From Lonicera japonica (Eukaryota; Streptophyta; Magnoliopsida; Dipsacales; Caprifoliaceae): 64,000 nt of DNA. The translations under genes were made by a program, and so were the position numbers. The notes under the pieces are model-generated. The model had not been told where the DNA came from, made no database searches, and was given only the letters and a program-made list of their open reading frames with translations. The DNA is taken from assembly GCA_021464415.1 (NCBI GenBank), contig CM038467.1:51131309-51195308 (forward strand), read 5' to 3'. Below are positions 1-64,000 of this stretch, one piece after another (the stretch's first letter is position 1; each line of letters opens with the position of its first letter).

Positions 1-654
1 ATAATATCTGGGCCTTGAAACAATTAAGTAAAGGTGGGTGCAATATTGCATAAACTCCAAGCATATATAAGCAATATGGTGCACATAACCAATACCCTAT
101 CTACCATCTATATCCTTTTGATGGTTACTTTTGTGAGACCTTTTTGGGTATGCACTTGGAGAACAAGATTCTTTACTTCAATTTTATGCAATAATCATTA
201 GATACTTTTGATGTAAACTCTCTAGCTTTTATCGAGTCTTATAGACATGATACAATAATCAAGGTGGTGAGCCCTTAAGCGTTTAATATGTGCTAGGTTT
301 GTAAATGTAGCATTTCTTATAGACAATTATTCGACGCGTGACCAGAATGTCGAATTATCCATCAGATCCATAAAGTATTTTCAATGGTTCCGCATTCTGG
401 TTGGATTAGTCCATAAATATATCATTATATTCTTTGTAAGAACGGAATATTTCATTTTGTGTCTTTAGCATATGAATGTCTCAATTCTATTTTTTTCTGA
501 AGAGCAAGTTTTGAAAAATAGGATGTCGTTCCTTTGACATGGTCAATGAGGCATAATGGGAAGGGGATATTGCTTCCAGTACTTCAAAAATCAAGGATTA
601 CTTTTGAGCATTATTGGTATCAACACGTTGCAATGTGTTGGGTTTTTGCCCTAT

Positions 655-840
655 TTATTTGTCACTCAAAAGAGAGGATGTCCGTGTAAGTACTTTAATA
701 CATGGATCATCATGACCAAGGTGCACTAGAAAAGCATGCCAAAGCCTGTATGAGTTAGTGTCCCATAGTACATTGTTGGTAACATTATATAATTCGACAA
801 TCCTTATCGTAGTTTGGTACATTCCACTAGAATGACTCAT
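655..840 (-). pseudogene. copia GAG-pre-integrase domain remnant
   Basis: The stretch SYRLWHAFLVHLGHDD matches the pattern LWH-x-R-LGH-x of the pre-integrase zinc-binding domain of copia polyproteins. The open region is only 61 residues and flanking frames are closed. Its position between the gag remnant and the left edge fits a minus-strand copia polyprotein. Confidence 0.6.
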
Positions 841-1507
841 AAGTTTCTCTAAAATGCGTTTCTTTGCACTTTTGTTTAGAGGTAAAATAAATATATTTTT
901 GTTCCATTCTTACATTTGGTTTTTTATATGATTACTGTTGGTACGAATATCATTAACAAAGTTCGGGTCGCTCTGGGTGCATATAGAGCATATGTGGCTT
1001 TAAACAACATTTTAGTAATAAAATGGTTGAGCAGTTCTTCGCTCTTATGATGATTTAATCACCATAGTCACATAGGTATTATAGGTTATTAATTGCCTAT
1101 TTCGCTGAATGGTTATGGTGTTCCCACTATCAACCAATCATTAAAGTTATCCTTGATTCATTTTTACAATAATGAAATCGAGTATAAACTCTGAACTATA
1201 TAGTAATAAAACGAACAAATTCAATTACTTTACAATAAAATTCGAAGAAAACTAACTATAATTAATTCAGTATCTTGTTTAAAAATCTAATCCATCAAAT
1301 AATCTTGAAGAGAAAATCATAATCTAACTAAAAATTAGGCAATATGGCTGTTCAACTATCTCGGAAAAATAAAATGAGCAAGGCAGATCAGTCAAAATCG
1401 GGTGCATCCATTGACTGAACAAAGTCCTTCTTGCCACTAAAGTGTACGATTGTGAAACTAACATCAGCATCGTTATCTTTGTTTTTCCTAAAATGAGATT
1501 CTTGTTC

Positions 1508-1786
1508 TTAAGACTCTCGATATCTCTTGTAACTGGCTAATACTTTAGCTCTTTCATTGCAGTTCTTATACCAGTGCTCAACAACATTTCTTTGCCATAC
1601 TTTGGAAGAGCCTCCACGACCCGTACCATGACTCCCACATCCCTTTTCACATTGTGCATTATTGCCATGAGGGTTGTGGTTAGCACAGTCAGTCCCCTTT
1701 ACATTGAATTTCTTTCCACCATTGACCTTGCCATAATTGGCTTTGAGAAATTTCTTTATCCCTACAGGTGTAGTATTATTGCTCAA
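1508..1786 (-). pseudogene. copia gag C-terminal (zinc-knuckle) remnant
   Basis: A 92-residue open stretch with the Gly/Asn/Lys-rich segment and the tail pattern HWYKNCNERAKVLASYKR. This resembles the end of copia gag, where a CCHC knuckle is followed by a conserved basic helix. The first two cysteines of the knuckle are not recognisable, so the motif is damaged. Downstream minus-strand sequence (about 1500-1380) reads on as lysine/aspartate-rich gag-pol linker. Not a host gene. Confidence 0.6.
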
Positions 1787-3379
1787 AAGAACAACAATTT
1801 TGGTTATACTGGTTCATTAGTATAAGAGCTGAAATAAGGAAGGTGAAAAAGTTAAGAAGTGCTTTTAGCACAATGTATCTTTGTTGAAATTATTTCCCTA
1901 GCAAACGAATTTCATCACACTGCATTTTGTCATATACGGGAGAATAGTGTCATGGATATTTCCAAGATGTCCCTTTTTTCACGGTTCTTTGTGAGTTATC
2001 AACTAAAGATATCATCAACAGAAGTCGGGATTTACATGTCGCCTAAGAAATATCAAGGTATTTACTTTTATCTTGTCAGACGATTCTTTGTCTGTTGGGT
2101 GTTTGGGGGTTTCACTTATGACAAAACTGTTCTTTTGCCATAAAAGAAAATACTATATTAGAATACCCACTTATGGTACTCAAGTGCTTCTGAGTCCAAT
2201 ATATTAAACTTGGGTCAGACATCTTGATATACAAGAGACGTAATTATGAGTCCATCCATGATAATTTATTTTCCATGATTGTGAATTAGATTTCAAAACT
2301 AGATTGGTATTGTCACATACATTTTTCGATGATATATATGAAATACTTTATCAAAGTAATAATAATGCACACGAGTTTTCATTATCTTGGCAACTTTCAA
2401 TTTTATGACATACTAAATAAAATAATTAACAATATGAGTAATTATGAGAAACACAATTATATAAGTAATATTCAAATTTTCTTAGCATGCTGATTTACCA
2501 CAATTATAGCAATTATAAATTTAGTTAATCCATCTCCAAAAAAATTATTTATATATATAATTATATCCTTGACCTTACAAAAAATAACCTAACCTAGCAT
2601 GCTTCTAATTAAAGAATACATAAATTAATAAGTTAATTACTTATTAGGGCACGCGCAAATAAATTAAAAAAATAATTTTAAATTAATTATAATAGTGCGC
2701 AAAGCAAGCAAATACTAATTAATCAGTAGAAGATAAAGAAAACAAGAGAAGCTCGGCAAGAAAAAGAGAAAAAAAATAGAGAAAAACCACATGTGGCTGC
2801 GTTCTCAACAAACGGGTACATAAAGAAGAGATAAAAAATAACTTGCGGCTGCTTCTCCAAAAATAAAATAAAATCGGCTCCTCCATATATATAATTATAT
2901 TATATATACACTACATAAATATATATATATATATATATGTAATCAATCCGCAATTCATCAAATTCACCAAACATAAACTTTTACTAGCCCACCCAATCCA
3001 TCAAACACGCTTTTTTCAAATCAAAGCAAATTGTTTTTAATGTATTAACAATAAGGCAAGAGTCCGTATATTGTAGTTAATTATAATCGCCAAGTACATG
3101 GCACACTAATCGAAGTTCTAGATGCTTTTCACTTAAAAGATTTACATCATCAATTAGGAACTAATTTTATTAATTCCATCGGGGCAACATAAATACATAA
3201 AAGTCAATTAATTAATTCTATAATATTTTATAACATAAGATAAAGATGAGTACCTTGTATATCACAGTTTTTCTTGAAGGTTGAGCGACGAAAGATGAGT
3301 CTAGTGGTGATGGCGGTCGGCAGCTAGATTTTTCTTAGGGTTAGGGTTTATTAGCTCTGGGCATGCTGATAACGTGTTG

Positions 3380-3556
3380 TGGGAATAACTCACTCAGATC
3401 TTTCATTAGATAACCCTTTAAATAGGGAATGAGTACTGGGGTAAATAAGATTGACAAGGAAGCCCATTATAGTCCATAATACATAATTTACATAGTAAAA
3501 TCCCTAATACATATTCTATTTAGACGGTAGCATACTGTGTGTAATTTCCTTTAACA
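3380..3556 (-). repeat. putative 5' LTR of the minus-strand copia element
   Basis: On the minus strand this 177-bp stretch begins TGTTAAAGG and ends TTATTCCCA. It is followed by CAACACGTTATCAGCA, and the same ACACGTTATC motif follows the LTR of the second copia element at 9581. It contains a promoter-like CTATTTAAAGGG. Boundaries rest on the TG...CA ends and the motif just inside; the partner LTR is not in the window. Confidence 0.6.
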
Positions 3557-4316
3557 TTTGACAAAAAATAAAACTATTTTGGCAATAATAATCAGGATTT
3601 AAGATAACAAAAATATCCATTTGAAAGAGTTTTTGACCAACCATTACCCTAAGGGCCGATTTTATTTATTTATTTATTGTGGGTATGAATTCGTTCTAAA
3701 TACAAATGCAGTGTGGGGTTTATCCAACTTAGCTTTATGTAAATTTCGCCTGTTGAACTCAAACCAACCCAATATATAATATTTTTTCCTTTAAATACCA
3801 TAATAATACGTGAGTGTCGAGGTTGCATATATTCGACAATATTATAAATGTGGCGTCTTTGAGCTTTCATAGCTAAACTCTCTTCACAGTCTTGGATTGA
3901 GGTTAGATTTATTATATTTGTAGACAAGTCGAAGTTGAATTTGGCACAACTCGCCCCAAACCCGACCACTAACCATTGCTACACATGCAATTCTTTCCAA
4001 AGTAAATTTAATTAATTTTTTTGATGCCGAAGTAAGATGCATTAATAGTACGCTTATAGTCTAGGATACTTGTGGACAAATTGACCAATAATATTAAATA
4101 TATACTACTACATAATACGCATACATATACTAAATATATATTTTTATGTAAATCCCAAAACTAAACTAATGCAATTGGTTTTTGAAAAAATAAATCTAAA
4201 CTAATCAAATTACTTTTATAATCTTAACCAAACCAATTTAATAAGATTAGACAAATTTTTTTTTTTGGGTTACCCATAATTATGATCACTATAGCAAAAA
4301 CATATGAGAAGTTACA
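3557..4316. other. intergenic, AT-rich, no gene seen
   Basis: No convincing coding region. A 99-residue minus-strand ORF at 3670-3969 has no recognisable motif. The last 50 bases or so (from about 4270) resemble the sequence just before 15518 and belong to segmental-duplication copy 1. Confidence 0.5.
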
Positions 4317-4325
4317 CAACAATCA

Positions 4326-4575
4326 GAATTTTTTGTACCACTAGGGTAGTTTTAAAATTAAATTAGGTGAATGGGGTAGTTTTGAAGTTAATTAGGAAAA
4401 TGGGGTTGTTTGTAAAAACGTCAGTGGTGGAGTTGGTTTTAAAGGTAAAAACATTAGAGGGTGTAACGTTTTTAAAAAAAAAAAAAAAAAAAAAAAATTA
4501 AAAACGTTGGAGCCACGAGCGATTTTACACGTAAAATCGCCAGACCCACTAGCGATTTTACTGTAAAATCGCCTC
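4326..4575 (+). repeat. left TIR of the MULE, built of alternating inverted modules
   Basis: After AGGGTAGTTTT and AAAATGGGGTTGTTT come about eight short modules of two kinds, TAAAAACGT and GTAAAATCGC, in alternating orientation. They form local palindromes such as GCGATTTTACACGTAAAATC. A run of about 23 A interrupts the array near 4475. Confidence 0.75.
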
Positions 4576-5392
4576 ACCCCTTTTCTTCTTTCTTCTTTCT
4601 TCTTTCTTCTCCTTTCTTCTTTCTTCTTTCTTCTTCCGCGGCTCCCCCTTCTCGCCGCCGCCTCTTCTCACTCCCTCTCCTACCGCAGCCCTCACGCTCG
4701 CCCTTTGCCGTCGACGAGGTTCTCCCACCTCACTATCTCCCACTCGCTCTCCTAGCCCACTCGCACCGCGCCGTCCACTGCCGCCGTCCGCCGCCGCCGC
4801 CGTCCACCCCCCCACAGTAGCACCAGCAGCTCAGCTCAGCTCAGATCTGATCTGTAAGGTATATTAAAAATCCCTAGCTATCAATTTTAAAATATAAAAC
4901 TTGGATCTTGGATCTTTGATGGTTTGGGTTGTATGCTTGTTGATATTGTGATGATATTAGTAATAGTTTGGGTTGTATGCTTGTAAATGATGGTGAATTT
5001 GCATATTGGCGAAATTTATACATTTTGGTTATTAAACAAGCGTGGGGACCATTTTAGAAACTTCCGCAATAATAAAATCATCCACTTGATTGTATGAAGG
5101 TAATTAAATAATGAATTAAGAGATAATTAGAATTTGGTTATTCAAAAATTATGTAGAAACAAATTTAAAGGCTTTGTTGTTCATTGGTCTAAAAGTTTGC
5201 AAAGAAGTATGGTTTTTACATGGACTAAGGTTTCGGAAAAAGTTTGCAAAAAATTACAAATTAACCTATACAAATTTGGCACATTCGTATGGTTGAAAAA
5301 GTTCCAATTTTTTTTTTTTTTAGTTAGAAACCTTGAAAAAATATGCCAAAACAATTCATACAATTGTTCTTCAATCGTATGACGAAATTTAG

Positions 5393-5906
5393 ACGAAATT
5401 AACCTATGCCTTGCTTGGAAACAAGTGACCCGTGATGGCACCTGGTGTGAGCGAGACAACCCTCAAACGTGGGAGAAAATGGCTGCAATTTTTAATGCAG
5501 AACCTAAGAAGGAGAGCTCTTTATGGAAAAACAGGATTGTGACCGCTGAAGAAGTTGCTCAACTGTGGGCAAAGGTCGAGCCAGCGGTTAAGAAATGGAA
5601 CCGCTTTTACAATGAAAAGGAAAGACCTACCCCTCATCCCAAATTTATGATTAATTATCCTGGAAATAGGGCACACTATCTCTCCAAATTCCACAGCGCA
5701 GTTGAGCAGGAAATGGTAAATATTATTTTCTTAAATATAATTTATTAAAATTTAGTTGATATTTATTTTTACCATACTTTAATGCTTAATGACTTAACCT
5801 TCCATTCCTGTAGGAGGAACATGCTGATCTCATGTACTTAGTAGAAGAAGGCGTAACGTTTCCCTACAAGATGTACTGGACATTCCTTAAGAGCACTCTT
5901 AATTGA
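5393..5906 (+). CDS. MULE cargo gene 1, SANT/Myb-like pattern, unknown function
   Basis: Two apparent coding exons: about 5393-5715 (frame open upstream to the stop at 5380; true start not settled) and 5814-5906. The donor ATG|GTAAAT and acceptor CCTGTAG| give a phase-0 intron of 98 bp. The product, about 135 residues visible, begins LCLAWKQVTRDG...TWEKMAAIF, ends with an acidic helix and FLKSTLN. The LCxAW...W...W spacing resembles Myb/SANT-like plant transposon-associated proteins; this is pattern matching only. Upstream, 4575-4855 is a CT-rich then CCG-rich promoter/5'UTR-like block ending in a possible donor (AAG|GTATAT near 4858), so a non-coding first exon and long first intron are possible. 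No frame-breaking lesion is visible in the exons. Confidence 0.4.
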
Positions 5907-6635
5907 TATTTAGTTTGTCATATGTATCAGATGATCTACTATGTAATGTTTAAGTTCATGTCTATTTATGTTTCAGTGTTTTTCATGTGTAATGGTTTTA
6001 TTTTATGCATCTTGTACCCACGTATACTTCTATGAAAGTATTCGTGTCTATTTATGTATTAAGTTTTTATTTAATGAAAAAAATGTAGTTCATCTACTGA
6101 ATGCGTGTTCTATACTTAAAGTGCATAAACATTTATCTTTTATATGTGTTTTCAAGAGTGATTTGACGAATTACTCATGAGATAAATAAGATTGGACCTC
6201 TTATTGCATCAAGAAGACATGATATGACCAGTCACTGTAAAAAGTACTGACTACTAATTTAAATATGTTAAACTATTCACGTGACTGCATAGTAGATCAC
6301 CTGAAAATGCGTGAGTAGTAGTGCCAACTCACCCCATCCTATTACTAGCATAGCAGATCATCTGAAAACAAACAAGCAGTGTCTGGTTACATCAAAACAT
6401 TATACAAACACAAGCTTTTTAATGCTTGATTTTACAACACATCTAACAACACTGTATAAGCGCATGCTTGTCACTTTTATCAGTGTGACAACTACTACTT
6501 TAATTGATAGTTTTACACAATTGTCAGTTTTTCTTTCATTGACAGTCTTTATCGCTGAATATTTTATTACTTTTACAAGACTTACATCAATGCGTGATTT
6601 TACAACATATAAAAAAAAATTCACCACTTCACTCC

Positions 6636-6643
6636 TATATAAG
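6636..6643 (+). promoter_or_regulatory. TATA box of MULE cargo gene 2
   Basis: TATATAAG in an otherwise A/C-rich region, about 92 bp before the ATG at 6735. Followed by a CA/CT-rich stretch typical of plant 5' leaders. Confidence 0.5.
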
Positions 6644-6734
6644 AATAGTATTCATACTACTCTCGTCCCACACCAATATCATTCATTTTCAAAATTCAAC
6701 TATCATCTTACTCTCATTTTACTATAAACAAAAA

Positions 6735-7430
6735 ATGTCCAACTCTTCTACAATTCTAGATATCGATCCCTTCATTCCAATTGAAATTCAAGAGGAAATA
6801 CGAGATCGAGTCTTGCGAAATGAAGCTCTTAGAATCATATCAATGTGTCAACGCATATTGCGGACTCCATCTCCTCCTCTTTTAAGGCCAAAAAAATTTC
6901 TATATCATTGGCCTAATCTCGAATTTCCCTATCGTTCACCACTTGCGTTCGTGCCTTTGCACTCATGGACACCTTTATTTTATATCTATCTGTGGTACTT
7001 GCTAAATACTTATCACATGCCTATTGTATTCTCACCACATTTATACATTACATGGGATAAATGGGTATATTATGATTACACTCTATTTGACAAGTTTTGG
7101 TTTGAAGTGTTTGGTGAAGACTGGAGAATTGTTGGATCTGGACAAAGCTCACTGCATCCATTGACTGAGCCAATTAATAAAAATGTCATTTTGATATCAA
7201 AGTTCAACTCGAATAAGCCTCCATTGGATAACGACAGTCGTCAATCAACTCAGTTCGAATGGGTAATCAATGCAAATGGATCTTTGCATGGACACGACCC
7301 AGAAGATTTGTTGAACAATGTATGCCAAACTGCAATATGGAGAGCAGAGTCATTAAATACAGGTGTTGAATACAATGCTGAAGAAATAGCAACGACTCCA
7401 GATGCACATATGCAACTAGAGATTGATTGA
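6735..7430 (+). CDS. MULE cargo gene 2, 231-residue unknown protein
   Basis: An intact ORF; the frame is open further upstream, but the ATG at 6735 lies about 92 bp after a good TATA box and begins a compositionally normal protein (MSNSSTILDIDPF). It is rich in W, Y, F and P in the middle (several WPNLEF/HSWTPLF/WDKWVYY-type segments) and acidic at the C-terminus, with no signal peptide or clear membrane anchor. I do not recognise the family. It lies between the MULE TIRs, on the same strand as cargo gene 1. It could be a captured host fragment or an accessory protein of the element. Lack of stops over 231 codons in decayed surroundings argues it is recent or was under selection. Confidence 0.5.
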   Translation: MSNSSTILDIDPFIPIEIQEEIRDRVLRNEALRIISMCQRILRTPSPPLLRPKKFLYHWPNLEFPYRSPLAFVPLHSWTPLFYIYLWYLLNTYHMPIVFSPHLYITWDKWVYYDYTLFDKFWFEVFGEDWRIVGSGQSSLHPLTEPINKNVILISKFNSNKPPLDNDSRQSTQFEWVINANGSLHGHDPEDLLNNVCQTAIWRAESLNTGVEYNAEEIATTPDAHMQLEID

Positions 7431-7984
7431 AATCACGGGTTTTATTATGATTTTCTTATATTATAAGAAAAGCATCTTCCTCTTTTTTATGTTTATCAGA
7501 CAGATGTTTAAGTTTCTTCGTCTAATGTATGACGGATAAGTTTATGTTCGTTTCAAATCTCTATTATGTGTATCGGGTTTATCTAAATATCTACCAATAT
7601 TTATGTACCTTTTTTAAGCTATGTTAAATTTTAATTATTATGAATTATTAGGTTATCTTTACTCAACAATTTAAATTTCATATACGCATATTATAGTAAA
7701 CATTATATATCATTACATAAATTTTATATACGCATCAACAATTTCAAACTAACACTCTCATACTAACACTTTACGTAAACCCTTAAAAATATTCTTACTT
7801 ACACAGTACTACTTTTATTTTTAATTTTAATGCCATAATTTTAAATAAAAAAATTAACTTTTATTAAAATCAAGCAAGCAAATTAAAGGAAGAAAAATAC
7901 CTAATAAAAAAAAATATACGGAAAGACAAAGCAAAGCTTAAAAAAAAAAAAAAAAAAAAAAAATTTAAAAAAGAATAAATAATA

Positions 7985-8256
7985 ATAATTACGTAAAAAC
8001 GTCAGTGCCAGTGGCGTTTTTACATGTAAAATCGCTACTCCCACTGGCGATTTTATATGTAAAAACGTTAGAGGGTCCAACGTTTTTATGTTAAATTTTT
8101 TTTTTTTTTAAACCGTTAATAGAACTAACGTTTTTTACTTTAAAAACGTTACTCCCACTCACGTTTTTAAATTTTACCCATTTCCCCAAATAAGTCAAAA
8201 ACAACCCCATTTTCCAAATTATGTTTTCAAACTACCCTATCAACACAAAAAAAGTC
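7985..8256 (-). repeat. right TIR of the MULE
   Basis: The inverted counterpart of the left end. It has the same AAAACGT and AAAATCGC modules in both orientations and ends inward-reading AAAATGGGGTTGTTT then GATAGGGTAGTTT. The two arms differ in module number and spacing, so this is a diverged TIR, not a perfect copy. Confidence 0.75.
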
Positions 8257-9354
8257 CAACAATCAAGTGGTCTATCCTGGTCAATGCTTGACGTTAACCG
8301 TCAAATCAATTTGATGTCTCTTACTTGAGTCCTATGTATAAGTAAAGGACATTGGCGCCATCATGCACAGGAAAGCCTACTAAGACTCAATTTGATTTCT
8401 CTTACTTGAGTCCTATGTATAAGTAAAGGACATTGGCGCCATCATGCACAGGAAAGCCTACTAAGACTTACAGCCAGTTTTTTATTGTATTCAATTTTTT
8501 TGAACAACTGCATTTGAAATAATTCAAGTACAAGATTTTCTGCTAAATATATTATTTTTTATAGGGATTTACTGAACTATTAGACTAATTCTATAGGGTC
8601 ACGGTATTCAAATTTAAATTCATAAAAATATTAGCAAGGCAAAGAGTTTTATAAAATTACAAAAGGCCACTTGGTATCAACTTAATTTTAATATGGGTCC
8701 AAAGTAAACAAGATTTTTCCTCTAGACATCTTACTTTACTCACTATTTTATTAATAACGCTAGGATGTATCGGAAACTCCGTGTTATTTTGATAAATTTG
8801 TCCATTTTCACTAAAACCACAATTGAAAATAATGTTTGATATCAAATTAACAACTTTATCAATCAAAATTCGAAATAAAAAATTAATACCAAACCGTGCA
8901 ATTTATACGCGTTAAAGGTTCCGTTTGATTGCAACATGTAAAATGATAGAAAAGAAAATTGATATTGGTAAGAAGTTGGAAAATAAGTTGATGCATGTCG
9001 TGAGAATAAATCCATCTCATCGTCATTTTTGTGCGTATGTATCCACAATCCTTTTTTATTTTTTGTAAATTTTTTTTTCATCGCCACCCAAATAATTTTT
9101 TTGCATGAAAAAAAAGTAAAATGTAAGAGTTAATTCCGCAACATGCCTCAATTTATTTTCATACTTCTCACAAAAACAATTTTTTCCTTAGCATTTTCTA
9201 TGTTGCTATAGTATAAATTATTGGGTTTTGTTTTCTTAAAAAAGAAATGTCAAAATTAAAGTATCTTTCTTTTTAACTACAATAAAAAAGAAAACCAGCC
9301 TCTAGACTCTTGGTACTTATAGCAGTTACTGTTGTAAAAATATTGATATGTAGA
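8257..9354. repeat. segmental duplication copy 1 (right of the MULE)
   Basis: Non-coding sequence that is repeated, diverged, at about 15514-17465. Matching landmarks are the AGTAAAGGACATTG stretch, TTTTTGAACAACT, AATTCATAAAAATATTA, GGTATCAACTT, GTTGATGCATGTC and GACTCTTGGTACTT. With the 4270-4325 flank it forms a copy split by the MULE. No gene recognised; small ORFs here have no motif. Confidence 0.75.
8306..8467. repeat. 81-bp tandem duplication (two copies)
   Basis: Two head-to-tail copies starting TCAATTTGAT at 8306 and 8387, each ending CTACTAAGAC, nearly identical. Duplication copy 2 at about 15566 has the unit only once, so the doubling happened after the segmental duplication. Confidence 0.85.
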
Positions 9355-9580
9355 TGTCCATAAGTAATATTGTAAGATACAATTTGTCCCACATTGGAAT
9401 TGTGGTATGAATGAGGAGATTACCTCGTATATATAGTGTAACTTGTCCCACATTGATTTTGTAAAGAAGTAAGGAGGTTAGTTCTTAATATAAATAGAGC
9501 TAACCCCTACCCATATTAAATAGCAGTTGAATAATAAGATTTCTCTTATCATCTTCTTTCTTTCTCTCTCTATTATTTCA
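9355..9580 (+). repeat. 5' LTR of the plus-strand copia element
   Basis: Starts TGTCCATAAG and ends TATTATTTCA. It has two TTGTCCCACATTG motifs, TATA-like ATATAAATAGAG near 9490, and a CT-rich stretch before the end, followed by ACACGTTATC as in the minus-strand copia element. The left boundary is approximate. Confidence 0.65.
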
Positions 9581-9865
9581 ACACGTTATCTGTATGATTG
9601 ATATACGGTCAATTGGAGGCCATTGCGAAAGCAAGCCACCATAGTTAAATTTTTTCCTTCTTCTTGAAGGCTGGTCATGCGAAAGCATGCCATCATAGTT
9701 TAAAATTTATATTTCTTCTTCTTGGACGCGAACTCAATATCAAGTATCGTAATTTCTTTTTACAGGTCAGATCTATTATATATTTTCTTTCATAATATTA
9801 CAATTTCTATTGTTTGTCTTGTATTATTATTATAGATTTTAAATATTCTATGTTATAAATAATCT

Positions 9866-10330
9866 GGACCTGAAGTTTCATGATTTATACTTTTGGGACT
9901 TGAAATTTACAATCATTATTAACCTGGATCCAAAGTTTCATGATTTATACTTTTTGGGACCTGAAGTTTCCTATTTATTATTATGGATCGGAAGTCCATA
10001 ATTTATATTTGGGACCTGAAGTTCCCTATTTAATATTATAGACTCGAAGATCCATAATTTATTTTTGGTACCTGAAGTTCTCTTTTCATTATTATGGACC
10101 CAAAGATCCATAATTTATATTTGGGGCCTGAATTTTCACATTCATTATTATGAATTCGAAGATCTATGATTTATATTTGGAGTCAAAAGTTTTTATTTTA
10201 TTTAGAGATCTAAAGTTCTCTGAATTTGGACCTGAAGTTTTATAATAATTATTTTGGATCTGAAGTTCTGTAGTCGTGAATTTGGATCTGAAGCTCCATA
10301 GTCATAAATTTAGACATGAAGTTCTAATAA
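9866..10330 (+). repeat. degenerate 30-60-bp repeat array in the copia leader
   Basis: About a dozen imperfect units of the form GGACCTGAAGTTTCATGATTTATACTT. They lie between the LTR and the expected gag start. The core is GACCTGAAGTT plus CATAATTTAT. Confidence 0.7.
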
Positions 10331-12540
10331 CAATATGCCTCAATAATCAAATATGAAATTTTGATAAAAGAGGATATTGAATTAAATTCCCATGAATTTG
10401 GTAACCTAAATTTAGGCCTCAAATCCCACATAACTATTAAATTCTTATTTAATTAAAATTATATATAAGCATGCCGTTGTTATATTGTTTCTCATTTGAA
10501 CTTAATAATATTCTTATTCTACCCTACCACTTCTCTATAATATCTCAAAGTAGTAAAATAAAGTATGACAAACATAATAGATCATCATATAAGATTAGAA
10601 TTTTCAGGCTCGAATTTTTTTTTATAAAACCAAATGTTTTATTATTTCTTATGAATCCGGAGTTTCATATTTAATCAAGAACCTACAATTAGTTATTTTT
10701 TATGAGCCTAAAGTCTAATAAGATAAAGTATCAGCTCTTAACTTTATACGTCATCAATTTATACATACTTAAAAATGTCTAATTAGTTCTTTGGCAATTC
10801 CTGAAAGATGGGTATGACCACCAAAAGATGGTCATCATGCCAACACTCGTAATAAATAGTTGAATTTATGACGATGACTCAATCTAATTCTTTTATTTTG
10901 ATGCTTTGCTCCTAAAGCAGCACTATTAAAGACTCCCCATCTATGATGCCTTGAATATGCTCTAGAAGTAGCATTATCAAGATTATTGTTTTTCAAGTGG
11001 TCTAGACAACTTCATTGTCTCCTTATATCAGAATATAACAACCAAATATTAATGAAATCATAATTTTAGAACAATTAGTTCTAAGGAAATTCCTAAAGAA
11101 AGTGCCATCTCTTATCAAAATAGAGATCAAGAAAATAGGTGTAACAATTCCCTCCAGAAGAGGTGGATAATAGTTTTCCTCTACTAGAGGTAAACATAGT
11201 AATTGCCCCAGCACAGGTTAAAATAAAAAATTATTATAAAATTCAAGAACCACCTGAAGTGATTTATTAAGAAACGTCGAACCATAAATCATAACCATAT
11301 ATCAAAATATGTTGTAGTTAAATGCAAGACCACTATTAATAATGTGGAAACACTTATACTAAATAGGAAGATATTGATGAGTATATATTTAATTGATATC
11401 ATATAATTGAAATTGTTTTTATGAAATTGATGATTGCACTCCTCTTGATGAAGAGGCTTTTGATGAGAAGTTGAGAGTAAAAACCAATATAGGTCCAAAA
11501 GACCTAAATTATCATTTATTTATAATTCTTTTATTTAAAGGTGTGGATTATGGATTGCATAATATACTTGTCAGATGGTGTCATATTATATGCTATTATT
11601 GAAAAATCATAAGTTTTTCAATGAGTTGGTGCTTAATATATACACAAAGTATTCATTATAGCTGGATTTATACAAAATATTGAAGTCTCTAGAAGAGTCT
11701 ATATAATGTTACCAAATAGTACCAACATATTAATTAAAGATTATTATTATCAAGAAGTTCCCGAAGAAACTTGCTTAGCTTTAATGAGTATCATATTGAA
11801 ATAGATAGTGAATGTAACAATGAATTACTATGCATTATTAACTAGTGTTGGGAACCAGAAGCTCACACTATAATTATTATTACTTTCTCCTCGGGTCTCT
11901 ATTGCACAACATTGTGCACCATTACTAGCGTTAAGAGCCAGAAGTTCCCACTAGAAAAATCAATTATTTTCTCATCAAGTGTCTATTATACAACACTTTT
12001 TAGTAATGAACCACTTTCCACTATGAGTTAGAAGCTCAAGCCGAGCTATAAGTTCAAAACTTTAGTTACCTCAAAAATCTCAACTCTTTGTATGATAGTT
12101 AAGCATCTTAGAAGTACCATATTATGAAAAATAATAAACAATTCTTAAGGTTACAAGTTGACAAATTAAGAATTCATCATACTAAATATGTATTTTTTCT
12201 ACCTTTTATTTACAAAGGTAAACGTTTTACTAAATTATTTTATTTAAATTTTTTTATGGATTGACATTTTTTTTCAAAAACATGCAAGATGATATTTGTC
12301 CTTCTGTAGATCCTCCAAGATCATAGACACTTATTGATATGTAAGTATTCTTCATTCTACTATATATTATTTTTGCAAGTTTATTAACTAACATTGAGAA
12401 ACTTAACTTAGGACTTAATTTTTTTTTTTACAAGCTTGTCATGCAAATTCAAAAATACAACTACTAAATTTAATTTTCCTAAAGTTAGTTGTGTTATTCA
12501 TATATGCTTTGATCCATTTTTAATTATCCCATATTTAAAA

Positions 12541-13560
12541 CCACGAAAGGAGATGCGTTTACTGCACGTTTTGCAAATTGTCACTTTGATGAGAAAGTAT
12601 TCCCGCCACTAAGGGGAGATAAGAAAGTTTCTGTAGAACTATCTGTTCTAGAAGAACAATGAGAATTATAGTGGAACAATCCCACTATATCTCATTTCTC
12701 ATCTAGACCCACGTACATCATAATGTGAGAATGTACGGAGACTAATGTTTTGCAAGAAATTGCAAACACATTACCAATTGATTTAATGATGCAGTAAAAT
12801 GCAACAAAATTATATGTGCTAGCTATAAATGCAGTTGCCATAATTAGTGTCCATACATGACAACTTCAAAATATGGCAATTAATGAATCTGTATCACGCT
12901 AGAAGCATGGCAGGCCTATATGTTTCAAAGATTCAACTCCCTAAAAGAGGATGTTTGACTAATCATGTCCCAAGAACACTCTTTAAGAGATTCCTCAATT
13001 CACTCAAGAAGAGGTTATGAGAAAATACACTCTCTTTAAGGCCCTAGAAGTGGCCATTGTCTAGAAAAAGACGCAAGTTCCTGAAAAAACTACATAAGCC
13101 CCTGAAGAGGCATTAGAACAAAATAATAAAGAGATCTCAATATTTAATAAGAGAGATGTGGAATGGAAAATAAAATGTCATCGATGAGTTATTTGCATAT
13201 ACAGTAACTATTGGAATATCAAAGGGCAATGATAATAATAATACATAACCACATATAATAAATAAATGTCGACAAAGAAAAAAAAATTAGCCAAATGAGA
13301 AATTTCCATTAAGGTAGAATTTAAGTCTCTAAATGAACGTGGTATATTTGGACCTATAGTACGAACCCCAAATAGATATTAACCTTTTTTTGTTACAAAT
13401 GGGTATTCGTAAGAAAATTAAATTAGAATAATAAAATCACGAGACACAAGGCACAACTTGTGATACAAAGTTTCCTACGGAAACTTGGGATTGAATATGA
13501 GCATTGTATTCTCCTGATTATAGATCCAATATATAAATTTTAAATATCGTACAATTAGCT
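12541..13560 (+). pseudogene. copia pol remnant (integrase tail to start of RT)
   Basis: Fragments in shifting frames. Near 12558-12660 the integrase-RT linker (FTARFANCHFDEKVFPPL...GDKK) is readable. At about 13345-13500 the conserved entry of the copia RT domain is readable with frame breaks. Multiple stops and indels; not functional. Confidence 0.6.
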
Positions 13561-13599
13561 TATTAGTTGTAGAAATACTATCTAATTTCTAAAGTTTTA

Positions 13600-14563
13600 C
13601 ATTGCTCTGACAATAAGCATATAATTTGCTTTGGTAAATTCGCAATAGTACCACCCATTACAAATGCATCAATCAAAAGTAATGCATGTAGGGTGTGAAA
13701 CTCAGTTGGAAAATCTGGACTAAGAGATCGAAGAGGCCACAGGCCCACAGCTCTGTAACTTTCGACTGGTCCTACCTACTTATCAATGGGATTTCATGTG
13801 GCAAAGAAAAGGAAAGACTTCATGAAGCCACTATCAATATGTAGCAGGTCTCTTAAACAACGTGCTTAGAATCTAATTTAATATTGTTATCTAAAAGGTT
13901 GTATGCAAAAGATAAAAACAAGGCTATATATATAATCCTAATAATTAAGAAAATTCGCCACATTTCGCTCTGCTATTCATATTAAAGACTAACTATTAAC
14001 AATGCTTCTCCATCTAGCTGAATTGTTACGTCAAAGACAATGGACCGCATTCATATTGTTGTCTTTCTCAAAACAATCGGCCATATTTGGGACCACAAAA
14101 TGTACATGTTTTTTGTCCTATTGGTGTTTCATTTATTTAAATCACTTGGACGACCACAACCAACAATGGTAGATTATCTCATCCACATGCTGATTGAATG
14201 TTAGATTTTCACGTAATAAAGTCGGTTGTGATTGGACACACCTCGTGCATCAAACTAGACGGTCATTGACTTCTATCAAATGTACTTATTTTTCCCAAAA
14301 AAAAGGAAAATATTATATTAAAAATAAATTCAGGGCAAATAATTACATTTCAGATGGTACTCTAGCACTCTGGAAAAATGTGAACCACGATAAAAATACA
14401 ACAAATTACCAGTAATATAAGCGCCACAAAAATTATCACAGTATCCTCATAAACAATTTTGGATTTATATACAATACTAACGTGGAGTTCAATTAGTTTG
14501 GTCATAAAATTGAAATTTATTAATTTTTTATTTAGTGACTACACTTGAGTGTTATAATACTAA
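13600..14563. other. intergenic, no gene seen
   Basis: AT-rich sequence without a recognisable gene. A 73-codon ORF at 14194 has no motif. The first part may still be copia-derived but cannot be aligned by eye. Confidence 0.4.
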
Positions 14564-14920
14564 GGGAAAAAGATAAATTAGACCCTGAAGTTTGGGTCCA
14601 AATTCAATTTATCCCCTAATATTTCAAAATCTTCAATGTTTCCCCTAATATTGCATAATTGGTTCAATTGAGACCATGACTCTAACTCCGTTAACAATTC
14701 CGTCAATATTTTACACTAACTCCCTAAAACTTTAAAAGTGACACTAAATCCCTTATGTAACGTAAGTGTAAAATATTTGGACGGAATTGTTAATGGAGTT
14801 AGAGTTGGGATCTCAATTGAACCAATTATGTAATGTTAGGTAAGACATTTAGGAATTTGAAATATCAAGGGAGAAATCGAATCTAGACCTAAAATTCAGG
14901 ATTTTATTTGTCTTTTTTCC
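14564..14920. mobile_element. Mutator-type MITE, foldback, 9-bp TSD
   Basis: A 357-bp element flanked by the direct repeat TAATACTAA at 14555-14563 and 14921-14929. The ends are inverted (left GGGAAAAAGATAAAT, right inward GGAAAAAAGACAAAT). Nearly the whole element folds back; for example TTGGTTCAATTGAGA near 14662 pairs with TCTCAATTGAACCAA near 14811. A 9-bp TSD with near-complete inverted symmetry fits a Mutator-derived MITE. No coding capacity. Confidence 0.85.
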
Positions 14921-14929
14921 TAATACTAA

Positions 14930-15424
14930 TTTAAAGTGTTAAAGAGATAAAAAAAACAAAAATACATACTGGAGGGGACCACACCTAAAACTAGCAAAAA
15001 AATACTATTTAATATGAAATATACCTAATAGAAGTTCAAAACTTGAGGGGGAACATGGTCTCTTCAAACATAAGCTAGTAAAACAAAACTTTGTTAATTT
15101 AACCATAATATATAATTTAAAGTGCTATAATAAACACCTCAAAATTGATGTGACAATTGGCTAAAATGGTCGATGTGTTCCTTTTGAAGTGTAAATGTCT
15201 ACTCAAAGATTCCATAGGAGACCAATGAACAAACTTTTTAAAGTTGAAAGGGACACTACTTTATATCATTATCATCTTCAGGGACAGAGTTATCGCAATA
15301 TAAATTTTTTTATATATTTTTTTATTTTTAGCGTGGTACTATTGTCAAGCAATTACGTTTATTGCATAAGAAAACTTTACAACTAGAAAATATTTATGTA
15401 TTATCAGTTTAAGATTGGTTCCGT
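14930..15424. other. intergenic, no gene seen
   Basis: AT-rich; a 63-codon ORF at 15195 lacks any motif. Confidence 0.4.
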
Positions 15425-17465
15425 TAATCCAAGGGCTAAATCCATAATTGAACCAATCCCGCCAGTCAATATAGCAAAGACATATGGACGTTGGACGTAC
15501 TAGAAAATTTTAACATGCAACAATCAAGGCGTCTATCCAGGTCAATGCTTGCGTTGACCATTAAATCAATTTGATTTCTCTTACTTGTGTCCTGTGTATA
15601 AGTAAAGGACATTGCTACAATCATGGATGGTAAAGTTGCGGGTTGAAGACTTTCAACCGGTTTTTCATGGTATTTAGACTTTTTGAACAACTCCATCCGG
15701 TGGGATTCAAACATGCAATCTTTCACTAAATAAATCGTCTCTCATAGGGGCCTAGTGAACTACTAGGCCAATCTCTTAGGATCACGGTATTCAAACTTAA
15801 ATTCATAAAAATATTAACAAGGCAAGGAGTTTCTTAAAATTACAAAAGACTACTTGGTATCAACTTTGATGGTGTCAAAATCTAGAAGTAGATAATTAAC
15901 CAATCAATAAGTAAATATCGGTGAATAAAAAATAAATGCGGCACAGTGATGAACATATGACATTTTTTTTAAGGTAGGTTCTCCTGGTAGTGCTTATGCT
16001 AGTCCGGCAGTACGTCCTCCTTTCGTGTGTACTTGTTTTGTATTAGCTCAAAGGCATTCAATTTGGATGATAATACAAGCTACCAATCTCTCTCTCTATA
16101 ATTTCCTTAATTCTATTTATAAGTATAGAATTAGGATTACCAATTTCTCTCTCTATAATTTCCTTAATTCTATTTATAAGTATAGAATTAGGATTACAAA
16201 TCTCTCTCTCTCTCTCTCTATAATTTCCTTGATTCTATTTATAAGTATAGAATTAGGATTATAAATATTTCAAGAAGATGATAAAATATATAGGAGAGAA
16301 AGTGTATATTTTGGGTGAGAAGAATTGTGTGTTTTTCTTGGCTTGGCTTATTTTTTGGTGTCTTGAATGAATGAATGAATGAATGAATGAATGAGGGGAG
16401 GTATTTATAGGTAAATGTAAAATGGTAAAAAAGTAAATTTGATAAAAATAAAGTGCAAAAAGGTAATTTGGTAAAAGTGAGGAATATTATGGAGTGAAAT
16501 ATTTATTTAAAGAAAAGTGAGAAATATTATGGAGTGGAATATTTATTTGAAGAAAAGTGATGAATATTATGGAGTGGAATATTTATTTAAAGAAAGTGAG
16601 GAATGGAGAGAAATATTTATTTAAAGAAAGTGTAAAATATTATGGAGAGAAATATTTATTTAAAGAAAGTGTAGAATATTATGGAGTGGAATATTTATTT
16701 AAAGAAATTGTAGAATATGAGTGAAATATTTATTTAAAAGAAAGTGTAAAATATTATCTTTGTAGGCCAATGATAAAATTATTTTTTACCCCATCAAACT
16801 TAATTTTAATAGGGTCCAAAGTAAACAAGATTTTTCCTCTAGATGATCTTAGTTTACTCACCATTTTGTTAATAATGTTGGGATGTATTGGAAACTTGGG
16901 GTGTTATTTTGATAAATTTGTTCGTTTTCACTAAAGCCAAAATTGAAATAAAATGTTCGATATTAGACAAACAACTTTATCGATCAGAATTCAAAATTAA
17001 AAATTAATACCAAACCGTTCAATTTATAAACGTTTAAGATTTAGTTTGATAGCAACATGTAAAATGATAAAAACGAAAATTGATATTGGTAAGAAGTTGG
17101 AAAATAAGTTGATGCATGTCAGAAGATAAACTCCATCTCATACTTATTTTTTTGAGTATGTGTCCACCATCCTTCTTTATTTTTGTGAAATTTTTTTCTT
17201 CATCGCCACCCAAATAATTTTTTTTGCATGAAAAAAAACCAAAACGTAAGAATTAATCTCGCAACATGGCTCAATTTATTTCCATACTTCTCGCACAAAT
17301 CAAATTTTCTTACCATTTTCTATGTTACTATAAAATGGAATTTAAATTCTTGGTTTTTGTTTTCTTAAAAAAGAAACGTCAAAAGTATCTTCCTTTTTAG
17401 CTACAATAAAAAATAAAACCATCCTTTGGACTCTTGGTACTTTTATGATAGTTACAGTAATTTTT
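15425..17465. repeat. segmental duplication copy 2, split by a solo LTR
   Basis: Diverged copy of about 4270-4325 plus 8257-9340. It lacks the MULE (single CAACAATCA near 15518) but contains a 930-bp LTR (15867-16796) that copy 1 lacks. Each copy is therefore the empty-site control for the other. No gene recognised. Confidence 0.75.
15867..16796 (-). mobile_element. solo LTR, 930 bp, TSD AACTT
   Basis: Starts TGATGGTG and ends CCCATCA, with 5-bp direct repeats AACTT at 15862-15866 and 16797-16801. Copy 1 of the duplication has one AACTT at 8679-8683 and no insert. On the minus strand a good promoter is visible (ACCTATAAATACC near 16410) followed by a CATT-repeat leader, so the LTR is transcribed leftward. 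It contains about three copies of a 55-60-bp CT-rich unit (16079-16265) and several imperfect 45-50-bp units around GAAATATTTATTTAAAG (16490-16745). No internal coding region, hence solo LTR or TRIM-like. Confidence 0.8.
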
Positions 17466-17782
17466 TTTATTAATTTATAAGGTCAGGACCGGCTAATTTT
17501 ATTAATTAAATGAGGTTTTAATTTATCAATAAATTAAAAAATTATTAATTTATCGATAAGTTGATAATTTATTAATTTACCAAAAGATTTGTGTTTCAAA
17601 TATTGTTCTCTTGATCTTCCTTAGATTGTATTTCCTATAAGCATAATTAAGTAAATTATATTATCATTTGATAAATAATTTGAATGATTTATGTTTCCAA
17701 TATAGTAATATTGGTCTTCTCTAAATTTTTATTTCGTACAAACTTAATTAAGTAATTATATTATCCTTTGGGCTTCCAAAAT

Positions 17783-17817
<35 letters not shown>

Positions 17818-17857
17818 ACATGACAAAAATTATATTTTTCTTCACACTTCTGTTACA

Positions 17858-18082
17858 ATGGCTTCCCATCAAAGGTAAAAAAAAGAAGCAATGAGTGATG
17901 AAATGCAAAAAGGCTTGTCTGAGTACAATAATGAACATCCTTCTTCAACTCAAAAGGAATTACAAAAATGAGTTTATAAAAAATTCAACTAGCAGGTTAG
18001 TTAGGGAACAATATCAAATACAATCAAGCGATCATTGGATTATCTCTTAGTTAATAGTAGGTCTGAAAATGTGAATTACTAA
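17858..18082 (+). pseudogene. pogo/CENP-B-type transposase N-terminal fragment, dead
   Basis: One reading frame runs from ATG 17858 to TAA 18082 with four internal stops. Between them it reads SEYNNEHPSSTQKELQK, then stop, VYKKFN, then GTISNTIKRSLDYL. The pattern H-P-x-x-TQ-x-EL...ISNT-KRS is the CENP-B/Tigger-type helix-turn-helix of plant pogo-like Tc1/mariner transposases. The first stop lies just after the start; at the later three the family usually has W or Q, consistent with C-to-T decay. The catalytic DDE part is absent. Related AT-rich flanks with GGGACTGGC/GGACCGGCTAA motifs (17490 and 18180) may be element ends. Confidence 0.6.
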
Positions 18083-18299
18083 ATTATGTAAACGATGGGC
18101 CTAAGAAGACCTTATAAAAAAGTATTATCTTATAAAATTAGTAAAAATATTAATTTAGTTCTTGGGCCCAAGTCGGGACTGGCAAAATTTATTAATTTAG
18201 CGAGGTTATTATTTTATCGAGTTTCTATTGCACATTTTATAATTATTGTATATAGTTATTCGATAATGTTGATATTAAGTTTTTTACAATAATTCCAGA

Positions 18300-20230
18300 A
18301 TCGGTGTTTTCATCATCATTGATTGATATTTTAAATATCACATTTTATTTTTTTTGGTTTTCGGTAAGTTAGATTGATATTTTCGGTTTTTATCATAGTA
18401 GTAGTGGAATGAAACCAAAACTGTTAGGTATCTTCAATTTTGCTTTTCATTTAGGTAACTAATTGGTCTTTATTTCTTGGGCCTTTTTGTGTTTAGTACA
18501 GATAATTCAAATTATTTTGCTTTTAACCCACTACATTTGAGAAATTAGTAATTGGCGCAAATGAGTGGATAATTACTAAATATGCATTTTATAAAGGATT
18601 TTTTCTTCTTTTATATTTTTTCCATCTTATTTTTTTTTTAATTTTTAATTTATTATTCACCTAAAATTATATTTAGTTATTGCTAGAATATATGTCATTT
18701 AGAGATTTATATGATTTTAAATTCAAATTTTAAAATTTGTAAATGTAATTACAAGATAACTTTTTGCGATTTTTAATTGCCATAGGATAAATATATATTA
18801 GAAAAATTAATAAGTTGACTTGCAGTAAATATAAAATATCAAAAATTAAACTTGGAGCATCTAAACGACATATTAAATATAAATATTATACACAATGTAC
18901 TAAAAAAATACAGTCATATTAAAAAAGAGATCACGCTAGTAAAACTAAAAATATAACCATATTAAAAATATCAAATATTAAAACTTGGGGCATCTAGAAG
19001 ACGTCTTAATAGTAAATATTACATATAAATAAAACTAAAAAAAAAGTCATATTAAAAAAATACACAATTAAAAATAAAAATATAGTCATATTAAAAAAGG
19101 GAATTACACAAGTTAAAGTAAAAACATAGTCATATTAAAAAGACATTATACAAGTAAAAATAAAAAGGCAATCATATTAAAAAAGACGTTAAACAAGTCA
19201 AACTGAAAACAAAGTCATATTAAAAAAAATATTGCACAAGTAAAATTAAAAATAGAGTCAAATTAAATATATCTAGATCAAGAATGTTAAATATGAAAGA
19301 ATGTAAAGAGTGGGAGGTTCAAAAGAGTAGGAAGAAAGAATTTACTGACCGTATAATATATATTCTAACAATCATTATTCAATATCAAATAGAGCGTCAC
19401 TGGTAGTCACTTAGATCATTTATTGCATAATTGCAACAACATACAAATTCACAATGAAATTTTTGTATATTCCATATTTCGTCATGGACACTAAACTTTG
19501 ACATTACTAATTCATGTCGGAAAGATGATTTTTTTAATGTAATGTTCATCTTAATAAAGGGTATGCGCCACCAGAATTAGGGGGTCAATTTTCAAATCCT
19601 TTGTAAATAAATGAATCACAGTCTATCGAGAGAAATGTAGACTTTAATTCATTTGTGCTATGGATTATTTAATTAATTTAAAAATGAATCTTGGTAGAGA
19701 TATTATGCATTTGTCATAAATATCTATTATAAATTGTATTAAAGGTAATGATAAATACAACAAATATCTATTATTAATTGTATTATATATTGTCTTTAAC
19801 TAAAGGAGATAATAACTTTATCATTTAATAAGGATGATTTAATCAGGTTAATCTTAAAAAAGCTAGAACATTGGAAAAGAAAATTACTTTTGAATATTTG
19901 CTAAAATAAAAAATAATTGGGTTAAATCCTAAAAATTGGGCCATTCACTAATTTTTTAAATGTAATGGGTTTGCATAAAGAGACCTTTAAAATTTTCGGG
20001 TAAATCCTAATTTGCTATTATTTCTTCTATAATAACTAATTGTTCATTTTTGATAAATATAAAATAAAAAATAAATGACTATTTTAACTACTCTAATAAT
20101 CGTGCCATAATAAGAAGCCCAACCGGTAGTTAATTTTACTCGTTTAAAAATGGGAGGCCATGATTTGCCAGAAACTTGATAAAAGATAACTAGTAAAGAT
20201 AAGGTGGAACTTGATAATTATTAAAGGTTC
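18300..20230. other. intergenic upstream of the RLP gene
   Basis: AT-rich; no gene recognised. Contains a degenerate tandem array (listed separately). The last bases, 20208-20230, match the flank of the LTR insertion at 24249. Confidence 0.5.
18895..19268. repeat. degenerate tandem array around AGTCATATTAAAAA
   Basis: About eight imperfect units, each with (A)GTCATATTAAAAAA followed by a variable ACACAAGTAAAA-TAAAAA stretch. Spacing is roughly 45-60 bp with irregular indels. Non-coding. Confidence 0.65.
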
Positions 20231-20286
20231 CTTCATGTGTGGCTCAGATCTGTCCGTAAGTTTTAGACTGTGAGATGATCATTTTC

Positions 20287-20294
20287 TATAAATA
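20287..20294 (+). promoter_or_regulatory. TATA box of the RLP gene
   Basis: TATAAATA 68 bp before the ATG at 20362, with a CT-rich leader between. The same promoter block, slightly changed, precedes the RLP pseudogene at 27068. Confidence 0.7.
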
Positions 20295-20361
20295 AAAGCT
20301 CCTCGATGACCTTCTATTCTCATCCTTCCAGCCTACACAAACTTGATTAGTTACAAAAATC

Positions 20362-23346
20362 ATGGCTTCATCTTTCTATCTGTTCATGTTCATGCGTCTC
20401 CTTTTCCTACTACATACCTTCCATCCTATCATGCTTACCAAATCGTACTCTTCTTCGCAACCATTGTGCCACAACAATGAGCACGCTGCTTTAATACAAT
20501 TCAAGCAGAGCCTTTCACTTAGTGAAAATGCGTCTGGTGATCCTTTAGCTTATCCAAAAGTTGCATCATGGAAGCTTGAAAGGGACAGTGATTGCTGTAC
20601 ATGGGACGGAGTCGAATGCGACCAAGACACCGGACACGTGATTGGCCTGGTATTGAATAGTAGTTTTCTCTACGGTTCTATCGACTCAAATTGCAGTCTC
20701 TTCAACCTTGTTCACCTTCAAACACTCAACCTCGCTGACAATAACTTCAACTACTCTCAAATTCCATCTGAAATCATACGTTTTTCAATGTTAACAACCC
20801 TTAATCTTTCCTTGTCCGTGTTTTACGGTCAAATCCCATCTGAAATATCGGGGTTGTCCAAGTTGGTTTCGCTTGATCTGTCCAGAAATACTGACTTCGC
20901 TTATTACGCAAGGTTTTTGAAACTTGAGAAGCTTGGTCTAAGAGGCCTTGTTCAAAACTTAACCAACTTGAAGGAACTCTATCTGTCTAAGGTAGATATA
21001 TCTTCTCAAGTACCGGAGAACTTGGGCAATTTAACATCTTTGAGGTCACTTATCCTCGGAGACTGCGGGCTCTATGGTGAATTCCCAACAGCCATATTCC
21101 ACCTACCAAAACTAGAAATTCTCTCTGTATGGGACAATGAGAATCTAACTGGTTCTTTGCCTAAATTTCACCAAAATTTTCCCCTTAAGATTTTAGTACT
21201 CCGCAATACAGGTTTCTCTGGTGTGCTGCCGTACTCTATCGGAAATCTCCGTTCCTTGAGCATGTTGGTCCTTTGGGCCGGCCACTTCTCTAGTTACCTT
21301 CCACCTTCACTCAATAATTTGACTCTTCTGACATACTTAGTCCTTAGCAATAATCAGTTCAGCGGGCCAATTCCCATTTTGGAAAGCCTTTCACAACTCA
21401 CCACGTTATCACTTTCCTCAAATAAGTTTGACGGAGGGGATCTGTTTTGGCTTGGTAAGCTAACAAAACTCACCACATTGAGCCTTACACTTGCCAATCT
21501 GACTGGTGAGATCCCGTCATCTTTTGCAAATCTCACCCAACTCGTACAAATAAACCTCGGCAGTAACCAATTGGCTGGTGAAATCCCGTCTTCGCTTACA
21601 AACATGACCCAAGCAATTATCATAGACCTTTCATTTAATCAATTTCAAGGCCAAATCCCATGCTCATTCTCTCAACTCAAAAATCTTGAGTTTCTTAGTC
21701 TTGCAAATAATAAACTCAGTGGCACGGTCGAGGCTGACATTTTTCTTAGCATGAGAAAACTTACCCAGCTCCAATTAGGAGGAAATCGTATTACATTGCT
21801 CAATAACAACAAAACCAATGACACTCTTCCGAGGTTTAGGCTTTTGATGTTAGACCAATGTAACATAACAGAGTTCCCTCATTTCCTACGCTTTCAAGAT
21901 GAACTGGAGGTACTATATCTTGCTAATAACAAAATTCGCGGCAAAATACCAGAGTGGGTGTTGAACATGTCTAAAGAAACCCTTGGGACAATAAACTTCA
22001 GGAATAACATGCTGGAAGGGTTTGCGAAGCTCACGAAAGTTCTTCCGTGGGTTAACCTGGGTACACTAGACCTTAGTTATAATATGCTACGAGGACCACT
22101 CCCATTTCCATCACTTCAAATGTTTATTTACCAGGTATCATCCAATTTACTGACCGGAGAAATTCCTTCATCCTTCTGCGGCATGACTGATGTTCAAACA
22201 CTTGATTTCTCTAATAACAACATGCATGGCACTATTCCTCCTTGTTTGGGAAACCTAAGTTCAATGGTAGTACTAGATCTCAAGGGCAACAAATTCTCAG
22301 GCAGCATTCTTCAAACATATAGAGAAGGAAACAATTTAAGGATGATTGATTTAAGTCAAAATCTATTGGAGGGGCAGGTACCGAGATCATTGGAAAATTG
22401 TATAAACCTTGAGATTCTTGATCTTGGAGACAACCATATAGAGGACACTTTCCCCTCTTGGTTAGGAGCTCTTCCAAGGTTGAGGATTCTTATCTTGCGG
22501 TCCAACATGTTCCATGGTGCAGTAGAGGGTCCCATAATGAATGAAGATTTCCCTCAATTGCGGATTATTGACCTCTCTAACAATGTCTTTACTGGTAAGT
22601 TACCTGTAGGCTGGAGCGCAATGAAAATTGCTCATGTAGACCAAGTAGCATATCTGAAGGCAAACATAACCAATATAATGCAAAGGAGAATATGGAGGAA
22701 CGACTTTGATTACACAATGACCATAACAACCAAATCCGTAAAAACCAATTATGAGAAGATCCTCAATGTCTTCTTTGCCGTCGATCTCTCTAGCAACAAA
22801 TTCAAGGGACAGATTCCACATTCTATTGGAAGCTTGAAGGGGCTTCAATCACTCAACCTTTCGAACAATGACCTTATTGGTCCCATCCCACCATCTTTGG
22901 GGCAACTTTCACTTCTTGAATCATTGGACCTTTCTCAAAACAAGCTCTCAGGTGAGATCCCTACACAATTGGTGCTTCTAAATTTTCTTGCTGTTCTATC
23001 TATGTCCTATAACAATCTCAGTGGCCCCGTGCCAAAAGGAAAACAATTCAATACATTTCAGAATGATTCCTACGTGGGGAATTTAGCTCTATGTGGAGAG
23101 CCTTTATCTAGGAGATGTGGAGATCAAGGGACAATACCGCCTTTGACCATTGAACAAAGTGATGATTATGAGTTTCCTAATGGAGTAGATTGGGTTTTCA
23201 TATGCTTGGGAATTGGAAGTGGGCTAGTGGTGGGGTTGATCAGTGGACATATTTTAGCCACAAGGAATCACGAGTGGCTTGTGATGAAATTTGGAATGAA
23301 GAAAGCAAATGGGAGAAGACAGAGAACGAGGGGACAAAGAAATTGA
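20362..23346 (+). CDS. Cf-9-type leucine-rich-repeat receptor-like protein (RLP)
   Basis: Intact, intronless, 994 residues. Order: signal peptide (about 1-30), LRR N-terminal cap with EHAALIQFKQSL and paired cysteines in DCCTWDGVECD (about 37-95), a long array of extracellular plant-type LRRs (LxxLxLxxNxxxGxIP) rich in N-glycosylation sites, a non-LRR island around VGWSAMKIAHVDQVAYLK...KTNYEKILN, four more LRRs, a C-terminal cap with ALCGEPLSRRC, an acidic spacer, one transmembrane helix (about 942-966) and a short basic tail without kinase. This is the standard RLP layout (Cf-9/9DC, RLP6/7-like). Such proteins sit in the plasma membrane, sense apoplastic ligands and signal with SOBIR1/BAK1-type kinases; the ligand here is unknown. 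The first ATG is used because it starts the signal peptide and follows the TATA box. A broken paralogue lies at 27139, so this is a local RLP cluster. Confidence 0.93.
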   Translation: MASSFYLFMFMRLLFLLHTFHPIMLTKSYSSSQPLCHNNEHAALIQFKQSLSLSENASGDPLAYPKVASWKLERDSDCCTWDGVECDQDTGHVIGLVLNSSFLYGSIDSNCSLFNLVHLQTLNLADNNFNYSQIPSEIIRFSMLTTLNLSLSVFYGQIPSEISGLSKLVSLDLSRNTDFAYYARFLKLEKLGLRGLVQNLTNLKELYLSKVDISSQVPENLGNLTSLRSLILGDCGLYGEFPTAIFHLPKLEILSVWDNENLTGSLPKFHQNFPLKILVLRNTGFSGVLPYSIGNLRSLSMLVLWAGHFSSYLPPSLNNLTLLTYLVLSNNQFSGPIPILESLSQLTTLSLSSNKFDGGDLFWLGKLTKLTTLSLTLANLTGEIPSSFANLTQLVQINLGSNQLAGEIPSSLTNMTQAIIIDLSFNQFQGQIPCSFSQLKNLEFLSLANNKLSGTVEADIFLSMRKLTQLQLGGNRITLLNNNKTNDTLPRFRLLMLDQCNITEFPHFLRFQDELEVLYLANNKIRGKIPEWVLNMSKETLGTINFRNNMLEGFAKLTKVLPWVNLGTLDLSYNMLRGPLPFPSLQMFIYQVSSNLLTGEIPSSFCGMTDVQTLDFSNNNMHGTIPPCLGNLSSMVVLDLKGNKFSGSILQTYREGNNLRMIDLSQNLLEGQVPRSLENCINLEILDLGDNHIEDTFPSWLGALPRLRILILRSNMFHGAVEGPIMNEDFPQLRIIDLSNNVFTGKLPVGWSAMKIAHVDQVAYLKANITNIMQRRIWRNDFDYTMTITTKSVKTNYEKILNVFFAVDLSSNKFKGQIPHSIGSLKGLQSLNLSNNDLIGPIPPSLGQLSLLESLDLSQNKLSGEIPTQLVLLNFLAVLSMSYNNLSGPVPKGKQFNTFQNDSYVGNLALCGEPLSRRCGDQGTIPPLTIEQSDDYEFPNGVDWVFICLGIGSGLVVGLISGHILATRNHEWLVMKFGMKKANGRRQRTRGQRN

Positions 23347-23387
23347 ATTCCTTCTTAATTTTCAGCATTAGTGTGTTGGGCTTTTAG

Positions 23388-23394
23388 AATAAAA
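23388..23394 (+). terminator. candidate polyadenylation signal of the RLP gene
   Basis: AATAAAA 42 bp after the stop codon. Plant poly(A) signals are loose; this is only the best nearby match. Confidence 0.35.
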
Positions 23395-24248
23395 GGTAAT
23401 TTCTCCATTGGGAATGAAGAAAGTAGAGTATATGCTAGTAATTGGATTCTACAAGTTGTGGCGTATGTTTATGTTGTACTTTGTTTTTATATACATACTA
23501 TTTTATGTAATGAAGACGTGCTTGTTAGAATATTTATTGCTTATTATTGTACAAGTACGCCCACTCAGATCTAGAATGGGCTTACACATTAAATAATTTT
23601 ATTTTGGGTTATCTAGTGCATCTAATGGGTATGGCTTTTGCAATGTGCAGAGATCTAATACTAGTCATATATGGATTGAAGGGATTCTATTTGAGCTCAT
23701 ATATAAAAACACCTCCTTAGGGTTATAGTCTCCCCAAGTCGAATCATTATACGCTCTTCTCCTCTTCCTTACTTAGAGAGAGATCCCATTGAGTACTCTA
23801 AGATTTTGTTGGCGAAGACCAAAAACCTATAAAGCTTTCACAGTTTCGTCATCATGGATTTGGGCTTCGTAAAAAATTAGTCTCTTAAGAAATAGACATG
23901 ATTAGGATCCTGCATGCTTATACGATTTAAGAAAAAGGTCAATAATGCTTCATTTCATTGTATTTAATTACTTCTTGTTTTTGTGCTTATGCAATTTCCT
24001 TGCACATAAGTAATTTACTTTGAGAGAAATAAGGAGGGAGTCCACTAAAATACATAAATACAAGGATGCTTTAAAGCTACCGAATCAGATCACAGTGTTT
24101 CGGTGAAATATTTTAAAAAACATATGCACTAAAAAACATGACTGGTCTGATTCCGTTTGAGAGTTTCCAGTCAAAGCGTTATAAAAGTTGAGCAAGTATT
24201 CAATGTTTGCAAATTCTAAATAATAACCTGGAACTTGATAATTATTAA
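23395..24248. other. intergenic between the RLP copies, no gene seen
   Basis: AT-rich, short motif-free ORFs only. The final bases (GGAACTTGATAATTATTAA) match the RLP promoter at 20206-20224, marking the start of the duplicated RLP unit that the LTR at 24249 interrupts. Confidence 0.5.
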
Positions 24249-27000
24249 TGTAACACCCCCTCCTTAATCTACAGGACAACACCCGTAATTAAGACCTGGG
24301 ATGCTACTAACCCATCTTAGATTGACTAAAATGGGTATATATGTAAATGCACAAAGAAATCCAAATAGTAAATACCATACGTGTTAATCAACAAGGTACA
24401 AGCTGATAGTGATGTATCAAAACACACATACATACATACAACCAGTTTACACAACCAACCGAGTACGTTTAAGATAATATAATATCCTTCGGGCTGGCCG
24501 TGGCTTTCCGGGAGAACATATACATGTCAGAAGTACATCTGTATCAAAGCCACTAACTCGCTCCCGATCCCGTCGCGTCCCTGTCCAATTTGGACTATTG
24601 GATACCTATAGAGTTTTAGAAAAACGGGGTGAGCATATCGCTCAGTAGGGGTGAAATATGGAATAACGTATTTGAAAAACATAATCATAAGTCTCTCAAT
24701 AGTTTATACTTCAATTATTAATCCAAGTAAATATCATAAGTTCACATATAAATAATGCATGCCCATGCATATGCAGGTTACCTCCCTTTGTGTCAACCGT
24801 TACGTCGAATCACTAGAACAGAATATGGGCTACCTTTCCAAGAGATGTGCCAACGCTAAATCGAACCATAATAATCATAACAATGGGCCTGACCGCCCCA
24901 AGAGAAATGAGCATCAAGATCATAACATATATCACCAGAATATGGCCTCTCCGTCTCAGGTGAATATCAACAGATAATTAATGATTGGACCACAGTCTGC
25001 AATATCATATTAAGCGATCATTACTATATCAATTGTTTCAACAATTGTCTAGATTTTCGAACTATTCACCGTGGGCTCTAGACAGCCGATGACTCACTAG
25101 TATCTTACCGTTGTCTAGATTTTTGGACTATTCACTACCGGCCCTAGACAGTCGACGACTAGTTAACCCCCCGGAGGTTTAGGGCTTTTTAACCCAAGGG
25201 CACCAGGCCCTGCCTATTTTCCCATCTCGGCAAGCACTAACCACATCATTCCCTATCACTTGACGGAAGGCCAAACAAATACAGATAACTGTGGGCAACA
25301 TCCCACTATATATATATATATAACCGAGAACAGATGCCATGCAGAACGACAATCTCCGGAGAATAATATTCACATACGAATGAATAACTCCCGAAGAGAG
25401 ATAATCACATGTTCAAGTATACCACACGAGCATAGACAACCATCCATAACACGGATATAAGATACAATTCTCCCAAGAAGCATATCATTTTCTATATGCC
25501 ATGAAAGTACTTCAAGCTTGTCCAGAATATCTCCGAGAACGCCAGGTTGACACAATAATTATGCATTGCATGCAATTTATGCTCTAAATGTAAACTAGGA
25601 ACAACCTATGCCACTTAAACTTCATTTGTCATTTATCCATGTTCCTTAGCGCATTAATAACCCATTTACAAATCCACTTGGATACAACCAAGCATGTATA
25701 TCTAAGGAGCATTACTTACAAGTCTATAATACATAGATGTCAAGTTCAAGTGGCTTAGCTTGTCCCAACTAATGCATCATATAGAAGATAGAAACTTCAT
25801 CTGCCATATAAACTCCATCCAATTCAAGTCTATGTTCTTTAGTGTATATGAAACCCTTTACTAAGCCTTTTCTTGTCAAAGCACACATATACATCCCAAG
25901 AACATCCATATGAATCAATAACATGTAATCATGGAGCTTAGATGGCATATCTTGCTTCATATCGTAGAATCATAGCTTAATCATGCATAAGTTATGAATA
26001 TCAATTAACATGGTGTTCTTAATAATCATACATGCATAAATCATCCAAGGATACTCAATAACAAGGAACATATGCTTTATATTAAACATATATGTGTAAA
26101 ATCATTCACCTCTTTGATAAATAAGATAATATCATCAAGTTTGGAAAAGATATAACCCCTACCTCGAGTTATCAACGAGCAAGAGGAAGAAAAGATGAAG
26201 AATCATGTTTTATCCGAAGAAATCCCAGCGAGGAAGACGATGAATAGTGGCCAGAAGGATGATTCGGAGGATTTGGAGTTTTTATTTGGATTGATGTTGA
26301 AAAATGAGTAAGAATCCTTCAAGGAACCCACCTCTATCTCTCTCTAGAGCCTTCTAGTTAATGGGAGTGAGCTTGGGTCGAAAACGGTGTGTTGTGGTGA
26401 TAAATGGTGAGAAAATGGGTTTAAAACTCTAGAAAATTCGACACCTAGGGCTTCAAGATCGATCTTGGGAGCTCTCAGCCAAAGCCAATTTCACAGCACT
26501 GACCACTGTTGGTATTTTGGTCATAACTTCTTGCTCAGAACTCGCATTAGGGTGATCTTTATGTCCACGGAAAGGTAATTAAAAGATCTAAAACTTCCTT
26601 AGACGAAGTTTCCCCAAATTATGGATATATTATTCACAGAAATTCGATAAAGACAGCGCTCTGCCGAAGCGTTACCGAATGACCGTAATTTAACGATGGG
26701 CCTAATTTGCGCCCTGTTTTGACCCACAAGGAGTGCTAATTAGCTTTCGGTCAAAACAAGAAAGTTGTAGAATGATACCAATACTAGATACACAAGCAAA
26801 CATAATCTTAATCGGATAAGTAATGAAGAAATTATGATAGCTCAAAGTTAGCCAGAATTCACAAATCGCAAAGAATTAAAACTTCCTATTTACCAACCGA
26901 AATTGAATCGGACCACCCGAATCATCAAACGATCACTCACATGAGTATAAATAAGACAATATACTTTAATTTAAAACAAATTAAAGTACAGGGTATTACA
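24249..27000. mobile_element. 2.75-kb solo LTR (TGTAACACC...GGTATTACA), TSD ATTAA
   Basis: Sharp ends TGTAACACCCC and GGGTATTACA, with 5-bp direct repeats ATTAA at 24244-24248 and 27001-27005. The intact RLP promoter at 20220-20224 has a single ATTAA in the same context, proving an insertion between TGATAATT and AGGTTCC of the paralogue. No gag-pol is present inside; short ORFs have no motif. An inverted relative occupies 41524-41830 plus 61465-64000. Length and TGTAA ends suggest a Ty3/gypsy-type solo LTR, but no internal region is available to classify it. Confidence 0.8.
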
Positions 27001-27138
27001 ATTAAAGGTTCCTTCATGTGTGGCTCAGATTTGTCCATAAGTTTTAGACTGTGAGATCATCATTTTTTATAAATAAAATATCCTTGATGACCTTCTATTT
27101 TCATCCTTCCACCCTACACAAACTTAGTTACAAAAATC

Positions 27139-27713
27139 ATTGGTTCATCTTTCTCTCTGTTCATGGTTATGCGTCTCCTTTTCCAACTACACACCTTCCA
27201 TCCTATCATGCTTACCAAATCGTACTCTTCTGCGCAACCATTATGTCGAAACAATGAGCACGCTGCTTTAATATAGTTCAAGTGGAGACTTTTAATTAGA
27301 AGATTTGCATCTTTTGATCCTTTTGCTTATCCAAAAGTTGCATCATAGAAGCTTGAAAGGGACAATGATTGCTGCACATGGGAGGAGTCGAATGCGACTA
27401 AGACACCTGACAAGTGATTGGCTTGGTACTGGATAGTAGTTTTCTCTACGGTTCTATTGACTCAAATAGCAGTCTCTTCAACCTTGTTCACCTTCAAACA
27501 CTCAACCTCGCTAATAATGACTTCAATTACTCTCGAATTCCATCTGAAATCGTACGTCTTTCAATGTTGTCCACTCTTAATCTCTCCTGGTATGTGTTTT
27601 GTGGCCAAAATCCCATCTGAAATCTTGGGGTTGTCCAAGTTGGTTTTGCTTGATCTGTCCATAAATACTGACTTGGCTTATTACACAAGGTTTTTGAAAC
27701 TTGAGAAGCCTGG
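27139..27713 (+). pseudogene. truncated RLP pseudogene, copy of 20362-20940
   Basis: The promoter (27006-27138) and first 190 codons or so match the intact RLP gene very closely. Visible lesions: the start ATG is ATT (27139-27141), a CAA codon is TAG in the N-terminal cap, one base is missing near DCCTW(D)GVE, and one base is added near 27608. The 3' end is cut at 27713 by Tat-A, in the first leucine-rich repeats. Upstream, the LTR at 24249-27000 separates the promoter from its ancestral distal sequence. The locus therefore carries independent disabling hits. Confidence 0.9.
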
Positions 27714-29246
27714 TGTAGACACCCCGATCTGTGACCCTCGCAAGAACCCTAACGACCTTTGAGAAGTACTGTTTTAGGAGTCTGGGACCGACCCGAACAC
27801 CTGAGACTGCCCCGAAAGGGTTTGTAGGCCAAACAAACCTATTTTTAAGAGGAATTGTCGCACGGCAAATGGGAATGTAGCGCGACAATCCCCCTAGTGT
27901 CGCGAGACAAACCCTTCTGACACCAGACCATCCACTCTCTGACACATCAGTCTGTTAGAAACATCACGTCAGCAGTTTATCGCGCGACATGGTACACATT
28001 GTCGCGCGACACTTGCCCTTTTTGGGGAAATGTCGCGCGACAATCTTCCCTGAGCAGTATAAACAGGCCAACACCCCCAAGGGTTCAAGGACGGCAATTT
28101 GGGATTGAAGAATTATTGACTTATATCTGATTTTCTAGTCTTTTGTCAAGCATTCTCAATTATCGTCTTATTTCTGAAGAAATATCGAATCTATTCTCGA
28201 CACTCAACGTGTCCCGTCTCTAGAATCGAATTCTCGGAAATATGTGAAGAAGGAAAAGATTATTATCGCCAGAGATCTCTCTACCGTATTGTATTTTCTT
28301 TCTTATTATTATTCTCATCGGGAAGGTAAAGAAAGTCTCTTATAGTATTTAACATTAGATATCTGTGTACTTGTTTTATTTCTGTTATTTTGTCCACATT
28401 TTATCTGAATAAACTTATCGCCAAGTTACAAATAGTCTACTGTTTTCAAAACAAAAGACCCTGATAAAACCATTTGCAAAACTAGAAGAGTAAGTACATT
28501 ATCGCCCGGATAAAATTCTGTTTTCAAAACCCGGACCGGTAAAACTTACTTAGGAATTAAAAACCTGGTATATCCTATCTCTTTCATAAACTGTGATATG
28601 TTTGGTAGAACTCCCCTCAAGAGTTCTAATTCCATATTAAATTAGTCCCGATACAAGATCCGAACTTTTCCAAAAGAAGTTAAAACCTGAGAAAAACCGT
28701 CATTATCCAAGAAATAATACGGAAAACTCTCTCTGAAATAAAACAACTTTTGTCACTTGTATTTATATATTTCAAAACAAAAATATTGGATCTCGGAACA
28801 CAAAGGTTTTTCATCATTTTCCCGTTTTCCCCAGAAATTAGGGTTTATCACTTGGAAAGTAGTAGACTGTCAGTAAAAGCATCCAAGTTTTTCAGCATAA
28901 AATAAACATATAAGACCACTAGAGACCGAAATGGCGGAATGGGTGCTTAACACCTTCCCAATCCGTAACATAGTTTCCAAACCCTATAGAATCCTGGTTT
29001 CGTAGACAAAAGTGTAAAGAAAGGCCTATATGTAGCCTTTCCTCTTACACGCCCCTTTTGTCCGTTTTCTCGTAAAACGTACTGGCGACTCTGAAAGAAC
29101 GCTCATACATCTAAAAATAGAATATAGGGACACTTGATATGAAAATATCAACTCAAAGAAGCAAATGGAACGACGGAATCATTTTCGACATTTTATACGC
29201 CCAAAACGGGATCGAGACCCGTGGGTCACATTTGTGGATTCTCATA
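27714..29246 (+). repeat. 5' LTR of Tat-A
   Basis: 1533 bp from TGTAGACACC to GGATTCTCATA (expected terminal CA mutated to TA), followed by the PBS. The promoter region holds six palindromic TGTCGCGCGACA-type motifs and a TATA box at 28058. The 3' portion contains GCGGAATGGGTGCTTAACACC and CTCGTAAAACGTACTGGCGACTC, conserved in the Tat-B LTR. Confidence 0.85.
27855..28063 (+). promoter_or_regulatory. Tat-A LTR promoter with TGTCGCGCGACA palindrome array
   Basis: Six matches to the 12-bp palindrome TGTCGCGCGACA, centred near 27861, 27881, 27903, 27983, 28005 and 28036. The last two are perfect, the others differ by one or two bases. TATAAA starts at 28058, 16 bp after the last motif. The same motif occurs upstream of the Tat-A DUF7745-like gene and not in Tat-B. 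Confidence 0.75.
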
Positions 29247-29247
29247 G

Positions 29248-29265
29248 TGGCGACTCTACTGGGGA
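29248..29265 (+). promoter_or_regulatory. primer-binding site of Tat-A
   Basis: TGGCGACTCTACTGGGGA, one base after the LTR; it differs from the Tat-B PBS at a single position. It would pair with the 3' end of a tRNA; I cannot assign the isoacceptor with certainty. Confidence 0.8.
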
Positions 29266-29997
29266 TACTTAGAAGACTAGACTCTTATATGTGGACTTTT
29301 GTTTATTTGTTGAATACTTATTTTTACTGCTTTGCCTACTTATGTTAATTGATTGAGAAAAAACTTTTTCTAAGAATAGAAGTTTTCAAAATACATAATA
29401 AAGATAATGATATTTGTAAACCCGACCTTTCAAACTTTGCATGCACTTTCACAAATCATGCATTGGTTTTACGAGTGTGAATTTACACCAAACCCTTGGA
29501 AGTATTATAAGTGAGTAGGGAGTTGGCTTGCTTGGGCCAACATAAACCAAAAGCATTTACTTCCACTCTCCTTGGCCAAGTACGACCCCGAGGTATATCG
29601 AGTGATGAGAACACTCACGTACCCGGGAAGTATATCAAAAGGCTCTTGCAAGTACCCGCCCCTGGGGTATATCGCAAGGTCTTGCCAAATAGGAGGGAGC
29701 TTGAAGCCTTAACCGTTCATACACCTGCGCTGCATATAAGATTGAGTCAGCTAAAACACTTGTTAAACAGCCGTAGGGGATGTACCACCTTACGGCTTAC
29801 TTTACATCGCCTTTTCTAAAAACCCGAGTCTTTTCTCGGCAATTTTTAGTGATTCTTTTCGCAAAAATCGAGTCGCGTCATAGTTTTCCTTCATCTTCGT
29901 CACGTGGTTTCGTCTACAGCCGTAAGACAACGACAGTCTGGAAGGTTGGGCCATTCGAGATCATACCGGAAGACTAGTAAGACCAAGCACACCTGCA
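29266..29997 (+). other. Tat-A leader, with block conserved in Tat-B
   Basis: Non-coding. At 29565-29705 a block with repeated GAGGTATATCGAGTG/GGGAAGTATATC/GGGGTATATCGCAAG, ACACTCACGTACCCGGGA and TGCCAAATAGGAGGGAGC is conserved in Tat-B (43440-43570). Possible RNA-structure, packaging or translational element. Confidence 0.6.
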
Positions 29998-31270
29998 ATG
30001 GCCGACGGACACGAGAATCAAAAGATAGATCAGAGCCTAACCGAGGCATCTGCAGCTCAGCCAACTTTAGCTGAAATGCATCATTTGCTAATGACCGTCA
30101 ATATGAATCTAGCGAACCTCACGAACGAGTAATAGGGTACCCGAATTCGAATAGAAGAATTGTCAGCCGAATGAACTGCACCACCAGGGTTTGAAAGACT
30201 ACCACCGAATCAAGATCCAAAACAAGGATAGTCATCACAAGTATTTCTCCCAGTTCAAGGAACCAATCCACACCAAACGGGTCCTGTCATAGCCGGTCCC
30301 GTTCGGACCGACCCTAACAATCAGAATTAATGGGCCCCGGATTCAGGCCCCACTTATCAACAACAAGAGCCACCCATCGTCTGGCCCCAGCCCCAACAAG
30401 GCCCTGATCCCCAATACCAACCGTGGTCACAAGTTCCCGCATGGCCTGTTCCACCCCTGGCCCCAATAGCCCCTCCTAATGAGTACCTAGACATCAACCG
30501 ATTTCGGGCAGTGTACGCAAAATCAGTTATAGCTCGGGAATATCCTGACGAGGTGTCAAGAGAGAACGAAGAAATGATGAAACTAAAAGAGTAGATGAAG
30601 GTTGTGCAAAGGGGGATTTCTCTAATAAAAGGGGCAGACAAGATTACAAATATGAATGCCTTCTCCCTCTACCCAGAAGCAAGATTACCCCAGGGATTCA
30701 AGCCCCCTTCCATCACTAAATTCACAGGAACCACACCCCCTAAAACTCATCTTCAGATCCATGCAAGTGTCCGGTTGTGGAGAGTCGAAATTAGCTCAGG
30801 CCTTTCACATGACTCTCACGGTAGTTGCCCTGAGATGGTTTTTTGATCTGGAGAGACACCACACGAAGACTTGGGGAGATATCGTCAAGGAGTTCATGAC
30901 CAAATACTGGTCCAACGAGGATTTGGAAATTACCCGCAAACACCTGGAGATGGCCAAGCAAGGCGAGAAGGAGAGCTTCAGCGACTTTGTCACCCGCTGG
31001 AGAGAAATGGCCTCCCAAATGTCCAAAAGGCCCGATGAAGAAGAATAGTTGGAGATCATATAGAAGAATTTCACTCCAGCTGTATTAAGTTGCATGGTAA
31101 AGCATATTTTCCCACACTTTAGAGCCCTGTTAAGCATGGGGTCACAAGTAGAGGAAGAACTGGCCAAGAAGGTAGAGACCGATACCAAGAAGGCCTTATA
31201 CACTGGGAGAAAGACGGCCACTCCGGCCGTAAACCAGCTAAGTTCATATCCATATCAAAACCCATTTCAA
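29998..31270 (+). pseudogene. Tat-A gag, disrupted
   Basis: ATG at 29998 after the leader. Recognisable gag core: SLYPEARLPQGFKPPSITKFTG near 30670, then the W-rich segment and the RKHLEMAKQGEKESFSDFVT stretch near 30940, each matching Tat-B gag. Interrupted by several stops (for example near 30130 and at 30594) and by at least one frameshift near 30770. In a working element gag forms the virus-like particle. Where Tat-B has a stop at 45281, Tat-A has a lysine codon. Confidence 0.8.
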
Positions 31271-33608
31271 TAGCCACAACAATCACCTCCGATGAGTTGG
31301 CCCGCACAAGGAGACTCTTCGAGCACCAAGGTTAAGAAAAGGAGGAACTTCTACACCCTTCCCACTACCCTAGTCAAAATCCTGGAACTACTTCGAAAGG
31401 CCGGGCTAATCACTCCACTCAACCCGCGCCCCCCATCAAACCCTATTCCCAGCACCTGGAGAATGAATGAGAATTGTGCATACCATCAGGCCGCCGCCCA
31501 TGACACAGAACGCTGTTTAGCTCTCCGCCATCGTATACAAGACTTAATCGAGGTTGGTACCATTCCCGCACCTAGCGGGCCCAATGTTACTAACAACCCC
31601 CTCCCCAATCATGCTCCACCTGCGAGAATTAATGCCTTGACCACCAATGAAGAAGGGTTTGATCCCGTGGGACTCATTCGAGATGACCTAGCCCATAAGT
31701 CACCCGTTGTGCTGCCAAAAAATGCTCAAGTTGCCCTAGGCCTCAATCCGATAATTGACCAATGGATGGCTAAAATGAACTTCCTACCCGGGCAAGGTTT
31801 AGGAAAGGCCAATCAAGGGATCTCACAACCACTTACAATCAAAACCAATCCCGAAAAATATGGGATATGATGGACCCAGGATAAGAAAAAACAACCATGG
31901 AAGCCCCGAGGCCTCCCCAAGGAGACAATCTGCATGATAGAGACCTCCCCCAAAACTTTTAGTTGGTCGACGGAACCAGAATCGTCAGAAATCTCAGAGG
32001 AATCAGACCCAGTATCCCTTTGGATACAACAAATTACCCGTTCGGGAAGGGTATATCACCAACCACCAATGGATGCCGAGAAATCACCTCCTCTTAAAGA
32101 AGTATGAGAGGATCGAGCTTTCTTTGACCGACTCCGCCAGTACCAGATGAGACTCAACCCACAGAAATGTGTATTCGGGTAACCAAGGGAAGTACAAGTA
32201 TATGTGGATGATATGATAATTAAGTCAAAAGAGAGGGAAGGCCATGTACCAGCCTTACGAGCTTTCTTTGACCGACTCCGCCAGTACCAGATGAGACTCA
32301 ACCCATAAAAATGTGTATTCGGGGCAACCAAGGGAAAACTCCTGGGCTATGTCGTCAGTAAAAAAGGAATCGAGGTAGACCGTGCCAAGGTTTGAGCTAT
32401 TCGGGAAATGCCCGAGCCTCGCACCGAGAAAGAAGTCCGGGGATTTTTAGGTAATTTACAGTACATCAGCAGGTTCATCTCTCAACTCATGCAGACTTGC
32501 GAACCCCATCTTCAAACCCCTAAGGAAGTCTTCACCAGGAGAATGGGACGATCAGTGCCAAGAGGCTTTCGATAGAATCAAAGACTACCTCTCCAAACCC
32601 CCAGTGTTAGCCCCACCACAGACCGGACTGCCACTAATTCTATACCTGACCATCATCGATTTGGCTACAGGGGCCATTCTAGCCCAACATCCGACCGACA
32701 CACGAAAAGAACAGGCCATCTATTACATCAGCAAAAAATTGTCCCCATTTGAGATAAACTACACGCCATTGGAAAAATCATGCACTGCTCTCATCTGGGT
32801 AACACAAAAACTATGGCATTACATGCTAGTTTTCCCGGTCATCCTGGCATCACGAATTGATCCGCTGAAATACCTCTTCGAGAAACCAGCTCTCTCGAAC
32901 CGTATGGCAAAATGGTTATTCTTGCTCTTCGAATTCGACATCACCTACATGACCCAGAAGGCAGTCAAAGGCAAGATCATAGCTGACTACCTAGCCCACA
33001 ATCCAATATTGGGGGACATGTTAAAAGAAGCCGAGTTCCCAGATGAAACTATCATGAATGTCAAAGTTGATGAATACTGGAAATTATACTTTGACGGGGC
33101 CGCCAACCGAAATGGGAATGGGATAGGCATCCTGTTAGTCTCTCCAGACCAAACTCATTCCCCAGTATCATATCGTCTGGACTTCTTCTGCACCAACAAT
33201 ATGGCTGAGTATGAAGCCTGTATAATCGGATTAGAGATCGCACTCCAAAGGGGTATAAGGAGAATACAAGTATACGGAGATTCAGCATTAGTGGTCCACC
33301 AAGTTCTGAAGGAATGGAAGATAAGAGATGAAAAGTTAGTCCCTTACCTTGCCCGGCTGGAGGATGTCGCAGGAAGATTTGAGCATTCAGAGTTTTACTA
33401 TGTCCCCAGGTCACTAAACAGTTTCGCTGACGCACTAGCAACCCTGGCATCTATGATCGATATCTCGGAGGGGATGGAAGAAATAACTCTTACCGTACAA
33501 AGAAGATCAGGACCAGCCCACTGCATGGCACTTAAAGTAGAGAATGAAAAAAATGGGGACTCAACCACTTGGTTTTATGACATCTGGAACCTGTTGAAAA
33601 ATCATTAG
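31271..33608 (+). pseudogene. Tat-A pol, protease to RNase H, with internal deletion
   Basis: From 31292 the G-patch-like region (FLPGQGLGKANQGI near 31790) and RSGRVY linker are readable. Then about 2 kb present in Tat-B (protease and first half of RT) is missing: the sequence jumps at about 32107 to the RT YVDD region (about 32190-32205). A 65-bp segment around CGACTCCGCCAGTACCAG is duplicated on either side of YVDD (32109-32179 and 32259-32322), marking a complex junction. From 32604 to 33608 an ORF covers the first RNase H region and the second one (YFDGAANRNGNGIG, GDSALVVHQ). Frames are broken before 32604. Confidence 0.8.
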
Positions 33609-36115
33609 TATCCCAAGCAAACAGACAAGAGAACGCGGGTCACACTCAGGAGATTAGCATCAAGGTTCATACTTTGTGCATGAAGGTTGTATAAGAGGAA
33701 TTACGACGGGACCCATCTCCAATGTCTCACTGAAGAAGAATCTGTCAAAGTGATGGATCAGATACACGGGGGCGATTGTGGCCCTCATATAAGCGGCCAT
33801 ACACTTGCCCGTAAAATCATCAGACAAGGTTATTACTGGTCTACCTTATAGAATGACTGCATTAATCATCAGACAAGTGTCAAATTTATGCTAAATCTCA
33901 AAAACTTCCTCCAAAAGAGTTATACAACATGACTGCTCCCTGGCCTTTCACAACTTGGGGAATCGACATCATTGGGAAGATTTTGCCCAAAGCCAGCAAT
34001 GGCCAAGAATTCATACTAGTGGCCATCGATTACTTCACCAAATGTGTAGAGGCCGAGTCTTTCCAAACCCTTGACTCCAGAAAAGTTGCCTGATTCATCA
34101 GACGAAATATCATCTGCCGGTATGGGGTCCCACACGAGATCATCTCGGACAACGGCACTCACTTTGAAGGAGAGGCTAGTACAGTCATAGAGGAATATGA
34201 TATTACCCGACACAGATCTTCGCCATATAGACCACAAACCAATGGGGCAGTTGAGGCCGCCAACAAGAATCTGAAGAATATCCTAAGCAAGATGACCGAC
34301 AACTGTCGAGACTGGCCGAAAAAATTACCATATGCATTGTGGGGATACCGCACCACCTAGAGGGTTCTCTACCAGGGCAACCCCATTTTCCCTTACATAC
34401 GGGATGGAAGCAGTTCTCCCTATTGAGTTAGAGGTCTCCTCTCTTAGAGTAATGCTAGAAAATCAAATCAATGAGCTGGAGTGGGTCCAGGCACGTTATA
34501 ACGAGCTGGCCTTGCTAGATGAGAATAGATTGAAAACCGCGTACCACCACCAAGGGTATCAGAAGCGAATTGCTCGAGCATTTTGTTAGAGTGATATACT
34601 AAAAGCCATGATTTTATTATTATTGGTTTTGATATGTTATATAGACTCAGTTTTGCTATTTTAATGAGAATCTTTATGGGCAATGGTTACATGGTATTAT
34701 TTATTTAAATATTGTGCATGTGTGTGTCTTTTATTCCATATAGTAGATGATTTGGTGTGTAGAGTATAGCTTACACACAGAGGATCATATCATCGGTTCT
34801 TGTGAAATATAAGTTTATTAGTTCACGATCTTAGATGGAATTGGACAACCATCGGTAGGATTGTAGCACAAGTTTTAGTAGTTTATCTTGACTACAGGAA
34901 ATGGTGCAGTTTTAACTCGTTGTGCTAGTACACTTTATGTGTATTGAACATGACCAGTTTGGGTTAATTGTTTTTATACTGACTATATAAAACAATTTAA
35001 AATCCCATGGTTATTATGATTACATATGCTCTTAATCTTGAAATAGTTAATAGACATATATATGTAGTGTTTGTTGTTTTGACTCATTAAAAGTGAGATT
35101 CATTTATGGATCAATAATCTTCGTGAATTGGATGGCGACACTATATGTATGATGAATATTAATTATTGACGGAATCCGTGTCCCGATATAGGGATTGATG
35201 ATAACCCCTTGAGAAGCTTATAAGTTTTGATCATGTCAAACCCTGCAGATGGATTATGTTAATCTGACATGTCAAATAAGTTAAGTGGTAGGCTCAAGGA
35301 TTAAGAAGTCATTTAAATATAATTGTCAATAATTTAATTTAAATGACGGTTATCTGTAATCTTAATGTGGGGAGAATAATAAGTATTTAATAATAAGGAG
35401 CTCGAAATATAATTTTGAGATAAGGACGGGAGTGCAATTATAATTCTTTAGTGGTGTGAATTATAATTTATGGAAGGAATCAATTCTTAATCGAATTAGG
35501 ATTCCAGTTTTCCATAGTAAGCCCAAACACTTATTTCTCCTCAGGGTCCCTATCGTAGCCTTTTATATATGCCATCCTTGCCACTTCTCTCGACACAATA
35601 ATTCTCACGAATTTAGGGTTTGTGCCGTAGAGAGTAGAGGAGGAGATCTTGGTGATACCGCAGCCCACACTCGGTACAGGATTGCACGGCAAAAGGAATA
35701 CGATAGAAGATCTTGAGGTTCTATCGAGCCCGTGTTCTCGATTTGTCTCCACCAATCCCTGTTCGTACTGAGACGAGATCAAACCAGAGAGATCTCGAAG
35801 GTAAAATCCGATTCCATACTAGGGTTTTACATAAAAAAATTTGTTCGGTCTATACGCAATATTAAACGATTCTGGAACTTAGTTTCCATCACATTTAACC
35901 AGAAAGTAAAGACTCGGGGAATCAATGAGAACGACATCGTGTTGAAAGAAATTCGAGAACCAGCCAGAGACCCAAGAGCAAAGTTCGGGCAGAAGTGGAC
36001 AGGGCCGTACATCGTTAAAGAGATTGATACAGGGGGTGCCGCCATACTCACAGACTTGGACGGACAATTACTACATTCACCGGTCAACATAGATCGACTG
36101 AAGAAGTATTACTAA
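33609..36115 (+). pseudogene. Tat-A integrase, interrupted by a solo LTR
   Basis: Damaged zinc-binding region near 33760-33900; core with IDIIGK, SDNGTHFEGE and GAVEAANKNLKN (33960-34300) matching Tat-B; then a break by the solo LTR at 34584-35891; and the C-terminal part (IREPARDPRAKF...KWTGPYIVKE...LKKYY) to the stop at 36113-36115. There are additional stops, for example in the zinc finger and after ALWGYRTT. Not functional. No chromodomain follows, as expected for Tat elements. Confidence 0.8.
34584..35891 (+). mobile_element. solo LTR, 1308 bp, inside Tat-A integrase, TSD CATTT
   Basis: Starts TGTTAGAGTG, ends TTTCCATCA, with direct repeats CATTT at 34579-34583 and 35892-35896. Integrase coding continuity on both sides, judged against Tat-B, confirms the precise insertion. 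No coding region inside. The size and TGTTA...ATCA ends suggest a Ty1/copia LTR, but the family is not identified; strand is nominal. Confidence 0.85.
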
Positions 36116-36200
36116 TAGATATAACATGTATAGATAAGAACTACGTAAACCTAAGCCACAACTCTAAATTGTGTTTTTGAAGAAATAAAAAAAGGGGAAC

Positions 36201-36227
36201 GTAGGCAACCTGATAAGTGACTTCAGG
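36201..36227. promoter_or_regulatory. conserved post-pol segment with CCTGA/TCAGG hairpin (Tat-A)
   Basis: GGGGAACGTAGGCAACCTGA followed by TCAGGCCC after a 9-base loop. Tat-B has the same segment and stem at 51141-51171 with a different loop. It lies where plus-strand pol and the minus-strand gene converge. Confidence 0.5.
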
Positions 36228-36336
36228 CCCGATTTAAACACTGTAAAGAAATTTATTTCCTATAAATAGTCCTTCATATTATTAAGGTGGTTCAGAACAC
36301 TAGAAGTTACAAAGGAGATACAGTATATAGAAAGAC

Positions 36337-37592
36337 CTAATCCCTAGGGGTCAGCCAAGCAGGGTCCTCAGTGGCCAAGTCAATTCGAGCCTCATCCAGG
36401 ATCTGGTACGCAAATACGATGCTCTCCTTCGTGGGCTCAGAATCTATAAACCGGAACCACTCCATTTGGAAGGGATCATCAATTAGCTCCCTTTCCAGAG
36501 ACCCCCCCAACAAGAACGGACGATGTCAGCTCGGAGGGACCTGGAAATACCAAAATGGACATAGTTGAACTGACGAGACAGTCGAGCACGCCACATTCTC
36601 TCCACTGATAAGGAAACATGCTGGGTCACAAACTTAGACTCGAAAGAGAAGTTCAGGCCGAGGGGAATGTCCTGAGGAACGTTGAACTGCCAAAGAAGAC
36701 GTCCTGGGAGATAAAAGGAGGTGAACCAGAGCCCACGGAGCCAAACATAATTCTGCCCCCTAGTACTAAGGACCATCGCCCTCAGTTTCCACCAAGGAAT
36801 GTTCCACCGAATAGCTTGAAAATTCTTCGAAAACCACACCGTCCAATCAGAGGAAGACATGGTCAAAGCACCAAAGAGGGGACGACAAAAGAAATGCGTT
36901 GGATTGTCAAGCCGAACCCCGTTGAAACCCACCGATCGAAAATGCTCCAACAGCCACATGTATAGCTAGCGCGGGCTTCCCCTAAAAAAGGGTGAGGCTC
37001 CCCTTTGAAGATCATCTAGGCCATTCAGAGTCTCTACAAGAATAATGGGCACTATAGACTCCCCATTTCTTGCCTGGTAAATCAAACTCAGAATAGTTGG
37101 ATCAACATGGGAAGAGCCCGTCACCAGTAGCATATCAGAAACAAGACAGATCAAGGCCGCCGCAGTACGCCCCACGCTATAAGAAGCTCTCTCTTCATAA
37201 CAATAAAAGAACCTCACCATTTTGTGGAGGTCAAGAAGCCCGTCGTTAATAAAACCATCACAGGCCGCTTGGAGAATGGCTAACAGAGCGATCAGCATAT
37301 CTCGAGGACCGATTTTTTCTATGGGAACAGCCATCGGGGGACGGACGTCAGAACGCAATAGCCAGGAAAACTCCTCGTAAGTCGAGCAGAGCTCATCTAA
37401 CCCAAAGCGGAAAAGATGATCCGTAGGGCTCCAGAAATACAAAACGCCTAACAAGAAAGAAAAGTCTATAGGACGATGGCACCAGCCTGCTAAAGGACTG
37501 AATGCACCAAAGTTCAAACTGTTTTCAAAAGATATCAGAGAATCTCGAGCTTTAACATAAGAAAAATCAGAGTTTGTGCGATAAGAAGACAT
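36337..37592 (-). pseudogene. Tat-A antisense gene 1, DUF7745-like
   Basis: Minus-strand gene of about 415 codons. It starts at ATG 37592 (MSSYRTNSDF), because the TATA box at 37631-37640 lies 40 bp upstream and inside the longer ORF. Family signs: FSFLLGVLYFWSPTDHLFRFGLDELC...YEEFSWLL, GRTAAALIC, ILVETLNGLDDLQRG...FRGSP, then WWKLRAM/GQNYVWLRG. It aligns end to end with the intact Tat-B gene at 51390-52622. Two lesions are visible: a TAG in place of a codon after FRGSPR (36966-36968) and a frameshift near a G6 run at about 36505. DUF7745 proteins are plant-specific, often retrotransposon-associated, and of unknown function. Confidence 0.8.
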
Positions 37593-37630
37593 TTTGGGAA
37601 GGTGTGAGGATGAAGGAAGGCAGAGGGGTG

Positions 37631-37710
37631 TATTTATAGCAAAAAAGAGGGTCATGTACCTGTTTGTCGCGCAACAAACCTATATCCAGGAGGGATTTTC
37701 GCGGGACAAT
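37631..37710 (-). promoter_or_regulatory. promoter of Tat-A DUF7745-like gene with the Tat-A LTR palindrome
   Basis: On the minus strand: GCTATAAATA (37640-37631), preceded by two motifs close to TGTCGCGCGACA, TTTGTCGCGCAACAAA at 37663-37678 and TTTCGCGGGACA at 37697-37708. These match the motif array of the Tat-A LTR promoter. Confidence 0.65.
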
Positions 37711-38035
37711 CCTCTTTCCTGTACCCCTGTTTTTGCCTTTCCCGCATATAGGAGTCATTTTTGCCAAAAGAATCACTTCTGAATGCATTCTTCTTCTCAC
37801 TTTGTTCTTTTGCAGGAACCCTAAGTATAACCGCACTACAAGGTATGGCACCTAAATCACTAATTCATATAAATGTATCTTTCACAGATAAGGAATAAAT
37901 ATATGCCACTAACACAAATAAAGATTTTTCATAAATTCAATAAAAGAACAGTTTTCAAAACTAAAGACCTATCCAAAAATGTCTAAAGATAAAACTACAT
38001 ATATGTCTGAACTAACTAAACGCAGAAAAGAAAAG

Positions 38036-41000
38036 CTAATCTATCCGAGCGCGCTTTGACACGCTCCCACTGTCACCCGAACCCTCCTTCGGAGTAGGAT
38101 CGACTGCTGGGACATCTGAAGGAGGAGGAACTGCTGCCTGAGAAGGCCTCGTCGACTGGACCAATGCCGTGGGGCAAATCACCGACGATTGAGATCGCCT
38201 AGAGGTCCGACTAGTGCTCCTCTGGGACTCCGTCCGAGCACGAGAAGAAGACAGAGGGTCATCTGCCCGCAGAGAAACATCGATCGCCCTCTTATAGTCA
38301 CGCATGTATATCGTGGGGTCTCAACCAACGTACTGGAGCAGGTTCCAGTTGTAGAGATACTGGGAATGCCAAGCTCTCAGGTTTGTTACACCACGCTCAC
38401 CCGCTAAAAAAGAAAAGAAAAGGGAATCAGCACAGTTAAAATAAATAAACACGAATATAAAGGGATATTAAGGGAAGAAAAAGCATGTACCTCATCATCA
38501 GGGCGACCACCCAAGTAGTAGAACGTATCCTCAGGAAAAGGATACTCGGGCACCGTGTATCGACGTAGACTGGCACCAACATAAGAGATGTCCCACGGAA
38601 GTAGCGGCAAATCTACCGGATGAACAGACGAACCAGCCGGTATAGCAGCAGAAGTAGACCCACCTTACTCGCGGATCGGGAACAAAGAAGGGTGAGAAGA
38701 CGAGCCAGCAAGATTGGGAGAACAGGCCGGAGGACCCATAATAGTAGATGGAAGCAGAGTCAAGGTGGTGTAAGTATGAACACCCGGAGGATCCGCAATA
38801 GCCATCGCTCGCAGAGGCAGGACCCCACTAGAAGGAGTGGTAGCAGCAGCAGGAGCGGTCCGCCCAAACTGCTCATAATCAATCCCGAGGTCCGTAGGCT
38901 CCCAGGATCGCTCAGAAAAAGCTGCTCCCTCTCTCTCAGTAGACTCCGCAGCATCAAAAATGACCCCTAGAGATACCGACGGAAACTCAAAACCCTCAGC
39001 GCGCTGCTCCTCCATGGGTGTCGTCTGAGGCGGCTGCTTTGGAACAACCGCTGCCCTACCTCCCTCGCCTCCCTTGGGTCTATCATCTCCACCCTCGGCA
39101 ACAGCAGGAATACCCCTCTCTCCCTCGGGGTTATCGTCGTCAGAATAAAAAATGTTGTCCCTCTAATCGGGGACAGGCAGCAGCTGACCGGGGACCATCC
39201 TGGACAAATGGGTCTGTCCTCGTTTATAGTTGGGATCACCTCCCAATGCCCTGTACCTCTCATGGAAGACCCGTCCCGGAGTCCCCTTCGGCTCCCTCAT
39301 CAAATAATGGGCAGCGAAGGCAGTGTAGTCTCCCTCCTTTGTAAACGTCTGAAAGCTGAGCCTGTCCACCAAGACCTGCACTGTCACTGAGTCAATCTCG
39401 CCCGTCTGCCTCATCAGAACCGTTGGAAATAAAGGAACTCGGGGCCACTGGGCTGGTGTGTGCTGGCGAATAACTCTCTCGCCCAAGTAAAAGTGAAGGC
39501 CATACTCATCCCTGATAAACCGCCTGCTCCTCGAGGTGGTCAGAGCGTGGCCATATCCGAAGTGGAGACCCAGATCACCCTAGGGGGCCCACTCAATCTG
39601 AACGAGAACAAAATTTTATTTCAGTTATTTATATTCTATTTACTATTTATCTATTTGAAAAGAAAGAATACTAAAATATTTACCTTCTCCTCTAGCAGGT
39701 CATGGATGGCAGCGGCTCCGGTCTCCCGAGTCTGGTATACATAGGGAGCCCTGTAGTTCCCTGCGATGAATCTGCGGAGAAGGGGAAACTGATCCTCGTT
39801 CTAGACGAGGAGATCCACATGGGCGCGACCCAGATGGGTATAAGCCACAAACCAAGTCAGAAGAGTGGACATAAAGAATATCAGCAACAATCAACAGATA
39901 ATATGTAAAGGATAAGGGAACAAAAGTATGTATCTCCCATAGCAATGAGAAGCCCTTAAGGTTCAGGGCTAAATGACAGGAAACCTGGTCCATATCATTG
40001 TAAAGAACAGCAAGGATAAAGCCCCACAGTCATAGTCGAACATGATACTGACGTCTCGAAGATAGGGCAGCCACCAGAGATGGGTTGTGTCCCCCCCACG
40101 GGCCTCGAACAGATCATGGAGCGTCAGCAAGAGAAGGACGCAGGCATACTGACGCGCCTCTTGGCGGGTCATTGGCACCCCAGAAGCAACTAACTGGGCT
40201 CTCTCTATAGCCAGGCGCGTAACCAAAATCGCCCGAGGCATCGTGTGCCCGAACTCCGTAGCTCAGGAAACCAGCCAAGTGCGCCCACGATGCCCTCTGC
40301 CGTCAGACGCAAAGGGACATCAATCTGGATAGGGACCCCCTTGAAGGAATCCCGGTCAGAGCAAATAGGTCTAAGGAGGTCATCGTCATCTCGCCCCAAC
40401 TCAAGTGGAAGGTATGAGTAGTATCCCACCAATGGGAGGCCAGCGTCGACACCAAAACTGCCGCCCTAGATACACGCTCCTGGAGGGCGTCAAAGAGAGA
40501 ACCAAAAGGAGTCACAAGAAGCAACTCCTAGACAGGGGCCGGTGCCTGTCGGCACTCTAGAGAAATAGTGTTGGGAGAACCCCAACCTCGGCCGACCCAC
40601 TACAGACAGAACGAAAATATAAATATAAGAAACCTAAGGGTACTTTAGTGTAATTATGAGAGTTATAGGGTTATAAGGGTAAAATATGTAATTTTCCAAA
40701 ACCTGAGGGTACTTTAGTGTAATTATAAGAGTTATAGGGCTATAAGGGTAAATTATGTAATTTTCTAAAACCTGAGGGTACTTTGGTGTAATTATGAGAG
40801 TTATAGGGCTATAAGGGTAAATTATGTAATTTTCCAAAACCCGAGGGTACTTTGATGTAATTATGAGAGTTATAGGGCTATAAGGGTAAATTATGTAATT
40901 TTCCAAAACCTGAGGGTACTTTGGTGTAATTATGAGAGTTATAGGGCTATAAGGGTAAATTATGTAATTTTCCAAAACCTGAGGGTACTTTAGTGTAATT

Positions 41001-41523
41001 ATAAGAGTTATAGGGCTATAAGGGTAAATTATGTAATTTTCCAAAACCTGAGGGTACTTTGGTGTAATTATGAGAGTTATAGGGCTATAAGGGTAAATTA
41101 TGTAATTTTCCAAAACCTGAGGGTACTTTAGTGTAATTATGAGAGTTATAGGGTTATAGGGGTAAATTATGTAATTTTCCAAAACCTGAGGGTACTTTAG
41201 TGTAATTATGAGAGTTATAGGGTTATAGGGGTAAATTATGTAGTTTTCTAAACCTAAAGGGTATCACAAGTAAAAGTATGTGTTCACTAAATCGGACGCT
41301 ATTTCTAGACAGACATGCATACTAACATTCTTCAAAATACATGCAGGAAACGACAGAAATAATAGAACAGATAAATACACGAAAAGAAGACATAACAGAA
41401 ACCGTCGACGGATCTCATGAGAAACAGGCTCCATCAAGAGCCACGAAACATCCGAGATTGGAGCAGCCCGGGTAACGTCTCAGTAGACCACCGCCCGTCC
41501 TCGGTCCACCCCATCTTCGCCAT
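38036..41523 (-). pseudogene. Tat-A antisense gene 2, plant mobile domain (PMD) protein, broken
   Basis: Multi-exon minus-strand gene matching the Tat-B PMD gene exon by exon. Exon 1 (SWLLMEPVSHEI near 41430) is cut at 41524 by an LTR. Exon 2 starts about 40599 with TPFGSLFDAL, WWDTTHTFHLSWGEMTMT, MTRQEAR and GGDTTHLWWLPYLRD, with several frameshifts. Exon 3 lies near 39870-39690 with one stop. Exon 4 (GERVIRQHT..., FAAHYLMREPKG) runs about 39590-38490, ending in donor GATGAG|GTAC. The last exon ends SVSKRARID at 38036. The TTHTFHxxWGEMT block is the PMD signature (PF10536 family). Intron 1 is inflated by a 69-bp minisatellite. Dead copy. Confidence 0.75.
40633..41252. repeat. 69-bp minisatellite, nine copies, in intron 1 of Tat-A PMD gene
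   Basis: Units begin CCTGAGGGTACTTTRGTG at 40633, 40702, 40771, 40840, 40909, 40978, 41047, 41116 and 41185, with a trailing partial at 41253. Period is exactly 69 bp with only a few substitutions. Because 69 is divisible by 3, a spurious 182-codon minus-strand ORF of 23-residue repeats runs through it. Confidence 0.95.
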
Positions 41524-41830
41524 TGTAATACCCCGTCCTTTCAATTCACTCTAATCATCTTCACTTGTTCGTCCATTTCACCGTGAGAGGTGAAATCGTG
41601 TATTGTGAAGCCTTATAGCATACTGTTGTCTTTCTCTAGCCATAGTAGCCACTTTATACTCATGTGAGACATCGTTTAGTGATTCGGGTGATCCAAATCG
41701 ATACCGGCTTGTAAATTGTATGTTTCGGTCTTACGCGATTTCTTTGTTTCTAGCCAACTTTCGCCCACCGTAACTTCTGTGTTTCATGTCCGAATTGGTT
41801 GCTATTTGTGCCTACATCTAGGTTTCATAC
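41524..41830. repeat. left part of second TGTAA-type LTR (inverted relative to 24249-27000)
   Basis: Starts TGTAATACCCCG and matches the reverse complement of the end of the LTR at 24249-27000 (ACTCATGTGAG, ATCGTTT-GTGATTCGGGTG). It inserted into exon 1 of the Tat-A PMD gene and is itself interrupted by Tat-B at 41831; it resumes at 61465. Confidence 0.8.
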
Positions 41831-43056
41831 TGTGAACACCCCAATCCACGACTCTCGTGCGAACACTGGTTTTCCTAAAAACAAAGCATCTCACATCATG
41901 TATTGAGTCATCATACATATAGAAGACCGTTAGGAAAAGACTCCATTTTCGGCCGCGTTGGGAGTCTAAGATAACCTTTATTGCCCCGTTAGAAAAATTA
42001 AGTTTTTTGATAGCCAGCCGCACGCCACCAACCGTACGGCTACCTGCCAGCCGTACGGTTGGCTACCAACCGCACGCCCCTGTCGCAGCCCCCAGCCGCA
42101 TGTCCTGCGGCTACCCCCAGCCGCACGCTACCAACCGCACGCCCTGCGGCTACCCCCTGCGGTTGGGCTCCTTTGGAGTGTTTTTGGCGGAATTTTTGCT
42201 ATAAATAGGACCCTTGGGGTCTCATTTGGCATCATCAACACTCACTAGTGTTTTTAGTAAGTAGAAGTTCTGTCGAAATCATTGGAGAGTCCTCTTTTAG
42301 AATTTCTAGTGAGAGAAAGTTCTAGAAAGAGAAAGTTAGTGAGAGAAAGCTCTAGAGAGAGAAAGTTCTAGAGAGAAGGAGGCAAGCAAGGCGATCAAGA
42401 CAAGGTTCTTATTTCTTCTTCAGGCGCGTCAGGTACGTCATTCTGCCACTTTACTAATTTTAATACTGCATTTGAATTCATTTTTAATATAGAAAGTTAG
42501 ATAACTTGCAAAGAAGTCCATTGCTTTCAAAATAAATCCTTTCTAAGTTTTACAAGAAAACTAAAACTCGTTTTGACACGTTTTCAAAACAAACAAAAAT
42601 ACAAAAATAGTTTCCGAAGAAAGGAACTACGAGACTCTGATTTCATTCTATAAATGAATACGTAGGCGCTCGCAAAGCTCGAGTCTGATTTCAAAATATT
42701 GTTTTAAACTGAATTTATCCGGAAAGGACTATTCTGAAAACTATTCAAACTACTTGCAAGATATCTAAAATAGGAATTATATACATGATCCATTAAGAGA
42801 CCGAAAGGGCGAATTGGGTGCCTAACACCTTCCCAATTCGTAACGTAGTTCCCGAACCCTAGCAAAGTAAATTTTCAAAATAAATCTCTGGTTTCGAACG
42901 TATGAAAGATAATTCGTTCTCGAATTGTCCTTTGTACGGTCTTTTGTTTGTTTTCTCGTAAAACAAACTGGCGACTCTACAAAACAAGTTTCCAAATAAA
43001 ACCGAGAACGAGGACCGATTCTTCTATCACGGGTCGCGGGGGTCTGGATTCTCACA
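41831..43056 (+). repeat. left (5') LTR of Tat-B
   Basis: 1226 bp, TGTGAACACC to GGATTCTCACA. U3 carries the CCGTACGG palindrome array and TATA box (42199). The first 200 bp or so are essentially identical to the right LTR; the R-U5 part differs at many sites and lacks a tandem duplication of about 50 bp present in the right LTRs. Confidence 0.92.
42013..42207 (+). promoter_or_regulatory. Tat-B LTR promoter with CCGTACGG palindrome array
   Basis: Palindromic sites include AACCGTACGGC (42030-42040) and GCCAGCCGTACGGTTGGC (42046-42063), followed by partial sites of type CCAACCGCACG, CAGCCGCACG and CTGCGGCTA to 42167. The first full centres are 19 bp apart. The TATA box CTATAAATAGG starts at 42199. 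The array is repeated in both other LTR copies and upstream of both antisense genes. Confidence 0.8.
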
Positions 43057-43057
43057 G

Positions 43058-43075
43058 TGGCGACTCTGCTGGGGA
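43058..43075 (+). promoter_or_regulatory. primer-binding site of Tat-B
   Basis: TGGCGACTCTGCTGGGGA one base after the LTR end. Similar in shape to PBSs matched to tRNA-Asp in other plant gypsy elements but not identical, so the tRNA is unassigned. An exact inverted copy lies at the centre of the LTR palindrome (60153-60170). Confidence 0.88.
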
Positions 43076-44089
43076 AAGTGTCGAGAACTAAGCTCTTATA
43101 TAATGGATCATATATTTAATTTCTATTATTTATTAGATATAGGTCTTGTAATCCTTAGTTCTAGGATAACATAGAAGCGATCTAGGTGGTTACCTTGATG
43201 CCTTTATTTGCTAATTATGTGAGGAAAATCTTTTTCATAATTAAAATTCTGTAAAATACTGCAACAAACCATAAAGCATTGATCAATAATGAACCGCCAG
43301 ATTGTTATTTTGCACGCACTCACGTCTTATCATGCATTTTCGCGAGTGTGAATTTACCCTATTAACCTCGGGACCAGAGTCGTGACTAGGCCATGGACTT
43401 GCGGGTCTACACTAGCCAAAAGCACTTGGGACCACTCTCCTTGGCCAAGTACTTACCGAGGTATATAGAGTGACGAGAACACTCACGTACCCGGGATGTA
43501 TATCAAAAGGTCCTTACACGTACCTACGCTCTTGAGGTATATCGTAAGACCTGCCAAATAGGAGGGAGCCTTAAACCTTACCCTTTCCAGCCACGCTTGC
43601 ATATAGGGGAGTCAGCTTAGAACACAAGATTTTCTGCATTGTTTTAATGACCGACAGTCGTGAGAATCTAGTGAGCGAAAGCCCTGATTCCATGAACAAA
43701 GCAACTCATGAGGAGAGATCTTCCCATATTTTCAAATGATTTTTTTTTAAAAAAAAAGCCCTTTTCAAAATGATTTTCAAAACTATAGACGGTCAGGGAA
43801 CCCATGGAATTCCATTCCTACCTTACCTCTACACGGGGCTCTTAAGTTGTCGCCGTTGGTCTACTTTTGATCTCACCTAAAGGAAATCTTTTTTGTGTTT
43901 ACTTTTGTCCCGATCGATGTATTTCTGGATAGGGTCCGGCAATTTCTAAAGGATGTATTGTTGTTATTTTTTGGGGGGAATGCGTACGATCGAATCTGTC
44001 CTTTTTTCCATCAGACATTCACCCTGGCCTCTGCGTGGGCCGGAAGAGATAGCACCGGGAGACTCATCAGACTAGATTCATCTGACAGC
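43076..44089 (+). other. Tat-B leader, non-coding
   Basis: About 1 kb between PBS and gag. 43440-43570 is conserved with Tat-A (GAGGTATATAGAGTG, ACACTCACGTACCCGGGA, CTTGAGGTATATCGTAAGACC, TGCCAAATAGGAGGGAGCC). The gag frame is open upstream to 43895, but that extension has no gag-like sequence and is not shared with Tat-A. Confidence 0.6.
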
Positions 44090-45283
44090 ATGGATCAGAA
44101 TACTCCGAGCCGAAATGTGAACAACCAGTTCAACAACGCAGCGGATCAGCCGCCCGGTCCATTTTACCCAAACCCGGGAATGCCTCAGAACAATACCGTC
44201 GGGGGTCAACCACTGCATCATATTCCACCTCCCAATACCGATCCAAACTTGGCTAGCACAAGAGGAAACATGAATGCTCCGTTACCGAACCCTGAAGATA
44301 TGTACCGGATGTTAATGAACCTGAACCAAAGCATGGCCATGTTACTAAGTGACAATCAAAATACCCGTGCCAAGTTGGACGAGTTGGCTAAAGGGCGCCT
44401 GGCAGAACCACCAAGGGAAACTCCGGTTATTCCTCCACCACCACCGCCACCCTCAGTTCATGCAGAAGCACCACAGCCATTCGAACAGTCGAACCAACCC
44501 AAACACTTGCATGATCCAGTTGGCAATTGGTTACACCAAGATCCTATCAATCAAGCCCCTCCACAAGTGCCATCGATACACGAACCTTATCACGATCCAT
44601 ATTACGAACCAATAAGGAGGCCCATGAGTGTCCAAGGGGAGGGCCCCTCACCAATGGAAGGCTACCGGGGGGACAAAGACTTATCTGAAGTTAAAGAACA
44701 ACTGAAGGCACTTACCCAAAAGGTCGCCGAAAGCTCAAATGATTTGACCCAGTTGCAGAGTTACAATTTGTACCCGGAGGCTCATTATCCCGTGGATTTT
44801 AAGATGCCCTCAATTCCAAAGTTTACGGGAACTACGCCGCCGGAACTCCACCTAAAATCATACGTCCGTTCAATGAGAATTTATGATGTCGGGGAAGCTG
44901 AATTGGCTAATTCGTTTCATCTTACGCTAGCTGGGCCAGCCCAGAGTTGGTTTTTAAACCTTGAGAAACATCGGGTTAGATCGTGGCCAGCCATCGTCCA
45001 AGAGTTTGTGGCACAATACAAAACCAACGAAGAGCTTAAAGTCACAAAAAAACATTTGGAGATGGCTAAACAAAAAGAGAATGAAAGCATTAGCGAATTT
45101 GTTACAAGGTGGAGAGAATTGGCTGCCCAAATGGTGGAACGCCTAGATGAAGAAGAACAGTTGGGAATGATAGTGAAAAAATTGAAACCCGAAATTCGAG
45201 CTGAAATGGGTCATCAGTTCTTTAGCAGGTTCAAGGCCCTACTCCACGTGGGTAACAAAATCAAGGAGGACCTAGCCAAATAG
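44090..45283 (+). pseudogene. Tat-B gag, ended by an in-frame TAG
   Basis: ATG at 44090 (MDQNTPSRNV) chosen because Tat-A also starts gag with a short polar N-terminus here. 397 codons to the TAG at 45281. A proline/asparagine-rich N-terminus is followed by the Retrotrans_gag core: YPEAHYPVDFKMPSIPKFTG, SFHLTLAGPAQSWFLNLEKH, KKHLEMAKQKENESISEFVT, RWRELAAQM. Gag builds the virus-like particle. The frame continues after the TAG into pro-pol, and Tat-A has AAG at this codon. So the stop is probably a nonsense mutation; a programmed readthrough stop cannot be excluded from one copy. Confidence 0.8.
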
Positions 45284-48200
45284 GCCGAAATCAAGAAATC
45301 TGCCTCTCAATACAAAAAGACTTCTACATCCGCCGTCAATCAAGTAACGTCCTATGGGTCCAATGGTAGAGGATACTCCAACAACCCCTATAGTCAAAGC
45401 TCCGTGAAAAACGTTGGGGATTATCCTACACAGGGGTATCGCAACAACAATAATAATAATCCCCGGGCATTTGATCAGAACCGCTCACGGGATCGACATT
45501 TTTCACAATTACCGGGGCCGTTGGGAAAAGTTTTTGAGCAACTGAAAGAAGCTGGGATTATGTATCCCATGAATCCGAGGCCTCTACCACAACAGATACC
45601 GCCTCATTGGAACATGAATGAGCGGTGCGAATATCACCAAGGGTTTGGGCACACTACTGATAGTTGTATGGCTCTACGACATGCAATCCAAAATCTAATC
45701 GATAGCAAGAGAATCCCAGATCCGTCAGCCCCAAATGTTGCCAGAAATCCCCTTCCTAATCACCGAATCAACGCTATCGAGGAAGATTTAGAATTACCAG
45801 ATCCTGTATTCCTGATTAAATCTGCCGTGAATACAGACAATGTTGAAGTGTTAAGATTTGGCTGTTTAAAGCCTTCACCCATGTTCACTGAATGCATTCC
45901 CCCAAAGTCCCAGAAAATTGTCAAAGATACCGAAGACGAAACCTCATTAGGACTTTGGGTCGATGAAACTCGAACCACGTGGTCACAAGAGCTATTTAGC
46001 CCAAAGGTTAGGGGCTGGATGGAACAAATGAAGTTTATACCCGGTCTTGGGCTTGGCAAACAAAATCAAGGCATCGCCCACTTTCCACGGCTTGGGGGCA
46101 ATCCGAGGCGACAAGGGCTCGGATTTAACCGAGAAAAGGCATTAAAAAGAGACATCCATCGAAGTCTGCATTCTTCACAAATAAACATGATCACTTTTGA
46201 TTGGAGCAAAGTTTCGCAAATTGAGGACAAGTCACCTCCAACTCCCGTTGAGGTAACTGAAAAAGTAAATGATCCAGTCGCGATATGGGTCCAACAGTTG
46301 ACCCGTTCTGGGAGAGTTTATCAGCCGCCAGGTGCCAAACAACCTACTGATGGCACTATTCCTAAAGAACCAACAAAAGATCCGGAAGAAGGGCGTGTTG
46401 TTGAACAGTTGAAGAAAACACAAGCCCAAATCTCAATTTGGGGACTCTTAGTAGCGTCTAAACCACATCGGATGGCTCTGATGAAAATGTTAGACGAATC
46501 AGTTATTCCTCTAGAATCTACCCCAAATGAGTTAACAGCAATGATCGCTTCAATGGGGGTACAAAAGCAAGTACTTGGATTTTCTGATGAAGATCTATCA
46601 CCGCTTGGTCGGGATCATAATCAAGCCCTACACATCACCGTCGTAGCCTGTGGCATGTCTATACCTTATGTTCTTGTGGATAACGGTTCTACGATTAATG
46701 TGTGCCCGCTAAAAACTGCTGTTCGTTTGGGTATTGACTTAACTACATTGGAAGAATCACCAGTCACGGTCAGGGCATACGACAATACCAAGAGAGAAGT
46801 ACTGGGTTCCGTCATGCTGAGTATGCAAATAGGGCCAACCACGTTTACCACTGAGTTCCAAGTCATTGACATTCCATCAAGCTTCAACTTGTTATTGGGA
46901 CGAGTTTGGCTACATGAGGTCGGGGCACTCCCTTCTTCACTTCATCAAAAAATGAAAATACCTTTCAACGGCGACATCATTATCGTTAAAGGAGATCCTG
47001 AAAGGACAATAACGCCGAAAAACTCGCCCGTATTAGGAATCGGGAGCCAAGATGTCCAACTCGGGGGATTTTCGTATGAACCGAAGGTACAAACTCTTAC
47101 CACACAGACCGTGAATTATCTGCCCCCCGATGACATGGCAACAATGAAGGCGCAAGTGGTACAGATGATGAGGAAAATGAAATTCTTACCGGGAATTGGT
47201 TTGGGAAAATATAAAGCCGGCATTGCACAAATGATTGAACCATACCGACAACCGAGTCCTCTTGCTGGGTTGGGATATACGGGAGATGATGATCGTATAA
47301 AAAGTACCGTATTCACTGACATATCATTAAATGGGTGGTTCGTGAAAGAAGGTGAAGACTTCCCTTACTGCGGATTTCAAGAGCCATGGGTAAATGAAGA
47401 GGGAAAGCGCCAGCCAGGATTAGAAATCTTTTTCGAAGAAGACTTGTATGTGAACGAAGGTTTCACTCATACCTTCTCATCAAAGCTGAAAATAACCAAG
47501 CCACCTGCTGAGCCACTGGAAGAAGAAGAGATGTTGGGCGACATGTTTGAGGTTATGGCAATTGAGGAAGAAGACTATCTCGATGACCCTGTACATCTCA
47601 TACGGCCTGTTGAAGAGGAAAAGAAGAAAAAGAGAGAGAAGAATGTCGATAGAAATGTACAAGAGTTAGAATGTATGCTATCTATGCCGAATGATGTTTC
47701 TATCAATAAAATTGACAATCTTTCTCCTTACTTTGATTCTTGTGATGTTGAAGTTATGAATGAAAATTTGAATGATGAGCTGCGAATACAACCTATTGAA
47801 GGGGACACGGTCACAATAAATTTGGGAACAACTGATGACAAAAAAGAGATAAAAATTGGGGCCGAATTAAGCCATGATGAAAAAACAGACTTAGAAAATT
47901 TGTTGAAAGAGTTTGTTAATGTTTTCGCTTGGTCATACGCGGATATGCCGGGTTTAGACGCCAATATTGTGATGCATGAAATTCATACTAAACCTGAATG
48001 TAAACCTGTCAAGCAAAAGTTAAGAAAACTAGTACCTGAGTGGTCCCTCAAGGTAAAGGAAGAAGTCACAAAGCAATTGGATGTCGGATTTATACGAGTT
48101 GTTGAATACCCTACTTGGTTGGCCAATATAGTGCCAGTGCCAAAAGCCAATGGCAAGGTACGGGTTTGTGTCGATTATCGCAGTTTAAATGCTGCATGTC

Positions 48201-49330
48201 CTAAAGATGATTTTCCACTGCCAAACATTGATCTCATTGTCGATAACACCGCAAATCATGCTTTAAAATCATTCGTCGATGGGTTTGCTGGGTATAATCA
48301 AATCAAAATGCATCCTGATCATCAGGAAAAGACGGCCTTTATCACACCATGGGGTACTTATTGTTACACCGTCATGCCGTTTGGGTTAAAAAATGCCGGG
48401 GCTACATATCAGCGAGCCGCAACTACTCTATTTCATGATATGATTCATAAGGAAGTAGAAGTGTATGTCGACGACATGATCATCAAATCATTAGACCGTG
48501 CAAATCATGTGGAAACTCTTCGTGTCTTCTTTGAACGGCTTATGCAATTTCAAATGCGTTTGAATCCCCAGAAATGTGTATTCGGGGTCACCAAAGGCAA
48601 GATGCTGGGGTATATAGTCAGCAGAAAGGGAATCGAGGTTGATCCGGCAAAGGCTAAGGCTATTCAAGAAATGCCAATCCCTAAAACTGAAAAGGAAATT
48701 CGGGGTTTCCTCGGGAGGTTACAGTTCATCAGCAGATTTATTTCACAATTGACTCGAACATGTGAACCAATTTTTAAGTTACTCCAGAAGAACTCGGATA
48801 GGCAATGGAATGAGCAATGCCAGGAAGCCTTCGATAAGATCAAGCAATATTTGTCTAATCCACCAGTCTTAGCACCTCCCCAAGTGGGCATTCCGTTGAT
48901 ACTATACATGTCAGTCAATGACACATCAGTTGGGGCAATGTTATCACAGCATTTGTTGAAAACAAGAACTGAACAGGCAATATACTACCTCAGCAAAAAG
49001 CTTTCTCCAGGAGAACAAAATTATACGACTTTAGAGAAATCATGCGCTGCGTTAGTTTGGGCTACCGAGAAGTTGCGACATTATATGTTGGTATTTTCCG
49101 TGATCTTGATCTCTCGTCTAGATCCCTTGCGATACCTATTCGAAAAGCCGATGTTGACTAATCGAATGGCTAAATGGATGTTCCTGCTGTCAGAATTCGA
49201 CATTTCTTATGTCACTCAAAAGGCTATCAAAGGACAAATTATAGCAGATCACTTAGCGGGCAATCCGATCATTGATACTGAGCTACAGGACTTTGAATTT
49301 CCTGATGAAAGTATCATGGAGATTACATAA
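45284..49330 (+). pseudogene. Tat-B gag C-terminus, protease, reverse transcriptase and RNase H
   Basis: One open frame (long ORF with ATG at 45404), continuous with gag. Order: a knuckle-like CEYHQGFGHTTDSC stretch near 45630; G-patch-like KFIPGLGLGKQNQGI near 46035; RSGRVY; aspartic protease with VDNGST near 46675 and LLLGRVWL; a second G-patch-like KFLPGIGLGKYKAGI near 47180; RT with CVDYRSLNAACPKDDFPLP and YVDD at 48464-48475; thumb; then the first RNase H (IYYLSKKLSPGEQNYTTLEK). Catalytic residues are present. Ends at TAA 49328-49330, where the frame simply continues, so this is one broken polyprotein. Confidence 0.88.
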
Positions 49331-51211
49331 AATGATGAATGGAAAATGTATTTTGATGGGGCTTGTAATCGAATCGGGAATGGAATCGGGATCTTGTTAA
49401 TTTCGCCAGATCAGACACATGCACCTATGTCTTTTCGATTGGAATTTCCCTGTACTAACAATATCGCGGAATACGAAGCTTGTATTGTCGGGTTAGAAAT
49501 TGCTTTGCAGAAAGGGGTTCGCAAAATTTAAGTATTTGGAGACTCCGCTCTCATTATTCAACAGATTCTGAAAAAATGGAAGATCAAGGAGGAAAAACTT
49601 GTGCCCTTTTTAGCCCAACTCGAAGAAACTTCTGAGAAATTTGACTGTATTGAATTCTTTTACATCCTGAGAACACAGAACAATTTTGCTGATGCCTTAG
49701 CTACTCTGGCCTCGATGATCGAAATTCCGGGGGAGAAAGAAGAAATTCAGATTTAGATTCAAAGGCGAATAAATCCGGTATTTTGCCTATCACTCGATGT
49801 TGAACATGGAAATGAGATCGATCAGAATGTTTGGTACTACGATATCTGGCAATTACTCAAGCATAATGAATACCCATTAAATGCTGACAAAACTACTCGG
49901 GTCACGCTTCGCCGCCTCGCATCCCGGTTTATCATTTGTGCGGGAAAGCTATACCGAAGAAATGATGACGGTATACACCTTCAATGCCTCAATGAAGAAA
50001 AATCCCGAGCAATGATGGAACAAATCCATAGTGGAGAGTGCGGTCCACATATGAGCGGTCATACATTGGCACGAAAGATAGTTCGTCAAGGGTATTATTG
50101 GTTGACAATGCAAAAAGATTGTTTTGAATACGTCAAAGGATGTCATCAATGTCAAATATACGCCAAGGCGCAGAAGCTCCCACCAAAAGAATTATACCCT
50201 ATGACATCTCCTTGGCCGTTTTCCATCTGGGGTATTGACATAATCGGTAAGATCTCGCCAAAAGGAAGTAATGGGCATGAATACATCCTAGTAGCTATCG
50301 ACTATTTCACCAAATGGGTTGAGGCCGAGTCTTACAAGGATTTGAATGCCCGAAAAGTGGCACGATTCATCCGACACAACATCATATGCCGATACGGGGT
50401 ACCGCATGAGATAATATCCGATAATGGTACGCACTTTGAAGGCGAGGCCAACGAGATCATGGAAGAATATGGAATCAAACGCCACAAATCCTCCCCATAC
50501 CGCCCACAAACTAATGGAGCCGTTGAGGCTGCTAACAAGAATTTAAAGAATATCATTAGCAAAATGGTTAAATCCGGTAGAGATTGGCCTGAAAAGCTCC
50601 CGTACGCACTTTGGGGATATCGAACTACTGAGAGGGTTTCTACGGGATCAACCCCTTTTTCACTTACATATGGCATGGAAGCGGTTTTACCAGTGGAAAT
50701 GGAAATACCTTCTTTACAGGTTGTCTTGGAAAATCAAGTCACTGAGAGTGATTGGGTAAAGGCTCGGTATGAAGAGTTGGCAATGATTGATGAAAACCGA
50801 TTGAGGGCTTCATATCAACATCAAGGGTATCAAAAACGTGTTGCAAAAGCCTTTAATAAAAAGATCCGAGACAGAAGCATTATAGTTGGGGACTTAGTCC
50901 TCAAAGAAATCCGTGAACCAGCCCGAGACCCACGAGGAAAATTCTCACCAAAGTGGACAGGCCCTTACATTGTTACCAAAATCCTATCAGGGGGTGCCGC
51001 CCTTCTTACCGACATTGATGGCCAAGAGTTAAACTTACCAGTCAACCTCGACCGGTTGAAGAAATACTACCGTAAGATTGTACTCAAGAACTACGAAGAC
51101 CTGAGCCCCCCTAAAAAAAAAAAAAAAAAAGTTATTATCTGGGGAAACGTAGGCAACCTGAATATCAGGCCCGGTCTATTCATTATAATAATATCCATCC
51201 ATTTGAAATAA
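49331..51211 (+). pseudogene. Tat-B second RNase H and integrase
   Basis: Same frame as upstream pol. The second, archaeal-type RNase H (YFDGACNRIGNGIG, AEYEACIVGLEIAL, GDSALIIQQ) is characteristic of Tat elements. It is interrupted by TAA at 49529 (CAA in Tat-A) and TAG at 49754. Integrase then runs uninterrupted to 51211: HHCC zinc finger (HSGECGPHMSGH...CHQCQIY), core IDIIGK, SDNGTHFEGE, GAVEAANKNLKN, and the C-terminal KWTGPYIV domain. No chromodomain. A short Lys-rich extension ends the protein. Only point stops separate this pol from an open state, with no frameshift in over 7 kb. Confidence 0.87.
51141..51171. promoter_or_regulatory. conserved post-pol segment with CCTGA/TCAGG hairpin (Tat-B)
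   Basis: GGGGAAACGTAGGCAACCTGA then ATA then TCAGGCCC. The stem is conserved with Tat-A while the loop differs in length (3 versus 9). It is followed by a purine run AAAAAAGGGGGGACAGAAAG at 51208-51230. Sits between convergent transcription units. Confidence 0.5.
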
Positions 51212-51389
51212 AAAAGGGGGGACAGAAAGAGATTTTCCATATAATCAAAGTCAAGCTACTACATACTTTTCCATGTAAACAAAAACTACATACATCAAGC
51301 TCCTACATACTTCTACTACGGGTCCATCTACCTACATACAAAAAAAAGCTTTCATAAAGAAGCAGTATACCAAACCTAACCTAAAGCCA

Positions 51390-52622
51390 TCAATCGTCCG
51401 CAGAATATAAGATCCTCTCTCGCTCCATGGTATGATAAGAAGCAAGAACTGTCTCATCTGTTACTCGGGAATCCACAAATCGGAACCATCTCATCATCAT
51501 AGGCTCATGCTCAATGGTCTGGCGAACCCGACGCCAGATATGCAACACGACATCAGACCGAGTCGCCCGGGTAATGCCAACCTCTCCTGCACGAAATCGT
51601 CGAACATAGTGGGTGGACCACAAGCTCTGCAGCGTAGTCTCCAATCTCGGGGTGACGAGAAGAGCCACCGAAGAGAAATCTCTCAGTGGAAGGGGTATAC
51701 TCAGAGGAACACAAAACTGTCTCGTCAGCCTCTCGGGTATATAGAAAGATGTCTCCCTCAAACCGCGAAATCGAAGGTAGTTCTGCCCACCCATGCTCGT
51801 AATCATAGTCCTCATACGCCACCATGGAACCTCCCAACGAATCGAAGAAGAGGACTCAGAAAAACGGACAGCCCAATCATATGATGACAGACGATGAATC
51901 CGGGCATAATCAGGACGCTGGAAGAAGTGTCGAGAGTCCCAGGGAAGCCGAGTCTCCAAGTACCAAAATCTCTCAGTAACCCACATGTATAACAGATATG
52001 GGCTACCCCGAAAGTGGCTAAGTCGGCACTGAACCACGGCATCCAGACCATTCAGTGTCTCTGCCAGTAAGATGGGAGTCACCAAATGGCCACATCTAGC
52101 CTCAGACACCACCCGAATAATAAGAGGATCAACCATAATCGCATCATTAGTAACTAACAGCATCTGAGAAAAAGTAAAGATCATACAGGCAGCAGTCCGA
52201 CCTGAAAAATAAGCCGGATCATCGCCATGCTGCAGGAAGAAATCAGCCAGGCGATGCAAGTGGAGCCGTCCATGTACAATCATCGGTCGGCACTCGCTCT
52301 CTCGCAAACCCAAAAACTCCGCCAACATAACCCGAGGGCTCCTCGCATCCTGCAAAGACGCCAACGGCCATGAGAGGTCCTGGCGCATCAGCAAAGTGAA
52401 CTCTTCGATCGTAGGGCAGAGCTCGTCTAACCCAATACGGAAACAATGATCCTCAGCATCCCAGAACTCAGTAAGACCAAGCAAGAAAGAAAAGTTAATA
52501 TCATGCGAACACCAACGGTGAAGATGGCTCAGATCTCCCCAGTTGAGACCGCAATCAGCCTCGGCTAAGGATACGAAATCGGTCAAAAGGGAGAAAGAAG
52601 CATGGGTATGAAAAGTGGACAT
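51390..52622 (-). CDS. Tat-B antisense gene 1, DUF7745-like, intact ORF
   Basis: Intact 410-residue intronless ORF on the minus strand, ATG at 52622 about 90 bp after a TATA box (near 52715). Features: FSFLLGLTEFWDAEDHCFRIGLDELCPTIEEFTLLM, GRTAACMIFTFSQMLLV, TPILLAETLNGLDAV, FRGSPYLLYMWVTERFWYLE, then a tryptophan- and arginine-rich half (WEVPWWRMRTM, GQNYLRFRG, ERLTRQFCVPLSIPLP, HIWRRVRQT). The FW-x-F...PT-x-EE, AET and LLYxW pattern is that of DUF7745, a plant-specific domain of unknown function common in retrotransposon-associated proteins. No catalytic motif visible; the basic, aromatic C-half could bind nucleic acid (inference). Tat-A has an orthologous gene in the same place with two lesions. 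Confidence 0.82.
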   Translation of the reverse strand: MSTFHTHASFSLLTDFVSLAEADCGLNWGDLSHLHRWCSHDINFSFLLGLTEFWDAEDHCFRIGLDELCPTIEEFTLLMRQDLSWPLASLQDARSPRVMLAEFLGLRESECRPMIVHGRLHLHRLADFFLQHGDDPAYFSGRTAACMIFTFSQMLLVTNDAIMVDPLIIRVVSEARCGHLVTPILLAETLNGLDAVVQCRLSHFRGSPYLLYMWVTERFWYLETRLPWDSRHFFQRPDYARIHRLSSYDWAVRFSESSSSIRWEVPWWRMRTMITSMGGQNYLRFRGLRETSFYIPERLTRQFCVPLSIPLPLRDFSSVALLVTPRLETTLQSLWSTHYVRRFRAGEVGITRATRSDVVLHIWRRVRQTIEHEPMMMRWFRFVDSRVTDETVLASYHTMERERILYSADD

Positions 52623-52708
52623 GATGATAGAGCAAGAAGAGTGGTTCTAGGCTAGAAGGATAGAGTGAATAGTGATCTTGATGAGGAAAAAAGGACAAAT
52701 TCACGCTC

Positions 52709-52832
52709 TTTTTATAACAAATTGCACAGGCCAACCGCACGGCTGGCAGCCAACCGTACGGCTGGCCTACCAACCGTACGGCTGGCTCCCAACCGTACGG
52801 CTACCCCTTGCGGGTAGTGCGTGCGGTTGGCT
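52709..52832 (-). promoter_or_regulatory. promoter of Tat-B DUF7745-like gene: TATA plus CCGTACGG array
   Basis: On the minus strand TATAAAAAG (about 52717-52709), preceded by sites with the 18-bp form GCCAACCGYACGGCTGGC, centred at 52738, 52757, 52777 and 52796 (19-20-bp spacing), plus a half-type site GTGCGGTTGGC at 52822-52832. The first site is about 12 bp from the TATA box. Confidence 0.8.
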
Positions 52833-53361
52833 CTTCCCCTTGGCCAAAAATCTCCGTTTTTCCAAAATCTTTATTCTTCTTTACAATAATACATTATGGT
52901 ATGAACGTTGCCAGACTCTATTCAGGAAGAACGATCCATTCATTGCATGCATATAAATTTAACAATCACTTGCCAACACGAGTACTTGACCATTTTCGTA
53001 ATTAAAATTCAGTCACTTTTAACAATTTCGCCAATGCATATAATTAATTAATCATCTTTCATTTTATTCAAGTTCAAAATGTTTTTACCAACATGTGTTA
53101 TATAACCGTTTCTTCCAAACACACTTGCAATAAATTTATAACATCCACAACACATCACACGCAAACATGTTTTATCCAAAGAAGCATAATTTTTTATTTT
53201 CATTATCAAAACCGGTCACACTAATAAACCAACATTTTTTTCCTAACAAAACAAACACATTTTAAATTAACCACTAAAGTAACAAAGTTTTTTACTAAAA
53301 GTCAAAACATAAACTAAATTAACTACTTAAAATGTCTTTCCTAAAAACCATCACTCAAAAA
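52833..53361. other. spacer between the two antisense genes of Tat-B
   Basis: AT-rich, no ORF with a motif. Serves as the region between the end of the PMD gene and the DUF7745 promoter, both on the minus strand. Confidence 0.5.
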
Positions 53362-53364
53362 ATG

Positions 53365-56300
53365 TCAACGCTGAGGGGAAGGGGGAGGATCCATCGTGCG
53401 CGGTCGCTTCGCTTCTGTTTCTCCAGCACCCTCCGCTGGGCTCTCCGAGACCGGACGACCCTCGCCATGAGGAGAAGGACCAAGCCGGGATGTACGCCTC
53501 GACTGCTGGACTGACTGGGACGGCGCCACCGATCGGGACCGCGAGCGTGACGGATGGTAGCTGACAGTCGTATCGCCCGCCAGACGCCTACTGTACCGCC
53601 CCATGTAATCCGTCGGAAAAGGAGCCGCGAATGTCAGCAGTCCGTACATGTTGAAGTAGCTCCTCAGCAACTCAGCTACCTCGCGAAGACGGAATAAGCC
53701 CATCTGCCACAAAACCAATTTGTTAGTTTTCATTTACAATAATTCACGTATACTTAACTTTTTTAAAGGATAACATACCTCCTCGTCCGTGACGTGCGCT
53801 AGGGCCCCCATCCGCTCGTCGTCCACAGGAATATCGGGAATCCGGTAGCTCTTCGGTAAGCCGAGATCCAGGTAAGGGATGTCCCGCGGGTACTCTGGGA
53901 GCGAGTAGGACGTCGACGCCCCACCAGCCTGTGACAGACCAGCTCCACCAGCGCCGCCCGCAAGGGGTGTGTCCTCCCCGGTATCCTCTCCTATCTTCGG
54001 CTCAGGCGCCACCGCTTTGCCTTTCCCCTTGTCGCCGCCCTCACCGGCCGGAGTCTGACCAATGCCTGCCTCCACCCCTAACTGCGCCTCCCTCTCTCCC
54101 AACTCCCGGAAGACGATTCCACGAGCAGCTCCTGATGAAGGGGTAGACAGGGAATACGGCCTCAACCCCACTGACCCGGCGCCAGGCGACCCAACTGGTG
54201 TCCGCAGCAATGGCGAGAAAGATACATGCTGGGCCCAATCCATATCTTCTGGCCCCAACACAGGGGACGATCCCGACATCGACCCGCGACCCTCTGGCGT
54301 CTGCGCCGCCTCCAACATCTGTCTAATGTCCTCCGACGAGAGCTGGGGTGTCCTCCCGCCCATCGCCGGTGGAATGGGCGGCCTCGATACAGGACTCCTA
54401 CCTCCCAATGGACTCCTCCCGCCCCTCGTAGCCCTACCTCGCCCGGGCGAGACCGCAGCAGTCGGCCCCTCGACCCCTCCTCCGCCTGACCCAACCGGGG
54501 GCGATCCACCGTTGCCTCCTCCCAAGGGGATCTCCTCCGACCCCCATTCGTCCTCCTCCTCCTCCTCCACATGCTGCAGCTCCTCATCCCTCTCGCCATG
54601 CGGATCTTCATCGTCCGAATCTGCAATCCCCTTCGCCCTCCGGTTCGGCGCAGGAGCGGGCTGGTGTGGGACCCTCTGCGAGATGTACAGCTGCCCCCGG
54701 ATGAACAATGGATCTCCCCCGACGGTAGCGTATCTCGCATATATCACCCGGCCACGCATGCCCTTCATCTCCCTCATCAAATAGCGATGCGCGAACGTCC
54801 CGTACTCCCCCTCAACCAGTAAGCCCTCCATCGGGACCCCTCCCAAGAACGAAGCCCGCTCCTCTGACGATAGCATGACCGTTCGCCTCATCGCCACTGG
54901 AGGCCAGGCCGGAACCCTAAAACCTAGCCCGAGAGTGTGCTGCCGTACCACGCGCTCCCCTAGGTAGAAAGATGCACCGTACTCATGCAAAAATAGTCGC
55001 CTCGAGCGAGCCGCCGCCAACGCATCTGCATACCCCCACTGCTGCGTCACGAATGCGGGCCATGGGCTCCACTGCACCTGTCACATTAAACATGCGCTAA
55101 TAAATAACTCAACTTTCTTTTATAATTTAAATCTTAGTTAAGTCAATCTCATACCCGATCTAGCTGGAGGCCTGAGACGTCGCCCGCACTGACGTCTGGG
55201 GTCAGATACCGATACACCCCAACTATGTTCCCGCTGTAATACCGTCTGAAGAGCGGGAACTCATCTGCAAAGGTCGGGTGCAAATGAATCTGACCAATAC
55301 CCTGATGGGTATGCGCAATAAACCACATCTGTTGCAAATTATCACAATTTTTAGGAAAAAACCGTTAATTCTTATTTAATAATCACACGCTTTTCTCATA
55401 AAAAGATAATTGAGTTTTTTAATTTAAGTAATTCACCTCCCAAAGTGTAACTAGCCCGCGGTGATTGAGCTCCATATGCCGACACACCAAGTCCATCGAC
55501 TCGTACAGCACCGCCAATACATAACCTCCCCAGGCAAATGTGTACAGCTGATCGAAGAACCGCAAGTACGGCAGCCACCATAGCCGTAGGTTATCGCCGC
55601 CCCGTGCATAGAAGAAGTCGTGTATCAATAGTAATATGAAGCACCGAGACAGCTGTCGGACCTCCTGCCGTGTCATTGGTCCGTCCCCAAACCTCTCACT
55701 CTCCGCCTCAATATGCTGCACCATCGCCGTGTGAGGTATCCCGTCTGCCACAATCCGGCTCGGTCTCCAACCTAGTGCCGCACCCATCCCATCTAGTGTG
55801 ACTCGTAACCGGGGGTTGGACGCCAAAGCCTCCCCTCCAAAAGGCAGTCCCGTCAGCACGAACACGTCCTCTGGGGTCAGCGTCATCTCGCCCCAACTCC
55901 AATGGAAGGTGTGCGTCGTATCCTACCATCTCTCTCCCAGTACTGTCGGCAGACTCACTGATCGCTGGAACTCTCCGCCAGGCAGCACCTCGATAAAACG
56001 TCCGAACGGGGTCGCGCTCAAATAGGCCCTCACCAGCGGGGGTAACTGATCTCGTAGCTCGGGCGCGGCACGTGTGATACCGCGGCAATGTCCAATCCTC
56101 TGTAACAATCATGTGTTTAAATAAAATTTAGAACTCACTATTTAATGCTGGATAATGCAGATTTTAAGTAAACTATGTTAAGTATGTTGATTATGGCAAG
56201 TAATTATTAAACTTATCATATTGTATGCATATCATGACATTGCATATTTCAACATCATATAGCATAAAAATCAGAACATACCCTAGTACTGCGGCAGATC

Positions 56301-56587
56301 TCGTGTGCCGCAGGCTCCATCAGTAGCCACTCCCGTCCCTCTCCTGGAGAGATCAAGGGCACGTCACGATACATCGCTCGCTGCAGCGACCCGTCTGCCC
56401 CCAATGGCCCCTCCCAAGCCACCCCCTCCCAATCGTCGTGGTGGCTAGCGCATATCAGTCGTCCATCCATCATCGTCGTGATAGAGTCCATCTCGTCGCC
56501 CGGAAGTAGCTCCGGTACCTCCCCGCCCTCCGGTGGGCCCCCCATCATCATAAAAGCGAAAATAGATAGTAGCCTCGCAAATGCCAT
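53365..56587 (-). pseudogene. Tat-B antisense gene 2, five-exon PMD protein with one nonsense codon
   Basis: Exons on the minus strand: 56587-56282, 56099-55437, 55328-55155, 55077-53779, 53703-53365. All introns have GT/AG ends and all are phase 0; about 926 codons. Exon 2 has the PMD signature: TPFGRFIEVL, ERW[stop]DTTHTFHWSWGEMTLTPEDVFVLTGLPFGG, MTRQEVRQLSR, GGDNLRLWWLPYLRF. Exon 4 adds FLHEYGASFYLGERVVRQHT, HRYLMREMKGM, an acidic stretch (HVEEEEEDEWGSEE) and a Gly/Pro/Ser-rich disordered region; exon 5 ends in a basic KRPRTMD tail, possibly a nuclear signal. The only lesion seen is TAG at 55923-55925 where Tat-A has TGG. PMD domains occur in plant DNA transposons, gypsy elements and host proteins such as MAIN and MAIL1. 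Confidence 0.82.
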
Positions 56588-56695
56588 CGCTCACACTCGT
56601 GTAAAAATTCACAAAATATTTTTGAAAATTGGATATTTGTATGCTAGAAAGAGAAGTTGCAAGGAGAAGTGGTGAGATTGATTCAAAACAGGCCA

Positions 56696-56860
56696 CTATT
56701 TATAGGAAATAGGAGCCAGCCGCAGGTTAGCCAGCCGTACGGCTGGCCCCCAACCGTACGGTTGGCTCCCAGCCGTACGGCTGGGGGGTCAAACCCTGCG
56801 GCTACCCCCAACCGCACGGCCCTAGCCGCACCCCCTGCGGCTACCCCGTGTGGCTACCCT
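56696..56860 (-). promoter_or_regulatory. promoter of Tat-B PMD gene: TATA plus CCGTACGG array
   Basis: On the minus strand CCTATAAATAG (about 56706-56696), about 110 bp before the ATG. Immediately upstream are three perfect palindromes, GCCAGCCGTACGGCTGGC (56730-56747), CCAACCGTACGGTTGG (56750-56765) and CCCAGCCGTACGGCTGGG (56768-56785), with centres exactly 19 bp apart, then partial sites CCCTGCGGCTACC and CCAACCGCACGG to 56850. Confidence 0.85.
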
Positions 56861-57732
56861 CATTTTTGACCAGTTTGACTTAAAAAAAATTAAAAAAAAA
56901 AAAAAAAGTGAAGGGAAAAATAAACACAGTTCTGAACCAATCTTTCCCAGCACAAGAGGATCAAGACTCACACACAAGCACGGAATGACTGATCAAAGCC
57001 CAAAGTCCGACACTCCAGGGACTGTGGAGGAACCGAAGTTCAAAAGAATAGATCTATTGTCCGGAAGGCTCGAATCTGATTTATAAACAGGGAAGGTGTA
57101 AAAGATGAATCGGGTACTAGAAAAATTTGAAAGAGTAGAAAAGGGTAAAATCCCGTTGGTCCAAGAGAGGAAAAAGTGAGGAAAAGAAAAATAAAAATGA
57201 AGGAAATCGACAGGGAGAGCCACGCTAAGAGTGACAGCTGTGCCAAAAGGTGGAGGGCTACATCTTAGGTGAGTAAGGCTCCTGTCTTGGAAAAAGCCAA
57301 GAAAGAAAAGGCAAAGTAAAATCCGAAAGCCCAAAAATAAAAAGGGCCGGATAATCAAAAGAGGGAGCAATAAGGGTATCGAAAAACAGAAAACGATACA
57401 GGACCAGCATCTTCCCTGTAGAAAAATCAGAGGGTAGCTTGAGGATGATTGGGAAATCCAAACGAAATTCTATCCCCATGACCGAAGAGAGGAAGACTGA
57501 GGGTAGAGAAATGTCAGATCCCAAAATTCAAGCACAACGGTCCGAAGGTCTTAGGAAAGGTTGATCCAAAATTATGATTCCCGATAAAGCCAAAAGTCAA
57601 AACTGAGGGCAGAAAAGAATGGAAAAAAAAAGGGCACTCCAACTTGCAAAACATTTCTCTCTAGCATGTTATTTCTTAATAATAAACCAACAAAGCAGTA
57701 GCGGAGTCATGGCAATGAGACAAGGTTAGTAA
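56861..57732. other. purine-rich spacer in Tat-B, no gene
   Basis: Strongly purine-biased plus strand (many GGAAAAAG, GAGAGGAAA runs). Minus-strand ORFs here are low-complexity shadows. Confidence 0.5.
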
Positions 57733-58405
57733 TTTTCTCGGATTCCTCTGAGTTAGGAATTCTTCGCATTCCCCACGAGGGGAATTTTTCCGAAACCACT
57801 TTCCCCACGAAGGGAAATAACGACTCCACGAAGGGAATTTTCTCGGATTCCTCTGAGTTAGGAATTCTTCGCATTCCCCACGATGGGAATTTTTCCGAAA
57901 CCACTTTCCCCACGAAGGGAAATAACGACTCCACGAAGGGAATTTTCTCGGATTCCTCTGAGTTAGGAATTCTTCGCATTCCCCACGATGGGAATTTTTC
58001 CGAAACCACTTTCCCCACGAAGGGAAATAACGACTCCACGTGTTCCCCACGAAGGGAATTTTCTCGGATTCCTCTGAGTTAGGAATTCTTCACATTCCCC
58101 ACGATGGGAATTTTTCCGAAACCACTTTCCCCACGAAGAGAAATAACGACTCCACGTGTTCCCCATGAAGGGAATTTTCTCGGATTCCTCTGAGTTAGGA
58201 ATTCTTCGCATTCCCCACGATGGGAATTTTTTCGAAACCACTTTCCCCACGAAGGGAAATAACCTTTACCGCCTATTCCCCAAGAAGGGAATTTTTCTCG
58301 GATTCCTCTGAGGTAGGAATTCTTCGCATTCCCCACGATGGGAATTTTCTCCGATCCCCTTTCCCCACGAAGGGAAATAACCTGTACCGTGATTTCCCCA
58401 CGAAG
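57733..58405. repeat. 105-118-bp hairpin-rich tandem array in Tat-B
   Basis: Units start TTTTCTCGGATTCCTCTGAG at 57733, 57838, 57943, 58059, 58175 and 58293, so periods are 105, 105, 116, 116 and 118. The last unit degenerates after 58340. Each unit contains several copies of the foldback TTCCCCACGAWGGGAA; the longer units gained an 11-bp GTTCCCCACGA-type segment. It lies between the accessory genes and the 3' LTR; satellite-seeding arrays at this position are known from Ogre/Tat elements. ORFs across it are spurious. Confidence 0.92.
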
Positions 58406-58614
58406 GGAACACCTTTATCCCCGCACTCCCCACGATGGGAGTTTTCAAACTTCTCAAAAGACATTGATTTCTTCTGACTCCAGATCCCCTCAATGGGATG
58501 CATCACAAAACCTCAAAACACTCTTTTTGGGATACCTTTAAAGCACTTTTCCGTTACAATCATTTGGACCCAACAAATTGTCGAAACTTCTCCCGTATAG
58601 TCTTTTGCACTGAG

Positions 58615-58645
58615 AGTGGTGTGCCATTGAGGGTAGCACACCACT
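58615..58645. promoter_or_regulatory. perfect 10-bp stem-loop before the Tat-B 3' LTR
   Basis: AGTGGTGTGC (58615-58624), an 11-base loop, GCACACCACT (58636-58645), followed by a second TGAGGGTAG. About 220 bp upstream of the LTR. Function unknown; possibly a poly(A), packaging or plus-strand priming structure. Confidence 0.6.
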
Positions 58646-58845
58646 GAGGGTAGACAGAAGAAAAGATCGATGCATCGTGTCGCCCGGCCTAAAGGAAAGA
58701 AGCGGTTGTGGATTGCATCACCTGGAACGCAACGAGATCCATATGCCAGAAAGGATATATTCTGATTCAATTATCACTGCATTGTTAAGTCACCCAAGAG
58801 TCGTGAATCGTTGTCTTCTTATCATCCCTGAATTCTTGCAAGCAA

Positions 58846-58866
58846 GAATCCCGGGACGAGAGGGTC
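58846..58866 (+). promoter_or_regulatory. candidate polypurine tract of Tat-B
   Basis: CGGGACGAGAGGG ends two bases before the TGTGAAC start of the right LTR. It is a short and imperfect purine run, but is in the correct position for plus-strand priming. Confidence 0.5.
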
Positions 58867-60154
58867 TGTGAACACCCCAATCCACGACTCTCGTGCGAAC
58901 ACTGGTTTTCCTAAAAACAAAGCATCTCACATCATGTATTGAGTCATCATACATATAGAAGACCGTTAGGAAAAGACTCCATTTTCGGCCGCGTTGGGAG
59001 TCTAAGATAACCTTTATTGCCCCGTTAGAAAAATTAAGTTTTTTGATAGCCAGCCGCACGCCACCAATCGTACGGCTACCTGCCAGCCGTACGGTTGGCT
59101 ACGAACCGCACGCCCCTGTCGCAGCCCCCAGCCGCACGCACCAACCGCACGCCCCTGTTGCAGCCCCCAGCCGCACGGCCCAGCAGCATGTCCTGCGGCT
59201 ACCCCCAGCCGCACGCTACCAACCGCACGCCCTGCGGCTACCCCCTGCGGTTGGGCTCCTTTGGAGTGTTTTTGGCGGAATTTTTGCTATAAATAGGACC
59301 CTTGGGATCCCATTTGGGATCATCAACACTGAATAGTATTTTTAGTAAGTAAGAACTCTGTCAAAATCATTAGAGAGTCCTCTTTTAGAGAATTTCTAGT
59401 GAGAGAAAGTCAGTGAGAGAAAAGGCTAGTGAGAGAAAGTTAGTGAGAGAAAGCTCTAGAGAGAGAAAGTTCTAGAGAGAGAAGGAGGCAAGCAAGGCAA
59501 TCAGGACAAGGTTCTTATCTCTTCTTCAGGCGCATCAAGTACGTCATCCTGCCACTCAACTAATTTTAATACTGCATTTGAATTCATTTTTAATACAGAA
59601 AATTAGATAACTTGCAAAGAAGTTCACTACTTTCAAAATAAATCCTTTCTAAATTTTACAAGAAAACTAAAATTCGTTTTGACACGTTTTCAAAACAAGC
59701 AAAAATACAAAAATAGTTTCCAAAGAAAGGAACTACGAGACTCTGATTTCATTCTACGAATGAATACGTAGGCGCTCGCAAAGCTCGAGTCTGATTTTCA
59801 AAATACTGTTTTAATCTGAATTTATCCGGAGAGGACTATTCTAAAAACCATTCGAACTACTTGCAAGATATCTAAAATAGGAATTAGATGCATGATCCAT
59901 TAAGAGACCGAAAGGGCGAATTGGGTGCCTAACACCTTCCCAATTCGTAACGTAGTTCCCGAACCTTAGCAAAGTCAATTTTCAAAATAAATCTCTGGTT
60001 TCAAACGTATGAAAGAGAGTTCGTTTTCGAATTATCCTTCGTACGATCTTTTGTTTGTTTTCTCGTAAAACAAACTGGCGACTCTACAAAACACGTTTTC
60101 AAATCAAACCGAGAACGAGGACTCTTATCTCGGGTCGTGCAGGGGTCCGGATTC
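58867..60154 (+). repeat. right (3') LTR of Tat-B, forward, last 5 bases missing
   Basis: Starts TGTGAACACC and runs to GGATTC; the terminal TCACA seen in the left LTR is absent and the sequence switches to the inverted PBS. Contains the same palindrome array and TATA box as the left LTR, with an extra tandem duplication of about 50 bp near 59125-59180. Confidence 0.9.
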
Positions 60155-60170
60155 CCCAGCAGAGTCGCCA
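60153..60170 (-). promoter_or_regulatory. inverted PBS at the centre of the LTR palindrome
   Basis: TCCCCAGCAGAGTCGCCA is the exact reverse complement of the 18-nt PBS at 43058-43075, with a single spacer base (60171) before the inverted LTR, as in the normal element. Its outer edge coincides with the junction to the forward LTR, with a TTC overlap. Confidence 0.9.
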
Positions 60171-60171
60171 C

Positions 60172-61464
60172 TGTGAGAATCCGGACCCCCGCGCGACCCG
60201 AGATAAGAGTCCTCGTTCTCGGTTTGATTTGAAAACGTGTTTTGTAGAGTCGCCAGTTTGTTTTACGAGAAAACAAACAAAAGATCGTACGAAGGATAAT
60301 TCGAAAACGAACTATCTTTCATACGTTTGAAACCAGAGATTTATTTTGAAAATTGACTTTGCTAAGGTTCGGGAACTACGTTACGAATTGGGAAGGTGTT
60401 AGGCACCCAATTCGCCCTTTCGGTCTCTTAATGGATCATGCATCTAATTCCTATTTTAGATATCTTGCAAGTAGTTCGAATGGTTTTTAGAATAGTCCTC
60501 TCCGGATAAATTCAGATTAAAACAGTATTTTGAAAATCAGACTCGAGCTTTGCGAGCGCCTACGTATTCATTCGTAGAATGAAATCAGAGTCTCGTAGTT
60601 CCTCTCTTTGGAAACTATTTTTGTATTTTTGCTTGTTTTGAAAACGTGTCAAAACGAATTTTAGTTTTCTTGTAAAATTTAGAAAGGATTTATTTTGAAA
60701 GTAGTGAACTTCATTGCAAGTTATCTAATTTTCTGTATTAAAAATGAATTCAAATGCAGTATTAAAATTAGTTGAGTGGCAGGATGACGTACCTGATGCG
60801 CCTGAAGAAGAGATAAGAACCTTGTCCTGATTGCCTTGCTTGCCTCCTTCTCTCTCTAGAACTTTCTCTCTCTAGAGCTTTCTCTCACTAACTTTCTCTC
60901 ACTAGCCTTTTCTCTCACTGACTTTCTCTCACTAGAAATTCTCTAAAAGAGGACTCTCTAATGATTTTGACAGAGTTCTTACTTACTAAAAATACTATTC
61001 AGTGTTGATGATCCCAAATGGGATCCCAAGGGTCCTATTTATAGCAAAAATTCCGCCAAAAACACTCCAAAGGAGCCCAACCGCAGGGGGTAGCCGCAGG
61101 GCGTGCGGTTGGTAGCGTGCGGCTGGGGGTAGCCGCAGGACATGCTGCTGGGCCGTGCGGCTGGGGGCTGCAACAGGGGCGTGCGGTTGGTGCATGCGGC
61201 TGGGGGCTGCGACAGGGACGTGCGGTTGGTAGCCAACCGTACGGCTGGCAGGTAGCCGTACGGTTGGTGGCGTGCGGCTGGCTATCAAAAAACTTAATTT
61301 TTCTAACGGGGCAATAAAGGTTATCTTAGACTCCAAACGCGGCCGAAAATGGAGTCTTTTCCTAACGGTCTTCTATATGTATGATGACTCAATACATGAT
61401 GTGAGATGCTTTGTTTTTAGGAAAACCAGTGTTCGCACGAGAGTCGTGGATTGGGGTGTTCACA
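60172..61464 (-). repeat. third LTR of Tat-B, inverted
   Basis: Reverse complement of the right LTR over its full 1.29 kb with only about a dozen differences by eye, ending GGGGTGTTCACA at 61464. It shares the tandem duplication of the forward right LTR, so it is closer to that copy than to the left LTR. It is followed directly by the GATAC target sequence. Confidence 0.92.
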
Positions 61465-64000
61465 GATACCATTCTACAACTTTCGTGTTTTGACCGAAGT
61501 CCAATTCACGCTTCTCGTTTGTCAAAACATCGTGCAAAGTAGGCCGGTTACTAAATTATGATCGTTCGGTAGCATTTCGGCAGAGCACTGTCTTCGGAGC
61601 ATTTATGGAAATTATCCATTCATAATTTGGGAAAACTTCCTCTCACAAAGTTGTAGACCTTCGAGTTATCTTTTCGTGGACATAAAGATCACCCACATCG
61701 GAGTTCCGAACAGAAAGTTATGACATTATTACGAACAGTGCTCCATATCCAAAATGCCTATTCTGGCAGTGGACTCCATGATCGATCATGGTACCCTGAA
61801 GGTCGGTTTTGACTGTGTTTAACTCGATTTTTCACCTCTTTAAACCCCACAGATCACCATTTTTGACCAACACACATACACAACACATTTGGGGGTTCTT
61901 GAGTGAGAGAGTTAGGGATTTTTGAGGAATCATTGAGGGTTCATCTTTTCTATACAAGATTTGAGGCCAAATCCGCACTATTCATCATCCTCTTCCTCTC
62001 TCCCACCATTGGAGCTCAAGCGGAGAAGCTAGGGTTTCGTGATCTTGACGAGGGAGCATCATCAAGCCTTCAATTATGGAATTTAAGCTATTGAGAGGTA
62101 GGAACACTAGTATAAAACTTCTTTTACAAACCTTTACGTGTTGTATTAGCGATTTGTACTTAAATTGGGGAATTTCTACAAAAACCCTAGGTGGTATGCA
62201 TGTTCATGGGGTTGGGCTAGATTAATCTTCGATTGGCGTTAGATATTGATGGGTTCTTGCAACTATTACATGTTTTGAGCATTTAATCCATGTTTTGACT
62301 TATATATGATATGATTCATCAAGAACCCATCTCATACATACATGTTAAGCCTAGGAATTTTGGGGTTTTGGGATTTAAGCGTGTTTGATGGTTGTTTAGA
62401 GGTATTAACGTTAGAAATATTTACTTCTGCTAATAGAAGAGATTGTAGGATACCATTTATGATGCTTACCCCAAGAACCCGTTTGGGCTTAATGTAATAC
62501 AACGGCTCTTGAGTCTAGAGCATCGTACGATACATGGTAGGTACTAGTAACACGAATATGATCTAGATACCATATAATAGCGTAGCAAACAGGCATTGGC
62601 GGGGCATGGGTTGCCATAGCCATACATGCTCACTTAGTCTAGTATGCCATATGAACACCGGTTGAACTAGAACCACAATAATCAATGCTTGGCTGGCTAG
62701 AATGACACGAGAACCCACATAAGTGGTATACGGTATTGGTTTTATACACTTGATACGTTAGACAATGGGAAATGTCAAATATGACCTAATTGGCTATAAG
62801 GCCATGGAATACAAACGTGATAGTGATGCTATCGATAACGATGATTATGTAACGATGACAATTGTGTGATTATATATATACATATTGTTAGCCATGCGTG
62901 TGATAGATGATTGATGATTGTATACACTGCTACGTGAGGAATCGAGATATTCCTGTTATTACGATCACACGTATGGGATGGATATGATGATTTACCGAGC
63001 ACCGGGTAGCTCCCCGTGACTCGAAGGAGGGCCGCCTATTGCCGCCCGTAGGTGAAAAGGCCCTAAACCGTGCATGGGGAAAATGAAGTCCGTGACTCCG
63101 CCGGTGGTTGTGTGTGTCCACAAAGGAGAGCCCACTCTAGGTATCTTGCCTTCCGACAGGACTAAGTGTTCTCGGTTAGATGAGTTTCCCCGGCAGCGGA
63201 GCAGGTCCAGTGTGCCACTACTTTCCCAATGGTGAGTTTCCAGGAAAGTATTTGGGCTACTAATGGTCATTACCCTGCTAGGGTGTCGCCTGTCGTAGTT
63301 CTTTCCAGAGTGTCGAGATGGCTTGTATGAGGTGTTCTCCTCGTTAACTATTCGGAGTGTCATTCCCGGGAAAATGTCTTGAGGGTTATCTCCGAATGAC
63401 CTACTCGGAGAACCAAGTCCCTGAGCTAGTCCCCACTCGGAAAAGACATGGACAAGAACCTCGGAGTCTTCAGGATCAGTTGTTCTGGGCCTGGACTGAC
63501 CGCGGGGTGAAACTGAGGCATTATGCTGGAGACGTGACACGAGAGCTATTGTGAGATTGTTGATTATGTTATTATTATTGTATCGTATCGTATCATGTCT
63601 CGTATAAATTTATGTATGTTACCTCGGCTATGATATAAATGATGTAGGGATGAAAGCAGACAATATCAGACAGACAGGGTACACATATAGAACTATCAAG
63701 CCTTTCATAATGTATTATATATAAGTGGAAAGAGATGATAACGGTGAGCCACAGATATAGAATATGGGCGTGGGAATAAGTGTGATTCATGAGACTTTAT
63801 AGCCGGATCATAATGAACCTAAAGCACTAATAATTGAAAGGGAAATCATAACGAACGAAATAGCCTACTGAGAGAACGCCGTAATATAACACTTAGACGA
63901 ATGATCTTGAGCTAAAAGCCTATTTGCTGGCCAAGTATACGATTCATAATAAATTATGAGTAAAGTGGAAACAATAAATACTTGGCCTATAGTTATTGAC
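61465..64000. repeat. right part of the second TGTAA-type LTR (continues beyond window)
   Basis: Continues from 41830: CATTCTACAACTTTCGTGTTTTGACCG matches the reverse complement of about 26757-26785, and CATAAAGATCACCC, CCTACTGAG and other blocks follow in inverted order relative to 24249-27000. No gene recognised; ORFs near 63000-63540 have no motif. The terminal TGTTACA end is expected just past the right edge. Confidence 0.75.

Follow-up and report, generated by a model that had tools for sequence, protein, structure and literature searches.

Palindrome arrays matched between LTR and antisense promoters in two Tat-type retrotransposons suggest element-specific regulation

Elements and antisense genes at the locus

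The window, i.e., the whole stretch of DNA analysed (64,000 nucleotides), contains two LTR retrotransposons, here called Tat-A and Tat-B, the features of which are listed in Table 1. Between its LTR repeats Tat-B carries Retrotrans_gag, RVT_1, RT_RNaseH and rve domains in Ty3 order. A second RNase H-like domain after the RT-RNase H serves as a criterion for Tat elements; in Tat-A it was detected within 32604-33605 (RVT_3, E 1.4e-19), and Tat-B 49331-49756 resembles this stretch, as judged by eye only. On domain order and this second domain, both elements are probably of the Tat type. No partner for the presumed Tat-A 5' LTR and no further Tat copies were found in the rest of the 64-kb window.

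Both elements carry two antisense genes. The DUF7745 proteins of Tat-A and Tat-B are 42-43% identical in their main pieces, and the PMD domain of Tat-B was located at 55419-55886 (PF10536, E 4.4e-12). The PMD promoter of Tat-A is not recognisable, since other DNA seems (by eye) to begin near 41,520, shortly beyond the match to the first exon (41390-41488).

Table 1. Positions of the elements, genes and arrays in the window. For the Tat-B arrays, sites are 16-base sites; core matches are matches to CCGTACGG.
Element	Feature	Position	Strand	Evidence and details
Tat-A	Presumed 5' LTR	27714..29247	+	Limits from TG start and PBS-type sequence at 29248
Tat-A	U3 array	27855..28043	+	Six TTGTCGCGCGACAA-type palindromes, each with 1-2 mismatches (27855, 27875, 27897, 27977, 27999, 28030); TATA starts 28058
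Tat-A	Antisense DUF7745-type gene, interrupted	36364..37592	-	tblastn against Tat-B DUF7745 protein, E 4e-84
Tat-A	Antisense DUF7745-type promoter	37633..37709	-	TATA first base 37638; two Tat-A palindromes, 37664-37677 (1 mismatch) and 37696-37709 (2 mismatches)
Tat-A	PMD-type antisense gene pieces	39115..41488	-	First-exon match 41390-41488, E 1e-5
Tat-B	5' LTR	41831..43057	+	Repeats, LTR comparison; PBS-type TGGCGACTCT starts 43058
Tat-B	U3 array	42013..42170	+	Full palindromes 42028-42043 and 42047-42062 (core matches 42032, 42051), then half-sites; TATA starts 42200
Tat-B	Antisense gene 1, DUF7745	51390..52622	-	Open 410-aa frame; PF24924, E 1.3e-8
Tat-B	DUF7745 promoter	52711..52804	-	TATA first base 52716 (minus strand); four palindromes, sites 52731, 52750, 52770, 52789 (core matches 52754, 52774, 52793)
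Tat-B	Antisense gene 2, PMD-type	53365..56590	-	Several open pieces; extent judged by eye
Tat-B	PMD promoter	56699..56860	-	TATA first base 56704 (minus strand); palindromes, sites 56731, 56750, 56769 (core matches 56735, 56754, 56773)
Tat-B	3' LTR	58867..60154	+	Own array copy: full palindrome 59083-59098 (core match 59087); 59064 site has 3 mismatches
	Third LTR copy, inverted	about 60177..61466	-	99% identical to 3' LTR; array sites 61233, 61252 (core matches 61237, 61256)

Palindrome arrays and their match between promoters

The first-pass annotation had described palindromes with a shared core directly upstream of a TATA box in the LTR U3, the DUF7745-like promoter and the PMD promoter of Tat-B. 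These arrays were confirmed: the core CCGTACGG occurs 11 times in the 64,000 bases of the window against 0.27 expected, a count reached by 0 of 100 shuffles, and all 11 matches fall in copies of the Tat-B LTR or in one of the element's two antisense promoters. The first site of the DUF7745 promoter (CCGCACGG) is one base off. The 16-base sites of Table 1 were defined by at most 2 mismatches to CCARCCGTACGGYTGG. The claimed centre spacings (19, 20 and 19 bp in the DUF7745 promoter, 19 and 19 bp in the PMD promoter, 19 bp in the LTR) were reproduced as stated; they come close to the proposed two helical turns, but at 10.5 bp per turn they are a little too short, and the phase of the array drifts as a result. 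TATA boxes were found in the claimed directions, those of the gene promoters being opposite to that of the LTR. Placement directly upstream of TATA applies to both gene promoters and not to the full LTR sites, which lie 145.5 and 164.5 bp upstream with degenerate half-sites between; half-sites also continue past the palindromes of the PMD promoter to about 56855. In all three antisense promoters (two of Tat-B, one of Tat-A) the nearest palindrome lies 22-35 bp upstream of TATA. Phasing of the palindromes relative to TATA (p 0.048 for four full sites, 0.042 when one half-site is included) is only suggestive and carries no weight as evidence. A search for clustered GC-rich 14-mer palindromes that made no assumption about their sequence recovered the Tat-B DUF7745 and PMD promoters and missed the Tat-B U3, which has too few sites above the cut.

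When a matrix was built from the two Tat-B 5' U3 sites, the seven antisense-promoter sites scored 21.2-25.3 and the next non-LTR match 13.9; a threshold of 21.2 gave 0 hits in 150 simulated 64-kb sequences. The Tat-A motif had been spotted by eye in the antisense promoter before its matrix was applied. When the matrix was built from the six U3 sites of Tat-A, the top non-LTR matches in the 64 kb were the pair in the antisense promoter of this element (18.9 and 14.6), followed by one at 12.5; 150 simulations of 64 kb gave 0 hits at a threshold of 18.9 and 16 at 14.6, and the weaker site alone is within chance (15.8 vs. a 300-bp null maximum of 16.8). On cross-scanning five promoter regions, the Tat-B matrix reached at most 3.6 in those of Tat-A and the Tat-A matrix at most 8.2 in those of Tat-B, and neither palindrome occurs in the tested promoters of the other element. 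Tat-A and Tat-B (n=2 elements) thus have the same LTR/antisense-promoter architecture with unrelated palindromes. The covariation between U3 and antisense-promoter motifs that the annotation had proposed to look for is borne out, in a two-element version, by these element-matched motifs, which lend partial support to its reading of a common regulator of LTR and antisense promoters.

Copying, host factors and DNA structure

The annotation had also held that the array is reused and not just read through. This is right, and copying contributes, as homology between the Tat-B arrays spans their whole length, with alignments over up to about 150 bp, and the arrays run in one physical orientation. 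Alignments in the same physical orientation exceeded inverted ones for LTR-PMD (92 vs. 46), LTR-DUF7745 (65 vs. 47) and PMD-DUF7745 (87 vs. 67), with null maxima of 25-29; the idea that the LTR promoter had been copied in inverted form was rejected on this ground. The alignment of the PMD and DUF7745 promoters extends into both TATA boxes. Because its arrays are homologous throughout and its antisense promoters align into TATA, Tat-B alone does not separate selection from copying. The U3 tandem array could have been duplicated inward by gene conversion or by template switching in the course of reverse transcription, with no regulatory meaning, and antisense TATA boxes would then have arisen next to the copied array. 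The better alignment in the same orientation and the alignment through TATA favour such passive copying, as does the mosaic structure of the two Tat-B LTRs, which changes near the array end (2/347 mismatches vs. 64/871). In Tat-A, however, the motif is common to both promoters and the flanks of LTR and antisense promoter show no homology above simulation (22 vs. a maximum of 24 of 300), so that the palindrome itself appears to have been kept; moreover, the distance of 22-35 bp between nearest site and TATA in all three antisense promoters is not predicted by the copying of arrays alone. Passive copying as the whole explanation is considered unlikely. No clear homology was seen in the leader regions past TATA (19, 23 and 18 vs. 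null maxima of 28, 28 and 29; the score of 23 is above its 95% level of 20).

Host transcription factors might instead bind the arrays, each element having captured a different factor and reused its site across promoters. Plant LTRs are commonly driven by host factors, and TATA-type promoters are present here. The GTAC core within CCGTACGG is an SBP/SPL-like site, and CCAACC resembles the AC elements of R2R3-MYB factors. All GTACs in the three Tat-B promoter regions sit in palindromes (2, 3 and 3), and isolated GTACs occur in Tat-A at 1 per 227 bp of U3 and 2 per 301 bp of promoter (27992, 37656, 37721; window mean 2.7 per kb). Against this, GTAC occurs in 0 of 8 Tat-A palindromes and is thus not common to the palindromes of both elements, a near-perfect 16-bp palindrome exceeds what a GTAC core requires, and unrelated palindromes in related elements would call for two captures, each at the LTR and at an antisense promoter. 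Capture of host factors is accordingly rated as fairly unlikely.

Finally, the palindromes could act through chromatin or nucleic-acid structure (as methylation targets, cruciforms or RNA hairpins of the 3' U3) and not as protein operators. The Tat-B arrays are GC-rich, CpG observed/expected ranges from 0.73 to 1.25 over five arrays, and of the four positions at which the arrays of the 3' and the inverted LTR differ, three are C/T. The CpG ratios of the Tat-B arrays (0.73-0.96) are nevertheless like those of the element interior (0.80-0.97), and structure accounts neither for one specific sequence per element nor for placement upstream of antisense TATA boxes; it is held to be highly improbable.

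A putative element-encoded regulator and known systems

On balance, we favour an element-specific dimeric factor that would govern LTR and antisense promoters alike and would most likely be encoded antisense. A palindromic operator private to each Tat element, repeated at a spacing of about two (in some cases three) helical turns, would lie upstream of the LTR TATA and of the TATA of one or more antisense accessory genes. Its recognition by the factor would couple genomic RNA to accessory gene expression. The DUF7745 or the PMD protein is the most likely candidate and may activate, or relieve silencing of, its own promoter and the LTR.

Both antisense genes are conserved and diverged. Between Tat-A and Tat-B their proteins are constrained (pN 0.37-0.40, pS 0.72-0.78) and only 42-46% identical, compared with 74% for RT, 67% for RNase H and 62-78% for integrase core pieces. 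Such divergence under constraint might be expected of a factor that co-evolves with its site. Fast divergence is not peculiar to the antisense genes, since identity is similarly low in gag pieces (38-50%), in the N-terminal portion of the pol frame (38%) and at the integrase C-terminus (51%). With gag and pro diverging to a similar extent, and with the alignment between the two antisense promoters continuing through TATA, the regulator is given slightly less weight and passive copying slightly more.

At E values up to 10, DUF7745 was the sole Pfam listing for the Tat-B DUF7745 protein and PMD the sole listing for the PMD piece (HMMER filters can lose very weak matches). A DNA-binding domain was identified in neither antisense protein. 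PDB sequence searches returned one weak match with the DUF7745 protein (E 0.95) and one with the PMD piece (E 1.1), and structure prediction for the DUF7745 protein from three aligned rows gave no usable model (mean pLDDT 33.5). Neither the DUF7745 protein nor the RT polyprotein had matches in viral_contigs; a scan with the 16-mer palindrome hit 27 stretches, with one site listed per stretch, and these were read as chance. One archaeal locus found in genome_contigs with the Tat-B integrase (28% identity) was taken as unrelated. No plant relatives were found in the DNA collections scanned.

More tentatively, plant Tat LTR retrotransposons may carry private lock-and-key circuits, in which an antisense DUF7745 or PMD protein would bind a family-specific palindromic operator at the LTR and antisense promoters; with LTR and interior copies of the operator homogenised by template switching during reverse transcription, regulator and site would diverge together as new element families arise. 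The shared, element-specific operator suggests that the antisense genes, which are not known to have a function, may be dedicated self-regulators. The arrays provide DNA targets for direct binding tests of the antisense products. As the PMD domain also occurs in the host silencing proteins MAIN and MAIL1, such a circuit, if true, would offer a lead on its role at DNA.

Members of the Tat/Ogre clade, a group of plant Ty3 LTR retrotransposons, carry additional ORFs in antisense orientation, and the present elements resemble them in gag, RT, RNase H with a second RNase H-like domain, integrase and antisense ORFs; operators common to LTR and antisense promoters are not known to have been described in this clade. 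The anti-silencing VANC proteins of VANDAL MULEs, invoked by the first-pass annotation, are a precedent in concept only: the VANC domain is DUF1985, which at E values up to 10 was not among the Pfam listings for the Tat-B DUF7745 protein or PMD piece. VANDALs likewise combine an element-encoded accessory protein with a short element-specific motif repeated in their own non-coding DNA, and such a motif is present in both Tat-A and Tat-B; Tat elements differ in being LTR retrotransposons whose arrays of long palindromes lie in promoters, whose accessory genes are antisense and for which binding is putative. TnpA of En/Spm binds repeated subterminal sites and the promoter, which is similar in the repeated element-specific sites by a promoter; En/Spm, however, is a DNA transposon, and its sites also serve transposition. 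The Tas transactivator of foamy viruses acts on the LTR and an internal promoter, just as one element-encoded DNA-binding factor would here drive the LTR and the promoter of an internal accessory gene, except that the internal promoters of Tat are antisense and the factor is only putative. If true, a sequence-specific self-regulating circuit of the VANC or foamy virus type would operate in a group of plant LTR retrotransposons.

Elements and their surroundings

The DNA of the window looks plant-like, with an LRR receptor-like gene, Tat-type elements and a PMD domain. Two Tat-like Ty3 LTR retrotransposons, Tat-A and Tat-B, each carrying antisense DUF7745-type and PMD-type genes, were found in it; no partner LTR for Tat-A was found within the window. 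Tat-A starts directly behind a partial second copy of the LRR receptor-like gene and therefore appears to have been inserted into that copy. A 69-bp minisatellite flanked by Tat-A PMD pieces probably lies within an intron, since a first-exon match was found past it. The Tat-B tandem repeat (six copies, period 105–118 bp) has the PMD promoter on one side and the 3' LTR on the other. The inverted third LTR copy, 22 nt away from the 3' LTR, is 99% identical to it, and the 22 nt contain the reverse complement of a PBS-type sequence. The flanks at the outermost ends match at 4 of 5 positions, as if a palindromic-ended structure (Tat-B plus inverted LTR) had gone in as one unit.

Coordinates and properties of the features in the window
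Feature	Position	Remark
LRR receptor-like gene, first copy	20362-23346	
LRR receptor-like gene copies (first and partial second) with the start of Tat-A	20220-27717	
Tat-A 5' LTR (presumed)	from 27714	
Tat-A U3 TATA	28058	
Tat-A antisense DUF7745-type TATA	37638	
Tat-A antisense-promoter palindromes	37664, 37696	spaced 32
Tat-A PMD-type C-terminal-end frame	38036-38320	minus strand
69-bp minisatellite	40548-41330	
First-exon match	41390-41488	
Tat-B outermost flanks	41826-41830; 61465-61469	CATAC; GATAC
Tat-B 5' LTR	41831-43057	
Tat-B DUF7745 gene		open frame, 410 aa; PF24924, E 1.3e-8
Tat-B PMD gene		in pieces; one piece PF10536, E 4.4e-12
Tat-B PMD-type C-terminal-end frame	53365-53733	minus strand
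Tat-B tandem repeat	57721-58396	
Tat-B 3' LTR	58867-60154	end approximate
Third LTR copy	60177-61464 (60155-61469 with the 22 nt and the outer flank)	inverted

Palindromes in LTR and antisense promoters

The first-pass annotation had described a palindrome array common to the LTR and both antisense promoters of Tat-B. This observation holds, and it is made stronger by the second element, Tat-A. The core of the Tat-B palindromes, CCGTACGG, occurred 11 times in the window (0.27 expected; 11 reached in 0 of 100 shuffles), always within the LTR copies or the two Tat-B antisense promoters. The 16-base sites, the spacings and the TATA boxes were as described, but two points were corrected: one base differs in the first site of the DUF7745 promoter, and the full palindromes of the LTR, which had been placed directly upstream of the TATA box, are 145–165 bp distant from it, the interval being occupied by ARCCGYA-type half-sites.

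The Tat-A U3 carries six palindromes of the type TTGTCGCGCGACAA, with 1 or 2 mismatches each and centre spacings of 20, 22, 80, 22 and 31. Two more were found in the promoter of the Tat-A antisense gene that is homologous to the DUF7745 gene of Tat-B (42% identity, E 4e-84). The promoter palindrome was first spotted by eye, and a matrix was afterwards trained on the six U3 sites only. Over 64 kb, the two antisense-promoter sites ranked top outside the LTR (18.9 and 14.6; next 12.5); 150 simulated 64-kb sequences gave 0 matches of at least 18.9 and 16 of at least 14.6. With an earlier matrix, to which a weak seventh site had been added, the same two sites led outside the LTR (18.6 and 15.8; next 11.3). 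None of 2000 simulated 300-bp promoters attained 18.6, although the null maximum (16.8) was above the score of the weaker site.

Upon cross-scanning, the Tat-B matrix scored at most 3.6 across the two Tat-A regions (U3, DUF7745-type promoter), and the Tat-A matrix at most 8.2 across the three Tat-B regions (U3, DUF7745 and PMD promoters). Together with the matches in the elements' own promoters, these low scores show that each motif is private to its element and common to LTR and antisense promoter (n=2 elements). The covariation proposed earlier as a test was thus seen in both: the LTR and antisense-promoter motifs match within Tat-A and within Tat-B.

A sequence-blind scan for clusters of GC-rich palindromic 14-mers picked out four places in the window, namely the DUF7745 and PMD promoters of Tat-B, the Tat-A U3 and an unrelated spot at 4828. 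The Tat-B U3 and the Tat-A antisense promoter were left unflagged because they have either too small a number of sites or too many mismatches within them to pass the threshold. Of twelve simulated sequences, ten contained no cluster and the remainder one or two.

Possible copying of the arrays

Passive copying as the source of the common arrays accounts well for Tat-B, in which homology extends over whole stretches (null alignment maxima 25–29). The LTR and the PMD promoter aligned over ~150 bp with a score of 92 in the same physical orientation and 46 inverted, the LTR and the DUF7745 promoter with 65 and 47, and the PMD and DUF7745 promoters with 87 and 67, the last alignment extending into both TATA boxes. 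Origin of the antisense promoters by inversion of the LTR promoter was rejected, because the arrays share physical orientation and the antisense genes read the opposite way; a spread that kept the orientation, as template switching might bring about, would fit. A simple single insertion is expected to show even divergence between its LTRs. Those of Tat-B are mosaic (2/347 mismatches in the array-bearing U3, 64/871 in the remainder after the array), which suggests that homogenisation has taken place in the array-bearing part. Copying fails, however, to account for Tat-A: its LTR and antisense promoter aligned with a score of 22, no excess over the simulated maximum of 24 (n=300), and these promoters appear to have the site itself in common, with no detectable copied stretch.

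A candidate factor and known systems

The most probable explanation is that the palindromes in U3 and antisense promoters would be bound by a dimeric factor whose specificity is private to the element, and that this binding would couple the activities of both. The main rival explanation, binding of the arrays by host factors, draws on the GTAC core of the Tat-B palindromes, which is of the SBP type, but this core is present in no Tat-A palindrome; three isolated GTACs occur in the Tat-A regions. The distances from the nearest full site to the TATA box (21.5, 22.5, 32.5 and 34.5) lie near whole helical turns at p ~0.05 only, and this trend carries no weight in the interpretation. The prime candidate for the putative dimeric factor is an antisense-gene product, given that specificity differs from one element to the other.

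The Tat-A antisense genes are clear homologues of those of Tat-B; the three Tat-A pieces compared with Pfam reached no family cut-off. Among the compared pieces, identity between the elements was 42–46% for the antisense proteins, 74% for RT, 67% for RNase H, and 62% and 78% for two integrase pieces. Rapid change is no peculiarity of the antisense genes, because divergence was as great in gag pieces (38–50% identity), in the N-terminal portion of the pol frame (38%) and at the C-terminus of integrase (51%). Past constraint on the antisense frames is indicated by saturated synonymous (pS 0.72–0.78) and unsaturated non-synonymous differences (pN 0.37–0.40). PDB sequence searches with the DUF7745 protein and the PMD piece found no convincing solved relative, and no DNA-binding fold could be recognised. 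Basic stretches (KRPR, KRAR), NLS-like by eye, occur in the PMD-type C-terminal-end frames of both elements.

The VANC domain, DUF1985, is absent from the Pfam listings for the Tat-B DUF7745 protein and PMD piece, and VANC membership is therefore not claimed. In concept, the Tat case would be comparable to VANC of VANDAL elements, and likewise to foamy virus Tas, which acts on both the LTR and an internal promoter.
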